Under the pieces are notes generated by a model that saw only the letters and a list, made by a program, of their open reading frames with translations, was not told the DNA's origin and made no database searches. Positions 1-64,000 of a DNA stretch of 64,000 nt are shown here, piece by piece. The position numbers were made by a program, and so were the translations under genes. Position 1 is the first letter of the stretch, and every line of letters starts with the position of its first letter. Where the stretch lies: contig JAJZUU010000010.1 of assembly GCA_021848325.1 (NCBI GenBank), positions 1 through 64,000 on the forward strand. The letters are read 5' to 3'. Source of the stretch: Pseudomonadota bacterium (lineage in GTDB: Bacteria; Pseudomonadota; Gammaproteobacteria; Burkholderiales; JAJZUU01).

Positions 1-256
1 AACAACGCATAAACAGATGGTTACATGGAAAATCCGATTCAGCTTCTGGGTAACATCTGCCATCGAGGCAAGCTCCTGACATATCTGCGTAAATCTGTGT
101 AATCTGCGGATGAACTAAGTTTTTTAGCAATAGGGGACGGTTTCAATGACCAACTGAAAAAAGCACAGGATGATGCTGCCTGATCCGGGGTGAACAACAG
201 CCATTTCCCGGCCCTGATCGTAAGTCAGCTCACCCAATCAGTTAAAAAATAAAAAA
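1..256. other. Intergenic, no gene recognised
   Basis: AT-richer stretch ahead of the lipoprotein gene's 3' end. I see no open frame with a ribosome site, no RNA gene and no clear terminator. A run resembling repeated 'CTGCGTAAATCTGTG' words lies near 85-112, but I cannot assign it to a known repeat family. Confidence 0.4.
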
Positions 257-772
257 TTATGAGGGGTCAAACGTAGCGTTGATCGTGTGCCCGTCCAAGA
301 GCTGGCATTCACCCTGCCCGCCACCTGACATGCCCGCCGATGGTGAGAATAGCAGGAAGCGGCAGCGCATCCGCCCCCCATCCGAGCTGCTCAGGTTGGC
401 CAGCACTTTGCCCGAATAATAGGTGATGAACTGCGTCGGGTCGTAGCCGCCCTGAAATGCGCCGTCCGCAAACGGCCCGCCCCAATACGGCCAGTCGCTC
501 CAGCCATCACGCCAGCCTACCCATAGCGGTGTCAGCATTTCCCGCTGTGTCTGGTGGGTAATCTGAAAGAATCGCCCCTGGTAGATCGCATGTGGCAGTG
601 TCGCCGTCATCGTGCCCTGCTGCCCACCGTCGGTGCTTTTCCAGATGAAATGCACCGGTGCGCCGGGCTGGTGGTTGCGCGATATATCACCTTGGCCCGT
701 GCCCATCGTCGCACAGCCGCCCAGTATGGCCAAGCTTGCCAGCATCGTGGCTCCCATCGCTACTGATTTCAT
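257..772 (-). CDS. Putative outer-membrane lipoprotein
   Basis: A 171-residue protein of unknown function. The N-terminus has a lipoprotein signal: MKSVAMGATMLASLAILGG followed by Cys-20, with a lipobox-like LGGC, so the mature protein should be lipid-anchored at the cell envelope. The rest is Trp/Gly/Tyr-rich, with WVGWRDGWSDWPYWGG around residues 83-98, then GGRMRCRFLLFSP and GECQLLDG, which is typical of small secreted beta proteins. The start is supported by AGGAG about 7 nt upstream on the minus strand. It reads away from the decayed gene at 971-1592. I do not recognise a named family. Being exported is well supported; function is not. Confidence 0.7.
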   Translation of the reverse strand: MKSVAMGATMLASLAILGGCATMGTGQGDISRNHQPGAPVHFIWKSTDGGQQGTMTATLPHAIYQGRFFQITHQTQREMLTPLWVGWRDGWSDWPYWGGPFADGAFQGGYDPTQFITYYSGKVLANLSSSDGGRMRCRFLLFSPSAGMSGGGQGECQLLDGHTINATFDPS

Positions 773-970
773 GATTCACTCCTAACATTGAAAGTGTTCT
801 CTTGATCAAAGTTGTAGATAGTAATGCACCACTCAGAACAGCCATCGTTATGGCTGATTTCATTCTCATTTCCTATCACTGCCAAAATAAATGTGCAGAC
901 AAACCGCACGTTATGTTTGTCTTGTCTATGGCAAAAGCGATGGACAATCCAGTCGTTCACGAACCCGACT

Positions 971-1592
971 TCACGGTGCGGCCTGTCGCTTCGCACCGAT
1001 CTTATGTCCAAGTTCGTTCAGCGCATGCCCCAGCGCATCAAAGCCTCGGCCAACTTCATTCCGTGTCCACGCTGCGCCCGTGGCGAGTTTGTCGCCCAGC
1101 GCCTCGGTATTGGTCACTGCCCCGGAGGCACCCGCCTGCGCTTCCGCGCCGGCCCAGCCCGCAGCATTTTTCAGGTCGCGGGCGGCCGCCTTGAGTTCAT
1201 GGCCGGCCTGCCGGTATTCCTTGCGCTTCCGGGATTCAGCCGCCCTGGCACGGTGCTCGAGCGCAAGTGCGTGGTTGGCTCTGGCGAAATCCTTGTCCAT
1301 CGCTTTCTCGTCCTTGACCGAGCCTTTCTCAAGCTCGTCGCCTTGCGGATTTCGGTGGCCGCCGTCTTGTAGTCGTTCTTCGCAAATGCTACGCAACGCT
1401 GCCGAAATGGTGCTGCGATTCGTCGGATACCGGGGTGGGGATCGTGTCGTGGCGAATCCGGTCGGTCGCCACCGGTGCCCTCGCCGCAGCAGGCGCCGCG
1501 GGCGCTTTCGTGGTCTGTGCGAAAGCAACACCGGAGAATTGCGTGGTGGCGATCAGGACGGCTGCCGTCAGGGGCTTGAGAGTGAGTTTCAT
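971..1592 (-). pseudogene. Frameshifted exported Ala-rich protein
   Basis: This looks like one gene read in three successive frames. The first (about 1592-1389) encodes a signal peptide, MKLTLKPLTAAVLIATTQF..GVAFA, and runs to ..QHHFGSVA-stop. The second (about 1389-1335) continues as AFAKNDYKTAATEIRKATSL. The third (about 1333-971) continues as EKGSVKDEKAMDKDFARANH.. to the stop. Joined, they give a coherent secreted helical protein of about 205 residues, so at least two single-base indels have broken it. The helical Ala/Lys/Glu-rich C-terminal half suggests a periplasmic coiled or stress-type protein, but I cannot name a family. Sequencing error is the alternative to real decay. Confidence 0.55.
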
Positions 1593-1670
1593 AGGCGCTT
1601 CTACCAAGTCAAGGTGAATTTAGATTGATGGTGTTTGCTTCGTTTGTGTCAGGGTTGAACTTCGAGCGAT

Positions 1671-1862
1671 ATGGCTCAGTTGTTGGGATCACAAGCTTTT
1701 GTGGAAAAGATGTGCCCGTTGTTTGAAGGCACGCGCAAGTTGAAGGAACTCCCCCGTACCCAGCGTTTGCTACGCCGGGCAAGTCTGAGAAGAATGTTTC
1801 CCAAGGCGGCCCGGCGACAAGGTCTTGCGCGACGGGGCGATGTAGTCGAGAGGGAGCGATAA
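1671..1862 (+). pseudogene. C-terminal remnant of a RAYT (REP-associated tyrosine transposase)
   Basis: The 63-residue frame reads LGSQAFVEKMCPLFEG, then LKELPRTQRLLRR, then SLRRMFP. This resembles the C-terminal tail of Y1-type RAYT transposases (consensus like 'xxFVExMxxLLEGxxxLxEIPRxQR'). The catalytic HUH and Tyr region is absent, so only the tail survives. No start or ribosome site is convincing. I infer the family from recall of its C-terminal pattern, not from a search. A chance ORF is the alternative. Confidence 0.4.
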
Positions 1863-1910
1863 AAACATGATGTCAAGACTTGACCTCGGTGTTTCCGGTG
1901 TTTGATGCAC

Positions 1911-2858
1911 TCAGAACCAAAACGACGTGTCCTTCAGCAGAAACTCCTCGTAAGGCATATAGTGCGAGCCGTCGCAGGAGAAGGTTAGACTGACCATGCC
2001 GTTGAAAATGTTGATCGAAGCCGTGCGCAGATAGAAGGTCGGGTCGGTCAGGCGCAGGGATTGCAGCGTGTGCAGAATGCGTTGGATGTCGGCCTGCGGG
2101 ATCGCCGCATCGTTCGGGTAGGGACTCGGAGGGAATACCAGGCAAATATCCGGATCGCTCAGGGCCTCATGATCCAGAATGCGATAGCGAAATGGGTCGC
2201 TCACCGTCCAAATCGTGGCTTGGCTGCTGGAAAAGTGAATTTGGCCTTGAAATGCGCCACGCTGCGTCAGCAGCTCCTCCAGAATGGATAGCGCCTGCAC
2301 CATATTTCCGTCCATCGGGCTTTCGATGCGGCATTGTTGAAAAACATGGCTGCGGATCGCCGGATCGCCCTTCACCTGCCGCCAATAGCCCGGTTCTTCA
2401 TAGAGTTCCGAGGTCACCGGTAAATTGCGCAAGTCGAAGTCGGCGCCGAGATAGCCCAAGATCTCGGAATCCGCGCGCACGATCTGCAGCGCGGTAAGCG
2501 ACGGTCGGTGCCCTATCAGGCTGATATAGGCATCAGAGAGCAAGAAGCCCCAGGCCGGTACTGCTTCCTTCATATATGGGCGCTGCGAGCGATCACGCCC
2601 AAAGTGCTCGGGTGCAAGTCCCGCCCCGCCCACGTTGTCACAAATCTGTATGCCGTCGGTGCCCACGCAGTACAGGAAGGTGGTATGGGGGATACCGGCG
2701 AAGCCTGCCGTGAGAATTGCGTTCAGTTGCGCGCGGTCGCCCCATGCCGACGTACAGCGCGCAGCCAGGTGCGCCAGCGGTTCGTGCAGCTTGCGCGCCA
2801 GCTCCTCCCGCTGTAGGTAGATGCTTTCCTTCCATGAACCTTTCATGACACGACTCAT
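1911..2858 (-). CDS. PDC/Cache-type sensor domain protein
   Basis: A 315-residue protein resembling stand-alone PDC (dCache-like) sensor proteins of Proteobacteria. Visible hallmarks are the N-terminal long helix (residues 1-35), the core phrase FLYCVGTDGIQICDNVGG (about 62-79), the turn RDRSQRPYMKEAVPAWGFLLSDAYISL (cut here for position: about 88-114), and LGYLGADFDLRNLP (about 134-147), which match the small-molecule-binding fold of periplasmic chemoreceptor sensors. No transmembrane segment, HAMP, kinase or GGDEF domain follows, so it is probably a soluble sensor acting through a partner. The start has AAGAG just upstream. The C-terminal 100 residues (FNGMVSLTFSCDGSHYMPYE near 290) are part of the same family. 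The ligand is unknown. Confidence 0.6.
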   Translation of the reverse strand: MSRVMKGSWKESIYLQREELARKLHEPLAHLAARCTSAWGDRAQLNAILTAGFAGIPHTTFLYCVGTDGIQICDNVGGAGLAPEHFGRDRSQRPYMKEAVPAWGFLLSDAYISLIGHRPSLTALQIVRADSEILGYLGADFDLRNLPVTSELYEEPGYWRQVKGDPAIRSHVFQQCRIESPMDGNMVQALSILEELLTQRGAFQGQIHFSSSQATIWTVSDPFRYRILDHEALSDPDICLVFPPSPYPNDAAIPQADIQRILHTLQSLRLTDPTFYLRTASINIFNGMVSLTFSCDGSHYMPYEEFLLKDTSFWF

Positions 2859-2990
2859 CTCTTGCGCGAATGAAATATTGTCGCATCGACATGCATACTT
2901 AAAGTGACTCCTGGCACGGACAAGTTAGATATTGACTGTGGGGAATAGTTCATGCGAGGCGATAGACTAAAGCGAATTCGGGATAGAGTA

Positions 2991-3000
2991 GCCTCCACCA
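2991..3000 (+). other. tmRNA/tRNA-like 3' end (possible att remnant)
   Basis: GCCTCCACCA followed a few bases later by a hairpin-T-run terminator is how many bacterial ssrA genes finish. The preceding bases (2950-2990) do not fold into a convincing T-arm or acceptor stem, so this is not a functional RNA gene. A duplicated 3' end of that kind is typical of an integrative-element attachment site, and gene fragments (Fic remnant) follow directly. Confidence 0.25.
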
Positions 3001-3010
3001 ATACCTAAAT

Positions 3011-3036
3011 CCCAACCGTTCTCGGCTGGGGTTTTT
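3011..3036 (+). terminator. Rho-independent terminator
   Basis: CCCA-A-CCG, loop TTCT, CGG-C-TGGG, then GTTTTTC: a 7-bp stem with one A.C mismatch, followed by a run of five T. It faces the + strand and follows the CCTCCACCA sequence. Confidence 0.55.
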
Positions 3037-3043
3037 CTTGCCT

Positions 3044-3340
3044 GATCGCCAGGATTGATGAGTTCAAGGGCGCCTGGCGCGCCGTGGGCAGACCTGCGCC
3101 CGGCCGTCTGTCGGCCCTACGCCGTGTCGCTACCATCGAAAGCATCGGTTCCTCCACCCGCATCGAAGGCAGCAAGCTGTCCGAATGGATATGGTGTTCT
3201 CGTCTTGGCAGGACATCCCCTTCACCGAGAACCACATCAAGCAGTTGCGCCAGTACAGGCATCGCGGCAACTACAAGACCAACTCGAACAGCATCGCCGC
3301 CTTCGACGAGAACGGCGTCCAGATCGTAGAATCCCTGACG
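3044..3340 (+). pseudogene. Remnant of a Fic-domain protein gene
   Basis: Two frames carry Fic-family N-terminal and central signatures. The first, about 3044-3190, reads ARIDEFKGAWRAVG, then LSALRRVATIESIGSSTRIE, then GSKLSEW, the classic Fic N-terminal helix with the 'SSTRIEG' inhibitory-type motif. The second, about 3200-3335, reads SWQDIPFTENHIKQL, then RHRGNYKTNSNSIAAFDENG, which precedes the catalytic HPFxDGNGR loop in intact proteins. The catalytic loop is absent and a large internal part has been lost between the pieces, so the gene is dead. Fic enzymes AMPylate target proteins and often travel on mobile DNA. Confidence 0.6.
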
Positions 3341-3389
3341 TCCACGATGACCGGCCGTTTGCCAGCGGGCGCAGCCCGTCGGCAAACAG

Positions 3390-3520
3390 TCCGTGTCGAT
3401 CTTGCTGTTGACTTCGAAATGTTGCGCAACCATCAACGCACGACCGGCTGCGGTGACGTAACTTTCTTCGACGTCGGTGAGTGCTTCGAGATCGATCCAC
3501 ATCTGCTTGTGCGGGCTAAC
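3390..3520 (-). pseudogene. Possible gene fragment, family unknown
   Basis: On the minus strand the frame VSPHKQMWIDLEALTDVEE, then SYVTAAGRALMVAQHFEVN, has the amphipathic composition of a real protein and continues upstream of the first Met without a stop. It loses coherence after NSKIDTD, where it meets the Fic fragment. I do not recognise it. It is most likely a fused remnant in a deletion scar. Confidence 0.25.
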
Positions 3521-3529
3521 GAATAGCGT

Positions 3530-3584
3530 TTATCCGCCGCCCCCCAACATTCGAGGAAGCCGCGACGGCGTTGGCGGCGGATAA
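3530..3584. repeat. Inverted repeat (long GC hairpin)
   Basis: TTATCCGCCGCC at the left pairs with GGCGGCGGATAA at the right. Inner arms CCAAC and GTTGG extend the stem to about 17 bp around a loop of about 21 nt. There is no T-run, so it is not a simple terminator. It lies in the gene-poor scar between the Fic remnant and glnE. Confidence 0.5.
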
Positions 3585-3766
3585 CCCTCGGTGGACTGAA
3601 CCACCGGCACGGCGGTGACTATGGGGATTGTAAGCTGGCGAGGCGGGATGTCAATCGGCTGTCATGGTGCAGCAGGGACGGCACACTTCGGCATCGGCAC
3701 CACCTCTCATCTTGTTCGAAACCCGATTTTATGCGGGCTCCAAGGCTGTTTTTTAGTGAAATATCC

Positions 3767-6610
3767 TCAGGCGCCGAGCACGGTGCGCCACAGATCCAGC
3801 ACCGCCGCCCGGTGGCCCTCGGCGAGTTGCGGCTCGATGCGCGCCTGTTTTGCCCCTTCCAGCCGCAACTGATGCTGCCACAGCCGGTACTGGCGGTAGG
3901 CGTTCCGCACTCCTTCTGCGAGGTCGGAGGGGATCAGGCCGAGTTCCGCCGCCGTCAGCAGCAGCGCCAGGTTGCCCGCGTTGCGGGTGAGGGCGGGGTG
4001 GCTTGCGGCGTGGGCGAGCACCAGGTATTGCACGATGAATTCCACGTCGACGATGCCGCCGCGGTCGTGCTTGACGTCGAACAGGGCGCCGGAGTTGGGG
4101 TGGGCCCCCAGCATCTTGTGCCGCATCTGCGCCACCTCGCGCCGCAGCGCGACGGGATCGCGCGGTTGTTGCAGGACCTCGCGGCGGATGCGCTCGAACG
4201 ACTCGCCGATGCGCTCGTCCCCGGCTACCCAGCGCGCGCGGGTCAGGGCCTGGTGTTCCCACACCCAGGCCTTGTCCTTCTGGTACTGCTCGAACGCCTC
4301 CAGGGAACTCACCAGCAGGCCGGCCGCGCCGTCTGGGCGCAGGCGCAGGTCGGTCTCGTACAGCAGCCCGGCCGGGGTCAGGCTGGTGAGCCAGGTGTTG
4401 ATGCGCTGCGCCAGCCGGGCGTAGACCTCCGGCGCTTCCGGGGCCTCGTCCCGGTACAGGAAGATGATGTCCAGGTCGGAGGCGTAGCCCAGTTCCTTGC
4501 CCCCCAGCTTGCCGTAGCCGATCACGGCGAAGCATGGCGTCTCCCGGTGCCGGCGGCGCAGCCCTTGCCAGCAGAGCCGCAGCACCTGATCCAGGATCAG
4601 CTCGGCCAGGGCGCTCAACTCGTCGCTCAGGGCCTCCAGGGGCAGCAGCCCGGCCAGGTCCTGGGCCAGCAGGTGGAACACGCCGGCATGCTTGAAGTGG
4701 CGCAGGATGTCCATCTGCCTTTCGGTATCGCCCGCCGCGTCGTCCAACTCGGCCCGGAGATCGCCCCGCAGTCGGGGCCATGCCGGGCGGCCGTAGAGCA
4801 CCCGCACGTCCAGCAGTTCGTCCAGCAGCACCGGCTGGCGCGCCAGGTACGCCGCCGCCCACGGGCTCGCGCTGCACAGCTTGGCCACCTGGTTCAGGGT
4901 GGCCGGGTATTCCAGCAGCAGGGCCAGGTAGGGCTCGCGCCGGCCCACGCTCTCCAGCAGCATCAGGATGCGCTCCAGGGTCTGGTCCGGGTTGGGCAGG
5001 CGGGCGGCCACCTCCATCAGCGGCGGGATCAGGGCGTCGAAGCGGCTGCGGCTGGCCGCCGGCAGTTGCGCGTAGCGGCCACCCTGCTTGATCTGTTGCA
5101 GCCGCCGCCAGATGGCGCCCGGGTCGGTGTAGCCGATCTCCGCCAGCCGGGCGTGGGCCTGTTGTTCGCCGACGGCGGTCAGCCACAGCGCCGCCAGGGG
5201 GTGGGTTTCCTGCTCGCTCTGGGGCGCCGCGAAGACTTGCTCGAAGTGCCGGGTGACCTTGCTGCGGTGGGCCGCCAGCGCCGCCATGAACGCGCCGTAG
5301 GAGGCAAAACCCATGCCGGCGGAGATAATGGCCTGGTCGCCTTCGCTGGTGGGCAGGGTCTGGGTCTGGCTGTCCTCCAGATACTGCAGGCGGTGTTCCA
5401 GGGTGCGAAGGAAGACGTAGGCGGCGTGCAGTTCCGCCACCGCCTGCGGCGGCAGGAAGCCGCGCTGGCCCAGGGCGGCCAGCACCTTGAGAGTGGGGCG
5501 CACCTGCAATTCCGGGAGCTTGCCGCCGCGGATCAACTGGAACACCTGGGCGGTAAACTCGATTTCGCGGATGCCCCCCGGCCCCAGCTTGATGTTGCTG
5601 CGCAGGTCGCGGCGCTGTACTTCCTGGCGGATTTGCGCGTGCAGGCCGCGCATCGAGGCGAAGGCGCCGAAGTCCAGGTACTTGCGGAACACGAAGGGGC
5701 GCACCTGGTCCATCAGCTCGGCGTGGTGCCGGCCGGTCAGGGGGCGCCCCTTGATCCAGGCGTAGCGCTCCCATTCCCGGCCCTGGGTGACCAAGTAGTT
5801 TTCCAGCATGGCGAAGCTGACCGCCAGGGGGCCGCTGTCGCCGTAGGGGCGCAGCCTCATGTCCACCCGGAACACGTAGCCGTCCGCGGTGCGCTCGGAG
5901 AGCGCCGCGATCAGCTTGCGCCCCAGGCGGGTGAAATATTCGTGGCCGCTGATGGTTCGGGGGCCGGCGGTTTCCCCTTCCTCCGGGTAGAGGAAGATCA
6001 GGTCGATGTCGGAGGACACGTTGAGCTCCCCGCCGCCCAGCTTGCCCATGCCCACCACGATCAGTTCCTGGACCGTGCCGCTGTCCGCCCCCAGCGGTTC
6101 GCCGTACTGCTGCCGCTGCCACCGGTCGATGTGGTCCAGGGCATGCCGGATGACGGTCTGCGCCAGGTCGGTCATGGTGGCCATCACCTCTTCCAGGCTG
6201 GCCATGCCGTTCAGGTCCCGCGCCAGCAGCCGCAGCATGACCCGTTTGCGCAGTTCCCGCAGCGCCTTCTTCAGGCCATCCTCGTCTTGCGCCGGCCGCT
6301 GCGCCAGGAACGCCTCCATCTCCTGTGCGCTCCAGGGCTGCTCCAGCCGTTCCAGTAGCGCCCGGACCAGGGCACGGTCGTCCTGCAACAGGCGCTGCGC
6401 ATAGCGGCTGAACCGGGTTGCCCGTGCCAGGGCCGCCGATTGCCCGGGCGCGGGAGATGTATCGGTGGTGTCATTCAAGGTAAAATGGGCTGTCCCATGT
6501 GAGCGGAGGGCGCGCTTGCGCGCGGGCAGCGCGGTCCGTCCGCGCCTTTCCCCGGCGCGGCGGCCCTGTTTGTGCGGCGCCGCTTTCATTCTAGTGACTA
6601 TGGAAAGCAC
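3767..6610 (-). CDS. glnE: Bifunctional glutamine synthetase adenylyltransferase / adenylyl-removing enzyme
   Basis: GlnE adenylylates and de-adenylylates glutamine synthetase in response to PII, turning it off or on as nitrogen status changes. Two nucleotidyltransferase domains are visible: an N-terminal one with MGKLGGGELNVSSDIDLIFL (about residues 185-205) and a C-terminal one with IGYGKLGGKELGYASDLDII (about 680-700). The hallmark acidic pairs SSDIDL and ASDLDI are intact. The order matches the known removase-then-transferase layout, and the length (up to 947) matches the family. The N-terminus is uncertain: the first 44 residues are Arg-rich and poorly conserved-looking, and an in-frame TTG at 6478 (reading LNDTTDTSP) would give about 903 residues. 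It is divergent from acs. Confidence 0.93.
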   Translation of the reverse strand: MLSIVTRMKAAPHKQGRRAGERRGRTALPARKRALRSHGTAHFTLNDTTDTSPAPGQSAALARATRFSRYAQRLLQDDRALVRALLERLEQPWSAQEMEAFLAQRPAQDEDGLKKALRELRKRVMLRLLARDLNGMASLEEVMATMTDLAQTVIRHALDHIDRWQRQQYGEPLGADSGTVQELIVVGMGKLGGGELNVSSDIDLIFLYPEEGETAGPRTISGHEYFTRLGRKLIAALSERTADGYVFRVDMRLRPYGDSGPLAVSFAMLENYLVTQGREWERYAWIKGRPLTGRHHAELMDQVRPFVFRKYLDFGAFASMRGLHAQIRQEVQRRDLRSNIKLGPGGIREIEFTAQVFQLIRGGKLPELQVRPTLKVLAALGQRGFLPPQAVAELHAAYVFLRTLEHRLQYLEDSQTQTLPTSEGDQAIISAGMGFASYGAFMAALAAHRSKVTRHFEQVFAAPQSEQETHPLAALWLTAVGEQQAHARLAEIGYTDPGAIWRRLQQIKQGGRYAQLPAASRSRFDALIPPLMEVAARLPNPDQTLERILMLLESVGRREPYLALLLEYPATLNQVAKLCSASPWAAAYLARQPVLLDELLDVRVLYGRPAWPRLRGDLRAELDDAAGDTERQMDILRHFKHAGVFHLLAQDLAGLLPLEALSDELSALAELILDQVLRLCWQGLRRRHRETPCFAVIGYGKLGGKELGYASDLDIIFLYRDEAPEAPEVYARLAQRINTWLTSLTPAGLLYETDLRLRPDGAAGLLVSSLEAFEQYQKDKAWVWEHQALTRARWVAGDERIGESFERIRREVLQQPRDPVALRREVAQMRHKMLGAHPNSGALFDVKHDRGGIVDVEFIVQYLVLAHAASHPALTRNAGNLALLLTAAELGLIPSDLAEGVRNAYRQYRLWQHQLRLEGAKQARIEPQLAEGHRAAVLDLWRTVLGA

Positions 6611-6655
6611 ATTGCAAACGCTATATCATCAGCCCGTGTTTAGCGACAAAACCAT

Positions 6656-6669
6656 AGGGAGGAGCATCG
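6656..6669 (+). promoter_or_regulatory. Ribosome binding site of acs
   Basis: GGGAGGAGCATCG directly precedes the ATG at 6670. A strong Shine-Dalgarno at 6-7 nt spacing fixes this start over other in-frame candidates. Confidence 0.7.
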
Positions 6670-8640
6670 ATGGCGAACATTGAATCAGTTCTGTCCGAAA
6701 CGCGCGTTTTCGAGCCGGCCGGGGCCTTCCGCGCCCAGGCCAACGTGGCCGGGATGGAGGCATACCGGGCCCTGTGCGCCGAGGCCGAAAAGGATTACGA
6801 GGGATTCTGGGCGAGGCTCGCGCGGGAGCGGATCACCTGGCACAAACCCTTCAGCCAGGTGCTGGACGAAAGCAAGGCGCCATTCTACCGCTGGTTCTAC
6901 GACGGTGAGTTGAACGCCTCCTACAACTGTCTGGACCGCCATCTTGCCACCCAGCCGGACAAGACCGCGCTGATCTTCGAGGCGGACGACGGCAAGGTCA
7001 CCCGGGTGAGCTACCGGGAGCTGTATCACCGGGTATGCCGCTTCGCCAACGGCCTCAACAGCCTCAAGGTGGCCAAGGGCGACCGGGTGGTGATCTACAT
7101 GCCCATGAGCATCGAGGCGGTGGTGGCGATGCAGGCCTGTGCCCGCATCGGCGCCATCCACTCGGTGGTGTTCGGCGGATTTTCCGCCAAGAGTCTGCAC
7201 GAGCGCATCCTCGACGCGGGCGCCAAAATCGTGCTGACGGCGGACGAGGGCATGCGCGGCGGCAAGGCGATGTCTCTCAAGGCGGCCGTGGACGAGGCGC
7301 TGGCCATGGGCGGCTGCGACAGCGTGGAACGGGTGGTGGTGTATCGCCGTTCCGGCGGCGACGTCGCCTGGAACGCCGGGCGCGACCTGTGGTGGCACGA
7401 TCTGGCGGACGGCCAGCCCGATACCTGCGCCCCGGTCTGGGTGAACGCGGAGGACCCTTTGTTCATCCTCTACACCTCCGGTTCCACCGGAAAGCCCAAA
7501 GGGGTGCAGCACAGCACCGCGGGGTTTCTCCTGGGGGCCGTCCTCAGCATGGACTGGGTATTCGACTACAAGCCGGACGACGTCTACTGGTGCACCGCGG
7601 ACGTGGGCTGGATCACCGGCCACACCTACGTGGCCTACGGCCCCCTGGCGATGGGCGCCACGGAGGTGATTTTCGAGGGGGTGCCCACCTATCCCGATGC
7701 GGGTCGCTTCTGGAAGCTGGTACAGGACCATAAGGTCAGCACCTTCTACACCGCGCCCACGGCCATCCGCTCCCTCATCAAGCTGGGGGCCGATCTGCCG
7801 ACGCACTACGACCTTTCCTCCCTCAGACTGCTGGGCACGGTGGGCGAGCCGATCAACCCGGAGGCCTGGATCTGGTACTACGAAACTGTGGGCCAGAAGC
7901 GCTGTCCTATCGTGGACACCTGGTGGCAGACCGAGACCGGCAGCAACATGATCGCGCCCCTGCCCGGGGCGATTCCTACCAAGCCCGGCTCCTGTACCAT
8001 GCCCCTGCCCGGGATCATGGCGGATGTCGTGGACGAACAGGGCGGGCCGGTGGAATTGGGGAGAGGGGGCTTCCTGGTGATCAAGCGGCCTTTCCCCTCC
8101 TTGCTGCGGACCTTGTGGGGCGACCCGGAACGCTACAAGAAGGCCTATTTCCCGGAGGACCTGGGCAGGGGCAAGTACTATCTGGCCGGGGATTCCGCCC
8201 ACCGCGACCGGGACGGCTATTACTGGATCATGGGGCGTATCGACGACGTGCTCAACGTCTCCGGCCACCGGCTGGGGACCATGGAGATCGAGTCGGCTCT
8301 GGTGGCCAATCCCCTGGTGGCAGAGGCGGCGGTGGTGGGCAAGCCCCACGACATCAAGGGCGAGGCGGTGGTGGCATTCGTGGTGCTGAAGGGCCAGCGC
8401 CCGAGCGGCGACGCGGCCCACGACGTGGCGCTGACCCTGCGCGACTGGGTGGGCAAGGAAATCGGGCCGATCGCCAAGCCGGACGAGATCCGGTTCGGCG
8501 ACAACCTGCCCAAGACCCGGTCCGGCAAGATCATGCGGCGCCTGTTGCGCGCCATCGCCAAGGGGGAAGAGATCACCCAGGACGTTTCCACCCTGGAAAA
8601 CCCGGCCATATTGGAGCAGCTCAAGGCGGCGGTGACTTGA
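6670..8640 (+). CDS. acs: Acetyl-CoA synthetase (AMP-forming)
   Basis: A 656-residue cytoplasmic enzyme that activates acetate to acetyl-CoA through acetyl-AMP. It has the full ANL-superfamily set: P-loop-like [16 protein letters not shown] at about 268-283, the acyl-pocket region [11 protein letters not shown] at about 415-425, [20 protein letters not shown] at about 498-517, and the C-terminal [15 protein letters not shown] at about 615-629 carrying the catalytic lysine that is the usual acetylation switch. The Trp in TWWQTETGS marks acetate rather than bulky acyl specificity. A close relative is propionyl-CoA synthetase, which is less likely at this length and motif. It is divergent from glnE across a 60-bp gap. 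Confidence 0.93.
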
Positions 8641-8642
8641 TT

Positions 8643-8662
8643 CGCAGGCCGGAAAGCCTGCG
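8643..8662 (+). terminator. Hairpin after acs (weak terminator)
   Basis: CGCAGGC, loop CGGAAA, GCCTGCG: a perfect 7-bp stem two bases after the acs stop. No U-tract follows, so it may be an RNA-stability or Rho-dependent element rather than an intrinsic terminator. Confidence 0.4.
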
Positions 8663-8729
8663 GGTCGGGAGGATCGCATCCGTGCGGTGCCGGTAAAGGG
8701 ACGCAAACATAGCAAATGAAGGCTGAAGG

Positions 8730-11700
8730 ATGAGGCAGGTTGCAGGGGACGAGGTCCCCTCGTCGGGACGCGTCTCATCCTTGATCGGGTTCCTCTGGAA
8801 ATGGCACTGGCGTATCGCCGGATACGCCGCATTTTTTGCGGTACTGGTCATCGCCGGGGTGGTGCTCGGGCTGCGTTACTGGCTGCTGCCCAACATCCGG
8901 GAGTACCGGGACTACATTGCCACCTCCATCAGCCTGGCTTCCGGCCAGCGCACTGCCATCGGCGGCATCGCCGCGGACTGGGAGGGGCTGAGGCCCCACC
9001 TTGTGTTGCAGGATGTCCAGTTCTATGACCGGCAGGGCCGCCCCGCCTTGTTCCTGAAGCATGTGGAAAGCACCCTCTCCTGGTGGAGTCTGCTGCGCGG
9101 AGAGGCCATCCTTCATTCCCTGACGATCCAACACCCGGTCCTGACCGTAAGGAGGAACGCCAACGGCCTGATCTTCGTGGCGGGCATTCCGGTCAACGAG
9201 TCCCAGGCCCCGGGCGGTTTCACCGACTGGCTGCTCAGCCAGCGCCGTATCCAAGTCCGCAATGCCGTCATCCTGTGGCGCGACGACAAGCGTGCCGCCC
9301 CACCGCTGGTCTTCACCGGCGTGGAATTCCTGCTGGAAAACCGCGGTGCGCGCCACCGCTTCGGGGTGCGCGCCACGCCTCCGGGCGAGTTGGCGGCGCC
9401 GCTGGATATCCGCGGCGACTTGCGGGGCCGCTCCATGCGGGACCTGAAAGCCTGGCGCGGCACCCTCTATGCGCGCATGGACTACGCCGATCTGGAGGCC
9501 TGGCGCAAGTGGCTGGTCTACCCGTTCGAACTGCAACGCGGCAGGGGCGCACTGCGCATCTGGGTCGACTTTGCCGGAAAGACGCTTACCGGTGTGACCG
9601 CGGACGTGCGTCTGGGGGACGTGAAGACTCGTCTCGCCGCCAAGCTGCCGGAACTCGATCTGGACGCCCTGAGCGGGCGCTTGGACTGGCACCTGCTCGA
9701 CCACGGCTTCGATCTGGCGGCCCGCAAGTTGAGCCTGACGGCCAAGCCGGGCGTGGTGGTGCGTCCTTTGGACTTCAGGCTGCGCACGAAGGACGCGGTG
9801 GGCAGCCGGCCCGCGACCGGGGAGGTGGACGTCAACGGCCTGGCCCTGGAGCCCTTCGTGGCGCTGGCGGACTATCTTCCCCTCGACCAGGAACAGCGGC
9901 GGCTGCTGGCGGAAGTCTCGCCGCGCGGCAGCTTCCGCGGACTCAGCGCGAGATGGACCGGCCCGTGGCGCGACCCCGGTGCCTACAGCATCAAGGCGAG
10001 CTTCGCCGGCCTGGGGCTGAATTCCTACCGGAAACTGCCCGGCCTGTCGGGGGTAAGCGGCAACCTGGATGCCAACGAAAAGGGCGGTGTGTTGTCGCTC
10101 AACTCGCACAACGCCACCTTCGACCTGCCCCGGGTCTTTCGCCAGGCCCTCTCCTTCAACGTGTTGACCGCCCAGGCGAACTGGAAGGTGCGGGACAAGG
10201 AAGTGGAGGTGAACCTGACCAACGTCTCGTTCGCCAACCCGCACCTGGCGGGCAATGCCTACGGCAGTTATCGCACCCTGAGAGATTCCCCGGGCTGGAT
10301 CGACCTGACCGGCAACCTGACGCGGGCGGACGCCCGCTACGTGAGCCCCTATATTCCCCTGGTGGTCAACAAGGATGCCCGGGACTGGCTCGACCGCGCG
10401 CTGCTGGCCGGGCAGTCCAACGATGCACGGGTGCGCCTCAAGGGCAACCTGGCGGATTTTCCCTTTGCCGACGGCAGCCGGGGGCTGTTCCAGGTGAAGG
10501 CCCGCGTCTCCGGAGGTCTCCTGAACTACGCCCCGGGTTGGCCCAAGATCGGAAACATCACCGGGGACCTTCTGTTCCAGGGCGCGCGCATGGAGGTGAA
10601 TGCCAGCCGGGCCAGCATTTTCGGCGTCGGCCTGAGCGACGTCCATGTGGAGATCCCCGACTTGGATACGCCGGACTCGGAACTCCAGGTGCAGGGGAAG
10701 GCCCAGGGCCCTACCGGGGACTTTCTGAAATTCCTTGAGCAAAGCCCGGTGGGCGGCATGATCGACCACATCGCCGATGGCGCACAGGCGACGGGCGCGG
10801 GCAAGCTCGCCCTGAAGCTGCGCATCCCGTTGCAACACGCCCGGGCCACCCGGGTTGCCGGCAGCTACCAGTTCGTCAATAACCGGGTTTCCCCCGGCGG
10901 GGGCGTCCCTCCGCTGGCGCAGGTCAACGGCCGACTGGATTTCACCGAGTCCGCCCTGAAAGGTCACAATGTCTCCGCCCAGTTCCTGGGGGGGCCATTG
11001 TCGGTCAGCGTGAGCGCGCAACCAGCAACCGGCGTGCGTCTCGGTCTGCAGGGCCGGTTCAGCGCCGCCGGCCTGCGCGCCTGGTCCGGCAACTCCCTGC
11101 TCCAATACCTTCAAGGGACGACTGACTGGCGCGGAAGCATCACCCTGAAAAACGGCCAGGCGGAAATGGCGCTGGATTCTTCCCTGCAGGGGCTTTCCTC
11201 GGAACTCCCCGCCCCGTTCGACAAGTTGGCCGCGGCTGTCGTGCCGCTGCATTTCGAAAGCAGAGTGACCGGGCCGCGCCAGGACGAAATCCTGGTCAGC
11301 TACGGCAAGGTCGCGGCCGCCAAGCTGGTGCGCCGCGGCGCCGATGGAGAGATGAGCGTCACCCGCGGCACCGTGAGCTTCGGCGCGGCCGCGGCGGAGC
11401 CCGTGCAGGCCGGTATCTGGGCAAGCGGCAAGCTGCCCTACCTGAATCTGGACCGCTGGCGTGCGCTGCTCGACCGAGCGGAGGCCGCACCGGGCCCGGC
11501 GCTCGCACTGGAGTTGTCCGGGTTGAACCTGAACTTGGATAGCCTGGACGCCTTCGGCAAGCGCTTCAACGACCTGCGGGTCAACGCCTGGAAGACAGGG
11601 GAGGGCTGGCGAGCGGCGCTCAACGGCAGGGAGCTGAACGGCGACGTCGTCTGGAACCGGGAGGGGCGGGGCAGGGTCGTGGCGCGCCTGAAGAACCTGA

Positions 11701-12575
11701 TTATCCCCGGGCCGGCGCCCACGCAGGCGAAAGCGCCGGAGACGGAAGGGGATACCCAGGAATTGCCGGCGCTGGACATCGTCGCCGACAGCCTGGAGGT
11801 GGGACAGAAGAAGCTGGGAAAACTCGAGGTGCTGGCGGTGCAGCAGGGCAGCGACTGGAAGATCGAGCACCTCGGGCTTTCCGCCCCGGATTATGCGCTG
11901 ACCATGGGCGGTCTGTGGCAGGCCTGGCTGTTCCGGCCGCGGACCAACGTAGACCTGAAGCTGGACGTAAAGGACATCGGTAAGTTCCTCGCCCGCCTGG
12001 GCCAGCCGGGGGTGGTGCGGGGCGGAACCGCCAAGCTTGACGGCCGACTGTCCTGGTCGGGAGGGCCTGCCGCTCTGGACTTTCCCAGCCTCAGCGGCAA
12101 TTTCACGCTGACCGCCGCCAACGGGCAGTTCCTGAAAATGAATCCGGGGGTCGGCAGGCTGTTCAGCATCGTCAGTCTCCAAGCCCTGCCGCGCCGCATT
12201 AGCCTGGACTTCCGGGACATCTTCAGCGATGGGTTCGCTTTCGACACCATTTCGGGTAGCATGCGGGTTGACCATGGCATCATGTACAGCGACGACTTCA
12301 AGATCAGCGGCCCGTCGGCCCGCATCCTCATGACCGGCGAGACCGATATCGCCCGGGAAACCCAGAATCTCCGGGTCAAGGTAACGCCCCTGCTGGGGGA
12401 GGGCGTATCCGTGGCGGGGGCGCTGTTGGGCGGTCCGGTAGTGGGGCTCACCACCTTCCTGGTGCAGAAGGTCCTCAAGGACCCGATTGACCGCATGGCC
12501 TCCTACGAATACGCTATCGGCGGGACCTGGTCCGACCCGAAGGTGTCCAAGATCCAGCGGGGGGCGGCGCAATGA
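8730..12575 (+). CDS. yhdP: YhdP family AsmA-like envelope protein
   Basis: A 1281-residue AsmA-like protein. One transmembrane helix near the N-terminus (about 30-52, AAFFAVLVIAGVVLGL) is followed by a very long periplasmic beta-rich rod, with IGGIAADWEGLRPHLVLQDV at about 77-96 as the typical family start. The C-terminal AsmA region (about 1130-1270) contains the TGETDIARETQNLRVKVTP phrase. YhdP proteins bridge inner and outer membrane and move phospholipids outward. The start is uncertain: ATG 8730 has GAAGG touching it and the first 20 residues look non-native, so a later start near 8775 is possible. The next gene overlaps its stop by 4 nt, indicating a yhdP-nit-tldD operon as seen in other betaproteobacteria. 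Confidence 0.88.
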   Translation: MRQVAGDEVPSSGRVSSLIGFLWKWHWRIAGYAAFFAVLVIAGVVLGLRYWLLPNIREYRDYIATSISLASGQRTAIGGIAADWEGLRPHLVLQDVQFYDRQGRPALFLKHVESTLSWWSLLRGEAILHSLTIQHPVLTVRRNANGLIFVAGIPVNESQAPGGFTDWLLSQRRIQVRNAVILWRDDKRAAPPLVFTGVEFLLENRGARHRFGVRATPPGELAAPLDIRGDLRGRSMRDLKAWRGTLYARMDYADLEAWRKWLVYPFELQRGRGALRIWVDFAGKTLTGVTADVRLGDVKTRLAAKLPELDLDALSGRLDWHLLDHGFDLAARKLSLTAKPGVVVRPLDFRLRTKDAVGSRPATGEVDVNGLALEPFVALADYLPLDQEQRRLLAEVSPRGSFRGLSARWTGPWRDPGAYSIKASFAGLGLNSYRKLPGLSGVSGNLDANEKGGVLSLNSHNATFDLPRVFRQALSFNVLTAQANWKVRDKEVEVNLTNVSFANPHLAGNAYGSYRTLRDSPGWIDLTGNLTRADARYVSPYIPLVVNKDARDWLDRALLAGQSNDARVRLKGNLADFPFADGSRGLFQVKARVSGGLLNYAPGWPKIGNITGDLLFQGARMEVNASRASIFGVGLSDVHVEIPDLDTPDSELQVQGKAQGPTGDFLKFLEQSPVGGMIDHIADGAQATGAGKLALKLRIPLQHARATRVAGSYQFVNNRVSPGGGVPPLAQVNGRLDFTESALKGHNVSAQFLGGPLSVSVSAQPATGVRLGLQGRFSAAGLRAWSGNSLLQYLQGTTDWRGSITLKNGQAEMALDSSLQGLSSELPAPFDKLAAAVVPLHFESRVTGPRQDEILVSYGKVAAAKLVRRGADGEMSVTRGTVSFGAAAAEPVQAGIWASGKLPYLNLDRWRALLDRAEAAPGPALALELSGLNLNLDSLDAFGKRFNDLRVNAWKTGEGWRAALNGRELNGDVVWNREGRGRVVARLKNLIIPGPAPTQAKAPETEGDTQELPALDIVADSLEVGQKKLGKLEVLAVQQGSDWKIEHLGLSAPDYALTMGGLWQAWLFRPRTNVDLKLDVKDIGKFLARLGQPGVVRGGTAKLDGRLSWSGGPAALDFPSLSGNFTLTAANGQFLKMNPGVGRLFSIVSLQALPRRISLDFRDIFSDGFAFDTISGSMRVDHGIMYSDDFKISGPSARILMTGETDIARETQNLRVKVTPLLGEGVSVAGALLGGPVVGLTTFLVQKVLKDPIDRMASYEYAIGGTWSDPKVSKIQRGAAQ

Positions 12576-12940
12576 GCCGGCAGCGGAACAAGGCGGGAAT
12601 GCCATGGCTTATGGCAAGGGCCGCGCTGCCGGGGTTGCTGTTTTTCGCCGTCGCGGCGGCCGCGCAAACCTGCCCGGTGTCTCGGGGTATTTGGCAAAGG
12701 CCGCGTTCCGGCGCCGCCATTCTCTCCCAGCCGTCCATCCGGCAATGCGTGCAGACCTGGCTGGCGCAACCCGGGGCGCGGCTGGTGATTCACCACGGCA
12801 TGGCGGACGAGGCGCAGCTACAGGCCGCGGAACTGCGCTATTGGCTGATCGCGCTGGCGGTGGAAGGGGGGCGCGTCGAACTGGCGGGCGATCTGCCCCC
12901 GAACGAACCGATGAATATGGAAGTCAAGGAAGGGAAATGA
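12572..12940 (+). CDS. Small exported protein of the yhdP-nitrilase operon
   Basis: A 122-residue protein. ATGA overlap couples it to the yhdP stop, and the same ATGA arrangement couples it to the nitrilase, so it is clearly part of this operon. An N-terminal signal peptide (MPWLMARAALPGLLFFAVAA, about 10-30) predicts a periplasmic protein. The mature part carries CPVSRGIWQRPRSG and a second Cys in RQCVQTWL. The body GARLVIHHGMADEAQLQAAE, then LRYWLIALAVEGGRVELAG, looks like a small alpha/beta domain. I recognise no function. A role with YhdP in the envelope is only positional inference. Confidence 0.72.
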   Translation: MSRQRNKAGMPWLMARAALPGLLFFAVAAAAQTCPVSRGIWQRPRSGAAILSQPSIRQCVQTWLAQPGARLVIHHGMADEAQLQAAELRYWLIALAVEGGRVELAGDLPPNEPMNMEVKEGK

Positions 12941-13869
12941 CGACGAAAGCACAGTCCAGCTTTGCCAGGAAAAGAACCCGGCCGACGGTCGGCAAGGCCC
13001 GGCCGCAGCCGGGTACCTGCCGCATCGCCGCGATCCAGATGGCCTCCGGTCCGAACGTGCTGGCCAATCTGAGCGAAGCGGAGCGGTTGATCGGCATGGC
13101 GGCCGCCCAAGGGGCCAAGCTGGTCGCTCTGCCGGAGTATTTTGCCGTGATGGGGCTCAAGGACACCGACAAGGTCGCCGTGCGCGAGGCGGAAGGGAAA
13201 GGGCCGATCCAGAAGTTCCTCGCCGCCGTGGCGAAGCGATACAAGATCTGGCTCATCGGCGGCTCCGTGCCGCTGGAGGCATCGGTCCCCGGCAAGGTGC
13301 GCAACAGTTGCCTGGTATACGACGACAAGGGCAAGCTGGTGGCGCGCTACGACAAGATCCACCTGTTCGGGCTGGACCTGGGCAACGAGCACTTCCGCGA
13401 GGAAAAGACCATCGAGGCCGGCGACCGGGTGGTGGTGCTGGAGACCCCGTTCGGACGGCTCGGCCTTTCGGTGTGCTATGACCTGCGCTTTCCGGAACTC
13501 TACCGCGCGATGAAGGACGTGGACATCATCGTCGTGCCTTCCGCCTTCACCGAAACCACCGGCAGGGCCCACTGGGAGACCCTGGTGCGCGCCCGGGCCA
13601 TAGAGAATCTGGCCTATGTGGTGGCCCCGGCCCAGGGCGGTTATCACCTGAGCGGCCGCGAGACCCACGGACACACCATGATCGTCGACCCGTGGGGGGT
13701 AATCCTGGACCAGTTGCCCCGCGGCTCGGGGGTGGTGATCGCCGGCGTCAACCAGGCCTACCAGGCCAGCCTGCGCAACAGCCTGCCCGCGCTGAAGCAC
13801 CGCACCATCAACTGCTTCGATTGCCAAGTGGTCACGGTGAAGAGCGGCCGCAGCGGCGTCGAGGCTTGA
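12937..13869 (+). CDS. Nitrilase-superfamily amidase (Nit1/Nit2-like)
   Basis: A 310-residue C-N hydrolase. The catalytic Glu-Lys-Cys triad is readable: LVALPEYFAVMG (Glu, about residue 67), YDKIHLFGLDL (Lys, about 141) and LSVCYDLRFPELYR (Cys, about 175), with a Glu in RARAIENLAYVVAPAQGG. The motif set fits the Nit1/Nit2 branch (deaminated glutathione amidase or omega-amidase), a metabolite-repair enzyme acting in the cytoplasm. ATG 12937 is chosen because its ATGA overlaps the previous stop; it leaves a basic extension of about 25 residues before CRIAAIQM. In relatives tldD follows directly; here a 207-bp mobile repeat separates them. Confidence 0.88.
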   Translation: MTTKAQSSFARKRTRPTVGKARPQPGTCRIAAIQMASGPNVLANLSEAERLIGMAAAQGAKLVALPEYFAVMGLKDTDKVAVREAEGKGPIQKFLAAVAKRYKIWLIGGSVPLEASVPGKVRNSCLVYDDKGKLVARYDKIHLFGLDLGNEHFREEKTIEAGDRVVVLETPFGRLGLSVCYDLRFPELYRAMKDVDIIVVPSAFTETTGRAHWETLVRARAIENLAYVVAPAQGGYHLSGRETHGHTMIVDPWGVILDQLPRGSGVVIAGVNQAYQASLRNSLPALKHRTINCFDCQVVTVKSGRSGVEA

Positions 13870-13891
13870 AATCCCGGGATGGCGTGGCCAT

Positions 13892-14098
13892 CTAGGAGCC
13901 TGTCGGACTTGAAGAATCGAAGCGAAGCGGGTCAGGCAGGCAAGCCGCGTAGCGGCTGCTCGCAAAATTCGGCTGGTCGAGGACAGATTTTGTCGATTTT
14001 GCAGGTCAATAGTCGTTCTATTGACCAAAAAAGCGGCGAAATATGGACCGGTCAGGCGGATTTGCAGCCGATTTCCTTTAAGTCCGACAGGCTCCTAG
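13892..14098 (+). mobile_element. MITE-1 copy A (IS630-type miniature element)
   Basis: A 207-bp non-coding element bounded by CTAG on both sides, with inverted ends GGAGCCTGTCGGACTT / AAGTCCGACAGGCTCC. Inside is a hairpin with arms GGTCAATAG and CTATTGACC, followed by A6, and a second GC hairpin around CCGCGTAGCGG. It is identical to copy D and (reverse-complemented) to copy B as far as I can compare by eye. The CTAG target with a TA duplication is the known preference of IS630. It sits in the nitrilase-tldD gap, splitting an otherwise conserved operon. Confidence 0.85.
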
Positions 14099-14148
14099 CA
14101 AACAATGAATGCGGTTTAACCCTTGTATCCTTTTGAAATGAGCCAGCC

Positions 14149-15627
14149 ATGAAACACTCCCCAGCCGAATCCGGCATCCTGATGCCCGAAGCGGAAAGCC
14201 TGTTCGAAACGGCGCACGCCTGCCTGCTCGTCCCCTACGACCTCGATACCGGGGAATTGGCCACCGTGTTCGGCAAGATCATGGCCCACCGGGTGGACTT
14301 CGCCGACCTCTATTTCCAGTACAGCCGCGCCGAAAGCTGGAGCCTGGAGGAAGGGCGGGTCAAGTCGGGCAGCTTCAATATCGACCAGGGGGTAGGGGTG
14401 CGCGCCGTCTCCGGGGAGAAGACCGCCTTCGCCTATTCCGACGAAATCAGCCTGCCGGCCCTGGTCAAGGCGGCGGAGGCCACCCGGGCCATCGCCCGGT
14501 CGGGAGGGGCCGGGGCGGGCCGGGCGGTGGTGCGCAGCGCGGGTCACCTGCTGTACCGGCCCAAGGACCCGCTGGCCAGCCTGGAGGACGCGCAGAAGGT
14601 CGCATTGCTGGAAAAACTGGAGCGCTACGCGCGGGAACTGGACCCGCGGGTGACCCAGGTCATGGCCTACCTCGCGGGGGAATACGAGGTGGTTCTGATC
14701 GCGCGCAGCGATGGCAGGCTTGCGGCCGACGTGCGGCCCCTGGTGCGCCTTTCGCTGCAAATCATCGTCGAGGAAAACGGCCGGCGCGAGCAGGGCAGCG
14801 CCGGGGGCGGCGGCCGCTTCGACTATGCCTACTTCGGCGACGAGATGCTGCGGACCTACGCTCAGCAGGCGGTGCATCAGGCCGCGATCAACCTGGAGGC
14901 GAGGCCGGCCCCGGCAGGCGCCATGACAGTGGTGCTGGGTCCCGGTTGGCCCGGCATCCTGCTGCACGAGGCGATCGGCCACGGGCTGGAAGGGGACTTC
15001 AACCGCAAGGGCAGCTCCGCCTTCAGCGGGCGGGTGGGGGAGCGCGTCGCCGCCAGCGGCGTGACCGTGGTGGACGACGGCACCCTGGCGCGGCGGCGCG
15101 GTTCCCTCAACGTGGACGACGAGGGTAATCCGACCCAGAACACCGTGCTGATCGAGAACGGAGTGCTAAAGGGTTACCTGCAGGACACCTTGAACGCCCG
15201 CCTGATGGGCGTCCCCGTTACCGGAAACGCGCGGCGCGAGTCCTTTGCCCACATCCCCATGCCGCGCATGACCAACACCTACATGCTGAACGGCGACAAG
15301 GACCCGCAGGAGATCATCCAGTCGGTGAAGCACGGACTGTACGCGGCGAACTTCGGCGGCGGGCAGGTGGACATCACCAGCGGAAAATTCGTGTTTTCCG
15401 CCGCGGAGGCGTACCTGATCGAGGACGGCCGGATCACCTCCCCGGTCAAGGGGGCGACCCTTATCGGCAACGGGCCCGACGTGCTCACCCGGGTCTCCAT
15501 GATCGGCAACGACATGGCGCTCGATCCGGGCGTCGGCACTTGCGGCAAAGACGGCCAGAGCGTTCCGGTGGGTGTGGGCCAGCCGACGCTGCGCATCGAC
15601 GGGCTGACTGTGGGTGGCACCATCTAG
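14149..15627 (+). CDS. tldD: Metalloprotease TldD
   Basis: A 492-residue TldD subunit of the TldD/TldE protease, which unfolds and cleaves peptides such as microcin B17 precursor and CcdA. The zinc-binding segment [17 protein letters not shown] (about 269-285) carries the HExxxH motif of TldD; the N-terminal half ([19 protein letters not shown], about 50-68) is the shared fold domain. The C-terminus [20 protein letters not shown], then [18 protein letters not shown], is characteristic. No tldE/pmbA is present in the window. The stop codon TAG (15625-15627) is itself part of the CTAG into which MITE-1 copy B inserted. Copies A and B flank the gene as inverted repeats, so it may now rely on a promoter between 14099 and 14148 or on read-through. 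Confidence 0.94.
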
Positions 15628-15830
15628 GAGCCTGTCGGACTTAAAGGAAATCGGCTGCAAATCCGCCTGACCGGTCCATATTTCGCCGCTTTTTTGGTCA
15701 ATAGAACGACTATTGACCTGCAAAATCGACAAAATCTGTCCTCGACCAGCCGAATTTTGCGAGCAGCCGCTACGCGGCTTGCCTGCCTGACCCGCTTCGC
15801 TTCGATTCTTCAAGTCCGACAGGCTCCTAG
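15624..15830 (-). mobile_element. MITE-1 copy B (inverted relative to copy A)
   Basis: The same 207-bp element as copy A in the opposite orientation. Its left CTAG contains the tldD stop codon (..ACC ATC TAG), so insertion left the protein unchanged. With copy A it forms a pair of inverted repeats around tldD. Confidence 0.85.
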
Positions 15831-16353
15831 CCCCGGCCCGTTCCCCGGCGGCCCCTGCCCGAAACCGGTGCGTGGCGCTGCGGGCATGCACAGCCCGGGT
15901 GCGTAATCGGGACGCCGAACGATACTGCCGGCATGGGCTTCCTCCCGAGGGCGAACCCGGACGTCTCCATCGATGCCTTGTAATGCCTTGTCGCTAAAGG
16001 ATAGAATCAGCGCTGCGCCATGGCGCGCGCAGCCGTGGCGGCGGACGGTATTCAGGGTGCCCGGGCCTTGGCACATGTTTTGCGATAGGCTGGATGGCTT
16101 TCGGGCTTATTTAACGGGATTGCCATATTGCGCTGATAGCATGGGCGCGCTCGGAAAGGATCCCGTCGCTAGAGGGGATGCAGGGCCGGGTGCGGCTGCC
16201 ATGGTGTTCCAAGGGTGGGCATGGCGAGTACATTATCGGCGGGCGGCTGTGCTATCATTATCGTGGTTTGCGCTGGGACGATCGGGTTGCCTGGGCAAGG
16301 ATCGCCGAACTCGAACCGGAGTGTTTTGGAAGTTGTCACAGGAGACTATAGTC
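15831..16353. other. Long leader region upstream of the DUF2934 gene
   Basis: No convincing gene. It holds a sigma-54-like promoter (16069-16084) and a leader of about 260 nt before the ATG at 16354. A 47-codon frame (about 16219-16362) beginning MASTLSAGGCAIIIVVCAG overlaps the next start, but has no clear ribosome site and I do not call it. Confidence 0.4.
16069..16084 (+). promoter_or_regulatory. Sigma-54 (RpoN) promoter candidate
   Basis: TGGCACATGTTTTGCG matches the -24/-12 consensus TGGCAC-N5-TTGC, with invariant GG and GC separated by exactly 10 bases. Predicted transcription would begin near 16095 and run into the DUF2934 gene. No enhancer site was recognised upstream. Confidence 0.5.
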
Positions 16354-16683
16354 ATGGCTGAAGCTAAAGCTGGCACCAAATCCACTGCCAAGAAAACCGC
16401 AACCACCGCACCTAGCAAGGCCGTAACGGCCGCAAAGGGCGTCGCGAAGAAGGCTGTTGCGCCGAAGGCGGCGGCCCCCGCCAAGAAGGCCGCCCCGAAG
16501 CGGGCCAGGAAGTCGGGCAACGGGGAGGGCGGCAAGGTAACCGTCAGCCCGGAACAGCGTTACCGCATGATCGCCGAGGCCGCCTACTACCATGCGGAGA
16601 GACGCGGTTTTGTGGGCGGCGATTGCGCCCAGGACTGGATCGACGCGGAAGCCGAAATCGACAGCATCCTCAGCAAGATGTAG
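16354..16683 (+). CDS. Histone H1-like Lys/Ala tail fused to a DUF2934 domain
   Basis: A 109-residue protein. Residues 1-55 are Lys/Ala/Pro repeats of the KKAAPKRARKS and KKAVAPKAAAPAKKAA kind found in bacterial histone H1-like DNA-binding tails. The C-terminal part, RYRMIAEAAYYHAERRGFVG, then DCAQDWIDAEAEID, is a DUF2934 domain. The tail suggests nucleoid binding; the role of DUF2934 is unknown. The start is fixed by ACAGGAGAC upstream of ATG 16354. Composition is low-complexity and very basic in the first half, acidic in the second. It may be driven by the sigma-54-like promoter upstream, which would tie it to nitrogen or stress signals. Confidence 0.78.
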   Translation: MAEAKAGTKSTAKKTATTAPSKAVTAAKGVAKKAVAPKAAAPAKKAAPKRARKSGNGEGGKVTVSPEQRYRMIAEAAYYHAERRGFVGGDCAQDWIDAEAEIDSILSKM

Positions 16684-16959
16684 CCGGCATTCCTGGCGGC
16701 TGGCCATCATGCAGCGGGCGCCGGCCTCGGCCGCGCGCCTTTTCCATACCGCGGTGTCCGCTCGTTTCCATTGGGGCGGCTGTCGCGTCCGGACGGCATT
16801 CGGTTGAACCCGTAGTGCGGCATCGCCTGACAGGCTGCGCATAATGCCCTTTTTGCGTTAAAATCGACCCCTTAATCCCTGATTCATTCGCCCGGCCGAT
16901 TCGGTGGTTTGCCCGCGAGATAGTGCAACCGGCGAACAATCACATACGCAGACGCGACC

Positions 16960-18081
16960 ATGATCCTGATCCTCACCCCCACCACCTCCCCGGACAGCGA
17001 CGAATACAGGCAGCTGATGGGCTACCTGGCCAATCTGCCCAATATCCAGACGCGCATCCATAGTGAACGGGGCGCCGAGCAGGTGCTCACCGAGATCTAT
17101 CTGATCGGCCATACGGCCCCCCTTTCCCTCGACTACATGGGCAGCCTGCCCGGTGTGGAGCGCGTAGTGCGGGTATCGCAGGAATACCGGGTACTGGGCC
17201 GCCACAAGGACGATCAGCGTCCGACCCACTTCGACTACAACGGGGTGCGTTTCGGCCAGGACAACCTCAATGTGTTCGCCGGTCTGTGCGCGGTGGACAC
17301 GCGGGAGCACGTGGAAATCATGATGCGTGCGCTGCGCGACAACGGCCAGGTGTGCACCCGCATGGGCGCGTACAAGCCGCGTACCAATCCCTATTCCTTT
17401 CAGGGGCATGGCAAGGCGTGTCTGCCCTACGTGTTCGAATTGGGCGGCAAGTACGGCATCAAGGTAATCGCCATGGAGGTGACCCACGAGTCCCACGTGG
17501 ACGAGATCCGGGAGGCGCTGCAGCAGACCGGGAACCCCACCGGAGTGATGCTGCAGATCGGCACCCGCAACACCCAGAACTTCGAGTTGCTGAAGATCGT
17601 GGGGCGGCAGCAGGAGTTCCCCGTGCTGCTCAAGCGCGGCTTCGGCATCACCCTGGACGAATCCCTGAACGCCGCGGAATACCTTGCCAGTGAGGGCAAC
17701 CGGAAGGTGGTGTTCGGGCTGCGGGGCATGAAGACCAACATGGGCGATCCGCACCGCAACCTGGTGGATTTCGCCCACGTACCGGTGGTGAAGCGCCTGA
17801 CCCGCATGCCCGTGTGCATCGACCCGTCCCACTCGGTCGGCACCCGGGCCGGCGGCTCGGATGGCATGCTGGACATCATGCATGCCGTGGCGCAAGGGGT
17901 GGTCGCCGGGGCCAACATGATCCTGGTGGATTTCCATCCCAACCCCAGCAAGGCACTGGTGGACGGCCCGCAGGCGCTGCTGCTGGAGGAATTGCCCTGG
18001 TTCCTGGAAGACGTGCGGATCGCCCGGGAGGCATACGAGAGGCGCGCGGCTCTGGCGCGGCGCGCGGCCTCCGGAGCATGA
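16960..18081 (+). CDS. 3-deoxy-7-phosphoheptulonate (DAHP) synthase, type I beta
   Basis: A 373-residue enzyme for the first step of the shikimate pathway, joining phosphoenolpyruvate and erythrose-4-phosphate. A ferredoxin-like regulatory domain occupies residues 1-75 (MILILTPTTSPDSDEYRQLM, then LPNIQTRIHSERG), as in Thermotoga-type I-beta enzymes. The barrel has GAYKPRTNPYSFQG (about 131-144), the catalytic Lys region VLLKRGFGIT, VFGLRGMKTNMG, and the metal-binding CIDPSHSVGTRAGGS (about 286-300). The regulatory domain suggests feedback control by an aromatic amino acid or pathway product. The start ATG has only a weak ribosome site. The downstream CDGSH gene is 67 bp away on the same strand. 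Confidence 0.9.
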   Translation: MILILTPTTSPDSDEYRQLMGYLANLPNIQTRIHSERGAEQVLTEIYLIGHTAPLSLDYMGSLPGVERVVRVSQEYRVLGRHKDDQRPTHFDYNGVRFGQDNLNVFAGLCAVDTREHVEIMMRALRDNGQVCTRMGAYKPRTNPYSFQGHGKACLPYVFELGGKYGIKVIAMEVTHESHVDEIREALQQTGNPTGVMLQIGTRNTQNFELLKIVGRQQEFPVLLKRGFGITLDESLNAAEYLASEGNRKVVFGLRGMKTNMGDPHRNLVDFAHVPVVKRLTRMPVCIDPSHSVGTRAGGSDGMLDIMHAVAQGVVAGANMILVDFHPNPSKALVDGPQALLLEELPWFLEDVRIAREAYERRAALARRAASGA

Positions 18082-18148
18082 GTCTTCCCCGCCGGGCGGC
18101 CCCGGCCGATGTGCGTTGCAGCAACCCAATAGTCTAAAGGAGAAAGCG

Positions 18149-18385
18149 ATGTCGGAACCTGTCTGCACCCAGAAAGCCCCATACGAACTGGAACTGGAGG
18201 CGGACGAGTACTGGTGGTGCGCTTGCGGCAAGTCCAAGACCCAGCCCTTCTGCGACGGTGCCCATCAGGGCAGCGAATTCGCACCCCAGCCGTTCACCCT
18301 CAAGGAAAAGACCAAGGTGTGGCTGTGCGGCTGCAGGCACAGCGCCAAGCCGCCATTCTGTGACGGCACCCACAATTCCCTGTAG
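18149..18385 (+). CDS. CDGSH-type iron-sulfur protein (two motifs)
   Basis: A 78-residue soluble protein with two CDGSH-like clusters. The first is CACGKSKTQPFCDGAH (about residues 25-40) and the second is CGCRHSAKPPFCDGTH (about 60-75), each giving the three Cys and one His that hold a 2Fe-2S cluster. This dual-motif arrangement is typical of bacterial mitoNEET-type proteins. They shuttle electrons or clusters; the partner here is unknown. The start is supported by AAAGGAGAAAGCG before ATG 18149. It converges with the PAS-GGDEF-EAL gene that ends at 18433. Confidence 0.9.
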   Translation: MSEPVCTQKAPYELELEADEYWWCACGKSKTQPFCDGAHQGSEFAPQPFTLKEKTKVWLCGCRHSAKPPFCDGTHNSL

Positions 18386-18432
18386 CGCGGGCCGGAGTCC
18401 GGCCGCGCTCGCCGCGGCGAGCGTTTCCTTCG

Positions 18433-21252
18433 TCAGCCCAGCGGTTCTGGCGCGTGGATGCCGTATCCCTGGACGAAGTCGACCCCGATCGCCCGCAGCC
18501 TGTCCAGAATGGCGCCGTTTTCCACGAATTCGGCTATGGTCCTGATGCCCATGACGTGGCCGATCTGGTTGATGGCCTCCACCATGGCGTAGTCGATGGG
18601 ATCGCTCACCATGTCCCTGACGAATCCGCCGTCGATTTTGAGATAGTCCACCGGCAAGGTCTTCAGATAGGCGAACGACGATAGCCCGCTGCCGAAGTCG
18701 TCCAGGGCGAAGCGGCAGCCCATTCCCTTCAGCACTTTGATCAGGCGCAGGGCGCGGCTCAGGTTGGCAATGGCCGCGGTTTCGGTGATCTCGAAGCAGA
18801 TCTTGTCGGCCGGTACCCCGGACTCCCTCAGGGCGTTCACCACGAAATCGAGAAAGTAGTCGTCGCCCAGGGAATGGCCGGACAGGTTGATGGCGCACTG
18901 GCCGAGGTGTTCGCTCCGGGAGCCGCTTTCCTGTAGCCATGCAAGGAGCTTCTTGATGACCCAGCGGTCTATGGCCGGCATCAGGCCGAAGCGTTCCGCC
19001 GCCGGGATGAACGACATGGGGGAGATGACCGCGCCTGCGTCGTCCACCATGCGCAGCAGCACTTCGTACCGCTCCAGGTGCGGTTGCCCGGGGTCGGCGG
19101 GCCTGATGGCCTGGGCGTGCAGGATGAAGCGGTCTTCCTCCAGGGCCCGGGTGATGCGGGAAACCCATTGCATCTCGCCGTGCTGCCGGGCAAGCTCCGC
19201 GTCGCCTTCCTCGTATACGTGCGCCCGGTTGCGCCCGGCGTCCTTGGCGGCATAACAGGCCATGTCGGCCTTGCTCAACACGTCTGCCAGGCGGTCGCGT
19301 CCCGCCCGAATGCCAACCACCCCGATGCTGGCCCCGATGGCGAACGATTTGTCCTGCCAGACGAAGCGATAGTCCTTGATTACGTCCGCCAAATGGCGGG
19401 CCACCGACACGGCCCGGTCGGTGGTGCAGTTCTCGAGCAACAGCCCGAACTCGTCGCCCCCGAGCCGGGCCAGCGTGTCGTTTTCACGTACCTTGTCCCG
19501 CAGCAGCAGCCCCAGTTGTTTCAGCAGTTCGTCTCCCGCGGTGTGGCCGCAGGTGTCGTTGACCACCTTGAACTGGTCCAGGTCCAGATACAGCAGGGCG
19601 TGTATCTCGTTGTTCTCCTGGGCATCGGCGATGGCGCGCTCCAGCCGGTGCTCGAACTCGCGGCGGTTGCCGAGCCCGGTGAGGGGATCGTGGCTGGCTT
19701 GCCAGGATAGCTGTTGCGCCAGGGCGCGGGCCTTGGTGACATCGTGGAATACCAGCACCACGCCGATGATCTCTCCGTTGCGGGCGCGAATTGGCGCCGC
19801 CGAGTCCTCGATGGCGACTTCCCGTCCGTGGCGGCCGATCAGCACCGTATGGTTGGCCAGCCCGACGATGCGGCCCTTGCGCAGGCACTTGCTCACCGGG
19901 TCCTCCACCGGCGCCCGGGTGATCTCGTTCACGATGTCGAATACCTCGGCCAGCGGGCGTCCCGCTGCCTCGTGCTGGGTCCACCCGGTGAGGTCTTCGG
20001 CCACCGGGTTCATGTAATTGATCGCGCCCCGGGCATCGGTGGTGATGACCGCATCGCCGATCGACTCCAGGGTGACCTGGGCGCGCTCCTTTTCCTCGAA
20101 CAACAGATCCCTGGCGCGTACCCGCTCCGTGATGTCCTGACCCAGGGAGGCGATGCCGATGGTCCTTCCGTTATCGTCGATAAGCGGGGTGTGATACCAC
20201 TCGCAGGTGATGCTCCTGCCGTCCCGGGTGACATTCCTGCTGGTGCTGCGCCGCGCGTGGCTGTCGCCGGAAAGGAGTCCTTCCCACGGCTTGTAGCGGG
20301 GGCCCTTGCCGCTTTCCCGGGCAAACAGTTCGGAGGCATGCCGGCCCAGGGCCTCCTCCCGGCGGTAGCCGAAAATACTCTTTGCCGCAGGGTTCCATTC
20401 CACTATGCGGAGGTCCGGGTCCCATTCGATGACGGCGAGGGGCGTCTGCTGCACGTGCAGCGAAAGGCGCTCCTCCGATTTCCGAAGCTGCTCCTCCGCG
20501 CGCCTGCGCTCGGTGATGTCCTGGATGATGGCCACGAACACCGGCGGTGTTTCGGCGCGGGACAACTGCATGCGAATTTCCACGGGGTAGGTGGAGCCGT
20601 CCCTGCGACGGTGGATGGTTTCGAAGGTGAGCAGCCTCTCGCTGCCGGCGACAAGCGGTGCCGCGAGTTCCAGGAACCGCTCGCGGGTATATTCCGGCTT
20701 GATGTCCACCGGGGTAAGCCGCATCATCTCCTGCTCGGAGTAGCCGAGGTTGAGCAATGCGCCGCGGCTGACCTGGACGAAGCGCAGGGACTCGCTGTCG
20801 AAGGCGTAGATTTCGTTCCACGAGTTCTCCAGGACGCGCCCCAGGCGCGCGGCGGCTTCCTCCGCGTGTTTGCGCTCCGTGATGTCGCGTACTACCGCCA
20901 CCAGAAAATGCCCGTCCGCGGTGCGCGCGTCGTTGATGCTTAACTCCAGGGGAAACAGGGTCCCGTCCCGGTGTTTTCCCAGCAGATCCCGCCCTTCGCC
21001 GGCGATTTCGACAAGCCTGGCGCGCAGATCCCAACCCTCTTCCCTAGCGGGACCGGTGCGGCCCAGTTCCGGGACCAGCAGGCCGAGCTTGCGGTCGCCG
21101 AGTTCGGTCAGAGGATAGCCGAATAAGCGCTGGGTAGCCGGATTGGCCCGGAGGATCGTGCCTTGCCTGTCCACGACGATCACTCCGTCGACGATTCCGT
21201 CCAGGATCGACTCGACAAGGGCCTCGTCGGATAGGGGTTGTTCAGGTCTCAT
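18433..21252 (-). CDS. PAS-PAS-PAS-PAS-GGDEF-EAL cyclic-di-GMP enzyme
   Basis: A 939-residue soluble signalling protein. Four PAS units (about 10-130, 135-255, 260-385, 395-515) end with repeated DITER-type linkers; the third and fourth contain GYRREEALGRHASELF and LTGWTQHEAAGRPLAEVF. The cyclase domain (about 530-690) has LARLGGDEFGLLLEN, an intact GGDEF. The phosphodiesterase domain (about 700-939) has YEVLLRM instead of EAL, keeping the catalytic Glu, plus INLSGHSLGDDYF, FEITETAA, FALDDFGSGLSSFAYLK and LKIDGGFVRDM. Both activities are therefore plausible. No transmembrane segment is seen, so the PAS domains sense a cytoplasmic cue such as redox or a small ligand. Confidence 0.9.
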   Translation of the reverse strand: MRPEQPLSDEALVESILDGIVDGVIVVDRQGTILRANPATQRLFGYPLTELGDRKLGLLVPELGRTGPAREEGWDLRARLVEIAGEGRDLLGKHRDGTLFPLELSINDARTADGHFLVAVVRDITERKHAEEAAARLGRVLENSWNEIYAFDSESLRFVQVSRGALLNLGYSEQEMMRLTPVDIKPEYTRERFLELAAPLVAGSERLLTFETIHRRRDGSTYPVEIRMQLSRAETPPVFVAIIQDITERRRAEEQLRKSEERLSLHVQQTPLAVIEWDPDLRIVEWNPAAKSIFGYRREEALGRHASELFARESGKGPRYKPWEGLLSGDSHARRSTSRNVTRDGRSITCEWYHTPLIDDNGRTIGIASLGQDITERVRARDLLFEEKERAQVTLESIGDAVITTDARGAINYMNPVAEDLTGWTQHEAAGRPLAEVFDIVNEITRAPVEDPVSKCLRKGRIVGLANHTVLIGRHGREVAIEDSAAPIRARNGEIIGVVLVFHDVTKARALAQQLSWQASHDPLTGLGNRREFEHRLERAIADAQENNEIHALLYLDLDQFKVVNDTCGHTAGDELLKQLGLLLRDKVRENDTLARLGGDEFGLLLENCTTDRAVSVARHLADVIKDYRFVWQDKSFAIGASIGVVGIRAGRDRLADVLSKADMACYAAKDAGRNRAHVYEEGDAELARQHGEMQWVSRITRALEEDRFILHAQAIRPADPGQPHLERYEVLLRMVDDAGAVISPMSFIPAAERFGLMPAIDRWVIKKLLAWLQESGSRSEHLGQCAINLSGHSLGDDYFLDFVVNALRESGVPADKICFEITETAAIANLSRALRLIKVLKGMGCRFALDDFGSGLSSFAYLKTLPVDYLKIDGGFVRDMVSDPIDYAMVEAINQIGHVMGIRTIAEFVENGAILDRLRAIGVDFVQGYGIHAPEPLG

Positions 21253-21762
21253 GGGGGCTTGTCTCTCGGTTATCTGGGGTGGAAATCTTCGACGGGCCGG
21301 CGCAGGCAGGGGGTTGCCTTCCGGTCAGGGGATAGGCGTGAAACGGCCGCCAACCTTGCGCCGCTCGTCACGGCGAAGGGGGGAGCGCCGAACGCCCAGT
21401 TGCTTGGGATGTGACTGCTGGCTGCGCCGGGGCGGGATGGCGGCGGATCGGTCTGCCAGCCACCCGGGGAGCGGGAAATACCCGGGTCATAAGTAAGGAG
21501 TTGTGGTTATTATGGCGGAATTGTATACCATGTCATGGGCAAATCGAAGAAAATGAGCGCCATGACATCGGACCGGCGCGCCGGGGGCGCGAAAGCGGGC
21601 GACTCCGGATGCCAAGCGGGGGGTAATGCTGTAGACTATGGAACCTCTCGCAAGCCGGCCCGCAATCTCCCGTGGCCACCGTAGCGGAGCCACGTTCTTG
21701 ATCCTTGCCCCGTGCGCTTGCCCGTGGTCGCGGGGCCTACTATCTTAAAGATGGCTTGCATC
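21253..21762. other. Intergenic, 510 bp, no gene recognised
   Basis: A divergent promoter region between the PAS-GGDEF-EAL gene and the phosphoesterase gene. The frames here lack ribosome sites and look like background of GC-rich DNA. No terminator or repeat was recognised. Confidence 0.4.
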
Positions 21763-22350
21763 ATGAAGATCTGTGTTATTTCAGACAGCCACGACAACCG
21801 TCAACTGATGGTCGCGGCGGTGGAGGATGCCAAGGCGCGCGGCGCCCAACTGGTCTTGCACTGCGGCGACGTGGTGGCCCCCAGTTCCCTGGTAGGGCTG
21901 AAAAAGATCGGCCTGCCGATGCATGTGATCCACGGCAACAACACGGGTGATCTGTTCACCATGCACCGGATCGCCCAGGAATCCGAGGGCCTGATTCACT
22001 ACTACGGGCAAGACGCGGGGATCGTGGAGCACGGCCGCAACATCTTTATCGTGCACTATCCGCACTACGCGCGCGCCATGGCGTGCACCGGCGACTGGGA
22101 CCTGGTGTGCTGCGGCCACGACCATCGGGCGCAGATTATCAGCATCCCCACCATCAAGGGGGGCAGGACCCTGTTGGTGAACCCGGGCACGGTGGCCGGG
22201 CTGGGAGGGCCGGCCACCTATGCGCTGGGCGACCTGGAGACGCTGGAGTTCGCCATTTTCGACGTACCGGTCAAATCTGATGCCGATGTGGCCTCCTTGA
22301 ACGCGGACATGACCAGGGACCCGTCCCGGGTTTCCGCCCAGACCGAGTAG
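21763..22350 (+). CDS. YfcE/MJ0936-type metallophosphoesterase
   Basis: A 195-residue calcineurin-like phosphoesterase. Metal ligands are visible in order: VISDSHDNRQ (D and H, about 5-14), VLHCGDVV (GD, about 36-43), VIHGNNTGD (GN, about 58-66), IVHYPHYARA (H, about 99-108) and CCGHDHRAQI (GHDH, about 119-128), followed by VNPGTVAGLGGPATYALGDL. Family members hydrolyse phosphodiesters such as bis-pNPP in vitro; the physiological substrate is unknown. I choose ATG 21763 (MKICVISDSHD) because the fold begins at once; an upstream in-frame ATG at 21712 would add 17 atypical residues. The gene ends 320 bp before the qmo operon. Confidence 0.85.
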   Translation: MKICVISDSHDNRQLMVAAVEDAKARGAQLVLHCGDVVAPSSLVGLKKIGLPMHVIHGNNTGDLFTMHRIAQESEGLIHYYGQDAGIVEHGRNIFIVHYPHYARAMACTGDWDLVCCGHDHRAQIISIPTIKGGRTLLVNPGTVAGLGGPATYALGDLETLEFAIFDVPVKSDADVASLNADMTRDPSRVSAQTE

Positions 22351-22672
22351 GACCACTAAAAAAGCGGTGTTTCGGACCCGAATATAGATTTTCTATCCGG
22401 ACATAAGAAAATTAAATCGGAGTCGTTCGCCGGTGCTGTGGATCGGGCCGCGCTTGGCGTGTTAACATTGCACGATTGAAAAAGGCGAACAAACAGAACA
22501 AGTTTCCAGACAATTCAAGGGAGTTAGCGACCGTCTGTGGATCAGGCGCGTTTGTTGTGGCGCGGGGTCCGGCAGGTCGCCGCTGCCCACAGCAGCCAGT
22601 TTCGCAACCCAATTTCAGGTGCCCGCCTACCACCGGGTACCGCATAAGTCCGTACATTATGGAGGAGATCTG
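22351..22672 (+). promoter_or_regulatory. Upstream region of the qmo-hdr operon
   Basis: A 322-bp region with no gene. The first half is AT-rich (22380-22420, ATAGATTTTCTATCCGGAC). A strong ribosome site GGAGGAGATCTG ends it, fixing ATG 22673 as the qmoA start. I cannot assign -35/-10 boxes with confidence. Confidence 0.4.
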
Positions 22673-23959
22673 ATGACGGAAGTCGTGGCAACCAACGAGA
22701 CCATCCTGGTCGTAGGCGGCGGCATCAGCGGCATGACGGCGGCCTTGGAGGCCGCCGAATGCGGCAAGGATGTGGTGCTGGTAGAGAAGAACTCCCACCT
22801 GGGTGGGCGCGTGTCCATGCTCTACCGCTATTTTCCCAAGATGTGCCATCCCAGTTGCGGGTTGGAGATCAACCTGCGGCGCATCAAGGGCAACCGCCGC
22901 ATCCGCGTCCTGACCATGGCGGAGGTGACGGGGATCAGCGGCAGCGCGGGTGACTACACCGCCAGCGTCAAGATCTCGCCGCGCTTCGTCAACGAGAAAT
23001 GCACCGCCTGCGGCGCCTGCACGGACGCCGTGGAAACCGAGGTGCCCAACCCGTTCAACTACAACCTGAACAAGGTGAAGGCGGCCTACCTTCCCAGCGC
23101 CATGGCCTATCCCCAGCGCTATGTGCTGGACCCTTCCCTCGTCGGCACGGCGGAAGGGGAGAAGGCCAAGGCAGCGTGCAAATACGACGCCATTGATCTC
23201 GGGATGCAGGAAGAGACGGTTCAGTTCAAGGCCGGGGCGGTGGTGTGGGCGACCGGTTGGCAGCCGTACGATGCGGCCAAGATCCAGCCCTACGGCTACG
23301 ACCGCTTTGACAACGTGATCACCAGCGTCGAGTTCGAGCGCCTGGCGGACCCCCATGGCCCCACCGGCGGCAAGATCCAGCGCCCCTCGGACGGCAGGGA
23401 GGCCAAGAACGTCGCCTTCATCCAGTGCGCCGGCTCCCGGGACGAGAATCACCTGCGCCACTGCTCCCGCATCTGCTGTATGGCGTCCCTCAAGCAGACC
23501 AACTACGTGCGCGAGGCCTACGGGGACGAAGGCAACTCCACCGTCTATTACATCGACATCCGCGCCATCGACCGTTTCGAGGACTTCTACCAGAAGGTCA
23601 AGGCCGATCCGAACGTGGCGTTCGTGAAGTCCAAGGTGGCGAAAATCGTGGAGGACGAAAAGACCAAGGACGTCATCCTGCACGGGGTGGATACCGAGGG
23701 CTATCACCGCTACGCCAATCAGCACGACTTGGTGGTGCTGGCGGTCGGCATGGAGCCGAGCGTCAAGGGTGCGAATATCCCGGCGGAAATCGTCGCCGAT
23801 TCGAGCGGCTTTATCGAGGCCGATCCCGCCAACGGGGGGCTGTTCGGAGCGGGCTGCGCGTCCAATCCGCTGGACGTGAACCGGGCGGTGCAAAGCGCCA
23901 CCGCCAGCGCCTTGCGCGCGATTCAAGTGATTAACCGTGTAGCCAGGGTGGAGGGTTAA
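22673..23959 (+). CDS. qmoA: QmoA, HdrA-like flavoprotein of the Qmo complex
   Basis: A 428-residue FAD protein. The Rossmann motif ILVVGGGISGMTAALEAAE is at about residues 11-29. The HdrA signature MCHPSCGLEINLRRIKGN follows at about 57-74, and KCTACGACTDAVETEVPNPF at about 110-129 gives a Cys cluster. NVAFIQCAGSRDENHLRHCS and RICCMASLKQTNYVREAYG add further Cys. QmoA works with QmoB and partners to exchange electrons between APS reductase (AprAB) and quinone; in sulfur oxidisers the flow runs from sulfite/AMP oxidation to quinone. It is the first gene of a tight four-gene operon (gaps of 3, 12 and 14 bp). aprAB is not in the window. Confidence 0.93.
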   Translation: MTEVVATNETILVVGGGISGMTAALEAAECGKDVVLVEKNSHLGGRVSMLYRYFPKMCHPSCGLEINLRRIKGNRRIRVLTMAEVTGISGSAGDYTASVKISPRFVNEKCTACGACTDAVETEVPNPFNYNLNKVKAAYLPSAMAYPQRYVLDPSLVGTAEGEKAKAACKYDAIDLGMQEETVQFKAGAVVWATGWQPYDAAKIQPYGYDRFDNVITSVEFERLADPHGPTGGKIQRPSDGREAKNVAFIQCAGSRDENHLRHCSRICCMASLKQTNYVREAYGDEGNSTVYYIDIRAIDRFEDFYQKVKADPNVAFVKSKVAKIVEDEKTKDVILHGVDTEGYHRYANQHDLVVLAVGMEPSVKGANIPAEIVADSSGFIEADPANGGLFGAGCASNPLDVNRAVQSATASALRAIQVINRVARVEG

Positions 23960-23962
23960 CTT

Positions 23963-26230
23963 ATGGCAGACCAAAAAATTGCGGCCTATATTTGTCAGGG
24001 CTGCGGTCTGGGCGAGCGCCTGGACACCGTCGATCTGGCCAAGGTGGCGCAGAAGGAAGGCAAGGCCCACGTGGTGCGCGAGCACGAATTCCTGTGCAAC
24101 GTCGACGGCGTCAAGACGATCCAGAACGACATCGACAGCGAGGGCGTGACCCACATCATGATCGCCGCTTGCTCGCGCCGGGCCAAGGCCGAGGCGTTCT
24201 ATTTTCCCGCCGTGGCCATGTCCCGCGCCAATCTGCGCGAAGGCGTGATCTGGTGCCAGCCCGATACCGACGAGGCGCGGGAGACCACCCAGGAGATGGC
24301 GGCCGACTACGTGCGCATGGGCTGCGCCGAAGTGAAGAAGATGATCCAGCCCCAGGGCAACCCCGGCGCGGTGCGCAACAATCGCATCCTGGTGGTGGGC
24401 GGCGGCATGTCCGGCATGACCGCGGCGCTGCAGGCCGCCAAGGCCGGCTACGGCGTGGTGCTGGTGGAAAAGGCAGGCCAGCTCGGCGGCTGGGCGGGCA
24501 AGATATATAAACGCATCCCCTCCCGCAGCCCCTACCAGGACCCGCAGGATACCGGCGTGGAGGAGATGGTCAAGGCGATCGAGACCGACTCCAGGATCAA
24601 GGTCTACCTCAACGCCGTGGTGGCCAAGACCGGCGGCGCGCCCGGACGCTTCCAGGTGGAAGTGGGGCAGGAGAGCGGTGCCGCGGGCACCGAGGAAGTG
24701 GGCGCCATCGTGCAGGCCACCGGCTTTTCGCTGTACGACGCCAACAACCTGCCCGAACTGGGTTACGGCAAGAGCGCCAACGTGGTGGACCAGGCCGGCC
24801 TGGAGAAGCTGGCCAAGGAAGGGAACGGCGCCATCCGCCGCCCGTCCGACGGCGGCGAGGTGAAGACCGTGGTGTTCGTGCAGTGCGCCGGCCAGCGCGA
24901 TGCCAGCGGCAAGCACCTGGCCTACTGCTCCGGTTCCTGCTGCAACACCAGCATCAAGCAGGCCATGTACTTCAAGGACGCCAACCCGGACGTGAACACC
25001 GTGGTCATCTTCGACGACCTGCGCACCCCGGGCAACGGCGAGGATTTCTACCGAAGCGCCCAGAACAAGGGCGTGACCTTTACCAAGGGCAAGGTGTCCG
25101 CGGTGGAGGCCACGGGCAACACCTGCAAGGTCACCTTCCATGACCTGATCCTGAACGACCAGAACGCGACCATCGTCGATGCCGATCTGGTGGTGTTGGC
25201 CACCGGCCAGGTGCCCAACTCGGGCGTGGACATCGACGCCAAGCTGAAGGCCGAAGTGGCCGCCGCCAACGGCGACACCTCCCTGCTGGAAGCGATCGAG
25301 GCGCAGGAGGCGAGCGGACAGAAACCGATCTCCGTGCTCAACCTGGACTACCGCCAGGGGCCGGACATGCCGCAGCTCAAGTACGGCTTCAACGATTCCC
25401 ATTTCATCTGCTTCCCTTACGAAACCCGCCGCACCGGCATTTACGCTGCCGGCCCGGTGCGCCGTCCGATGGACATGGTCCAGGCGGCGGAAGACGCCAC
25501 CGGCGCTGCCATGAAGGCAATCCAGGCGCTGGAGAACGCCGCGGTCGGCCGCGCCGCCCATCCCCGCTCGGGCGACCTGTCCTATCCCAGCTTCCGGATC
25601 GAAGGTTGCACCCAGTGCAAGCGCTGCACCGTGGAGTGCCCGTTCGGCGCCATCGACGAGGACGAGAAGCGCTATCCGCAGTTCAACGAGCCGCGCTGCC
25701 GCCGTTGCGGCACCTGCATGGGCGCCTGCCCGGTGCGGGTGATTTCGTTCGAAAACTATTCGGTGGATACCGTCGGCTCGCAGATCAAGGCGGTGGATGT
25801 CCCGGACGAGTTTTCCGAGAAGCCCCGCATCCTGCTCCTGGCATGCGAGAACGATGCCTATCCGGCGCTGGACATGGCCGCCATGAATCGTGAGATCTAC
25901 AGCGCCTTCGTGCGCATCATCCCGGTGCGCTGCCTGGGCTCAGTGAACACCATCTGGATTACCGACGCCCTGAACTCCGGTTATGACGGTGTGATGATGA
26001 TGGGCTGCAAGCACGGCGATGACTACCAGTGCCATTTCGTGAAGGGGTCGGAGCTCGCCAGTTACCGCATGAGCAAGGTGGACGATACGCTGAAGGGCAT
26101 GGGCCTGGAAGTCGAACGTGTGCGCACCTTTGAGGCGGCGATCACCGACATCGAGCGGCTGCCCAAGCTGATTAACGAGTATGCCGCGGTGATCCGGGAA
26201 ATCGGCATGAGCCCGTTCAAGGGATTCTAG
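23963..26230 (+). CDS. qmoB: QmoB, HdrA/MvhD-like flavo-iron-sulfur protein
   Basis: A 755-residue protein. The N-terminal CQGCGLGERLD and MIAACSRRAKAEAFYFPAVA are HdrA-like. FAD binding is at ILVVGGGMSGMTAALQAAKA (about 142-161), and VVFVQCAGQRDASGKH, then CSGSCCNTSIKQAMYFKD, follow. A two-cluster ferredoxin domain, CTQCKRCTVECPFGAID and CRRCGTCMGACPVRVISFE, lies at about 549-600. An MvhD-like C-terminal domain (about 620-755: ILLLACENDAYPALD, VRCLGSVNTIW, MMMGCKHGDDYQCHFVKG) follows. This is the usual QmoB architecture. It passes electrons between QmoA and the HdrCB module encoded next. The 3-bp gap after qmoA implies translational coupling. Confidence 0.93.
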   Translation: MADQKIAAYICQGCGLGERLDTVDLAKVAQKEGKAHVVREHEFLCNVDGVKTIQNDIDSEGVTHIMIAACSRRAKAEAFYFPAVAMSRANLREGVIWCQPDTDEARETTQEMAADYVRMGCAEVKKMIQPQGNPGAVRNNRILVVGGGMSGMTAALQAAKAGYGVVLVEKAGQLGGWAGKIYKRIPSRSPYQDPQDTGVEEMVKAIETDSRIKVYLNAVVAKTGGAPGRFQVEVGQESGAAGTEEVGAIVQATGFSLYDANNLPELGYGKSANVVDQAGLEKLAKEGNGAIRRPSDGGEVKTVVFVQCAGQRDASGKHLAYCSGSCCNTSIKQAMYFKDANPDVNTVVIFDDLRTPGNGEDFYRSAQNKGVTFTKGKVSAVEATGNTCKVTFHDLILNDQNATIVDADLVVLATGQVPNSGVDIDAKLKAEVAAANGDTSLLEAIEAQEASGQKPISVLNLDYRQGPDMPQLKYGFNDSHFICFPYETRRTGIYAAGPVRRPMDMVQAAEDATGAAMKAIQALENAAVGRAAHPRSGDLSYPSFRIEGCTQCKRCTVECPFGAIDEDEKRYPQFNEPRCRRCGTCMGACPVRVISFENYSVDTVGSQIKAVDVPDEFSEKPRILLLACENDAYPALDMAAMNREIYSAFVRIIPVRCLGSVNTIWITDALNSGYDGVMMMGCKHGDDYQCHFVKGSELASYRMSKVDDTLKGMGLEVERVRTFEAAITDIERLPKLINEYAAVIREIGMSPFKGF

Positions 26231-26242
26231 GAGGCGACCAGA

Positions 26243-26866
26243 ATGAGCGAAGCGAATACCCAAGCAGTGGAGAAATACCGCAACAACTTCCTCAAAGAGG
26301 TCGAAGAGCGGGTAGAGGAAGGCGAGTGGGTGAAGATGTGCATGCAGTGCGGGGTCTGCTCCGGTTCCTGCCCGTTCGGCCCTCACTGGGCGCATCCGCC
26401 GCAGGAGATCTTCATGATGATCCGGGCTGGCAAGCGTGACGAAGTGCTGACCTCCGACTCCATGTGGATGTGCACTTCGTGCTACAACTGCATCGTGCGC
26501 TGCCCGAGAAAGCTGCCCATCACCCACATCATGCACGGCCTGGCCAATTACGCGCACCGGCTGGGGCTGGCGCCGAAGGGCCAGCCGACCCGTGAGTTCG
26601 GCAAGATGTTCTGGAACAACCTGGTCGCAACGGGCCGCGTCAACGAATTGAAGCTGTCCCTGAGCCTGTACTTCAAGGATGGGTTTTCCCAGGGAATCAA
26701 GAACGCGATGGCCATGAAGGACGTCGGTCTCGGGATGTTGAAGGCCAAGCGCCTGAACCCGTTCGAACTGTTCTCGCCCCACGGTTGCAAGGACAGGAAG
26801 GGGATTCACGCCATGCTGAAAAAGGCGCGCGAGATCGAAGATCGCCGCAAGCATCTGACTAGCTGA
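26243..26866 (+). CDS. hdrC: HdrC-like iron-sulfur subunit of the Qmo complex
   Basis: A 207-residue protein with two 4Fe-4S sites: CMQCGVCSGSCPFGPHW (about 34-50) and CTSCYNCIVRCPRKLPI (about 77-93). This is the HdrC pattern. No membrane helices are present, unlike QmoC, which fuses HdrC-like and HdrE-like membrane parts. The ribosome site is TAGGAGGCGACCAG upstream of ATG 26243. It should pass electrons between QmoB and HdrB. Replacement of QmoC by separate HdrC and HdrB is known from Gram-positive sulfate reducers and some sulfur oxidisers, and leaves the quinone contact site unassigned. Confidence 0.9.
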   Translation: MSEANTQAVEKYRNNFLKEVEERVEEGEWVKMCMQCGVCSGSCPFGPHWAHPPQEIFMMIRAGKRDEVLTSDSMWMCTSCYNCIVRCPRKLPITHIMHGLANYAHRLGLAPKGQPTREFGKMFWNNLVATGRVNELKLSLSLYFKDGFSQGIKNAMAMKDVGLGMLKAKRLNPFELFSPHGCKDRKGIHAMLKKAREIEDRRKHLTS

Positions 26867-26880
26867 GGAGACAGGCAAAC

Positions 26881-27780
26881 ATGGCCAAGAAGGAATACGC
26901 GTTTTACCCGGGATGCTCTTCGCAAACGAAGGCATCCAGTTCCAACTATCTGGTTTCCGTCAATTCCATGTGCAAGACATTGGACATCAAGCTGACCCAG
27001 ATCCCGGACTGGAACTGTTGCGGCGCCTCCATCGGCTATGCCGAGGGCGGCGAGTTGCCCCGTCACGTCCTGAACGCCCGCAATTTCGCGCTGGCCGAGC
27101 AGCACCTGTCCGGGCAGGACGTGGTCGCCACCTGCGCCGCCTGCTGGCTCGGCGCACGCGAAACCAAGGAGCGCCTGGGCGCCAGCGCGCAACTCCTGGC
27201 CGACACCAACGAGGCGCTCAAGGAAGCCGGACTTAGCTATAAGGGCGAAGCGGAAATCCGCCACATGGTGGAGGTGCTGATCGAGGACCTGGGCTACGAG
27301 GAACTGGCCAAGCCGGTGGTGAAGCCGCTGGCGGGCCTCAAGATCGCAGGCTACGTGGGTTGCCAGACCAATCGGCCGTTCGGGATCGCGGGGGAGTCCT
27401 TCGAGAACCCCAAGTACCTGGACAAACTGATCGAGACCGTGGGGGCCGAGGCGGTTCCCTATGACCAGAAGGTGACCTGCTGCGGCGGCGCCCTGGCCTT
27501 TTCGGAACCGGAAAAGAGCCAGAAACAGATCAGGGATATCGTCGAGTCCGCCTACGACCACGGCGCCGACATGATCGTGACCCCTTGCCCCCTGTGCCAG
27601 GCCAACGTTGAAATCTACCAGGGCGAGGTCAACAAGCGCTTTGGCACCAAGTTCAACATTCCGGTGGCCTACTACAGCCAACTGTTGACCGTCGCCTACG
27701 GCGGTTCCGCCAAGGATGCGGCGCTGGATGGGCAGGTGATCCGCCCGACCAAGCTTGAGGAGTTGGCCAGCAAGAAATAG
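26881..27780 (+). CDS. hdrB: HdrB-like CCG-domain subunit of the Qmo complex
   Basis: A 299-residue protein with two CCG domains. The first spans FYPGCSSQTKASS (about 8-20), NCCGASIGYAEGGELP and CAACWLGARETKE. The second spans VGCQTNRPFGIAG, VTCCGGALAFSEPEKSQKQ and CPLCQANVEIYQG. In heterodisulfide reductase these motifs bind the noncubane cluster that handles disulfide chemistry; here they may only relay electrons. It ends the operon after a GAGGAGACAGGCAAAC ribosome site. The Cys sets are complete, so the protein looks functional. Confidence 0.9.
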   Translation: MAKKEYAFYPGCSSQTKASSSNYLVSVNSMCKTLDIKLTQIPDWNCCGASIGYAEGGELPRHVLNARNFALAEQHLSGQDVVATCAACWLGARETKERLGASAQLLADTNEALKEAGLSYKGEAEIRHMVEVLIEDLGYEELAKPVVKPLAGLKIAGYVGCQTNRPFGIAGESFENPKYLDKLIETVGAEAVPYDQKVTCCGGALAFSEPEKSQKQIRDIVESAYDHGADMIVTPCPLCQANVEIYQGEVNKRFGTKFNIPVAYYSQLLTVAYGGSAKDAALDGQVIRPTKLEELASKK

Positions 27781-27863
27781 CCGCCATGGGGCTGAAGGGC
27801 GTTGCCGCCGGCGACGTCCGCCCTTTGCGGTTTTCCGTGACCGATCCGGTAGGGGGTAGTCCC

Positions 27864-28166
27864 ATGAAAGACCCGAAAACCCTGGACGAGTACCTGGACC
27901 TGGTGCACCAGGCGGTCTATGAGGTGGACGAACTGCGTGCCTGCATAGACGACGACATGGAAGAGATGGAGAACTATCTGCCGTTCGTGGAGCAATTGGA
28001 CGCACAATTGCGCGCGTTGTTCGATGAAATGACCAGCGGCAAGTACACCTTTCCCGCCAACGCCGACCTGCCGTTCATGGCCATCGTGCAGCGTTTCGGC
28101 GTGCACATTCCCTTCAGAAAACTGCTGGAAACCATCAACCGCACTCACCGTCGAGGCTTGGCGTAG
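27864..28166 (+). CDS. Small conserved-type protein downstream of hdrB
   Basis: A 100-residue acidic, helical protein (MKDPKTLDEYLDLVHQAVYE, then VDELRACIDDDMEEMENYL, then FVEQLDAQLRALFDEMTSGK). There is no signal peptide, Cys cluster or transmembrane segment. ATG 27864 is preferred over the in-frame ATG at 27786 because AGGGGG lies 7-8 nt upstream and the extra 26 residues look random. It lies 83 bp after hdrB on the same strand, so it may be co-transcribed with the Qmo operon; whether it is a Qmo accessory is positional inference. I do not recognise the family. Confidence 0.65.
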   Translation: MKDPKTLDEYLDLVHQAVYEVDELRACIDDDMEEMENYLPFVEQLDAQLRALFDEMTSGKYTFPANADLPFMAIVQRFGVHIPFRKLLETINRTHRRGLA

Positions 28167-28192
28167 GGCGTTGCGGTGCTGCCGCGGCATCC

Positions 28193-29452
28193 TCAGCCCA
28201 ACTGCCGGGCCCACTCGATTGCCGCCATGTGATCCGAACTGGCCGTGCTGAGTTCGGTGCCCAGGACGGCGCAGAGGCGTTCTGCGCCTCGCAGGTCGTT
28301 GCTCTCGAAGGCCACGGCGAGTTGCAGGAAGGGGCCGTATTTGCCTTTGCGGTGCAGCAGCGCGACGGTCACCTCGTCCGGCAGATCGAGGTGGGACAGC
28401 GCCTGTTCCATGGGGATGCCGAGGAGGGTGTCGAGCATGGAGAATATACCGACCACGAACAGATGCCCCGCCTCCCGCTGGGTGATGGTTCTCTGGCCCA
28501 GCAACTCGGTCAGACGTCCGCGAATAAGCGCGGTGTTTAGCAGCAGGCGCTGCGCGGCATGGATGTCCACCCCGGCGAAGATCAGCAGGCTCAGCCAACG
28601 CCATAGAAAGTCGTGGCCCAGCAACATGATGGCGCTGCGGATCGATCCCACCTTGTAAGGCAAGCCGAACCCCACCGAATTGATGTAGCACAGTAGGCTG
28701 TAGCATAGCGCCACGTCGTGCTTGAAGGCGTCCTCGATGACGCCGATGTCGGCATCGTTGAGCACCAGATTGAACAGTTGCATCACGCGCGCAGTGGAAG
28801 GGTCCGCCCGGTTCATGGCAAAGGTTTCCGGAACCCCAAGGCAGGCGCCCTGATACAGGGCGAACGGCCCCCCCTTGACGGCATGGAACTGCCGATAACC
28901 CTGGATGTTCCTGGCGATGTACTTCAGGGGCAGGTGCTGCACGGGTTTCACATCTTCCAGGACAGAGTCGGCAGTTTCCTTGCCCACATCGAAGGAAACA
29001 TAGGAGGCCAGTTCATACAGCGGTTGTAGCTGTGGCCCGTAACTAAAACCGCTGAGACTGAAACGGAAGTTCTTGGCGCGCAGTTTCCTGGAGATGCCGA
29101 TGAGTTCGGGGGGGGATATTCCGCCCGGCTGGATCTCCAGCACAATCCTCTCCGCCGGCAACAAGTCCAGGAAATCGCTTGCCAGGGCGTCGGATGAAAC
29201 GGGCAGGAAAGCGAGCCGGTCTCCCAGAACCTGGTGCAGGCCGAAGTTATTGAATACGTGCACGATGAGCTTGGCGCTGGCATTCAGGGTGGCCGGCCGG
29301 CCCGGCCCTGCGGTGCCATGGTCTTGGGTAAAGAGAAGCTCGTAACCGACGACCTTTTCCGCGGCATCGCAAATCGGTTGGCGGGATATGAATATCCTCC
29401 CATTTCCCTCCATGGCCTCTTTGGGCGGAGGTGATCCCTCGCGCTGGGACAT
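28193..29452 (-). CDS. EAL-HDOD (YuxH-type) signalling protein
   Basis: A 419-residue protein. Residues 20-215 are an EAL-like domain with ISRQPICDAAEKVVGYELLF as its start. The catalytic motifs are degenerate: ELL in place of EAL, and the usual DDFG replaced by LSGFSYG. It therefore probably senses or scaffolds rather than cleaving cyclic-di-GMP. Residues 215-400 are an HDOD domain (FNLVLNDADIGVIEDAFKHD, then LCYSLLCYINSVGFGLP, GSIRSAIMLLGHDFLWRWLS, DTLLGIPMEQALSHLDLPD). This EAL-HDOD pair is the YuxH/CdgJ family, linked to motility in other bacteria. It is convergent with the small gene downstream of hdrB. Confidence 0.88.
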   Translation of the reverse strand: MSQREGSPPPKEAMEGNGRIFISRQPICDAAEKVVGYELLFTQDHGTAGPGRPATLNASAKLIVHVFNNFGLHQVLGDRLAFLPVSSDALASDFLDLLPAERIVLEIQPGGISPPELIGISRKLRAKNFRFSLSGFSYGPQLQPLYELASYVSFDVGKETADSVLEDVKPVQHLPLKYIARNIQGYRQFHAVKGGPFALYQGACLGVPETFAMNRADPSTARVMQLFNLVLNDADIGVIEDAFKHDVALCYSLLCYINSVGFGLPYKVGSIRSAIMLLGHDFLWRWLSLLIFAGVDIHAAQRLLLNTALIRGRLTELLGQRTITQREAGHLFVVGIFSMLDTLLGIPMEQALSHLDLPDEVTVALLHRKGKYGPFLQLAVAFESNDLRGAERLCAVLGTELSTASSDHMAAIEWARQLG

Positions 29453-29725
29453 CTCGGTTTTTCGCTTCCCTTCTTGTGTTCATCCCGCAGAATGGCCGTT
29501 CTCGCTAAACCAGCGGGGGCGAGACATAAATTGCTTTCAAGCGATCTTTATCCATATATAGCATATCGCGGGTTGTTCTGGTTTCGGAGTCAAGGCAACG
29601 GCGGCCATGTCCGGCGGCGGTCCCCGGTGCAGGCGGGGGATGCCGGCAATGCTCGGGAGGAGTGCGATCGGCCAGGCAACCGATGCTGCGGTGCCCGCTC
29701 CGCGTGGGTAGGCACCCAATCGCTA

Positions 29726-29742
29726 TGCACCAAGATGATGCA
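29726..29742 (+). promoter_or_regulatory. NtrC-binding site 1 of amtB
   Basis: TGCACCAAGATGATGCA fits the NtrC dyad TGCACC-N5-GGTGCA with one mismatch, and is close to the classic glnA enhancer site. It lies about 110 bp upstream of the sigma-54 promoter. Confidence 0.75.
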
Positions 29743-29755
29743 GAAAATTGATTGA

Positions 29756-29772
29756 TGCATCCAAATAGTGCA
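29756..29772 (+). promoter_or_regulatory. NtrC-binding site 2 of amtB
   Basis: TGCATCCAAATAGTGCA is a second dyad centred exactly 30 bp from site 1, about three helical turns, so two NtrC dimers would bind on the same DNA face. Confidence 0.7.
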
Positions 29773-29835
29773 TTAGTGGCTTGTTTTGAACCGTTTAAAA
29801 TAGATAATATATGTTATATCAGTGCGATATTGTAA

Positions 29836-29851
29836 TGGAACAATTCTTGCT
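29836..29851 (+). promoter_or_regulatory. Sigma-54 promoter of amtB
   Basis: TGGAACAATTCTTGCT has the invariant GG (29837-29838) and GC (29849-29850) ten bases apart, with good TTGC context. Transcription should start near 29862, about 23 nt before the ATG. Together with the two NtrC dyads upstream it makes a complete nitrogen-starvation promoter. Confidence 0.85.
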
Positions 29852-29884
29852 AGTAGGCGTTCTTTAGCGTGATCAGAGGAAAAA

Positions 29885-31087
29885 ATGGAGAGCCTTAAAA
29901 TTAGCAGCGATGTGCTGTTCATACTGCTCGGCGCGATCATGGTCCTTGCCATGCATGCCGGGTTCGCATTTTTGGAGTTGGGGACCGTGCGCAAGAAGAA
30001 CCAGGTCAACGCCCTGGTGAAGATATTGACAGACTTTTCCGTTTCCACCATAGCCTATTTCTTCATCGGCTACACCGTCGCCTATGGAGTGAACTTCCTG
30101 CAGGGGGCGGAGTATCTGGCCCAGAAGAGCGGGTACGAATTGGTGAAGTTTTTCTTCCTGCTCACCTTTGCCGCGGCCATTCCGGCTATCGTCTCGGGCG
30201 GTATCGCCGAACGGGCGAAATTCAATCCGCAACTGGTCGCTACCTTCCTGCTGGTGGGGTTTGTCTATCCCTTCTTCGAGGGCATCGCCTGGAACAACCA
30301 TCTGGGTTTCCAGGGCTGGCTGCAGGCTGCATTTGGCGCCAAGTTCCACGATTTCGCCGGCTCGGTGGTAGTGCACGCGGTGGGCGGGTGGATCGGGCTG
30401 GCCGCGGTGCTGCTGTTGGGTGCCCGGCGCGGACGCTATACCCATGACGGTCTGGTCTCGGCGCACCCGCCGTCCAGCATCCCGTTCCTGGCGCTGGGGG
30501 CCTGGATACTTACCGTGGGCTGGTTCGGCTTCAATGTCATGTCGGCCCAGACCATCGATGCCGTGAGCGGCCTGGTCGCAGTCAACTCCCTGATGGCGAT
30601 GGTGGGGGGCACCCTGGCGGCGCTGCTGGCGGGCAAGAACGACCCTGGATTCGTGCACAACGGCCCGCTGGCCGGCCTGGTGGCGGTATGCGCAGGTTCC
30701 GATCTAATGCACCCGGTGGGCGCCCTGGTGACCGGGGTCATAGCCGGCCTGCTGTTCGTCCACATGTTTACCCTCACCCAGAACAAGTGGAAGATCGACG
30801 ACGTGCTGGGGGTGTGGCCCCTTCACGGCCTGTGCGGCGCCTGGGGCGGCATCGCCGCCGGCATCTTCGGTCTGAAGGCCTTGGGCGGCATGGGTGGCGT
30901 GAGTTTGGTGTCGCAACTTCTGGGCACCCTGCTCGGCGTGGCCGTCGCCTTTGGCGGGGGCCTGGCCGTCTACGGCCTGCTCAAGGCGGTGGTAGGTATC
31001 CGTCTGGATGCGGAAGAGGAGTTCAACGGGGCGGACCTGAGCATCCACAAGATCACCGCTACCCCGGAGAAAGAGGGGGGCTGGTAA
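29885..31087 (+). CDS. amtB: Ammonium transporter AmtB
   Basis: A 400-residue inner-membrane channel for ammonium with eleven predicted helices. The twin pore histidines are in DFAGSVVVHAVGGWIGLAAV (about 158-177) and GVWPLHGLCGAWGGIAAG (about 310-327). The aromatic gate region FPFFEGIAWNNH-type (VYPFFEGIAWNNHLGFQGW) and the signature AAIPAIVSGGIAERAKFNP (about 97-115) are intact. The N-terminus begins inside the first helix with no long signal peptide. No glnK precedes or follows it. The NtrC/sigma-54 promoter upstream predicts expression in nitrogen limitation, consistent with GlnE in the same window. Confidence 0.94.
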   Translation: MESLKISSDVLFILLGAIMVLAMHAGFAFLELGTVRKKNQVNALVKILTDFSVSTIAYFFIGYTVAYGVNFLQGAEYLAQKSGYELVKFFFLLTFAAAIPAIVSGGIAERAKFNPQLVATFLLVGFVYPFFEGIAWNNHLGFQGWLQAAFGAKFHDFAGSVVVHAVGGWIGLAAVLLLGARRGRYTHDGLVSAHPPSSIPFLALGAWILTVGWFGFNVMSAQTIDAVSGLVAVNSLMAMVGGTLAALLAGKNDPGFVHNGPLAGLVAVCAGSDLMHPVGALVTGVIAGLLFVHMFTLTQNKWKIDDVLGVWPLHGLCGAWGGIAAGIFGLKALGGMGGVSLVSQLLGTLLGVAVAFGGGLAVYGLLKAVVGIRLDAEEEFNGADLSIHKITATPEKEGGW

Positions 31088-31121
31088 TGGGCGTTGATGT
31101 TGACTAGTTTATTTTGATCGG

Positions 31122-31163
31122 TAAACAGAAGGCCCCGTGATCCTAAACGGGGCCTTCTGTTTG
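31122..31163. terminator. Bidirectional terminator after amtB
   Basis: AAACAGAAGGCCCCG pairs with CGGGGCCTTCTGTTT around a 10-nt loop: a perfect 15-bp stem, with A/T-rich flanks that provide a T-run on both strands. It closes the amtB transcript. Confidence 0.85.
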
Positions 31164-31255
31164 TGCCTTTCCCGGAAAGCGGCCATTACCAGCAGTCAAG
31201 TCCAAAATCTGCTGTAAATATCCTTCGGCTCAGTCAATGACAGATGGTTCTTCAG

Positions 31256-31291
31256 CCGGCGAGGGCAACAACGTTTTGACCCTCGCCGGCA
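31256..31291. repeat. Inverted repeat between amtB and the IS256 remnant
   Basis: GCCGGCGAGGG and CCCTCGCCGGC form an 11-bp perfect stem with a 14-nt loop. No T-run follows on either strand. It may be a relic of an element end. Confidence 0.5.
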
Positions 31292-31332
31292 GCGCGAGCC
31301 GCGGCCCACTCCCTGAAATCGTCCATATCTAA

Positions 31333-31532
31333 ACGCCGTGTGGTTATTCCACACAAGGAACCTGCAACAACGTTATGGGCCAGAATCCTCACCGCCCCGG
31401 TGGGTTATCCCCCAGAAAGCCCGTATGCGGCGTTGCGGCTCGTCAGCGTGGAATAAACACGCCTTCCTCCCCGCGCCTTGCCTGCGGGCTTTCTGGGGGT
31501 ACCGCGTGTAACATTTAATGCTAAACAGGTCC
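31333..31532 (-). mobile_element. MITE-2 partial copy, inserted in the transposase remnant
   Basis: About 200 bp nearly identical (reverse-complemented) to the left 200 bp of the element at 49603-49868. It shares the outer end GGACCTGTT.AGCATTAA, the long arm ACCCCCAGAAAGCCCGC and its partner CTTTCTGGGGGATAACCC. The other terminal inverted repeat is missing, so this copy is truncated. It begins exactly after ..CGCTACCTTA of the transposase reading frame (protein ..ERRYL), so it interrupts that gene. Confidence 0.7.
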
Positions 31533-32490
31533 TAAGGTAGCGGCGTTCCTGCCAGGTTTCGTTGTGCTCGGCCAGCGGGGCTCCGATCAGGCATAATGCC
31601 GATTCGTCGTTCGGAAAGATGCGAATCACACGTTCACGGCGGCGAATCTCCTGGTTGAGCCGCTCCTGCGTGTTGGTGCTCCTCAGGCGCTTGCGATATT
31701 TCTCCGGCAGCGCCATGACGGCCATCGCATCCTCGAAGCCGGCTTTCAGGCACGCTACCGCCTTGGGAGCGGTCATGGCGAAGCGCTCGGCGAATTCGGC
31801 CAGCCGGCGCCAAAGTGCTTGGCCACTGCCTGGATCAGCCCGCCGTGATCGTCGGACACGACGAACGTCACGCCCTTCAAGCCCCGGCCCTTGAGCCAGC
31901 GGAAGCTCTCGTCCCAGGTGGCGAAGCTCTCGGTATCGCCAATCTTCACGCCGAGAATCTCGCGGTAGCCGTCTCCGCGGATGCCCGACACAACCAGCGC
32001 CGCACGCGATACGACACGATCCTCCCCCCGGCTCTTGATGAACAGGGCATCGACCAGCACGAACGGATACTCATCTTCCAGCCGGCGTTCGTTGAAGGCC
32101 CGCACCCGCGCGTCCAGCCCGGCGCACAGCGCACTCACCGTCGACTTCGAGAAACTCGCGCCGCACAGCTCTTCGGTGATCGCCGATACCTTGCGCGTGG
32201 AGACGCCCTGCACGACCATCTCCATGAGCGCCAGCGCGAAGGCCTGTTCGCTCCTCTGGTGGCGCTTGAAGACGTCGGTCGAGAAACTGCCGTCGCGCGC
32301 GTCTGCGGCACTTGCAGCGTGACCGGGCCCACCCGGGTGTAGAGCGTGCGCGGCCGGTAGCCGTTGCGGTACCCCTGCCGATCTTCCGTCCGCTCGTGCC
32401 GATCCGCTCCCAGCATCTCTGTCGCCTGTGCCTCCAGTACCTGATTCAGCACCGTTTCCACCCGCTTCGCCAGCCCATCCTGACCGCTCA
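31533..32490 (-). pseudogene. IS256-family transposase, frameshifted and truncated
   Basis: Three minus-strand frames together make an IS256 (Mutator-type) transposase. The N-terminal piece (about 32490-32300) reads GLAKRVETVLNQVLEAQATE, then QGYRNGYRPRTLYTRVGPVT. The middle (about 32290-31810) reads VSTRKVSAITEELCGASFSK, then DALFIKSRGEDRVVSRAALV and VTFVVSDDHGGLIQAVAKHF, with the catalytic Asp regions. The C-terminal piece (about 31805-31533) reads AMAVMALPEKYRKRLRSTNT, then QERLNQEIRRRERVIRIFPN. Frameshifts lie near 32295 and 31808. The true N-terminus and the last residues are missing: the 3' side is cut by MITE-2, the 5' side is joined to an HsdR-like fragment. It cannot move by itself. 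Confidence 0.85.
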
Positions 32491-32592
32491 GTCGATCACG
32501 CCAGTGGATTTGCCATCCGCGTAGAGCAGATGGTCGGCGAAGCCGCGGCCGGGGAGGGGTGGAAGCGTGCCGAGCCTCGCGCCGTCGCCCGG
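32488..32592 (-). pseudogene. Fragment resembling an HsdR N-terminal nuclease domain
   Basis: Between two in-frame stops the minus strand reads PLPGRGFADHLLYADGKSTG, then VID. This resembles the conserved 'GxGFADYLLYVDGKAxGVIEAK' block of type I restriction HsdR subunits, including the Asp of the nuclease core. It ends where the IS256 remnant begins (GTGATCGAC-TGAGCGG). The fragment is too short to function. Recognition is from the motif alone; a search is needed to confirm. Confidence 0.45.
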
Positions 32593-32805
32593 TTAGGCCG
32601 TAGCGGTCAGTCCGGAGGCCGTCCCCCGGGACGCGTAGTTCATGGGGAAATATTTTTGTTGACTTCGGCGTAATTAGCGGGTAAAAAGCACGCTGATGTC
32701 TAACTTTCAAGCATTGCGTCATACCGGCGTTCGCCGCTCGTGGTCTTGAGGATTAAACATTTCACGGGATTTCCCGCTTTTATTTTGTTGCTAGGAACTA
32801 CGAAA

Positions 32806-33009
32806 ATGCCAACTGGTACAGTCAAATGGTTTAACGATTCAAAGGGTTTTGGATTCATCACGCCGGACAACGGCGGCGAGGATTTGTTCGCGCACTTCTC
32901 CGCAATCCAAGGCTCAGGTTTTAAGACGCTGAAGGAAGGCCAGAAGGTCAGCTATGAAGTGACCCAAGGGCCTAAGGGCAAGCAGGCTTCCAACATCCAG
33001 CCTGAATAG
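32806..33009 (+). CDS. Cold-shock protein, CspA family
   Basis: A 67-residue OB-fold RNA chaperone: [20 protein letters not shown] (residues 4-23) contains RNP1 (KGFGFIT), and [20 protein letters not shown] contains RNP2 (LFAHFS). It ends [13 protein letters not shown], as standard Csp proteins do. The start ATG 32806 has CTAGGAACTACGAAA upstream. The preceding stretch (32690-32805) is AT-rich and could be the long structured 5' leader typical of Csp messages. It is an intact gene in an otherwise decayed patch. Confidence 0.94.
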
Positions 33010-33033
33010 TCCGGCGTCCCCACAGCCAGGAAG

Positions 33034-33062
33034 GCCGAGGCGTAGAGCTTCGGCTTTTTTTT
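33034..33062 (+). terminator. Rho-independent terminator of the csp gene
   Basis: GCCGAGGC, loop GTAGA, GCTTCGGC (one G.U pair) followed by eight T. A strong intrinsic terminator 25 bp after the stop. Confidence 0.85.
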
Positions 33063-33133
33063 CGTCCCTGGAATGAGGCAGCCGGCCGTGGGTTCTTGCC
33101 GCAGGGGGCGGTTTCGGTGTGCGGGTGGAGCGC

Positions 33134-34098
33134 CTACCGGAAGGGGTAGCTCGGCAGCGCCGCGGTGTTGATGGCGGCATGGTAGACGGGGTTCGAGTCG
33201 GCCACGATAGCGGCGGCGACGCGCCGGCGCAGGTCACTCGAGCCGTGGGTGTCGAATAGCGGCCGGGCGGCCTGTTCCCCGCGGGCCAGCTTGCGGTAAA
33301 AGCTGATTGCGGTGGCGGGGCGGAAGCCGGCCATGGCCGCGAGCCGGATGCCGATCTGGTCGGCCTCTATCTCCTGGGCGCGGGAAAGCGGCATCAGCGC
33401 GAGGTAGACGGAGAGGTCTGAATCCATCTTCGCCAGCACGTCGGGCAGTTTTCGGTGGAGGTTCTTGGGGTTGCGCAGCAGCACAGCGGTCGCCTGTTCG
33501 CGAATATGCTCGGCGATGGCGTGACCGATTTCGTGGCCCAGCACGATGGCCAGTTCCTCGTCGCTGAGGTGGTAGGAGGCGATGAAGCGGCTACCCACCA
33601 GCAGCTTGCCGCCCGCCATGCAGTAGGCGTCCACCTGGGGGTCGTCGCTCAGGTGGATCTCCCATTTCCAGTCCGCCGCCTCGGGCTTGAGGCGGATGGC
33701 CTGGGCGATGAGGCGGCCCGCTAGGAGCCTGTCGGACTTGAAGAATCGAAGCGAAAATTCGGCTGGTCGAGGACAGATTTTGTCGATTTTGCAGGTCAAT
33801 AGTCGTTCTATTGACCAAAAAAGCGGCGAAATATGGACCGGTCAGGCGGATTTGCAGCCGATTTCCTTTAAGTCCGACAGGCTCCTAGGCGGCGCAGTTT
33901 GCGTACGGCGTCGCGGTCACGATCCAGCATGGCCCGGCGCCTTTGTTCCCGCAGGGTGTTGCGATAGGCGGCGTCCGCCAGGAGATGCAGCTCGACCGCG
34001 CTGAACGCGAGCTTCTGCTCCCGATCGGTGACGGGCACTTCCGCCCCGGCCAGGGGCGCGGCGAGGACCAGCATTAGGGCAATCGCAAACCGCTGCAT
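33134..34098 (-). pseudogene. M48-family periplasmic metallopeptidase gene split by MITE-1
   Basis: The 5' part (34098-33889) encodes a signal peptide MQRFAIALMLVLAAPLAGA and a helical segment ending RDAVRKLRRL. The 3' part (33720-33134) continues AGRLIAQAIRLKPEAADWKW, then VDAYCMAGGKLLVGSRF and the zinc motif IVLGHEIGHAIAEH, then the distal metal-ligand helix AQEIEADQIGIRLAAMAGF. Removing the 168-bp MITE-1 copy C less one CTAG gives ..CGC CGC CTA GCG GGC CGC.., restoring a continuous frame ..KLRRLAGRLIAQ.. of about 266 residues, close to the usual length of BepA/LoiP-like M48 proteins. These enzymes degrade misassembled outer-membrane proteins. The insertion cuts before the active site, so the gene is inactive unless the 3' part is re-initiated. 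Confidence 0.85.
33721..33888 (+). mobile_element. MITE-1 copy C (39-bp internal deletion)
   Basis: The same ends and orientation as copy A but 168 bp long: 39 bp between ..CGAAGCGA and AAATTCGG.. are absent, removing the GC hairpin. CTAG bounds both ends. It disrupts the M48 peptidase gene, and the sequence of that gene proves the extent of the insertion and a 2-4 bp target duplication within CTAG. Confidence 0.88.
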
Positions 34099-34256
34099 CG
34101 CATCTTCCTTGCCGGATGAAAGGTTCGGGGGCGCAGATTAAGCTAAATCGCGGTTGCTTGAGTAAGGACTTTAATATACGCCTTACCCTTAAGCGTAGTC
34201 GGAACCGGCTCGCTTGCAACACGGTTTCTGCGTGCCGGGGAACGGGCGGCGGTTCC

Positions 34257-34997
34257 TCAAGCCGCGCCAAGGCAGATTCCGTGCAGGGGGCATTGTCCGC
34301 AGCGGGGTTTGGGTCGGCAGATGCCCTTGCCGAGTTGGACGATGAGGGCGTGGTATTCGTTGTACAGGACGGCGTCTTGAGGGAGGCGACGCTGGAACGC
34401 GACCTGGATCTCGCCGTAGGATTCCTTGCCGGCCAGCAGCCCGAGGCGGGTGAAGATGCGGCGGGTATAGGCGTCGACCACGAATACCGGCAGACCCAGG
34501 GCGTAGAGCAGGATGGAGTCGGCGGTTTCTTCACCCACCCCGTGCACCGCGAGCAGTGCGTGACGCAGGGAAGCGGCGTCCTGCTGCCGGCCCAGGCGCT
34601 CCGGGGCGTCCGGCACGCCCCTTTCCTGGAGGAAGGCGCAGAAGGCGCGCAGGCGCTTGGCCTTGACGTTGAAATAGCCCGCCGGCCGCAACTGCGTCGC
34701 CAACTCCGGCTCGGGCATCCGCAAGATTGCCCGGCAGTTCAGGGCGTCGGCCGCGCGCAGATGGGTGATGGCCTTTTCCACATTGGTCCAGGCGGTGTTC
34801 TGGGTGAGGATGGCGCCCACCATCACCTCGAACGGCGTATCCCCGGGCCACCAGTCCTGTGGGCCGAAACGGGCCTGCAACAGGCGGTATGGCAGCAGCC
34901 AGGCCTCTGCTTGGGACGTGCCGGCTTTATTCTCCGCTGCTTTCTGCTTCCCGGTGGGGCTCACTGATCTTCCTCTGTCGCTGGGGCGCGTGGTCAC
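34257..34997 (-). CDS. Endonuclease III-like DNA glycosylase (HhH-GPD, iron-sulfur)
   Basis: A 246-residue base-excision repair enzyme. The helix-hairpin-helix reads LLAVHGVGEETADSILLYAL (about 150-169), followed by the catalytic Asp in VFVVDAYTRRIFTRLG. The C-terminus CRPKPRCGQCPLHGIC has the C-x6-C-x2-C-x5-C cluster spacing. Where endonuclease III has a catalytic Lys (GVGRKTA), this protein has Glu (GVGEETA). It thus belongs to the monofunctional branch (COG2231, MagIII-like), which removes alkylated purines without lyase activity. The start could be later than 34997, as the first 30 residues look unstructured. It is separated from the M48 remnant by a gene-free gap of 158 bp. Confidence 0.87.
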   Translation of the reverse strand: MTTRPSDRGRSVSPTGKQKAAENKAGTSQAEAWLLPYRLLQARFGPQDWWPGDTPFEVMVGAILTQNTAWTNVEKAITHLRAADALNCRAILRMPEPELATQLRPAGYFNVKAKRLRAFCAFLQERGVPDAPERLGRQQDAASLRHALLAVHGVGEETADSILLYALGLPVFVVDAYTRRIFTRLGLLAGKESYGEIQVAFQRRLPQDAVLYNEYHALIVQLGKGICRPKPRCGQCPLHGICLGAA

Positions 34998-35151
34998 GGC
35001 AGGCGACGCCTGTCGGCCCCTCTACTGGCCCGCGGCGTTTGATCCGGGCATTCTCCGCCCCACGGTCGTTTCTGTTGAGTGGCGTGCGGGATGAGCGTGG
35101 CCTTCAGCGTTTGTGAATAAACCTGTTACGCGACGGTTTCTTCACAACCTC

Positions 35152-35541
35152 TCAGAATTCCACCGGCAGGTAAAAGAAGACGAAACGGCCGTCATCGATG
35201 TCTACCATCAACGTCGCGCCGTGGTGCAGTCCATAGTCCACGTAGCCGGGGACGGCGCTGTCCTGGTGGCATTCGCCGGCGTGCTGCGGGGACTCGAAAT
35301 CCCGGTCGCGGTCATACCAGGAAAGCAGCATGTGTGCGCCCAGTCTTGCCGCGGCCTCTGCGTCGGCAAGCCGCATCGCCGCCAGGTAGTCGGCTGGCGG
35401 ATGCCCGGGGCTGAGTTTCACCGCATCCACCCGGGAGAAATCGGGCGGGGTGCGCAGCGGGCACTGGGCTGCCTCCCCGCTGTCCGGGGAGTCTACGCGG
35501 AGTGGCCGTTCCGCGCCTGCCGGTTTGGTTTCGTCGCTCAT
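35152..35541 (-). CDS. Conserved-type small protein (possibly AF1514/DUF5619-like)
   Basis: A 129-residue cytoplasmic protein. A disordered acidic N-terminus (1-35) precedes a compact domain: HPPADYLAAMRLADAEAAAR, LGAHMLLSWYDRDRDFESPQ, HAGECHQDSAVPGYVDYGLH and HGATLMVDIDDGRFVFFYLP. The SWYDR..SP..ECH layout recalls AF1514-type proteins found in anaerobes and sulfur metabolisers, but I am unsure. No catalytic residues can be assigned. It is monocistronic, convergent with nothing nearby and 216 bp from rdgC, which is divergent. Confidence 0.6.
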   Translation of the reverse strand: MSDETKPAGAERPLRVDSPDSGEAAQCPLRTPPDFSRVDAVKLSPGHPPADYLAAMRLADAEAAARLGAHMLLSWYDRDRDFESPQHAGECHQDSAVPGYVDYGLHHGATLMVDIDDGRFVFFYLPVEF

Positions 35542-35757
35542 GGCTGGTGTGGGAAGTTGGCCCGCCGAGCGCGGCGGGAGACTTGTCCCATATTATCCTG
35601 GAAACGCCGTGGCCGCTAGCGGCAGCGGTTAACCCAGGATTCTAAATACGCTTTGTCCAGTGGCTTCACCCGATTGGCCGGGGTACAATGCCCCCTTTTT
35701 CGGCAGCCGGGCCGAATGATGTGGAGCCCGTGCCTTGCCAAGGGAGACAAGCCTGCC

Positions 35758-36672
35758 ATGTGGTTCAAGAATCTCCAGCTATACCGCCTTGCGACGCCTT
35801 TCGAACTGTCCGCCGACCAGTTGGCGGAAAGGCTCGGCCAGCACCCGTTCAGGCCTTGCGGCAACCTGGACGCGAGCAGCCGGGGCTGGATACCGCCCAC
35901 GGGCGGGGAAGGCGGTCCCCTGGTGCGCCGGGTGGGCGGTCGATTGATGATGGCGCTGCGTACCGAGGACAAATTGCTGCCCGCCTCGGTAGTGCGGCGG
36001 GTGGTCGCCGAGCGGGTGGCCGAGTTGGAACAACAGCATGGCAGCAAGCCGGGCGGGAAACGCAAGAGGGAGATCCGCGACCAGGTCATCGACGAACTGT
36101 TGCCGCGGGCCTTCACCCGGCTGCGCACGGCCTTTGCTTACATCGACCCCGCCGCCGGTTGGCTGATGGTGGACGCGGCCACGCCGAAGCGGGCCGAAGA
36201 AATGACCGCCTTGCTGCTCACGGATGTGGACGGACTGCAACTGCGGCCTCCCGGGGTGAACGAGTCGCCGGCGGTGCTGATGACCGAATGGCTGAACAGC
36301 GGCGAAGCGCCGGCAGGGTTCACCCTCGATACGGAATGCGAACTCGCCTCTCCGGAGGACGGCGGTGCCGTGGTGCGTTGCAGCCGGCAGAACCTGGAGG
36401 CGGATGAAATCCGCATGCACGTGACGGCCGGAAAGCGCGCGGTAAAGCTGGCCATGACCTGGGCGGACCGTATCTCCTTCGTGCTGACCGAGCAACTGGA
36501 CATCAAGCGGCTGGGGTTCTTGGACATCCTTCAGGAAGAGGCCGCCGACAGCGGGGGCGACGGCGGCGAGGAGCAATTCGACGCGGACTTCGCCATCGTG
36601 GGCGGGGAACTGGCCCGCTTCATCCCGGCCCTGCTGGATGCCCTCGGCGGGGAGGCGGCGGAGCCGGTTTGA
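35758..36672 (+). CDS. rdgC: Recombination-associated protein RdgC
   Basis: A 304-residue DNA-binding ring protein that limits RecA loading and is nucleoid-associated. The N-terminus MWFKNLQLYRLATPFELSAD is diagnostic, followed by RPCGNLDASSRGWIPP, TEDKLLPASVVRRVVAERVA, KREIRDQVIDELLPRAF and YIDPAAGWLMVDAATPKRAE. C-terminal LAMTWADRISFVLTEQLDIK, then RLGFLDILQE, matches the family. Length is standard. The start ATG 35758 has AAGGGAGACAAGCCTGCC upstream. Confidence 0.95.
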   Translation: MWFKNLQLYRLATPFELSADQLAERLGQHPFRPCGNLDASSRGWIPPTGGEGGPLVRRVGGRLMMALRTEDKLLPASVVRRVVAERVAELEQQHGSKPGGKRKREIRDQVIDELLPRAFTRLRTAFAYIDPAAGWLMVDAATPKRAEEMTALLLTDVDGLQLRPPGVNESPAVLMTEWLNSGEAPAGFTLDTECELASPEDGGAVVRCSRQNLEADEIRMHVTAGKRAVKLAMTWADRISFVLTEQLDIKRLGFLDILQEEAADSGGDGGEEQFDADFAIVGGELARFIPALLDALGGEAAEPV

Positions 36673-36932
36673 GTGGCTTCCCGGACGGCGGCTTGTTCCA
36701 CATGGCGTGGCCATTCGGCGATCCCCGGCACGTGATAAACAACGGGAGGAAGATGGAGGGAAGTTCGTCCAGAATCCGGCAATTGCCGGGTTCTTGAGCA
36801 GATTTTCCATTCATTTTCTTCGGGGTGCGACAACATGTCGCGTTCCGCATCAGAACCTCCTTTGCTAGTATGGTCCCGTTTCTCGACGCCTTAATGACGT
36901 TATCCGTATGACATACCCGGGAGGAGGGACGA

Positions 36933-37997
36933 ATGACAAGAACCGACGACAGGTATCGGGCAAAGGCTGCTTCTTCGATACATCGCCTGTTGAAACGCCA
37001 ATTGCACGCCGCGCTCGCTGGTTTGCTCATTTCCTCCGCCCCGGTTTCGGCCTGGGCCTGCGCCACCTGCGGTTGCACGCTCAGTTCCGACGCCGCGATG
37101 GGCTATAGCGCCAGCCCTGGCTGGCGGATCAACCTCCAGTACGACTACATCAACCAGAAGCAGTTGCGCAGCGGGACCGGCACCGCCTCGCCGGCCCAAG
37201 TGATCGATAATCCAACCACCGGCGAACTGGAAAACCAGACCATCAATCGCTACCTGACCCTCGGGGTGAGTTACAGCCCGAACGCCGACTGGAACCTCAA
37301 TCTGCAGATTCCATATGTCATGCGCAGTCACACGACCTACGGCAACCTGCCGCAGCCATTCGACCCGGCCGACGTCAACCCATCCAACCTCAGCGGCTCG
37401 GACAGCTCTAGCATAGGCGATGTGAAACTCATTGGCAGCTATCAGGGCCTCCTGCCCACGCACAACCTCGGTTTGCAACTCGGCGTAAAGCTGCCCACCG
37501 GCCGCTACGGCAGCGACGTGCTGTTCAGCAGCGGTCCCAGTGCAGGCTCGCCGCTGGATGCCAGCCTGCAGCCTGGTACCGGCAGCACCGACCTCATTGT
37601 CGGTGCCTACTACTACCAGGCCATCAGCCAGGACTGGGATGCCTTCGTCAACGGTGCCTTCCAGGCGGCGGTGATGCAAAGGCTCGATCAGACGGGTAAT
37701 GACTACCGCCCGGGCAATCTCGCCAGCCTGAGCTTTGGCCTGCGCTACGAGGCACATCCCACGTGGGTGCCTCAGTTGCAGGTCAATCTTTCGCGGAAAA
37801 GCAGCGATCAAGGAGCCCTGGCCGACACCCTGGATTCGGCCGGCACCGTGGCCTACCTGAGCCCCGGAATAACCGTAAGCGTGTTGAAAAACCTGCAGCT
37901 CTATGGCTTTATCCAAGTTCCGGTCTACAGCAAGCTCGATGGCTATCAGATGTTTCCGCGCTGGACCGCGACGGTGGGCGTGAGCCACGCATTCTGA
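36933..37997 (+). CDS. Outer-membrane beta-barrel protein of a copper-type cassette
   Basis: A 354-residue exported protein. The signal peptide ends about residue 41 (LHAALAGLLISSAPVSAWA), followed at once by a Cys cluster CATCGCTLSSDA (about 42-53), which resembles a metal-binding CxxCxC. The remainder alternates short strands and turns (WRINLQYDYINQKQLRSGTG, LNLQIPYVMRSHTTYG, LGVKLPTGRYGSDVLFSSG, VSVLKNLQLYGFIQVPVYSK, WTATVGVSHAF with a terminal Phe), typical of a 12-16 stranded outer-membrane barrel. It precedes a PCuAC copper-chaperone gene and a TlpA-like reductase gene on the same strand, so a role in copper or periplasmic metal handling is likely by context only. Confidence 0.72.
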   Translation: MTRTDDRYRAKAASSIHRLLKRQLHAALAGLLISSAPVSAWACATCGCTLSSDAAMGYSASPGWRINLQYDYINQKQLRSGTGTASPAQVIDNPTTGELENQTINRYLTLGVSYSPNADWNLNLQIPYVMRSHTTYGNLPQPFDPADVNPSNLSGSDSSSIGDVKLIGSYQGLLPTHNLGLQLGVKLPTGRYGSDVLFSSGPSAGSPLDASLQPGTGSTDLIVGAYYYQAISQDWDAFVNGAFQAAVMQRLDQTGNDYRPGNLASLSFGLRYEAHPTWVPQLQVNLSRKSSDQGALADTLDSAGTVAYLSPGITVSVLKNLQLYGFIQVPVYSKLDGYQMFPRWTATVGVSHAF

Positions 37998-38115
37998 TTC
38001 TTCGTGTCGGGCGCGTGGGAATCTCCCGGCAGTGAACCAAGACAGGACTAAAGACAACCACAGTTTCGTACGTTCACAAGCACTGCTTGCTTGACTTTTC
38101 CGGAGGAGACCAGCC

Positions 38116-38665
38116 AAGAGTCGAACCGACCGCAACAACCCCGCGCGCTGCACTCCGCGCCGCAACCTGCTGGCCGCCTGCGCCCTGGGCCTTCTCGGTG
38201 GAATCCTCGGCGCCCCGAGCTTCGCCGCCGGCACTGCACCCGCGGTGCAGGTGAAAGGCGCGTGGGTCCGCTGGCTGTCCGGCGCTCTACCCGCGGGCGG
38301 CTACGCCACCCTCGTCAACACGGGCGACAAGGCCGTGGTCCTGACATCGGCGTCTAGCCCGGATTACGGCGATACGATACCATGCTGCACCAGACCATCA
38401 ACAAGGGCGGGATGAGCGAAATGGTGCATGTGGACAAGGTCACCATCCCGCCCCACGGAACCGTTGAATTCACCCCGGGTGGCTATTATCATCATGCTCA
38501 TGCATCCCAAAGCGGAAGGTGAAACCGGGCGACCGCGTAGCCATCACCTTGGGGTTTGCGGACGGTCAGAGAATAGGCGTGGAATTCGAGGTGCGTAAGG
38601 CCGATGCCAGCGGCCCAGGCGGCATGAAGGGAATGGACATGGACGGCATGGAACATCAGCATTGA
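38116..38665 (+). pseudogene. Copper chaperone PCuAC gene, inactivated
   Basis: PCuAC proteins deliver copper to the CuA centre of cytochrome oxidase. The protein can be followed in three frames: a signal region RRNLLAACALGLLGGILGA, then AWVRWLSGALPAGGYATLVN; then MLHQTINKGGMSEMVHVDKV, then TIPPHGTVEFTPGGY; then HIMLMHPK, then VKPGDRVAITLGFADGQ. The metal-binding His/Met residues (MLHQ.., HIMLMH) are thus still encoded but in different frames. Two breaks look like short tandem duplications: GATAC repeated near 38370-38379, and a 4-bp repeat in GGCTATTATCATCATG near 38481-38495. In addition an ideal GGAGGAG site is followed at 7 nt by AAG (38116) where ATG is expected. The product cannot be made as read. 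Confidence 0.75.
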
Positions 38666-38672
38666 TCTGATC

Positions 38673-39290
38673 ATGGCAACGCAACGTAACAATAGGGGCA
38701 ACCCCAATGTGCATCACCGCCCGATGGCCTCCGCGCCGATTGGGCCCACCACCCTGCAGGCCGGTCGCCGTGCCTGGCTGCAGTCCGCTGCCGCGCTAGG
38801 CCTGCTCGGTCTTTCCGGGTTGCTGGCACTACCTGCGCGAGCCGACGAACTGAAAGTGGGCCAGCCGGCGCCGCCGGCCACCCTGGTGACCCTGGACGGG
38901 CAGCGCCTGTCCAGCCGCAGTCTGATCGGCGAGGTGGTGGTGCTGACTTTCTGGGCCACCTGGTGCGATCCTTGCCGCGAGGAACTGCCGGTCCTGTCTG
39001 ACTATGCCGCGCGGCACGCCGACCAGGGTCTACGGGTGCTGGGCTTTAGTCTGGACGCGCCCGACCGCCTGGGAAAGGTGCGTGCGGTGGCGCGGACGCT
39101 CAGCTTTCCGATAGGCCTGCTGGCTGATTCCAGCGCCTCCGGCTATGGGCGCATGTGGCGCATTCCAGTGAGCTTCGTGATCGACCGGGCCGGCCTGTTG
39201 CGCGACAACGGCTGGGACGACGCTCAATCGGTGTGGACGCCAGAAAGGCTTGCTCGCGTCGTATCACCATTGCTGACGAGAAAGAGTTAA
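38673..39290 (+). CDS. TlpA-family thiol:disulfide reductase, exported
   Basis: A 205-residue thioredoxin-fold protein. The N-terminal region has a Tat-like or Sec signal, GRRAWLQSAAALGLLGLSGL, ending at PARADE (about 60). The redox site FWATWCDPCREELPVLSDYA (about 95-114) contains WCDPC, and the cis-Pro loop is in MWRIPVSFVIDRAG. TlpA proteins keep periplasmic cysteines reduced, often for copper insertion into cytochrome oxidase, which fits the neighbouring PCuAC gene (8 bp upstream). The start ATG 38673 is possible, but ATG 38724 (MASAPIGPTT) is an alternative. The gene looks intact although its neighbour is dead. Confidence 0.82.
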   Translation: MATQRNNRGNPNVHHRPMASAPIGPTTLQAGRRAWLQSAAALGLLGLSGLLALPARADELKVGQPAPPATLVTLDGQRLSSRSLIGEVVVLTFWATWCDPCREELPVLSDYAARHADQGLRVLGFSLDAPDRLGKVRAVARTLSFPIGLLADSSASGYGRMWRIPVSFVIDRAGLLRDNGWDDAQSVWTPERLARVVSPLLTRKS

Positions 39291-39309
39291 ACCTAAAAAC
39301 GGCGGTTGA

Positions 39310-39652
39310 AGCCACTCAATCTACTCCGGCGAGTAGCCCGCTTTCAGGCATCCCACCACAGCTCCCCACAGATCAGTTCCAGGCCGCAGGCGGCGCTCAC
39401 ACGCGGTTTGACCGTGCAGGCCTCAGCGCGCCTATGAGCAGTCTCGGCACGATAGCCACCTGCCACTGGGGGCCGTCCGGGGCCACGTCGTGCCTTCGGA
39501 CAAGTCCAGCCGTTTCGATGCAGCTCCCGGGAAATGGTCGATGCCGAGCGATTCAACCCCAAGGCAATCGCAGCCGGCTTGACCCCCATCCCCAGTTGCG
39601 TCTGGATCATCGTCCGCTCTTCAACACTCAACTGCTTGTAGGTTTTTCCCAT
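39310..39652 (-). pseudogene. IS30-family transposase, N-terminal remnant
   Basis: The minus strand starts MGKTYKQLSVEERTMIQTQL and continues GMGVKPAAIALGLNRSASTI, then SRELHRNGW, the IS30-type HTH domain. After about 75 residues it shifts frame, where DLWGAVVGCLKAGYSPE matches the next conserved block ('SPEQIA'), and then hits TAG. No DDE catalytic region follows, so only the DNA-binding third survives. Confidence 0.8.
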
Positions 39653-39809
39653 GCAACATTCTCTCCCAAAAACGTTGCACTTGGGTTTTGAGCGCGCCGA
39701 ACACAAAGACCTTGTTATCCTGCATATTAAGTTTAGACTAAGAGTTCTGAACGGACGCGGCCGGGGCGGGGCTCTGGCCCGACACGGACAGTCTGCAGGA
39801 GGGCGAGAG

Positions 39810-40133
39810 ATGAAACTTAGAGCGCATGGCCTGGTTCCCGTTCTCCTTGCCCTGGTCTTTGTCGGCGGGATCGTTGCCGCCAAGGCCGGGTACGGCAAGG
39901 AAAAGGAGACGATGGAGCGGCGTCCGGTTCCTCAAGAGCAAGAAAAGAAAGCAATGAAAATGGACCGGGACGATTTCCTGACCCTGTTGTTCGGTTGGCT
40001 TACGGTGAGATCGGGCACCGTGCCCGGCCCGGTGTCGCGGTCGCCAGACCCAGGCGCCGTAAATGCCGCCCGGCACGCGGGGGGGGCCGGCAAACACACC
40101 GAAGCAGCGGCTGGCGAGGTGGAACGCCGCTAG
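39810..40133 (+). CDS. Small exported basic protein
   Basis: A 107-residue protein. A signal peptide (MKLRAHGLVPVLLALVFVGG, cleavage about residue 26) is followed by a charged segment KEKETMERRPVPQEQEKKAM, then DRDDFLTLLFGWLTV, and a Gly/Ala/Pro-rich tail. The start is supported by CAGGAGGGCGAG just upstream. I recognise no family; the tail may be out of true coding register. It is separated from the IS30 remnant by 157 bp. Confidence 0.45.
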   Translation: MKLRAHGLVPVLLALVFVGGIVAAKAGYGKEKETMERRPVPQEQEKKAMKMDRDDFLTLLFGWLTVRSGTVPGPVSRSPDPGAVNAARHAGGAGKHTEAAAGEVERR

Positions 40134-40495
40134 TAGTCCGCAGCGGTTCGCAATCGACGAGGAAAGCCGGGGAGGCCGCCGCACGGCCATAGCCGGCCGA
40201 GTCTCCCTGCGCAGGGCATTCGCCTGTCGGGTCACCCCGGCGGCCTGGGCGGCCTCGAGTTATCGGGCGGTGCGTCCAGCCCTCGCCGGGAAATCTACCG
40301 GCGCAGGGATTCATCCGCGTTTGATTTCCCTCCATATCCCTCACGTCGTCAGGCCCATCGCTGAAACCTATCCGGCTTTTATATTTGCCGCCGCCGCCCA
40401 AATTGCCGAAAATAGCCCCATCGCCAAGGGCGGCGCACGAGCCCCAGGCCCGGTCCCGCGCGAATTCCGAATAACGAAACGAGATGAAGCCGTAA
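40134..40495. other. Intergenic, 362 bp, no gene recognised
   Basis: Upstream region of the phosphofructokinase gene. Open frames here are GC-driven background that continues into phosphofructokinase in the wrong frame. No operator, terminator or RNA was recognised. The ribosome site for the next gene is AACGAGATGAAGCC, of weak quality. Confidence 0.4.
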
Positions 40496-41617
40496 ATGAC
40501 GAAATATATTGGGATACTCACTTCGGGGGGCGACAGCCCCGGCCTGAACGCCGCCATCCGCGGCGTGGGCAAGGCCTGTCTGGGCAGCTACGGCATGCAG
40601 ATCATCGGCTTTCGCGATGGTTTCCGCGGGCTGATGGAAAACCGCACCATCCGACTGGACGGCGGCGAGTTGTCCGGTATTCTCACCATCGGCGGGACCA
40701 TTCTCGGCACCAGCCGCGACAAGCCGCACCGCATGCCGGTGGGCGGCAAGGTGCTGGACATGACCGACGTCATCGTCGACAATTTCCACGCCAACCAACT
40801 GGATGCCTTGGTGTGCCTGGGGGGCGGAGGTACCCAGAAGAACGCCCTGCGCCTCAAGGAAAAGGGGCTCAACGTCATTACCCTGCCCAAGACCATCGAC
40901 AACGACGTGGCGGTGACCGACGTCACCTTCGGTTTCGACACCGCATTGGGGATAGCCACCGAGGCGATCGACCGGCTGCACAGCACGGCCCACAGTCATC
41001 ACCGCATCATCGTGGTGGAAATCATGGGGCACCGGGCTGGCTGGCTGGCGCTCGGCGCGGGCATCGCGGGCGGGGCGGACGTGATACTGATTCCGGAAAT
41101 CCCCTACGACGTGGAGATAGTGGCCGCGGCGATCCGCGCGCGCAGCCGCGGCGGCAAGCCGTTCAGCATCGTGGCCGTGGCCGAGGGTGCGATTTCCATG
41201 CAGGAGCACGCGTCCCTTGCGGCCGCCCAGGAAAGGAAAAAGGGCGGCAAGCAAAAGGGCGAGAAGAAAGGAGAGGGGGAGGAGCAGCACCCCACCGAAA
41301 TCCAATACGCAGACCACACCCTGCGCCTGGCGCAAAAGCTGGAAGAACTCACCGGCCTGGAGGCCCGCGTCACCATCCTCGGCCATCTGCAGCGCGGCGG
41401 TATTCCGTCGGCCGCGGATCGCCTGTTGGCGACCCGCCTTGGGACCACCTGCGCCGATCTTATCAACCATGGGGTATACGGCGTCATGGTCGCCGCCAAA
41501 GGGGATGGCACCTGCCCTGTGCCGCTGGAAGAGGTCGCCGGCAGGATAAAAAACGTTCCTCCCGACCATCCCTGGGTCGAAAGCGCACGCCGCGTCGGCA
41601 CTAGCCTCGGCGACTGA
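40496..41617 (+). CDS. 6-phosphofructokinase (group III type)
   Basis: A 373-residue PFKA-superfamily kinase for fructose-6-phosphate in glycolysis or its reversible bypass. Motifs: [18 protein letters not shown] (residues 6-23), [18 protein letters not shown] (about 101-118), [20 protein letters not shown] (about 124-143), [17 protein letters not shown] (about 178-194) and [15 protein letters not shown] (about 299-313). The first Gly pair after GG (ATP-type G in place of the PPi-type Asp) argues for ATP, while Lys in PKTIDND is PPi-type, so the phosphoryl donor is not settled. A Lys/Glu-rich low-complexity insert (about residues 246-264, [16 protein letters not shown]) is unusual. Confidence 0.88.
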
Positions 41618-41723
41618 CCCGGCGGGATTTCCCCCGGGCCGCGCAAGCCGGCCCCACTTCGCCTATTCTTGAAGTAGGGGCCCATGGCTACTCGAACTCC
41701 GGTGGCTTCCGAAATGAGGAGAA

Positions 41724-41957
41724 ATGACGATGGACTTGGCAGACGTGACCGTGCACATCGACGAAACCCTGGCGCAGGTCGGGCTGGACGGCATAGAAAA
41801 TGCGCTGCGACGGCTGGACGGAGTGGTCTCCGTGGGAAGAAGGGCGGACAAGCGGCACCTGATGGTGGTGAAGTTCAATCCGGACAAGCTGAAGGCGGTC
41901 GATATCGTGCAATGTGTGCGCAACGAAGGTGTGCACGCGGAATTGATCGGGTTGTAG
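41724..41957 (+). CDS. Small HMA-fold-like protein lacking the CxxC metal site
   Basis: A 77-residue protein with a ferredoxin-like beta-alpha-beta pattern: VTVHIDETLAQVGLDGIENA, LRRLDGVVSVGRRADKRHLM, then VVKFNPDKLKAVDIVQCVRN, ending EGVHAELIGL. This is the layout of heavy-metal-associated domains ('GVxSV', 'V.F.P......ii..i...G'), but the metal-binding CxxC is missing, so it probably does not carry copper in the usual way. The ribosome site GAGGAGAAATGACG fits ATG 41724 (second Met at 41730). It is a single-gene unit downstream of phosphofructokinase. Confidence 0.7.
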   Translation: MTMDLADVTVHIDETLAQVGLDGIENALRRLDGVVSVGRRADKRHLMVVKFNPDKLKAVDIVQCVRNEGVHAELIGL

Positions 41958-42150
41958 CGCGGGTGCCCCGGATTGGGGGCTCGGCCCGGCGGCGCTATGC
42001 GGTTCTCGGCCCCGACCGTCAGGGATTGCTTGCCTTGCCACCGTCCACCCTCTGGCATTTGTTGCCCGCGCTGGGGGCGTGGGATATCGTGGGGCCCCCT
42101 TCCGAGGGGCAGGCGATCCGGAGATAATGCCCCCGATGTTACGGCGAAGT

Positions 42151-44907
42151 CTACCCTGGACCGGCCGGGTCCCGTGTCGCGCGCGACAGCCTGTGGCGCA
42201 ACAAGTCTTCGAGAGGCCCGTCGGCGAGCGGAGAACCGAGCCGGTTGCCCTGGAACAGGCGGCAACCCCGCGCCAGAAGGAATTCGTACTCTCGGGAGGT
42301 CTCCACGCCTTCGGCCATCACATCCAGTTCAAGGCTGTTCGCCATGTTCAGCAGGGCTTCGACGACCTGGGCATTGGGCGTGTCACCCGGAATGCCGGAA
42401 ACCAGAGTCTGGGCGATCTTTACCGAATCGATGGGGAGACGTTTGAGCTGCGTCAACGAGACATGGCCGGTCCCGAAGTCATCCAGGGAAAACCCGACGC
42501 CCCATTCGCGTATACGGTGCATGACGTCGGCAATGCGCCGCCCATCGCCATGCAAGGCCGCCTCCGTGATTTCGAGTACCAGGGATGCCGGCGGTGCTCC
42601 GGTTTCCTGAAGGATCTGCCGGAGTTGTTCGACAAACTCGGGCTGCGACAGCAGGCGGGGACTGATGTTTACCATCATGCGGACGTCCCCCGAGAGTTCC
42701 GCCCCCGGAACATTTCCCCGGGACAGCAGTCCCTCGCCATGCCAGGCTACCAGCTTGCGGCAGGCCGTCTTGAGCACCCAGCAGTCGATCGTCGGCGCCA
42801 GGCCCGTTTCCTCGGCGACCGGAATAAATTCTTTCGGCATGCGCAGCCGATGTCCGGGTGGTTGCCAGCGCACCAGCGCTTCCACGTCCATGATGTTGCC
42901 TTCGGCGTCGGCAATAGGCTGGTAGTGGAGCAGCAACTGGTCTCCATTGACCGCTTCCCTGAGCTGGCTATGCATGGACTGGCGCTGCTCGGTCTCGGCC
43001 TGAACCGTCTCGGAGTAAAAATAGACGGTATCGCCTCCCGTGCCCTTGGCGCGATACATGGCGCTGTCGGCAATCTGCAGCAGCCGTTCCGCATCCAGAT
43101 CGTCGGCCGGATACAAGGCGATTCCGACGCTGGCGGAAACGCTGAGGTCGTACTCGCCGATAGATACCGGTTTGCGAATTTCAGCAAGGATTTTCTGCCC
43201 CACGTTGCGTGCGCGGGTGGCGGCATCCTCCCGAGTGCCTGCCTCGGCGCCCAACAAGACCACGAATTCGTCCCCGCCAAGGCGGGCCGCCATATCATCG
43301 ATACGCAAGATATCACGCACGCGATGCGCCACGCTCGCCAGCAGCGCATCGCCTGCGGTATGGCCATGGGCGTCATTGATACGCTTGAAATGATCCAGAT
43401 CCAGAAATAGCAAGGCGCCGAAACTCGAACACCGCTGCGCATGCGCCAGGTCCTGCTCGAGCCGTGTGTGGACAAGGCGCCGGTTGGGTAATCCGGTCAG
43501 GGGATCGTAAAGTGCCTGGCGCTGAATCTTGGCCTCGAACGCCCTGCGCTCGGAGATATCCTGCCAGTGCACGACGTAATGGGTAATCTCGTTTTCGGCA
43601 TTGCGCACGGTGCTCACACTCAGACGCACCGGTAACAGACTCTCGTCCTTGCGCCGTGCCTCAATTTCACCGGACCACTTGTCGGCGCCGGGCAGCGCCT
43701 GCGGCAGGCCGGAGGAGCTCTGGAGATACTCGCCGGAATCGTCGGACTGCAAATGCAACTCGCTCAGGCAATGCCCGGTAACTTCATCGGCGGTGTAGCC
43801 AAACATGCCCATGAACGCGCGATTGACCTTGACCAGCACGCCTTCGCGGTTGGTGATGGCCAGCGGATCGGCCGTCTCGAACACCGAGGCGTGCAGCCGC
43901 AGTGCGTCCTGGGCGCGCCGCTCCAGGGTCACGTCGCGGGCCACGGCGATGGAGCCGACCGTTTCGCCCGCGTCATTGGTCAGCGTCCGGGAGTTCCAGC
44001 TCAATATCGTGTTCCGGCCGTCCTTGGTGCGGATGGTGCTTTCCAGATCAAAGGCCGCGGTGCCCCGCGCCAGGATGTCCATCGCCCGGGAAAAGATGTG
44101 GTCGCGGTAGGCCTCGTCCGGGTACAGCCATCCCCAGATATCCAGCCTGCCCTGGACCTCCTCGCGCAGGTAGCCGCTAATCCGCTCCGCCGCCTTGTTC
44201 CAGATGACGATGCGGCCTTCTTTATCAAGACTGTTGAGCCAGATATCGGCGTTGTCGATGATGCCGTCCATGTACTCGTTGAGCGCCCGGATCTGCTCGG
44301 CGGCGATGCGCTGCTCGCTGATGTCGCGCACGAACACCAAGTTCATGGCCTGCCCATCGTGGTGCGCCGTGGCGGTATGGACATGTACCGGCACGAGATG
44401 GCCATCCGCATGCTGCAGTTGGGTCTCGTAAAGCGCGGAAGAAGATAGGCTGCGGTGGGGTCCGTCCTCGTCGGAATCCCCATCCGGCTCTTGATTCGAA
44501 GACGAGTCTTGTGTTTCAGCGAGCCGCTCCACCGCCGCATAGCGATCGAAGCGCTGGCCTACCAGGTGTTGCCGCTCATAGCCCGACAACAGAGCAAGAC
44601 TGGCGTTGGCGAAAACGATCCGGCCATTCCTGATGACTGCGATACCATCACCGGCATGCTCGACCATCAGCCGATATTGCTCAAGCGCCGGTTCGTCCGG
44701 CGGCCGCCATCGCTGCACCAGGATCATGCCCAGCATAGCGCCCCCCAAGGCCGCCAGGACCACGGTCATCAGCACAACCGCAGCCGGAACAACGCCTGTC
44801 AACACAGTGGTACCTGGAATAACCGCGCTGCCCAGCCCAAGCGCAGCGAGCAACAGCAGTGCGCCGAGCGCGGCGAGCCAGCGTGATTTTGCGATCCTGG
44901 TGATCAC
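42151..44907 (-). CDS. Membrane-bound PAS-GGDEF-EAL cyclic-di-GMP enzyme
   Basis: A 918-residue protein. Two transmembrane helices (about 8-27 LAALGALLLLAALGLGSA; about 40-62 VVLMTVVLAALGGAML) are followed by three PAS units (about 75-490), a GGDEF domain (about 500-660, RLGGDEFVVLLG intact) and an EAL domain (about 680-910: DVEALVRWQPPGHR intact, LEITEAALHGD, FSLDDFGTGHVSLTQLK, DVMAEGVET). It can both make and degrade cyclic-di-GMP in principle. Start GTG 44907 is chosen because its GTGA overlaps the stop of the upstream DUF917 gene; a longer frame to 45135 would read through that gene. This overlap makes the two genes a coupled unit. Confidence 0.88.
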   Translation of the reverse strand: MITRIAKSRWLAALGALLLLAALGLGSAVIPGTTVLTGVVPAAVVLMTVVLAALGGAMLGMILVQRWRPPDEPALEQYRLMVEHAGDGIAVIRNGRIVFANASLALLSGYERQHLVGQRFDRYAAVERLAETQDSSSNQEPDGDSDEDGPHRSLSSSALYETQLQHADGHLVPVHVHTATAHHDGQAMNLVFVRDISEQRIAAEQIRALNEYMDGIIDNADIWLNSLDKEGRIVIWNKAAERISGYLREEVQGRLDIWGWLYPDEAYRDHIFSRAMDILARGTAAFDLESTIRTKDGRNTILSWNSRTLTNDAGETVGSIAVARDVTLERRAQDALRLHASVFETADPLAITNREGVLVKVNRAFMGMFGYTADEVTGHCLSELHLQSDDSGEYLQSSSGLPQALPGADKWSGEIEARRKDESLLPVRLSVSTVRNAENEITHYVVHWQDISERRAFEAKIQRQALYDPLTGLPNRRLVHTRLEQDLAHAQRCSSFGALLFLDLDHFKRINDAHGHTAGDALLASVAHRVRDILRIDDMAARLGGDEFVVLLGAEAGTREDAATRARNVGQKILAEIRKPVSIGEYDLSVSASVGIALYPADDLDAERLLQIADSAMYRAKGTGGDTVYFYSETVQAETEQRQSMHSQLREAVNGDQLLLHYQPIADAEGNIMDVEALVRWQPPGHRLRMPKEFIPVAEETGLAPTIDCWVLKTACRKLVAWHGEGLLSRGNVPGAELSGDVRMMVNISPRLLSQPEFVEQLRQILQETGAPPASLVLEITEAALHGDGRRIADVMHRIREWGVGFSLDDFGTGHVSLTQLKRLPIDSVKIAQTLVSGIPGDTPNAQVVEALLNMANSLELDVMAEGVETSREYEFLLARGCRLFQGNRLGSPLADGPLEDLLRHRLSRATRDPAGPG

Positions 44908-46148
44908 GGCCGGTCCCGGGACCCCGTCGCGGGCCAGGGAACGTAAGCTCCCCCATAGCCCAGGGTGCGATTCACCGCCGCAAAGTTGTTGATGATGACG
45001 GGATTGCGCATTTCGGCAGCCGCCGCCACCGCCACGACGAACATCTCCAGCCGCATATCCGGCGCCTGCTGATAAAGACGGTTGAGATCGCTGTTGTCGA
45101 TGGCCAGGGGCGCATCGTCTGCCGTCACATAACAAATCGAGTCCGGGCCGATGACACAGGGCGTGTCCTGGTCGCTACGGATGGCAAACACGTTCTCGTT
45201 CTCATTGTAAATCGTCAACTGGGCGCCGGAGCCCGCCGCGTCATCCAGCACGATACGACCGACATCCACGCCGCCTTCCGCCTGCACCACCTCGCGCACC
45301 CGCCCATGCCAGATCACCGCGCTCGCCCGCCCGGCATTTCGGATGCAGGCGACTACCCGGTGGGCCCGTTCTGCGCCGCGACACGCCTCGAGTGCGCGCC
45401 CGATCTCCAGGGCCAGGCTCAGGGTCCCTCCCACTGGCGGCGTGCGCCGGAGCAACTCGGAAGCCGTGAGCGGGTACATGGACATTCCGGCGATTCCACC
45501 GAACGGCGCGGACATGACCAGCCCTATGATGGCCTCCTCGGCGGCTGTCTCATCGTTGACCCGGATCACGCCCGCGTCATAGCCCGGAATGCCCTCCCCG
45601 GAGGCAGACGGATGCGCCCCCTCGCTGGCGACCACCGCGGGATGCGGCGCAATGGCGTTGGCGGCAAACACGGTCAGGCTCAGTGTCGGGATCGACCGTC
45701 CGGCACCGTCGGCGTCGACGACGGCCAGCCCGACTGCTCGTCCGCGGCTGAGCTGGGCGGCAACAGTGAGCGGGGAGGCGGTATTAATGGCCCCCACTTC
45801 GATGGGTAGCACCCAGGAAAAACCCTGCGGCGGAAAATGGCGAAAACGCGGGTCCGCCCCCCGCATCATGTGCAGTTCCGCCTCCATTGCGCGAAAAGCG
45901 TTGGCCGGCGCATGGGGATTGGTGGTTTTGAACAGGGCATCCGGCGCGCCCATGTTGGCCGAGGTCGCCAGCCAGCCATCGGGCTGCTGCGCAAGCTCGT
46001 CGAGACCGACGACAGTTACCCGGTCATCTGCCCCGATCCCCTGATCGATGATCCGGCATGCGACCCGGAATGACCCGCCCCCGCCGGAGGCCAGCACGCA
46101 AGCCCCTGCCACCAGGGTTTTCATTTCATTTTTTTCGATGGTAAACAT
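44904..46148 (-). CDS. DUF917 (hydantoinase/oxoprolinase-associated) family protein
   Basis: A 414-residue protein. VAGACVLASGGGGSFRVACR (about 13-32) is the diagnostic N-terminal Gly loop, followed by VVGLDELAQQPDGWLATSAN, then MGAPDALF, PIEVGAINTASPLTVAAQLS, VVDADGAGRSIPTLSLTVF, NDETAAEEAIIGLVMSAPFG, then GIAGMSMYPLTASELL. DUF917 proteins are often near hydantoinases or peptide permeases and bind small acidic ligands by structure; enzymatic function is not established. Here it stands without hydantoinase genes and overlaps the start of a GGDEF-EAL gene by 4 nt. The start ATG 46148 is preceded by GAAGGGAGACCG. Confidence 0.85.
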   Translation of the reverse strand: MFTIEKNEMKTLVAGACVLASGGGGSFRVACRIIDQGIGADDRVTVVGLDELAQQPDGWLATSANMGAPDALFKTTNPHAPANAFRAMEAELHMMRGADPRFRHFPPQGFSWVLPIEVGAINTASPLTVAAQLSRGRAVGLAVVDADGAGRSIPTLSLTVFAANAIAPHPAVVASEGAHPSASGEGIPGYDAGVIRVNDETAAEEAIIGLVMSAPFGGIAGMSMYPLTASELLRRTPPVGGTLSLALEIGRALEACRGAERAHRVVACIRNAGRASAVIWHGRVREVVQAEGGVDVGRIVLDDAAGSGAQLTIYNENENVFAIRSDQDTPCVIGPDSICYVTADDAPLAIDNSDLNRLYQQAPDMRLEMFVVAVAAAAEMRNPVIINNFAAVNRTLGYGGAYVPWPATGSRDRP

Positions 46149-46333
46149 CGGTCTCCCTTCTTCTCGGAGCGGGCCCCGGCAACCGCTTTTAGCAGCTACT
46201 CGCGTTCGCCAGTCAGACAAATCGGCAGGATGCCCATCAAGCTTTAGATAATTTCTAAATCATGATTCAAAACCGGACTAAGCGGGGCCCCGCCGGCACG
46301 GCGCGGATCAGGCGTTCGGACAGACGGCCCGGC

Positions 46334-49300
46334 TCATTTCAGCGCGGGATGGTCGGCACTGGGCCGATCGATGTGGTACCCCTGCACGAAACCGATGCCC
46401 ATATCGCGCACCATCTCGAGCGTGGCCTGATCCTCCACGAATTCGGCGATTGTGACCTTGTGCAACCCGCGCGCGATCTCCGCCATGGCGCGGACAAAGG
46501 CTTGGTTGTCCGGGTTGTTGGGCAGGTCGCTGATGAACAGGCCGTCGATCTTGAGCATCTCCACCGCCAGATGCTTGAGGTAGGCGAACGTCGAGAACCC
46601 GCTGCCGAAGTCGTCCAGGGCCACGCGACATCCGCTGCGCTGCAGGGTTTCGATGAAGTGCTGCGCGTCCTGCACGTCGGATACGGCGGCAGTCTCGGTC
46701 AGTTCCACGATGAGCCGTCGCGGGTCGACGCCCTGTTCTTCGAGTTGTGCGCGAATGAATTGCGGCAACGAGGGTTCGTCCACGGATCGCCCGGACACGT
46801 TGACCGCCAGAGCCGGCAGTCGCGAATGCGCTTTGAGCAGTTCAATGCTGCGCCGGATCACCCAGCGGTCGATTTCGACGATCTGGCCGCTTTTTTCGGC
46901 GTGCGGAATGAACAGATTCGGCATGATCAGCCGTTCGGGCGCACTGCGGTCACGCATGCGGATCAGCGCCTCCAGATGGCTCAAGGCGCCGTCGGCTGCG
47001 CGATAGATGCCCTGGAAGTGCAGTTCCAGGCCGTTTTCCTCCAGTGCCTGGCCGATGCGGTGATTCCAGGTGAGCCGGGTGGCCATCGCTCCCGACAAAT
47101 CGCGCGTCGGATCGTACACAAACCAGGTATTCTTGCCCTGGCGCTTGGCCTGGTACATGGCGGTATCGGCATGTGCGATCAGGTCTTCCGCCGTTTCACC
47201 ATGATCGGGAAACACCGCCACGCCGATGCTGGCCGTGAGCCGCAGATTGCTGCCGCGGAAACGCAGAGGAATCGCGGCGACCGTACTCACGATGCGCTTA
47301 GGCAGCGCATTCAGGTCATCTTCCGGCTGCAACTGGGTCAATACCGCGAATTCGTCGCCGCCCAGCCGGGCGAAGATCTCGCTTGAGCGCACCAGGTGGG
47401 CAATCTCGCCCGCCATGCGCACCAGCACCCTGTCCCCGGCACCGTGGCCGAACGTGTCGTTGATGTACTTGAATTCGTCCAGATCGAAATAGAGCAGGGC
47501 AAAGCGTGTGCCCATGCGGGACGAGGTGGCTATCACTTGCTCCAGCCGTTCCTGGAAGCGGTGACGGTTATATAGGCCGGTGAGCGGGTCGCGCTGGGCC
47601 AGGTAGAGCAACTGCGCCGCGGTCTGGCGCTCGTGGGTGACATCTGCGTAAATCCACAGCCGGCCGATGATCCGCCCATCGCCGGCGCTCACCGGATAGG
47701 AAATCTGGGTCAGTATCCGCCCGTCGAACAGATCAATCTCGAAGCGCTCGCTGATTTCATGGGTATCAAGCACCCTGAGCACATATCTCGAGGCATGATC
47801 GGGCCGCGCGAACCGGTGGGTGGAATGCTGCAATACCTCGGCAACAGGCTGGCCGGTCAGGCTGACCGTCTCCGGGATCGCCCACATGCCCTTGAAAGCG
47901 GGATTGACGTACTGGATGCGCGAATCACGGTCTTCGAACAGGATCCCGATGCTCATCGCCGAGAGCAGCGCCGCCATCCGCCCCTGTTCGTGCTGGGCGA
48001 GCAGCCTGAGATCCCGTTCCCGCGCCTCTGCCTCCCGGATCGCTATTTCGGTGCGTAGCCGATCAACCGCCAGGCCCAGGTCGCCGGCCAGCTTCTCCAG
48101 CAGCACCACCTCCTCGTTGCCGAAGGCGTGCGGCGTCTTTGCATAGACGCTGAGACCGCCCACCACCTGTCCCTGAAACCGCAACGGAATCGCCGCGGAG
48201 GAGCGGTAACCGAATTCGCGTGCCCGCTCGCGCCACAGCCCGAACAGCACATTGGTTTCGGTATCGTCGTTGATGGCGGTCTGCCCATTGCGAATGGCCG
48301 TACCGGTAGGGCCCTGCCCTTCGGGAGTGCCGTCGTAGCGGATATCCAGATTCTCCAGGTAGCCGTGGGCGAAACCCGCTTGATAGGCGACCCGCACTCG
48401 ACCTGTCTCGGGTATGGCAAATCCGATCCATGCCATACTGAATCCGCCCTGCTCCACGAGAGTGTTGCAGATAGCCGCGAACAGTTGCGTCTCGTCCTTT
48501 GCGGCAAGGAGCGCAGGACTAATCGCTCCGAGCGTGTTGAGTAGCCGATTCAATCGTAGCGCGCGCCGGGTCGTCTTCTCGTGCTCGGCGATCTGCTCCC
48601 GCAGTTGGCAGTTGGCCGTGTCCAACTTGGCCGTGCGTGCTGCAACCCGTTGTTCCAGCAGTTCACCCTGAACGCGCAATTCGGCCGCCACCGCCCGTTC
48701 GCGTCGCAAGGACAACGCCGCACATTCTCGCCCCAACCGCGTTACCGCCACTGCGGCGGCAAAAGCACAGAGTGCGCGCAGCAATTGGACCGGCAATCCG
48801 GTGGCTTCAAGGAAGCGCCGGGTGGTGGGTAGCCAAGCAGGGAAATCCGGCACGCTCTCGATGATGCCTCCTGCCAGAACCGCATAGATCATGAACGCAA
48901 CAGCCGCGACATATGCGGGCACCCTGGATGGCCGGTTCGCACTGTCCACGGCAGTCTGATCGAGCGTCGGGAGAAAAATCAGTCCGGTGATCCATGCGCC
49001 TGGAAGACCTAACAAATAGCGCCCCCCGGCACTCAAACCCGCGCTGCCATAGGCCGCCATAAGCCAGACCAGCAGGGCCGCAATGGGCACGTAGCTCCAT
49101 GGGGAGGTGAGCCGCACCCGGCGAATGGCGTTTACGCCCATCCGCTCTGCGGCACCGCGACGCGCAAACTCGAACAGGGGCAAATAGGAGAACACCAGCA
49201 GGAGCGCGCCCGCTGCTTCGGCCGTGGCGCTGGCGTTGCCCATGGAGATCCGCCAAGCGCCGAAGAATTCGTTGGTGCCGTGCAGCAGGGCGAACGCGCT

Positions 49301-49447
49301 TAGCAATCCGAAACGACGCGAAACGGGCAGGCTATCCGGATTGTTCGGCTGAAGGTAGAGGGCGACACCGAGCACCACGAACGAAACGGCATAGAAGATA
49401 TAGATCTCAACGATGTGCGCCGCCCAGAACGATGCGGATGTCGCCAT
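46334..49447 (-). CDS. Membrane GAF-PAS-GGDEF-EAL cyclic-di-GMP enzyme
   Basis: A 1037-residue protein. The N-terminus carries six to eight hydrophobic helices (about 5-260; AHIVEIYIFYAVSFVVLGVA, VPIAALLVWLMAAYGSAGL, YVAAVAFMIYAVLAGGI), a MASE-like membrane sensor. A coiled segment (about 265-310) leads to a GAF domain (about 330-480, FSMAWIGFAIPETGRVRVAY, ETNVLFGLWRERAREFGYR). A PAS domain follows (about 510-620), then GGDEF (about 640-800, FARLGGDEFAVLTQL intact) and EAL (about 815-1037, LEALIRMRDRSAPE intact, VALDDFGSGFSTFAYLKHLA, EMLKIDGLFISDL). The start ATG 49447 gives MATSASFWAAHI; an upstream frame to 49564 lacks membrane-protein character. Confidence 0.88.
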   Translation of the reverse strand: MATSASFWAAHIVEIYIFYAVSFVVLGVALYLQPNNPDSLPVSRRFGLLSAFALLHGTNEFFGAWRISMGNASATAEAAGALLLVFSYLPLFEFARRGAAERMGVNAIRRVRLTSPWSYVPIAALLVWLMAAYGSAGLSAGGRYLLGLPGAWITGLIFLPTLDQTAVDSANRPSRVPAYVAAVAFMIYAVLAGGIIESVPDFPAWLPTTRRFLEATGLPVQLLRALCAFAAAVAVTRLGRECAALSLRRERAVAAELRVQGELLEQRVAARTAKLDTANCQLREQIAEHEKTTRRALRLNRLLNTLGAISPALLAAKDETQLFAAICNTLVEQGGFSMAWIGFAIPETGRVRVAYQAGFAHGYLENLDIRYDGTPEGQGPTGTAIRNGQTAINDDTETNVLFGLWRERAREFGYRSSAAIPLRFQGQVVGGLSVYAKTPHAFGNEEVVLLEKLAGDLGLAVDRLRTEIAIREAEARERDLRLLAQHEQGRMAALLSAMSIGILFEDRDSRIQYVNPAFKGMWAIPETVSLTGQPVAEVLQHSTHRFARPDHASRYVLRVLDTHEISERFEIDLFDGRILTQISYPVSAGDGRIIGRLWIYADVTHERQTAAQLLYLAQRDPLTGLYNRHRFQERLEQVIATSSRMGTRFALLYFDLDEFKYINDTFGHGAGDRVLVRMAGEIAHLVRSSEIFARLGGDEFAVLTQLQPEDDLNALPKRIVSTVAAIPLRFRGSNLRLTASIGVAVFPDHGETAEDLIAHADTAMYQAKRQGKNTWFVYDPTRDLSGAMATRLTWNHRIGQALEENGLELHFQGIYRAADGALSHLEALIRMRDRSAPERLIMPNLFIPHAEKSGQIVEIDRWVIRRSIELLKAHSRLPALAVNVSGRSVDEPSLPQFIRAQLEEQGVDPRRLIVELTETAAVSDVQDAQHFIETLQRSGCRVALDDFGSGFSTFAYLKHLAVEMLKIDGLFISDLPNNPDNQAFVRAMAEIARGLHKVTIAEFVEDQATLEMVRDMGIGFVQGYHIDRPSADHPALK

Positions 49448-49602
49448 GGCCCCATGCCCCGTATGTGAGATTGCTCGGCCTTGTAGGCTATGAGCGCCGG
49501 TTTGTCCGTGATGCCTGCGCCGTTTGCAGGTGCGTAGGTATGCTATCGGCAAACCGTACGGCACACAAGTCCCGGAGGGGTTCGGATAGGGTTGTTTGCA
49601 TA

Positions 49603-49868
49603 GGACCTGTTAAGCATTAAGTGTTACACGCGGTACCCCCAGAAAGCCCGCAGGCAAGGCGCGGGGAGGAAGGCGTGGTTATTCCACGCTGACGAGCCGC
49701 AACGCCGCATGCGGACTTTCTGGGGGATAACCCTCCGGGGCGGCGAGGATTCGGGCCCATGGCGTTGTTGCAGGTTCCTTGTGTGGAATAACCATACGGC
49801 GTCACCTACGCCTAGCCATGGGCCCGAATCCTCGCCGCCGCGTGTAACATTTAATACTTAACAGGTCC
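49603..49868 (+). mobile_element. MITE-2 complete copy
   Basis: A 266-bp element with terminal inverted repeats beginning GGACCTGTTAAGCATTAA and ending TTAATACTTAACAGGTCC (about 30 bp, imperfect). It has two internal hairpins: ACCCCCAGAAAGCCCGC with TGCGGACTTTCTGGGGG, and CGAGGATTCGGGCCCATGG with CCATGGGCCCGAATCCTCG. It is flanked by ATA on both sides, a TA or ATA target duplication. A partial copy lies at 31333-31532. It carries no gene, so it must be mobilised in trans. Confidence 0.8.
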
Positions 49869-50003
49869 ATAGTTCATGAGCCCGGACGCTGGAAGCACGG
49901 TGGTTTTAGCCCCTTTCGTTCCTGGTTTTCAACTCTGCCGCCGCGCGGACGCAGCGGCCTTGCTGTTGCCCGTGCCTGAAAAACGGCTGGCGTCGGAAAG
50001 GCG

Positions 50004-50474
50004 TTACTCCGCGCCGACCGGCAGGGCGGTCTTGTCCACCACGCGGCGCATGACGAAGCTGGAATGCACGCCGGTCACGCCCTCGATGCGGGTGATCTTG
50101 TTGAGCAGCAGCCCCTGGTAGGCCTCCATGTCCCGTACGATCACCTTGAGCTGGTAGTCGGCAGCCTGCCCCGTGATCAGCAGACACTCCAATACCTCCG
50201 GCAATTCGCTGATCCTGGCCTCGAAATTGGCGAAGCGCTCCGGGGTGTGGCGATCCATGGAGATATGGATCAGCGCCATCAGCGAGAGGCTCAGTTTCTT
50301 CGCATCCAGCAACGCGCGGTAGCCGACGACGAGGCCGGCCTCCTCCAGGGCTCGCACCCGGCGCAGGCAGGGCGAAGGTGACAAGCCGATGCGCTCGGCC
50401 AGTTCCTGATTGCTGATGCGCCCTTCCACCTGCAACACCTCAAGGATACGGCGGTCATAACGGTCGAGTTCCAC
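50004..50474 (-). CDS. Lrp/AsnC-family transcription regulator
   Basis: A 156-residue regulator. The N-terminal HTH is MELDRYDRRILEVLQVEGRI, then SNQELAERIGLSPSPCLRRV, then RALEEAGLVVGYRA (residues 1-55), and the C-terminal RAM ligand domain (about 65-145: LMALIHISMDRHTPERFANF, LECLLITGQAADYQLKVIVR, DMEAYQGLLLNKITRIEGV). Such proteins bind amino acids, commonly leucine, and control their own and adjacent genes. It is divergent from leuA across 275 bp, so regulation of leucine synthesis is a reasonable inference. The start has AGGAG-poor context but the N-terminus is standard. Confidence 0.9.
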   Translation of the reverse strand: MELDRYDRRILEVLQVEGRISNQELAERIGLSPSPCLRRVRALEEAGLVVGYRALLDAKKLSLSLMALIHISMDRHTPERFANFEARISELPEVLECLLITGQAADYQLKVIVRDMEAYQGLLLNKITRIEGVTGVHSSFVMRRVVDKTALPVGAE

Positions 50475-50749
50475 TTGTTTGCTCTTTAATGGTTAATAAA
50501 AGGAGATTATGCCGTAAATATATAATTAATGAAAAATATATTGCCAAGTAACGCTAAAACAAGGCTTATTTCGCAAGCACCTGCTCCGGCTTTTGCCCTA
50601 AACTTTCTCCTACCCGTCACCCACGGGTTGCTTCGACCCATTGCTTACCCGGCAATGGTCACTCAAACCTGCCCCACAAGGGAAGGCGAGGGCCGGTCCC
50701 GGCCCGGACAAGACACGGCCAGTTATTCAAACGAACCAGGAGAAAAATC
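50475..50749. promoter_or_regulatory. Divergent lrp-leuA control region
   Basis: An AT-rich core at 50490-50545 (TTAATAAAAGGAGATTATG, ATATATAATTAATG) separates the regulator from leuA. There is no leucine-codon run or T-box. An ORF from 50529 lacks a leader-peptide character. AAACGAACCAGGAGAAAAATC supplies the leuA ribosome site. Confidence 0.5.
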
Positions 50750-52420
50750 GTGAAACCGTTTGACCACAGCAAATACCGCCCCGCGCCGGCGCCCCCCGTG
50801 TGCCATCGCCAGTGGCCGAATCGCACCATCACCCGGGCGCCGCGCTGGGCCAGCGTCGACCTGCGCGACGGCAACCAGGCGCTGCTCGAGCCGATGAGCG
50901 TCGGCCAGAAGCGGCGGCTATGGGCGCTGCTGGTCAAGCTCGGTTTCAAGGAGATCGAGGTGGGCTTTCCCTCGGCCAGCCAACCGGACTACGACTTCGT
51001 GCGCTGGCTGGTCGAAGCGAACCAGATCCCGGACGACGTTACCGTGCAGGTTCTGGTGCAGGCGCGCGAGGAGTTGGTGGTTCGCACCTTCGAGGCACTC
51101 GAAGGCGCCGGGCGGGCGATCGTCCACGTCTACAACTCCACCTCCACGGTACAGCGCGAGCGGGTGTTCGGCCAGGACCGCGACGGCATCACCGCCATTG
51201 CCCGGAATGGCGCGGAGTGGGTCAAGCGCGAAGCGGCCAAATACCCGGCGACCGATTGGACGTTCCAGTACTCGCCGGAGAGTTTCTCCAATACCGAGAT
51301 GGATTATGCGGTGGAGATCTGCGAAGCGGTGATGGATGTGTGGCAGCCGACAGCGGAAAAGCCGTGCATCATCAATCTGCCGTCCACCGTGGAGAGCGCC
51401 ACGCCGAACATGTTCGCCGACCAGGTGGAATATTTCGCCACCCACATCAGCCGCCGCGACGCGATCATTCTGTCGGTGCACACCCACAACGACCGCGGTT
51501 GCGCGGTGGCCGCGGCGGAGCTTGCCGTGCTGGCCGGCGCCGATCGTGTCGAGGGTACGCTGCTCGGCAATGGAGAGCGCACCGGCAACACGGACATCGT
51601 CACCATGGCGATGAATCTCTACAGTCAGGGGGTGGACCCTGAACTCGACCTCTCCAATCCCGACGAGATCGTCCAGGCGGTGACCGAGTGCACCGGCATT
51701 CCCTTGCATCCCCGTCATCCGTGGGTCGGCGAGTTGGTCTACACCGCCTTCTCCGGCAGCCATCAGGACGCGATCCGCAAATGCCTGCACAAACAGCAGC
51801 CGCACGAGCCGTGGCAGGTGGCCTATCTGCCCATCGACCCCAGGGATATCGGGCGCGATTACCGGGACGTCATTCGCGTCAACAGCCAGTCCGGCAAGGG
51901 CGGCGTGGCGTTTGTCATGGAGCGCGATTACGGCTTGACCCTGCCGCGCTGGATGCAGGTGGAGCTGGCCCGGGTGGTGCAGCAGGCGAGCGAGGCGCGC
52001 GGCGGCGAGATCGACGGCGCCACCATTCATGGGTTGTTCATGCACCATTTTGTCGCGGACAAGGGGCCGGTGACGCTGAAGGGGTATCGACTTGATCGCG
52101 AGAGCGGCCACGACATCATCACGGCGCTCATCGTCGAGAACGGCTGCGGGCATCAACTGCACGGCGAGGGCGAGGGCGCCCTTTCCGCCTTCGTCGACGG
52201 ATGGATGCGCTATAGCGGACGGCGGGTGAACGTGGTGGATTACAGCGAGCACGCGGTCGGAACGGGCACCGATGCCGAGGCGGTGGCCTATGTGCAACTC
52301 AACGCCGACGGTCAGCGTGTCTCGGGTGCCGCACTGGATCACGACACGGTGAGCGCTTCACTGAAAGCGGTGCTTTCCGCCCTGAATCACGCCCGGGCAA
52401 CACGCGATGAGGCCGCCTGA
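50750..52420 (+). CDS. leuA: 2-isopropylmalate synthase (LeuA2-type, long form)
   Basis: A 556-residue enzyme committing 2-ketoisovalerate to leucine. The DRE-TIM barrel begins ASVDLRDGNQALLEPMSVGQ (about 36-55); metal-binding LSVHTHNDRGCAVAAAELAV is at about 243-262, followed by GADRVEGTLLGNGERTGNTD. The C-terminal allosteric domain (about 440-540) contains TALIVENGCGHQLHGEGEGA and DAEAVAYVQLNADGQRVSGA, the leucine-sensing region. The long N-terminal form with KYRPAPAPP..HRQWPN is the LeuA2 group. The start is GTG 50750, chosen from CAGGAGAAAAATC. A MITE-1 copy lies 33 bp after its stop. Confidence 0.94.
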   Translation: MKPFDHSKYRPAPAPPVCHRQWPNRTITRAPRWASVDLRDGNQALLEPMSVGQKRRLWALLVKLGFKEIEVGFPSASQPDYDFVRWLVEANQIPDDVTVQVLVQAREELVVRTFEALEGAGRAIVHVYNSTSTVQRERVFGQDRDGITAIARNGAEWVKREAAKYPATDWTFQYSPESFSNTEMDYAVEICEAVMDVWQPTAEKPCIINLPSTVESATPNMFADQVEYFATHISRRDAIILSVHTHNDRGCAVAAAELAVLAGADRVEGTLLGNGERTGNTDIVTMAMNLYSQGVDPELDLSNPDEIVQAVTECTGIPLHPRHPWVGELVYTAFSGSHQDAIRKCLHKQQPHEPWQVAYLPIDPRDIGRDYRDVIRVNSQSGKGGVAFVMERDYGLTLPRWMQVELARVVQQASEARGGEIDGATIHGLFMHHFVADKGPVTLKGYRLDRESGHDIITALIVENGCGHQLHGEGEGALSAFVDGWMRYSGRRVNVVDYSEHAVGTGTDAEAVAYVQLNADGQRVSGAALDHDTVSASLKAVLSALNHARATRDEAA

Positions 52421-52453
52421 GTTTTGGCGCTATCGGTCGAAATAAAAGTCGAG

Positions 52454-52660
52454 CTAGGAGCCTGTCGGACTTGAAGAATCGAAGCGAAGCGGGTCAGGCA
52501 GGCAAGCCGCGTAGCGGCTGCTCGCAAAATTCGGCTGGTCGAGGACAGATTTTGTCGATTTTGCAGGTCAATAGTCGTTCTATTGACCAAAAAAGCGGCG
52601 AAATATGGACCGGTCAGGCGGATTTGCAGCCGATTTCCTTTAAGTCCGACAGGCTCCTAG
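52454..52660 (+). mobile_element. MITE-1 copy D
   Basis: 207 bp, the same orientation and sequence as copy A. The right CTAG (52657-52660) contains, on the minus strand, the TAG stop codon of the glutaredoxin gene (..CGC TTT GCC TAG). It lies between convergent leuA and grx. Confidence 0.88.
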
Positions 52661-53043
52661 GCAAAGCGCTTTTGCAGATATTGAATGATATCGGCAGATT
52701 CATACATCCATTGGCTTTTGCCTTGCGCATCCGTTATTTTCAGGCAGGGAACCTTGATCTGACCGCCACCCTGCAATAACGCTTCGCGATTCTGCGGGTC
52801 TTTTTGCGCATCGCGCAACTCGATATTAAGGGACAGGCGGCGGATTTCTCGCCGAACCTTGATGCAGAAGGGGCAAGTTTTGAACTGATAGATAGCCAGG
52901 TTCCGGCATTGTCGGTCGATCTGCTGCTGTTTTTTAGGTTGGCGAACAATGCCTTTCGGCGTGGCCGCGATCTCCCAAAGCAGGATGAACGGGCCGGTCA
53001 CGATTCGCAGCGTCTTGAAGAAAAGTTTTAATGCCAATTTCAT
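52657..53043 (-). CDS. Glutaredoxin-like protein with N-terminal membrane helix
   Basis: A 128-residue protein. An N-terminal hydrophobic segment LALKLFFKTLRIVTGPFILL (about 3-22) is followed by a basic linker TPKGIVRQPKKQQQIDR, then a glutaredoxin fold: LAIYQFKTCPFCIKVRREIR (about 47-66) with CPFC, cis-Pro loop GGGQIKVPCLKI (about 93-104), and a C-terminal QWMYESADIIQYLQKRF. It thus presents a redox domain at the membrane, reducing protein disulfides or glutathionylated proteins. ATG 53043 is chosen as the longest start with protein-like sequence; the upstream extension to 53142 looks non-coding. Its stop TAG lies inside the MITE-1 target. Confidence 0.85.
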   Translation of the reverse strand: MKLALKLFFKTLRIVTGPFILLWEIAATPKGIVRQPKKQQQIDRQCRNLAIYQFKTCPFCIKVRREIRRLSLNIELRDAQKDPQNREALLQGGGQIKVPCLKITDAQGKSQWMYESADIIQYLQKRFA

Positions 53044-53421
53044 ATAGAAAATTCCGAAGCCATGATTTGTTAAGGGGAATGGTGAGGAATGTGGGGCCTT
53101 AAGGAGAATCATCCGGCCTGATTTCGGTCCGTTCCATGGCACGCTTCAATTACCGCACTCAAGGCGGCCGGCTCGCCCGGCAATGCCCCACACGAAAAAA
53201 CGCTGCGCCAATCGCGGTTCAGCGCCTGGCGCAGACACTTTAATACTGCGCCCCCGTGCGCGAGCAGGGGACAGTTTCTCCGGCATTGCGCGGCCAATCA
53301 ATATGCGAGCCGGCGGATGGATAGCGCGGCACATGATGGACCGGAAAGTTTGCCTTGCGTTCCGTCCAGGGCAAAATTAACCCGGGTTCGCCAGTGTGGA
53401 ATGGCTCTCCGCTTTGTTTCA
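53044..53421. other. Intergenic, 378 bp, no gene recognised
   Basis: Between the glutaredoxin gene and tRNA-Arg. No convincing reading frame, terminator or repeat. The overlapping GC-rich frames lack ribosome sites. Confidence 0.4.
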
Positions 53422-53497
53422 TGGCGCCCCGGAGACGAATCGAACGTCCGACCTACCCCTTAGGAGGGGGTTGCTCTATCCACTGAGCTACCGGGGC
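53422..53497 (-). tRNA. tRNA-Arg (anticodon CCU)
   Basis: A 76-nt cloverleaf on the minus strand. The acceptor GCCCCGG pairs with CCGGGGC, discriminator G, and CCA is encoded. The D arm is GCTC-AGTGGATA-GAGC, the anticodon arm ACCCC-CTCCTAA-GGGGT gives anticodon CCT, and the T arm is GGACG-TTCGATT-CGTCT (one non-Watson-Crick pair). It decodes AGG. Such tRNA genes are common integration sites for mobile islands, and the decayed restriction-modification island begins 1.3 kb to its right. Confidence 0.93.
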
Positions 53498-53645
53498 GCG
53501 AGGCTGCAATTTTAGCGTAAAATGCCCGGAATGCGGAAAACAATCGTCGCCCGAAGAAGGCGCGGCCCGCCGTTTGCGGGGATAAAACGCCGAAGTTCTT
53601 CCGCTTCCCGGTTTTTTCGTCTGCCACAATCCGGAAGGAATGATC

Positions 53646-54575
53646 ATGTATTCAAACTTTCGCTTCTTGTTCGCAATTGTAGGCACGATCTTGTCTGCTG
53701 TGGTTCACGCCGGAATCGTCGATCCCAATGTGCCCATCATTTCCTACGTCACCTATCAATCGTTGGACCCCGTTCAGCCGCTGACGGTTGCGGGTCAACT
53801 CAGGGTCCCGGCGGCGGCAACCGGAAAACTCCCGGCGGTGGTGATCGTCCATGGTTCCGGGGGGATCGACAGCCGCGGCGGCTTCTATGCGAAAGCACTG
53901 AATCGGGCGGGCATCGCCACCCTGGAGATCGATATGTGGGCCGCTCGCGGCTGGCTCGGGGGCATTGGGGGGCGCCCGAGCGGCGTGCCGGAAACGCTGC
54001 CGGATGCCTACGGCGCGCTCAAATTCCTCTCCGAGCAACCACGCATTGATCCGGGGCGCATCGGTATCATGGGGTTTTCGTGGGGCGGTGTGGTGACGAT
54101 GCTGACCGCCACCGAGCCCTATACCCACCTCTACACCGGCGGGCTGCTCAAGTTCGCGGCGCATGCCCCGAACTATCCGGTGTGCTGGGTATACAACCGC
54201 ATTCCGGGGTACGAGTTCAGTTCCTTCACCGGGTCGCCGCTGTTCATTCAAGCCGGCGAGTTAGACGCATACGACGCCCCCGACACCTGCCCGAATCTGG
54301 TCCACAGCCTCCCACCCGCGGCGCAGACATTCGTTTCCGTTAAGGTCTATGACGGAGCCACCCACGCCTGGGATCGCCTCCAGCCGGCCATTACGATAAC
54401 CGATCCGTTCTCCCACCTGGGTATGGGGGGAGAGGTGCAATTCATTCCCAATCCGCGGGTTGCGCTCAAGTCCAGGCGGGCGACCGTGCGTTTCTTCGAA
54501 CGCGCGTTCGGAATGCCGGATGAAGGCATGGAAGCGGGCGCTGAATGTGCAAAAGACCCCCGCGACTGTGACTAG
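53646..54575 (+). CDS. Exported dienelactone-hydrolase-like alpha/beta hydrolase
   Basis: A 309-residue protein with a signal peptide (YSNFRFLFAIVGTILSAVVH, cleavage about residue 22). Alpha/beta-hydrolase features: oxyanion strand AVVIVHGSGGIDSRG (about 63-77), nucleophile elbow IGIMGFSWGGVVTMLTATE (about 137-155) with G-F-S-W-G, acid region FIQAGELDAYDAPDTC (about 200-215), and catalytic His in VSVKVYDGATHAWDR (about 230-244). This is the DLH family, acting on cyclic esters, but an exported location suggests a different ester substrate. The start ATG 53646 sits 7 nt from GGAAGGA; ATG 53640 is too close to the same site. Confidence 0.83.
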   Translation: MYSNFRFLFAIVGTILSAVVHAGIVDPNVPIISYVTYQSLDPVQPLTVAGQLRVPAAATGKLPAVVIVHGSGGIDSRGGFYAKALNRAGIATLEIDMWAARGWLGGIGGRPSGVPETLPDAYGALKFLSEQPRIDPGRIGIMGFSWGGVVTMLTATEPYTHLYTGGLLKFAAHAPNYPVCWVYNRIPGYEFSSFTGSPLFIQAGELDAYDAPDTCPNLVHSLPPAAQTFVSVKVYDGATHAWDRLQPAITITDPFSHLGMGGEVQFIPNPRVALKSRRATVRFFERAFGMPDEGMEAGAECAKDPRDCD

Positions 54576-54876
54576 AACCCAGGGATTACCCGGGTTGGGT
54601 CAACCCGGCGATTACCGATCCGGCCATCTTCCAAATCTAGCCCAAAGGTCAATGCTCCCAAATACGACGATGCCGATCTGGTGCTGAGAACATCTGCCTG
54701 ACGGAGCCGGCGCAGGCGTACCTGTGCAGACTCACGTCCCGAAGCGTTTCGACCGCGAGCGAGGGGAGCGCAAGCAGAGGCCGTAGCGGTGTATGATGTG
54801 CCGATGGGATGACTAATCTAACACCGAACGAAAGTGGCGCCCGAACCAGAACAACAAGCACGGGAGAACATTGACC

Positions 54877-55095
54877 CTTGCCTATCCGGTTTGTTGCCAA
54901 TTAAGTAATACGATGCTAAATTTTGGTTATGGACCCCCGTGGTTTTCCGACAACGCTCCCAGAATTTCAGCGGGTATTCCCTGATGACGCGGCGTGCGCA
55001 AGATACAACGAAGGACGGTCGTATTGTGGTGCCGCGCATGCCATTCCAATATCTCGCTCCCAATAGCATGATTGGCAACAAACCGGATAGGCAAG
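54877..55095. mobile_element. MITE-3 at the hsdR deletion junction
   Basis: A 219-bp non-coding element with 25-bp perfect terminal inverted repeats: CTTGCCTATCCGGTTTGTTG at the left (54877 on) mirrors CAACAAACCGGATAGGCAAG at the right (ending 55095). A single copy is in the window. It sits exactly where the N-terminal part of hsdR has been lost. Target duplication is unclear (at most CC). Confidence 0.78.
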
Positions 55096-56553
55096 CCTCG
55101 AACAATCCCTCAAGGAAAACCGCCCCCGCGCCCTCATCCAAATGGCCACGGGTTCGGGCAAGACCTTCACCGCCATCTCGTTCATTTACCGGCTCATCAA
55201 GTTCACCGGTGCCCGGCGGGTGCTGTTCCTGGTGGACCGGGGCAACCTCGCCGACCAGAGCCTGAAGGAATTCCAGCAATATGTCTCGCCCTACAACAAC
55301 TTCAAGTTCAGCGAGGAATACATCGTCCAGCGCCTGACGGGCAATATCCTCGACACCACCGCACGGGTGTGCATCTGCACCATCCAGCGCCTGTACTTCA
55401 TGCTCAAGGGGCGAGATCTGGCGGAGGAGGACGAGGACCTGATGGCCACCGGCTTCGACGGCATCTACAAGAAAGTGCCGCCCGTCGAATACAACCCGGC
55501 CATCCCCATCGAGACCTTCGACATCATCGTCACCGACGAGGCCCACCGCTCCATCTATAACCTCTGGGCCCAGGTGCTGGAGTACTTCGACGCCTACCTC
55601 ATCGGCCTCACCGCCACGCCCGGCAAGCAGACCTTCGGCTTCTTCCACCAGAACCTGGTGATGGAATACAACCACGAAATGGCTGTGGCCGACGGCGTCA
55701 AGACCGCCATCACCGAGGGCGGCTCCAAGGTCGAAGCCGGCTATTACGTGGAAAAGCAGGAACGCGACACCCGCAAGACCCGCTGGGAAGAACTGGACGA
55801 CGACTTCGCCTACGACCCCAACCAGCTCGACCGCGACGTCGTCACCCCCGACCAGATCCGCACCATCGTGCGCACCTTCCGCGACAAACTGTTCAGCGAA
55901 ATCTTTCGTGATCGAACCGAAGTGCCCAAGACCCTCATCTTCGCCAAGGACGACAACCACGCCGAAAACATCGTCGAAATCCTGCGCGAGGAATTCGGCA
56001 AGGGCAACGAATTCGCCCAGAAGATCACCTACAGAACGACGGGTGCCACGCCCAAGGAACTCATTTCCGCCTTCCGCAACAGCTACCACCCGCGCATCGC
56101 CGTCACCGTCGACATGATCGCCACCGGCACCGACATCAAGCCGGAGGAAATCGTCTTTTTCATGCGCGCCGTCAAATCGCGCGGCTTCTTCGAGCAGATG
56201 AAAGGCCGCGGCGTGCGCGTCATCAAGCCTGACGAGCTCAAGGCCGTCACGCCCGATGCCAAGGCCAAGGACCACTTCGTCATCATCGATGCCGTCGGCG
56301 TGTGCGAGCAGGACAAAACCGACGCCCGCCCCATGGAGAAAAAACCCAGCGTCAGCTTCGAACGCCTGCTGCAAGCCGTCGCCTTCGGCAACACCGAAGA
56401 CGACGTCATCACCAGCATCGCCGGCCGCCTGGCCAGAATGGAACACCGCATCAGCGCCGAAGACGACGCCAGGATTCGCATCGCCAGCGGCGGCCTCGGC
56501 CTAAAAGACCTCGCCCACCAACTGGTTCAGTCACTCTCGCCCGACCTGGATTT

Positions 56554-56601
56554 ACTCCCCTCTCCCTCGGGGAGAGGGGGCGGGGGTGAGGGCGCCATCC
56601 A
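56554..56601 (+). repeat. Palindromic REP-like unit inside hsdR, copy 1
   Basis: CCCCTCTCCCTCGGGGAGAG plus GGGGCGGGGGTGAGGGCG: a 9-bp GC stem followed by a G-rich tail, inserted in frame and translated as LLPSPSGRGGGGEGA, which has no counterpart in HsdR relatives. Confidence 0.7.
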
Positions 56602-57118
56602 GGGTGAGGGGGCCGCGCAACATGCGCGAATCGTCGCCTCCAAACCCCTCTGCGACCCCGCCCTGCGCCAGCTCATCCTCGACATCAAAGCCAAAAACGA
56701 ACTCACCATCGACCACGTCAGCCAAGACCAAGCCATCGAAGCCGGCTTCAGCCAAGCCGCCCGCGACCGCGCCAAAGGTCTGGTGCAATCCTTCGAGCAA
56801 TTCATCGCCGACCACAAAGACGAAATCACCGCCCTGCAAATCCTCTGCAAGCCCTACAAACAGCGCCTCACCTTCGAGGCGGTGCAGGAACTCGCCGACG
56901 CCATCGAAAAACCGCCCTACCTGTGGAACGAATCCCAGCTCTGGCAGGCCTACGCCGCGCTGGAAGCCAGCAAGGTCAAAGGCGCCAGCGGCCGCCGCAT
57001 CCTCACCGACCTGGTTTCCCTGGTCCGTTTCGCCATCCACCAGGACAACGAACTCGTTCCCTTCCCCGAACGCGTCAACGCCAACTTCAAGGCCTGACTG
57101 GCAGGGCAGGAATCTTCA

Positions 57119-57157
57119 CTCCCCTCGCCCTCGGGGAGAGGGGCTGGGGGTGAGGGC
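57119..57157 (+). repeat. Palindromic REP-like unit inside hsdR, copy 2
   Basis: CTCCCCTCGCCCTCGGGGAG followed by AGGGGCTGGGGGTGAGGGC: the same family as the copy at 56554, also in frame (LPSPSGRGAGGEG), 22 bp after the nonsense codon. Confidence 0.7.
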
Positions 57158-57327
57158 AGATTCACCCCCGGACAAATGAAATGGCTGGAAATGATCCGCG
57201 ACCATATCGCCGCCAACCTCGGCATAGCACCGGACGACTTCGAATACGCCCCCTTCGCCCAGGAAGGCGGATTGGGCAAGGTGTATCAGCTCTTCGGCGA
57301 TGAACTGAACGCCCTCATTGAACAAGA

Positions 57328-57336
57328 ATAAAGAAT
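57328..57336. repeat. Target-site duplication, left copy
   Basis: ATAAAGAAT, repeated exactly at 58659-58667 on the other side of the IS4 element. It includes the TAA stop of hsdR. Confidence 0.92.
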
Positions 57337-58658
57337 CAGTAGTGTCCGGTTAAAACGCGAACAGATTCAGTTGGTTGCCGTTGCTGGCCTGATCGAATTT
57401 GTATTCGCTGCCCGCAAAGGCCTGCTGGATGGGCATTTTCTCGAACAGGGTGAGCGAAAATATCTGTAACAAAGTGTAGAGCGAAGCGTCCAGATTGAGA
57501 CGCTTCTTGACGATAGCGACGAGGACATAGACCGACACGGCAATCCAGATTTGTGACTTCACCGCATTCTCGGAATTGCCGTAGAACTTCTTGATACGCA
57601 GATGCTGCTTGATCCATTTGAAAAACAACTCCACCTGCCAACGGCTCTTGTAGAGCGCCCAGATGGTGGCTGCCGACAACACGAAGTTGTTGGTAAGGAA
57701 AACCAATGTGTTGCCGGTCTCGGCATCCTTGTAACGGATGCGGCGCAGATGTTCGGGATAGTCCTTGCGGCTGGTGGTGCCGGTGAGTGCAATGGTCTGA
57801 TCGCAGATGATGCCTGTGCTGCGATCCACCGTAGCCGGATAGACGCGCCGAAGCCGGGTGTTCGACTTGGTACGAGTAACGAAGAAGGCTTGTGCCAGAT
57901 GCAGCGTGTAAAGCCGCGCGAAGTCCAGATAGCCCCGATCCATGACGTAGATCGCGCCGGCCTCCAGCACCAGCACATCGAGGACATTGACGTCGCCCAG
58001 CTTGCCGTCGGAGATGTGGATGAAGCTGGGAATGTTGCCGCGCAAGTCCAGCAACGTATGCATCTTCACTGCGGACTTGGTGGTGCGAAACGGTGCCCAA
58101 GGAAAGAGCGACAGGCACAAGTCGATGGTTGTCGAATCCAGCGCGTAAGCCGTGTTCTCCAACGCAATGCCGAAGCCGTCGCCCGCATAGAGCTTGCGTG
58201 CCTGCTCGATCAGACGCTGGGCGAATTCCGCGTGGATACGCCAGTCTCGCGCCTCGTTGGCATCGGCCAGCGTCGAGCGTTTGATCTCCTGCCGCAAGCC
58301 CATGTGATAGAGCTTGGCCGACTGCGCCGAGAGGCAAACTTCGATGTCGCGCAGGCTCTCGCGGTATGTCAGTTGCGCGAAGGCCATCACGCGGAATTGA
58401 TCGGCGCATGTCATGGACTTTACGTAGCGATCGCCGTCGTGGCGATCGACGATGCGATGGAAGGTCTTCCAGGGGAGGAAGTCCATGAGTTGGGCGAACA
58501 GCGTCTTGCCGATGTTCATGGCGGTCTCCGGAAGAAAAACCGGAAGACTGCCAGAACCGCCTGTCGCCGTTCAAATCGGAGACACCCTTCATCGCTTGGA
58601 ATCCAGCGTCAGTCATGGCTTTCAGCGATTCACTCCTTCATTTAACCGGACACTACTG
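57337..58658 (-). mobile_element. IS4-type insertion sequence, intact, 1322 bp
   Basis: Ends CAGTAGTGTCCGGTTAAA and TTTAACCGGACACTACTG are perfect 18-bp inverted repeats. The 9-bp duplication ATAAAGAAT flanks it (57328-57336 and 58659-58667). It encodes one transposase on the minus strand. Perfect ends and a perfect target duplication mean a recent insertion, at the very end of the hsdR frame (the duplicated target includes its TAA). Confidence 0.93.
57350..58519 (-). CDS. IS4-family transposase
   Basis: A 389-residue DDE transposase. The N-terminal domain MNIGKTLFAQLMDFLPWKTF is the DUF4372 type. Catalytic residues lie in ENTAYALDSTTIDLCLSLFP (first Asp, about 120), GAIYVMDRGYLDFARLYTLH (second Asp, about 197) and YKSRWQVELFFKWIKQHLRI (YREK-like Glu, about 317-336). 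C-terminal QQAFAGSEYKFDQASNGNQL, then NLFAF, ends the element. No frameshift is seen, so it is probably active. It reads opposite to the restriction-modification genes. Confidence 0.92.
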   Translation of the reverse strand: MNIGKTLFAQLMDFLPWKTFHRIVDRHDGDRYVKSMTCADQFRVMAFAQLTYRESLRDIEVCLSAQSAKLYHMGLRQEIKRSTLADANEARDWRIHAEFAQRLIEQARKLYAGDGFGIALENTAYALDSTTIDLCLSLFPWAPFRTTKSAVKMHTLLDLRGNIPSFIHISDGKLGDVNVLDVLVLEAGAIYVMDRGYLDFARLYTLHLAQAFFVTRTKSNTRLRRVYPATVDRSTGIICDQTIALTGTTSRKDYPEHLRRIRYKDAETGNTLVFLTNNFVLSAATIWALYKSRWQVELFFKWIKQHLRIKKFYGNSENAVKSQIWIAVSVYVLVAIVKKRLNLDASLYTLLQIFSLTLFEKMPIQQAFAGSEYKFDQASNGNQLNLFAF

Positions 58659-58667
58659 ATAAAGAAT
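58659..58667. repeat. Target-site duplication, right copy
   Basis: ATAAAGAAT, a perfect match to the left copy, giving the 9-bp duplication of the IS4 insertion. Confidence 0.92.
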
Positions 58668-58715
58668 GGTGATTTGTGAGCGCTTGTAGCGAGTTCCTGT
58701 CGTTGAATGTTGATC

Positions 58716-58732
58716 GTTCCCTAAAAGGGTGA
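58716..58732 (+). promoter_or_regulatory. Operator half-matching site O1 of the MNT-HEPN pair
   Basis: GTTCCCTAAAAGGGTGA is an imperfect copy of the O2 palindrome, centred 21 bp (two turns) upstream of it. Confidence 0.45.
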
Positions 58733-58736
58733 TATC

Positions 58737-58753
58737 GTTCCCAATATGGGAAC
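58737..58753 (+). promoter_or_regulatory. Operator O2 overlapping the MNT start codon
   Basis: GTTCCCAATATGGGAAC, a perfect 17-bp palindrome whose centre contains the ATG of the antitoxin gene. The encoded protein begins with a winged-HTH domain, so autorepression at this site is the simplest reading. Confidence 0.6.
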
Positions 58754-59372
58754 TATTGCTGCAGCCACTGAAACCGGACTGGGCGATGTCTTGTTTACCA
58801 AGACCCAGCGCCAGGTGCTGGGCCTTTTGTTCGGCAATCCGGAGCGAAGCTTCTACGCCAAGGAGATTGTCCGTCTTGCCGGTGTTGGTATCGGATCGGT
58901 GCAACGCGAACTGGAGAAACTTAGCGTGGTTGGTTTGCTGACCGTGACCCGAATAGGCAACCAAAAGCACTATCAGGCGAATCGTCAGGCGCCGATTTTC
59001 GAGGAGCTGCGCGGCATTGTTCTGAAGACCTTCGGCCTGGCTGACGTGTTGCGCGAAGTGCTGGCTACTTTTACGGACAGGATCAAGGTGGCTTTTATCT
59101 ATGGCTCGGTGGCAAAAGAGACGGACACGGCGAGCAGCGATATCGATCTGATGATAGTCGCCCCGGATCTTTCCTATTCGGAGGTGGTCGCCTTGCTTGC
59201 CGAAACGGAAACACGCCTCGGCAGAGCAGTTAACCCGACGCTCTATAAACCGGCGGACTTTGCGCGAAAGTTGGCTGAGGACAATGCCTTCTTGAGCAAG
59301 GTTGTGGATCAGCCGAAGATTTTTTTGATTGGCGCGGAAGATGACATCCCAAAACCTGGAAAATCTGGTTAA
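58746..59372 (+). CDS. Winged-HTH + MNT nucleotidyltransferase (antitoxin-type)
   Basis: A 208-residue protein. Residues 12-90 are an ArsR-like winged helix (LFTKTQRQVLGLLFGNPERS, then FYAKEIVRLAGVGIGSVQRE, LEKLSVVGLLTVTRIGNQKH). Residues 100-200 are a minimal nucleotidyltransferase: FIYGSVAKETDTASSDIDLM (about 117-136) has the GS and DxD catalytic elements. MNT proteins of HEPN/MNT pairs (MntA type) AMPylate and neutralise the HEPN toxin; the added winged helix suggests it also represses the operon. It overlaps the HEPN gene by 32 nt. It is located between hsdR and hsdM, where type I loci often carry accessory genes. Confidence 0.87.
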   Translation: MGTIAAATETGLGDVLFTKTQRQVLGLLFGNPERSFYAKEIVRLAGVGIGSVQRELEKLSVVGLLTVTRIGNQKHYQANRQAPIFEELRGIVLKTFGLADVLREVLATFTDRIKVAFIYGSVAKETDTASSDIDLMIVAPDLSYSEVVALLAETETRLGRAVNPTLYKPADFARKLAEDNAFLSKVVDQPKIFLIGAEDDIPKPGKSG

Positions 59373-59742
59373 GACCGGCCACCTGAAACGAGAGCCCGGA
59401 GACCCGAAGGAGTTTGCTGGCCTCGTGCGGTCCGCCCGGGTGCGCTTGGCCGATGCGCACAACAGCACGCTTTCTATGGAGAGCAGGTTCGATTTGGCTT
59501 ACAACGCCGCCCATGCGCTAGCCTTGGCGGCATTGCGCTGGCAGGGTTATCGATCGGACAAGCGTTACACCGTATTCCAATGCGTTCCACATACCCTCGG
59601 CCTGGGGCCGGAAGTGTGGCGCGTACTGACGCTGTGCCATGATCGACGCAATCTGGCCGAATATGAAGGCGACCTCGATATCGACGAACAATTGGTGAAT
59701 GATCTGTTGCAGGTGGCAGGGGCATTGATGAAAAAAAATTGA
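59341..59742 (+). CDS. HEPN-domain protein (toxin-type partner)
   Basis: A 133-residue four-helix HEPN protein. LENLVKTGHLKREPGDPKEF (about 5-24) leads to LVRSARVRLADAHNSTLSME, SRFDLAYNAAHALALAALRW and LCHDRRNLAEYEGDLDIDEQ (about 99-118). The RNase motif in HEPN toxins is R-x4-6-H; here the region reads RRNLAEYEG with Tyr where His is expected, so RNase activity is doubtful or uses another residue. ATG 59341 (MTSQNLENLV) overlaps the MNT gene, showing co-translation. An ATG at 59329 would add MARK and is less likely. It ends 18 bp before hsdM. Confidence 0.82.
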   Translation: MTSQNLENLVKTGHLKREPGDPKEFAGLVRSARVRLADAHNSTLSMESRFDLAYNAAHALALAALRWQGYRSDKRYTVFQCVPHTLGLGPEVWRVLTLCHDRRNLAEYEGDLDIDEQLVNDLLQVAGALMKKN

Positions 59743-59760
59743 AACACTGGGGCCGCTGTC

Positions 59761-61285
59761 ATGAACACCGCAACCATCGTCCAAAAACTCTGGAACTACT
59801 GCAACGTCCTGCGCGACGACGGCATGAGCTACGGCGACTATGTCGAACAGCTCACCTATCTGCTGTTCCTCGAGATGGCCGACGAGCGCAGCCGGCCGCC
59901 CTACAACCAGAACAGCCCGGTGCCCGCCGGCTATGACTGGCCGAGCATGGTGAAGAAGGACGGCGACGAACTGTTCGACCACTACCGCCACACGCTGGAG
60001 CAGTTGGGCAGCAAGAAGGGCTTGCTGGGTCTGATCTTCAACAAGTCGCAGAACAAGTTCCAGGACCCGGCCAAGCTGCGGCGGCTGATCGCGGACCTGA
60101 TCGACAAGGAAACCTGGGTATCGATGAGCGCCGACGTGAAGGGCGACGCCTACGAGGGCCTGCTGGAGAAGAACGCCCAGGATACCAAGTCCGGCGCGGG
60201 GCAGTACTTCACGCCGCGCCCGCTGATCCAGGCGATTGTGGATGCCATGGCGCCCAAACCCAATGAAACCCATCTGCGACCCGGCCTGCGGCACCGGCGG
60301 CTTTCTGCTGGCGGCGCATGATTATGTGGTGAAGCACAACCCCAACATGACGACAGCGGAGAAAAAGAAACTCCGAGGGGAAAGCTTCAAGGGCTGGGAG
60401 CTGGTGCAGGCCACCGCCCGGCTGTGCGCCATGAATATGCTGCTGCACGGCATCGGCAGCCAGGAGTTCGAGCCGATTGCGGTGTCGGATTCACTCGCCG
60501 CCGACCCCGGCGAGCGCTTCGACGTGGTGCTGACCAATCCGCCCTTCGGCAAGAAGAGCAGCACCACCATCGTCGGCGAGGAAGGCAAGGTCAGCAAGGA
60601 GCGCGACATCGTCGAGCGCGACGACTTCTGGGCCACCACCTCGAACAAGCAGTTCAACTTCGTTCAGCACGTGAAAACCCTGCTCAAGCAGAACGGCCGA
60701 GCCGCGCTGGTGGTGCCGGATAACGTGCTGTTCGAGGGTGGCGCGGGCGAAACCATCCGTCGCAAGCTGCTGCATGAATGCGACGTCCATACCCTGCTCC
60801 GCCTGCCCACCGGCCTGTTCTACGCCCAGGGCGTCAAGGCGAACGTGCTGTTCTTCGACAAGAAGCCCGCCTCCGAAACCCCGTGGCCCCGGAAGCTGTG
60901 GATCTACGACCTGCGCACCAACATACACTTTACGCTCAAGACCAATCCACTGAAGCGGGAGGATCTGGATGAGTTTGTGAAGTGCTACCACCCGGAAAAC
61001 CAGCATGACCGGAAGGCGACGTGGTCGCAAGATCCCTCGCATTCGCTCGGGATGACACCGGAGGGCCGCTGGCGCGCCTATGACTACGAGGAACTCGCCA
61101 ACCGCGACAAAGCCAGCCTGGATATTTTCTGGCTCAGGGACGAGTCGCTGTCGGATTCCGACAACCTGCCTGCGCCGGAGGTGATTGCTGCGGAAATTGT
61201 GGAAGACCTGGAAGCAGCGCTGGAACAGTTTCGGGAGATTCTGGGGGACCTGGGGCCGGGCGTGGTAGAGGTTTCCGATACGTGA
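59761..61285 (+). pseudogene. hsdM: Type I DNA methyltransferase HsdM, frameshifted
   Basis: HsdM adds N6-methyladenine in type I systems. The first frame (59761 to about 60265) has the N-terminal domain MNTATIVQKLWNYCNVLRDD, then YVEQLTYLLFLEMADERSRP, and AGQYFTPRPLIQAIVDAMAP. A one-base insertion near 60262 (AAACCCAATGAAACC) shifts the reading frame. The second frame (about 60262-61285) continues KPICDPACGTGGFLLAAHDY (motif I), RFDVVLTNPPFGKKSSTTIV (NPPF), ALVVPDNVLFEGGAGETIRR and LRLPTGLFYAQGVKANVLFF. A palindromic repeat inserts DPSHSLGMT in frame near 61028-61056. All methyltransferase motifs survive, so a single reversion would restore the protein. No hsdS is present. Confidence 0.9.
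61028..61056 (+). repeat. Palindromic repeat inside hsdM
   Basis: ATCCCTCGCATTCGCTCGGG followed by ATGAC is the common 'ATCCCTCGC..GCTCGGGATGAC' palindrome found scattered in many bacterial genomes, here inserted in frame (WSQ-DPSHSLGMT-PEGRWR) between otherwise contiguous HsdM residues. Confidence 0.65.
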
Positions 61286-61350
61286 CCGACATTGTGATCG
61301 GCATTGATGTGCAGGCGGCAAGGCGCTGCCCGTTTGCCGTTCTGGATACG
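61282..61350 (+). pseudogene. Start of a gene coupled to hsdM, truncated
   Basis: GTG 61282 overlaps the hsdM stop by 4 nt (GTGA) and reads MTDIVIGIDVQAARRCPFAV, then LD, a plausible start of a DUF429-type or RNase H-fold protein. After about residue 22 the sequence stops looking like protein in this frame. I infer a truncated accessory gene standing where hsdS would normally be. The family guess rests on a short motif. Confidence 0.3.
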
Positions 61351-61800
61351 CGTGCAAGAGCGGGAGAGAGGTCCACGTTTCGCCAAATTCAGCTCCGGCT
61401 TATCCGCGCCCTTTCCACCGCATGGTGCTCACCGATACGCGCGCGATCTGGAATGCCTTGTTCGCAAGGAAGAACCCCGTATACTCCCTTGGGAAATGTG
61501 AATTTCCCCCTTCGTGGGCCCGCAGCCGGTTTGCCATCCGGTGCTATCCGTCATATGATTACGCGATGCCCCTTCCCTCTGCCACCCGTAGCTCGAAAAC
61601 GTGACGAGCGGGGCCGCCCCATGGTGGGAAGCGGGCACTGGACGACAGCGCCTGTAGTGTCGCGACTGCCCGGTCACGTCGGATTACAGCAAGCGCAGGG
61701 CGCTTTTGGCAACTACAGCCGGCTTGCAAATGCGTCCGGTTTTCCCTCAATATCCGGCGCCACGCCAACCCTGGCGGACGGCCCTTACCGGAGTGGACCA
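61351..61800. other. Gene-free scar after hsdM
   Basis: 450 bp with no recognised gene, RNA or repeat. Short coding-like phrases appear in different frames (for example HRMVLTDTRAIWNALFARK near 61415-61475), suggesting decayed coding DNA, but none can be assigned. Confidence 0.4.
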
Positions 61801-62063
61801 TGATAAGCTTTGTGCTTTCCACCATTGCCTTTTTCGTTGCCGCCTTTTTCCTCAATCGTTACCTTGACGAGCAGGGCATCGGCAAGGGTATGACACGCGG
61901 CATCCTGGTCCTTGTGCTGGCCTCCGTTGCTTCCTCCGGTGTTTCTTTCTTGATGAATTCACTCAGCCACAAGCCCGGAGGTTCCGGCAATCAAATAACC
62001 GCGGGGGCGGCAATGGGGGAGGCCGCGAAGCGGCTGGGACACGATCTGTCCGGTGCCCCCTGA
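61801..62063 (+). CDS. Small membrane protein
   Basis: An 87-residue protein with two hydrophobic helices, SFVLSTIAFFVAAFFLNRYL (3-22) and RGILVLVLASVASSGVSFLM (about 33-52), joined by a short charged loop DEQGIGKGMT, and a soluble tail NQITAGAAMGEAAKRLGHDL. The start is supported by CCGGAGTGGACC at 61788-61799. No family recognised. Two-helix hairpin proteins of this size are often membrane-stress or toxin-like, but nothing here decides. Confidence 0.6.
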
Positions 62064-62317
62064 CGCATTGTCCGCCGTTATTTCTTTGCGCTGCGACGCC
62101 TCTGGATCAGGCCGCAAGAAATTCGGAGTTTGACCGAACGGCTTGAGAAGTCGACGCACCTTGCCGGGCGCTTGCACGAACTTGAGCGCAAACAGGCGGT
62201 GAATACGGCGGCAGAAAAGCTGAGGCGGCAGAAAAGCTGAAGGCGGCTGGGTCGCGAGCGTGGGGTGGACCCGGCCTGCCTATGCTGAGGGGGGGCCGCG
62301 CGTTTCACGAATGCGCG
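62064..62317. other. Decayed region with a 17-bp tandem duplication
   Basis: A frame without a proper start reads FALRRLWIRPQEIRSLTERL, then EKSTHLAGRLHELERKQAVN, like a coiled coil. It ends in GGCGGCAGAAAAGCTGA repeated twice in tandem (62207-62223, 62224-62240), a fresh 17-bp duplication. No gene can be called. Confidence 0.45.
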
Positions 62318-63213
62318 TCAGCGCTGGCCGGTATCCCGGTCTTCCCAGCTTTGTTTTGGGAATGACAGCGAAAGCACTGGGAACTCGGGAAGGCCACTTT
62401 GCCATGGCAGACGCCGCATGACTTGCCCTCCAGGATCGCAGCCATGCTCAATGAGTATAGTCCACGTGTATTTAGTGTTTTGGTCGTCGCTTTTTCGCGC
62501 GAGCGCGCGAGGCTCGATACGGCCGGGACGGTGCGGCAGTGTTGGTTTTGCGATGCTCGTGAGCACGGTCGTCACCGTGGCCGGTTGCAGAGGGCTCGCG
62601 GCCTGTCGTAGCTGATCCGCGAACGCGTTCAATACGCGCTTGGCTCCCGTAAAGCTCAACGCGCGCGGCAGCACATCCGCGAGCGTTGCCGCCGTGGCCA
62701 TGGTCCATCGCACCAAATTGTAGGCCAGCAGATAAACCGCGATTTCTTTTTCGATCATCGCCTTTGATTTGCAGCGCAGCACATCCATTTGCAACGTCGC
62801 TTGATGGTGCGGAAATCGACCTCTATGTTCCAGCGCATCGCGTAAAGCGCATCCAGGGCTTTTCCCGACACCGCTTTGGGGTCAAGCAGGGTGGTCACCA
62901 AGATGCGTCCATTGACTTCCACCCCTCGCATCCGAATGCATTCTGGATAGCTTTGATATTGCGCGACGCTCATGGTGGCGGGGCGCGGGGGGCGCGGCCA
63001 TTCCACCATGTGGTCATGCTTGCCCAGTCGCTCGCCGCGCGTAAAATCCGTGATCCTGCATCCGTGCTGCGCCATGACGACATCGCCGCCGCGCGCCAGC
63101 GCCCCTTCGATAATCCACCCTGTCGCCAATAGCGCGTCCGCCAGTATCACGTCCCTCGCTGCGACGTGGTCGAGCAGGCCACGCAGCAAACTTTGCTCCC
63201 CGGCTGCGATTCA
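62318..63213 (-). pseudogene. IS4-family transposase, 3' part, frameshifted
   Basis: The minus strand reads SLLRGLLDHVAARDVILADA, then GGDVVMAQHGCRITDFTRGE and LVTTLLDPKAVSGKALDALY, then AMRWNIEVDFRTIKRRCKW. The W-x-I-E-V-DFRTIK element is the catalytic C1/YREK-type signature of IS4 transposases. After a frameshift near 62790 it continues MDVLRCKSKAMIEKEIAVYL, then LAYNLVRWTMATAATLADVL. The N-terminal third is missing, as the adjoining ISKra4 remnant cuts it off. It is different from the intact IS4 element at 57.3 kb. Confidence 0.78.
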
Positions 63214-63233
63214 AACTGATGTGGAAAACCGCG

Positions 63234-64000
63234 TTATGCTGCAAGCTTCGAATCCCTTGCCCAGTACGCCCTCCATTGGTTGTTGGCCCGATTGAGGCGT
63301 AATGCCAGCATGTGTTCGGCGTTTGCCGCCCGCCACCAGGCGCCGGGGCGCTTCAGACGCTGTTGCACAATGTAGCGGTGGGCGCTTTCGATTTCTCCTG
63401 AACCGATTGGTAAGTCGCGCGCGATGGCCTCCTGATAGTCGAGTTGATGCATCCGGTGGCTCAAGTAGCGATGGCAGCGCCGCACCGGTGCATCCGTCTC
63501 TTGAACCGCCGTGGGTTCAAGATGCGCTTGCAGTGCTTGGAGAACCTCGCTGGCGCGCCGGCTCTTCAATCGGTCTTTCTGCGTGTCCACCCCCTCCGCA
63601 GCGGATTTTTCATCGGAGCGTATCGCTTTGGCGGCAGCGCTCAGATAATCACAGACATGATAGAAATCAACAAGATACCTGCCGTGTGTCCCCAACCGGC
63701 CTTCGACTTGCGCGGCGATAAACGAAGCTCCATCCCCCACAGCGTGCAGGTGGGTGTGCTTGCCAAAACCCGCCATCGCCGCGCAGTGAAAGAGCTGTTG
63801 CCCCGCCTTCTCCACATCGCCTTGCAACGTCCCGCCGTAGGTCAGGGGCTACCCTGCGCGTGCGCCAGGCAAATCTTGGCCTCTTTCCATTGCAGGCGCT
63901 TGCCTTTGCGCTGGTCCTTCCGTGTCGTGTCGGGCTCAACGATAGGCACCATCCCGCCATCCATCTCGGCAACCACCACTTCACAGCCAGCCTGCTGCGG
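63234..64000 (-). pseudogene. ISKra4-family transposase, frameshifted, runs off the window
   Basis: At the window edge the minus strand reads QAGCEVVVAEMDGGMVPIVE, then RKDQRKGKRLQWKEAKICLA, then HAQGSP-stop, a typical ISKra4 central block. A 2-nt insertion near 63848 shifts the frame, after which TYGGTLQGDVEKAGQQLFHC, then DGASFIAAQVEGRLGTHGRY and DLPIGSGEIESAHRYIVQQR, then LKRPGAWWRAANAEHMLALR follow to the C-terminus. The catalytic MDGG and GSGEIES regions are intact but in different frames. The 5' end lies beyond 64000. Confidence 0.85.

Follow-up and report, generated by a model that had tools for sequence, protein, structure and literature searches.

A gene for a DUF917 protein (now the S-Me-THD-like family of Pfam) and a gene for a membrane PAS-PAS-PAS-GGDEF-EAL protein are joined on the minus strand of the window, the whole stretch of 64,000 nucleotides analysed here. 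The DUF917 reading frame (44904..46148, 414 aa) runs from an ATG at 46148 to a TGA at 44904; the AGGGAGA at 46152..46160, on the 5′ side of this ATG, is a probable ribosome-binding site. The partner gene (42151..44907, 918 aa) starts with a GTG at 44907, and the stop codon of the first gene and the start codon of the second overlap in the GTGA at 44904..44907, the junction reading ...CCGTGATC... on the minus strand. The coupled pair of the original prediction is thus borne out by this overlap and by the Pfam domains of both proteins. Gene calls were made with a simple purpose-made caller, for which small errors of start site are likely.

Upstream of DUF917 on the same strand lies a second GGDEF-EAL gene (GAF-PAS-GGDEF-EAL, 46334..49447), whose end is separated from DUF917 downstream by 185 bp, so the DUF917 of the window is flanked by c-di-GMP genes on both sides. 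This second gene is outside the conserved pair described below, having no counterpart upstream of the DUF917 of Mangrovitalea sediminis. The host genome contains a single DUF917 copy and 22 GGDEF matches. A profile search of the whole 3.0 Mb genome gave no hydantoinase_A above the cut-off, consistent with the earlier remark that no amidohydrolase is nearby; with a single DUF917 and no such enzyme, the presence of DUF917 in this host is not explained by a hydantoinase pathway.

Elsewhere in the window, a heterodisulfide reductase/Qmo-like cluster at 22673-28166 on the plus strand, recognised by eye, suggests sulfur metabolism of the host. Type I restriction-modification-like genes occupy 55142-61285, with a transposase-like gene (57350-58519) between the HsdR-like (55142-57097) and HsdM-like (60263-61285) genes.

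Predicted structure of the DUF917 protein

The DUF917 protein is related to metabolic enzymes that open rings. Both S-Me-THD-like domains are found in the window protein, PF06032 with E=3e-23 and PF20906 with E=1e-20 (83.1 and 74.4 bits against a Pfam cut-off of 27), and neither a transmembrane helix nor a signal peptide is evident. The AF2 model, calculated from a 56-row alignment, has a pLDDT of 94. The sole solved protein matched by the model is PDB 2o3i (E=9e-29, TM 0.78-0.87), that is CV_3147 of Chromobacterium violaceum from structural genomics, which also matches in sequence (E=4e-36, 28% identity) and is itself a long form (see below) by length and profile. Our literature search found no published function for 2o3i/CV_3147.

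Residues E117, N122, D147, R151, N317, E318 and D336 are conserved in the short forms of the family and largely in the long ones, and all of them are present in the window protein. A pocket function is therefore probably retained. Neither His nor Cys occurs among the conserved columns of the short or the long clade. Membership of the thiohydantoin desulfurases was considered and rejected, the match to NF058529 being partial (E=2e-12) with 47.2 bits against an equivalog cut-off of 440. A search of the open-access literature found no papers on thiohydantoin desulfurase; DUF917 family proteins have been proposed to be hydantoinases (PMC11055893).

The GGDEF-EAL partner and the orthologous pair of Mangrovitalea

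In the partner, Pfam finds GGDEF (E=6e-45), EAL (E=2e-63) and three PAS stretches, and two transmembrane helices are predicted at about residues 12-30 and 35-53. The motifs GGDEF, RxxD five residues ahead of GGDEF, EALVRW, DDFGTG and AEGVE are intact, and the protein thus carries the whole motif set of a hybrid diguanylate cyclase/EAL phosphodiesterase (GGDEF, RxxD, EAL, DDFG, EGVE), with RxxD read from the printed motif. The nearest relatives of its GGDEF domain are unrelated GGDEFs, not the type-A partners introduced below.

A scan of named genomes identified in Mangrovitalea sediminis (locus L063) a DUF917 69% identical to that of the window over its full length. Its TAG ends at 9233, which is the first base of the GTG of a PAS3-GGDEF-EAL gene, a 1-nt overlap. 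Between the two pairs, the best conserved partner segment is PAS2 (residues 201-335, 43903..44307 on the minus strand) at 72% identity, followed by GGDEF at 66%, PAS3 at 58%, EAL at 45% and PAS1 at 39%. The rest of the 17-kb Mangrovitalea locus has only general GGDEF similarity to the window, so that what the two loci share is the DUF917/GGDEF-EAL pair, which may have been transferred in one piece. Since the EAL motif is AKGVE in Mangrovitalea and AEGVE in the window, it may be the cyclase that varies less of the two outputs of the window-type pair.

These two are the known members of the window lineage. Searches of its order, class and phylum with the window DUF917 gave distant relatives only (best about 36%), with no DUF917 of the window type in the other searched genomes of the same order. 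Plasmid records held distant DUF917s only (best about 30%), and viral contigs held no relative.

Two clades of DUF917 with different neighbours

The gene-neighbourhood survey proposed with the original prediction covered 97 loci and the window, chosen independently of their neighbours, which were then labelled. In the tree of DUF917, two sides split at 100*, with 23 short-type rows (median length 361 aa) and 45 long-type rows (median 394 aa). Among the 142 neighbour slots of the short forms, 35 hold HyuA and none a signalling gene. For the long forms, GGDEF fills 48 of 125 slots, compared with a GGDEF/EAL background of 18 of 620 genes at the same loci (Fisher p=7e-27, kinship ignored). Type A is over-represented in these counts because the loci were gathered with a type-A-rich alignment. 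Earlier searches with the window DUF917 alone, which are free of this bias, gave GGDEF neighbours for 9 of 11 near-full-length matches. A GGDEF gene adjoins 31 of the 45 non-redundant long forms; the pairing is therefore recurrent. No HyuA-type gene adjoins a long form (0/125 slots), and none exceeds the cut-off in the host. The earlier description of DUF917 as normally a partner of hydantoinase holds for the short clade only.

The GGDEF-linked long forms fall into three deep lineages. In type A (27 rows), DUF917 is followed by PAS-GGDEF or PAS-GGDEF-EAL with a median gap of 10 bp; the window type has 2 rows; and in the third type, represented by L045 and L117 and also by L101 and L165, the GGDEF gene is divergently transcribed. 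If independent, three such lineages would arise by chance with a probability of about 2e-4 (about 6% each, for two slots at 2.9%). An AU test did not reject the joining of all GGDEF-partnered lineages in one clade (p-AU 0.67), and the claim of three independent recruitments of GGDEF partners was dropped for this reason. Between them, the Mangrovitalea ortholog pair and some 45 further loci, spread over three deep lineages, dispose of the objection, raised beforehand, that the adjacency might be unique to this strain.

Most long forms that have no GGDEF neighbour belong to compact operons whose other genes encode AAA16-TPR kinases, nucleotide cyclases or regulators. DUF917 follows its partner there on the same strand, mostly with gaps of -4 to 42 bp. 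The partner is a Ser/Thr kinase-AAA16-TPR gene in L067, L070 and L085, a class III cyclase-AAA16 gene in L069 and L072, a sigma-54 activator in L065, an HTH-AAA16-TPR gene in L112 and an AAA16 or TPR gene in L071 and L128. In L064 a kinase-AAA16 frame is directly upstream of DUF917, and in L055:1-4699 (genome G492) a long DUF917 is located between two zinc-ribbon nucleotide-cyclase-type genes of the same strand. An Asp/Glu/hydantoin racemase is found beside DUF917 in L065, L066, L068 and L112; none was seen at the GGDEF-paired loci. Only 2 of the 45 long forms have no signalling gene at hand, L066, beside its racemase, and L113 from Pedobacter.

Several of these surroundings have features of their own. 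A convergent gene beginning SYLSLPRVHFMG...PTTNNNNY, with no Pfam match, recurs in L067:9121-11118, L071:3420-5357 and L085:9084-11072; the loci concerned come from Acidobacteria, Myxococcota and Bacteroidota, and their DUF917 is partnered with a kinase, cyclase or TPR gene. We take its product to resemble VioB/RebD-type proteins; in L072:9115-11234 a PF12902 ferritin-like gene stands in its place. In Chloroflexota (L121, L127, L130, L131, L133, L135, L138, L140 and L141), as many as four or five DUF917 genes in tandem follow a HyuA-like gene and, by eye, adjoin a sulfatase-like gene.

DUF917 and PAS as the conserved module

Through a comparison of 37 type-A (beta/gamma-type) pairs, it was found that DUF917 and the first PAS domain of the partner are each 65% identical and that their pairwise identities correlate with r=0.84, a correlation owed in part to common ancestry. 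For the GGDEF domain the identity is 49% and r=0.55. Where the outputs of two pairs differ (GGDEF versus GGDEF-EAL), DUF917 keeps 64% and PAS 62% identity and the GGDEF domain only 35%, from which it follows that the output was swapped while DUF917 and PAS stayed. The window type resembles type A in this respect, PAS2 (72%) and DUF917 (69%) being its best conserved parts. Judged by sequence conservation, then, the conserved module is DUF917 plus PAS, and it is tied to signalling as a whole and not just to c-di-GMP.

In the samples from the order and the class, all 8 genomes with a type-A DUF917 also carry the PAS-A partner. The PAS-A domain occurs without DUF917 in 6 of its 14 carrier genomes and is thus independent of DUF917; the idea of PAS-A as an obligate partner was dropped. 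In L046:9952-13447 (genome G159), a PAS-GGDEF-EAL partner is apparently broken by two transposase-like frames, and the DUF917 upstream is intact.

Proposed function and alternative interpretations

What could a protein of this family do beside a GGDEF-EAL enzyme? The original prediction was that DUF917 supplies a metabolite signal to c-di-GMP turnover. The conserved ortholog pair and the roughly 45 recurring loci make the supply of a signal plausible; the restriction to c-di-GMP does not stand, given the kinases, cyclases and regulators beside other long forms and a PAS domain as the conserved element. By analogy with known sensor-partner systems, we lean, by a little over an even chance, to the interpretation that long-form DUF917 is an input protein of the cytosol, which binds or processes a ligand and acts on the PAS region of its partner. 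With the pocket-type residues of the family, it would bind or turn over a small metabolite. This may be a five-membered nitrogen ring, hydantoin-like or of a related kind, or the product of opening such a ring; a hydantoin-like ligand is no more than suggested. The state of DUF917 would then be passed, presumably by contact and in this direction, to the GGDEF-EAL protein translated along with it, at the PAS region of that protein in the cytosol, and this input would alter c-di-GMP turnover. The DUF917 of the window is probably a sensor, so far unrecognised, that feeds several signalling pathways.

An alternative interpretation might be that DUF917 is an active enzyme, a hydantoinase or desulfurase in type, and that PAS binds its substrate or product in soluble form, the two proteins making no contact. 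The conserved polar residues kept in the window protein, the naming of the family after enzymes by Pfam and NCBIfam together with the hydantoinase proposal, and the racemase neighbours at some long-form loci all fit this possibility. The score of 47 against 440 bits for NF058529 does not, nor does the lack of HyuA beside any long form and, over the cut-off, in the host genome, and the stop/start overlap suggests a matched production for which a catalyst has no need. We regard it as rather unlikely.

The flow could also be reversed, with the signalling enzyme regulating DUF917 as its effector, for example if DUF917 is a metabolic enzyme that the GGDEF protein turns on or off. It is not hard to read the constancy of DUF917 beside widely varying partners in this way, and in the AAA16 operons the kinase or cyclase gene does precede DUF917. 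Diguanylate cyclases, Ser/Thr kinases, nucleotide cyclases and transcription activators would, however, each require a separate control of DUF917, whereas a shared input is simpler, and we consider regulation in this direction improbable.

Still more doubtful is co-transcription alone, in which DUF917 would be a scavenging enzyme in operons with regulatory genes to which it has no functional link. The abundance of GGDEF genes, 22 matches in this host, and the occurrence of PAS-A without DUF917 are in its favour, but the pairing recurs across many families while the short clade has no signalling neighbour in 142 slots, the gaps are about 10 bp, and DUF917 and PAS are conserved jointly. A chance adjacency in a single genome, to which a lineage of two members absent from the other searched genomes of its order might point, is scarcely credible beside the overlapping junction of the Mangrovitalea pair and the GGDEF genes next to each of three deep DUF917 lineages.

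Extended from the window pair, the input interpretation would make the whole long clade a new sensor class: stand-alone proteins that detect metabolites, have their origin in an enzyme fold of the hydantoin type and plug into signalling by c-di-GMP, cyclic nucleotides, Ser/Thr kinases and AAA16-TPR (STAND-like) proteins in Pseudomonadota, Acidobacteriota, Myxococcota, Bacteroidota and SAR324. We put this forward tentatively, at somewhat less than an even chance. If true, signalling systems that are otherwise unrelated, those of kinases and nucleotide cyclases included, would have DUF917 as a sensory part in common.

Comparison with known systems

To our knowledge, the signal of most diguanylate cyclases and phosphodiesterases is not known. 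A recurrent, coupled DUF917 partner with a solved fold (2o3i) and pocket-type residues offers a direct handle on sensing by PAS-GGDEF proteins. No paper joining DUF917 with GGDEF was found in the open-access literature.

Stand-alone H-NOX (HNOB) sensors act as partner proteins of a diguanylate cyclase, DGC-PDE or histidine kinase, examples being linked to Dinoroseobacter Dgc1, Legionella Lpg1057 and Shewanella woodyi SwDGC (PMC8846402, PMC8738867). DUF917 likewise is a separate sensor-type gene beside variable outputs that include GGDEF-EAL, with the family itself constant. Unlike H-NOX, it comes from another family, has a fold matching 2o3i only, and has a putative ligand and a putative contact with its partner; no match to the heme-binding HNOB is present among the Pfam matches of the window protein, so H-NOX is an analogy and not a membership. 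The H-NOX review (PMC8846402) mentions neither DUF917 nor hydantoin.

The closer comparison is with the short DUF917/S-Me-THD proteins linked to HyuA, which have the same two domains, PF06032 and PF20906, and the same conserved polar residues. The window clade differs from them in being about 30 aa longer, in standing apart in the tree (the split at 100*) and in never lying beside HyuA, as the short forms differ in never adjoining signalling genes. DUF917 thus divides into a metabolic and a signalling clade, a division of consequence for annotation, in which both are now named after desulfurases.
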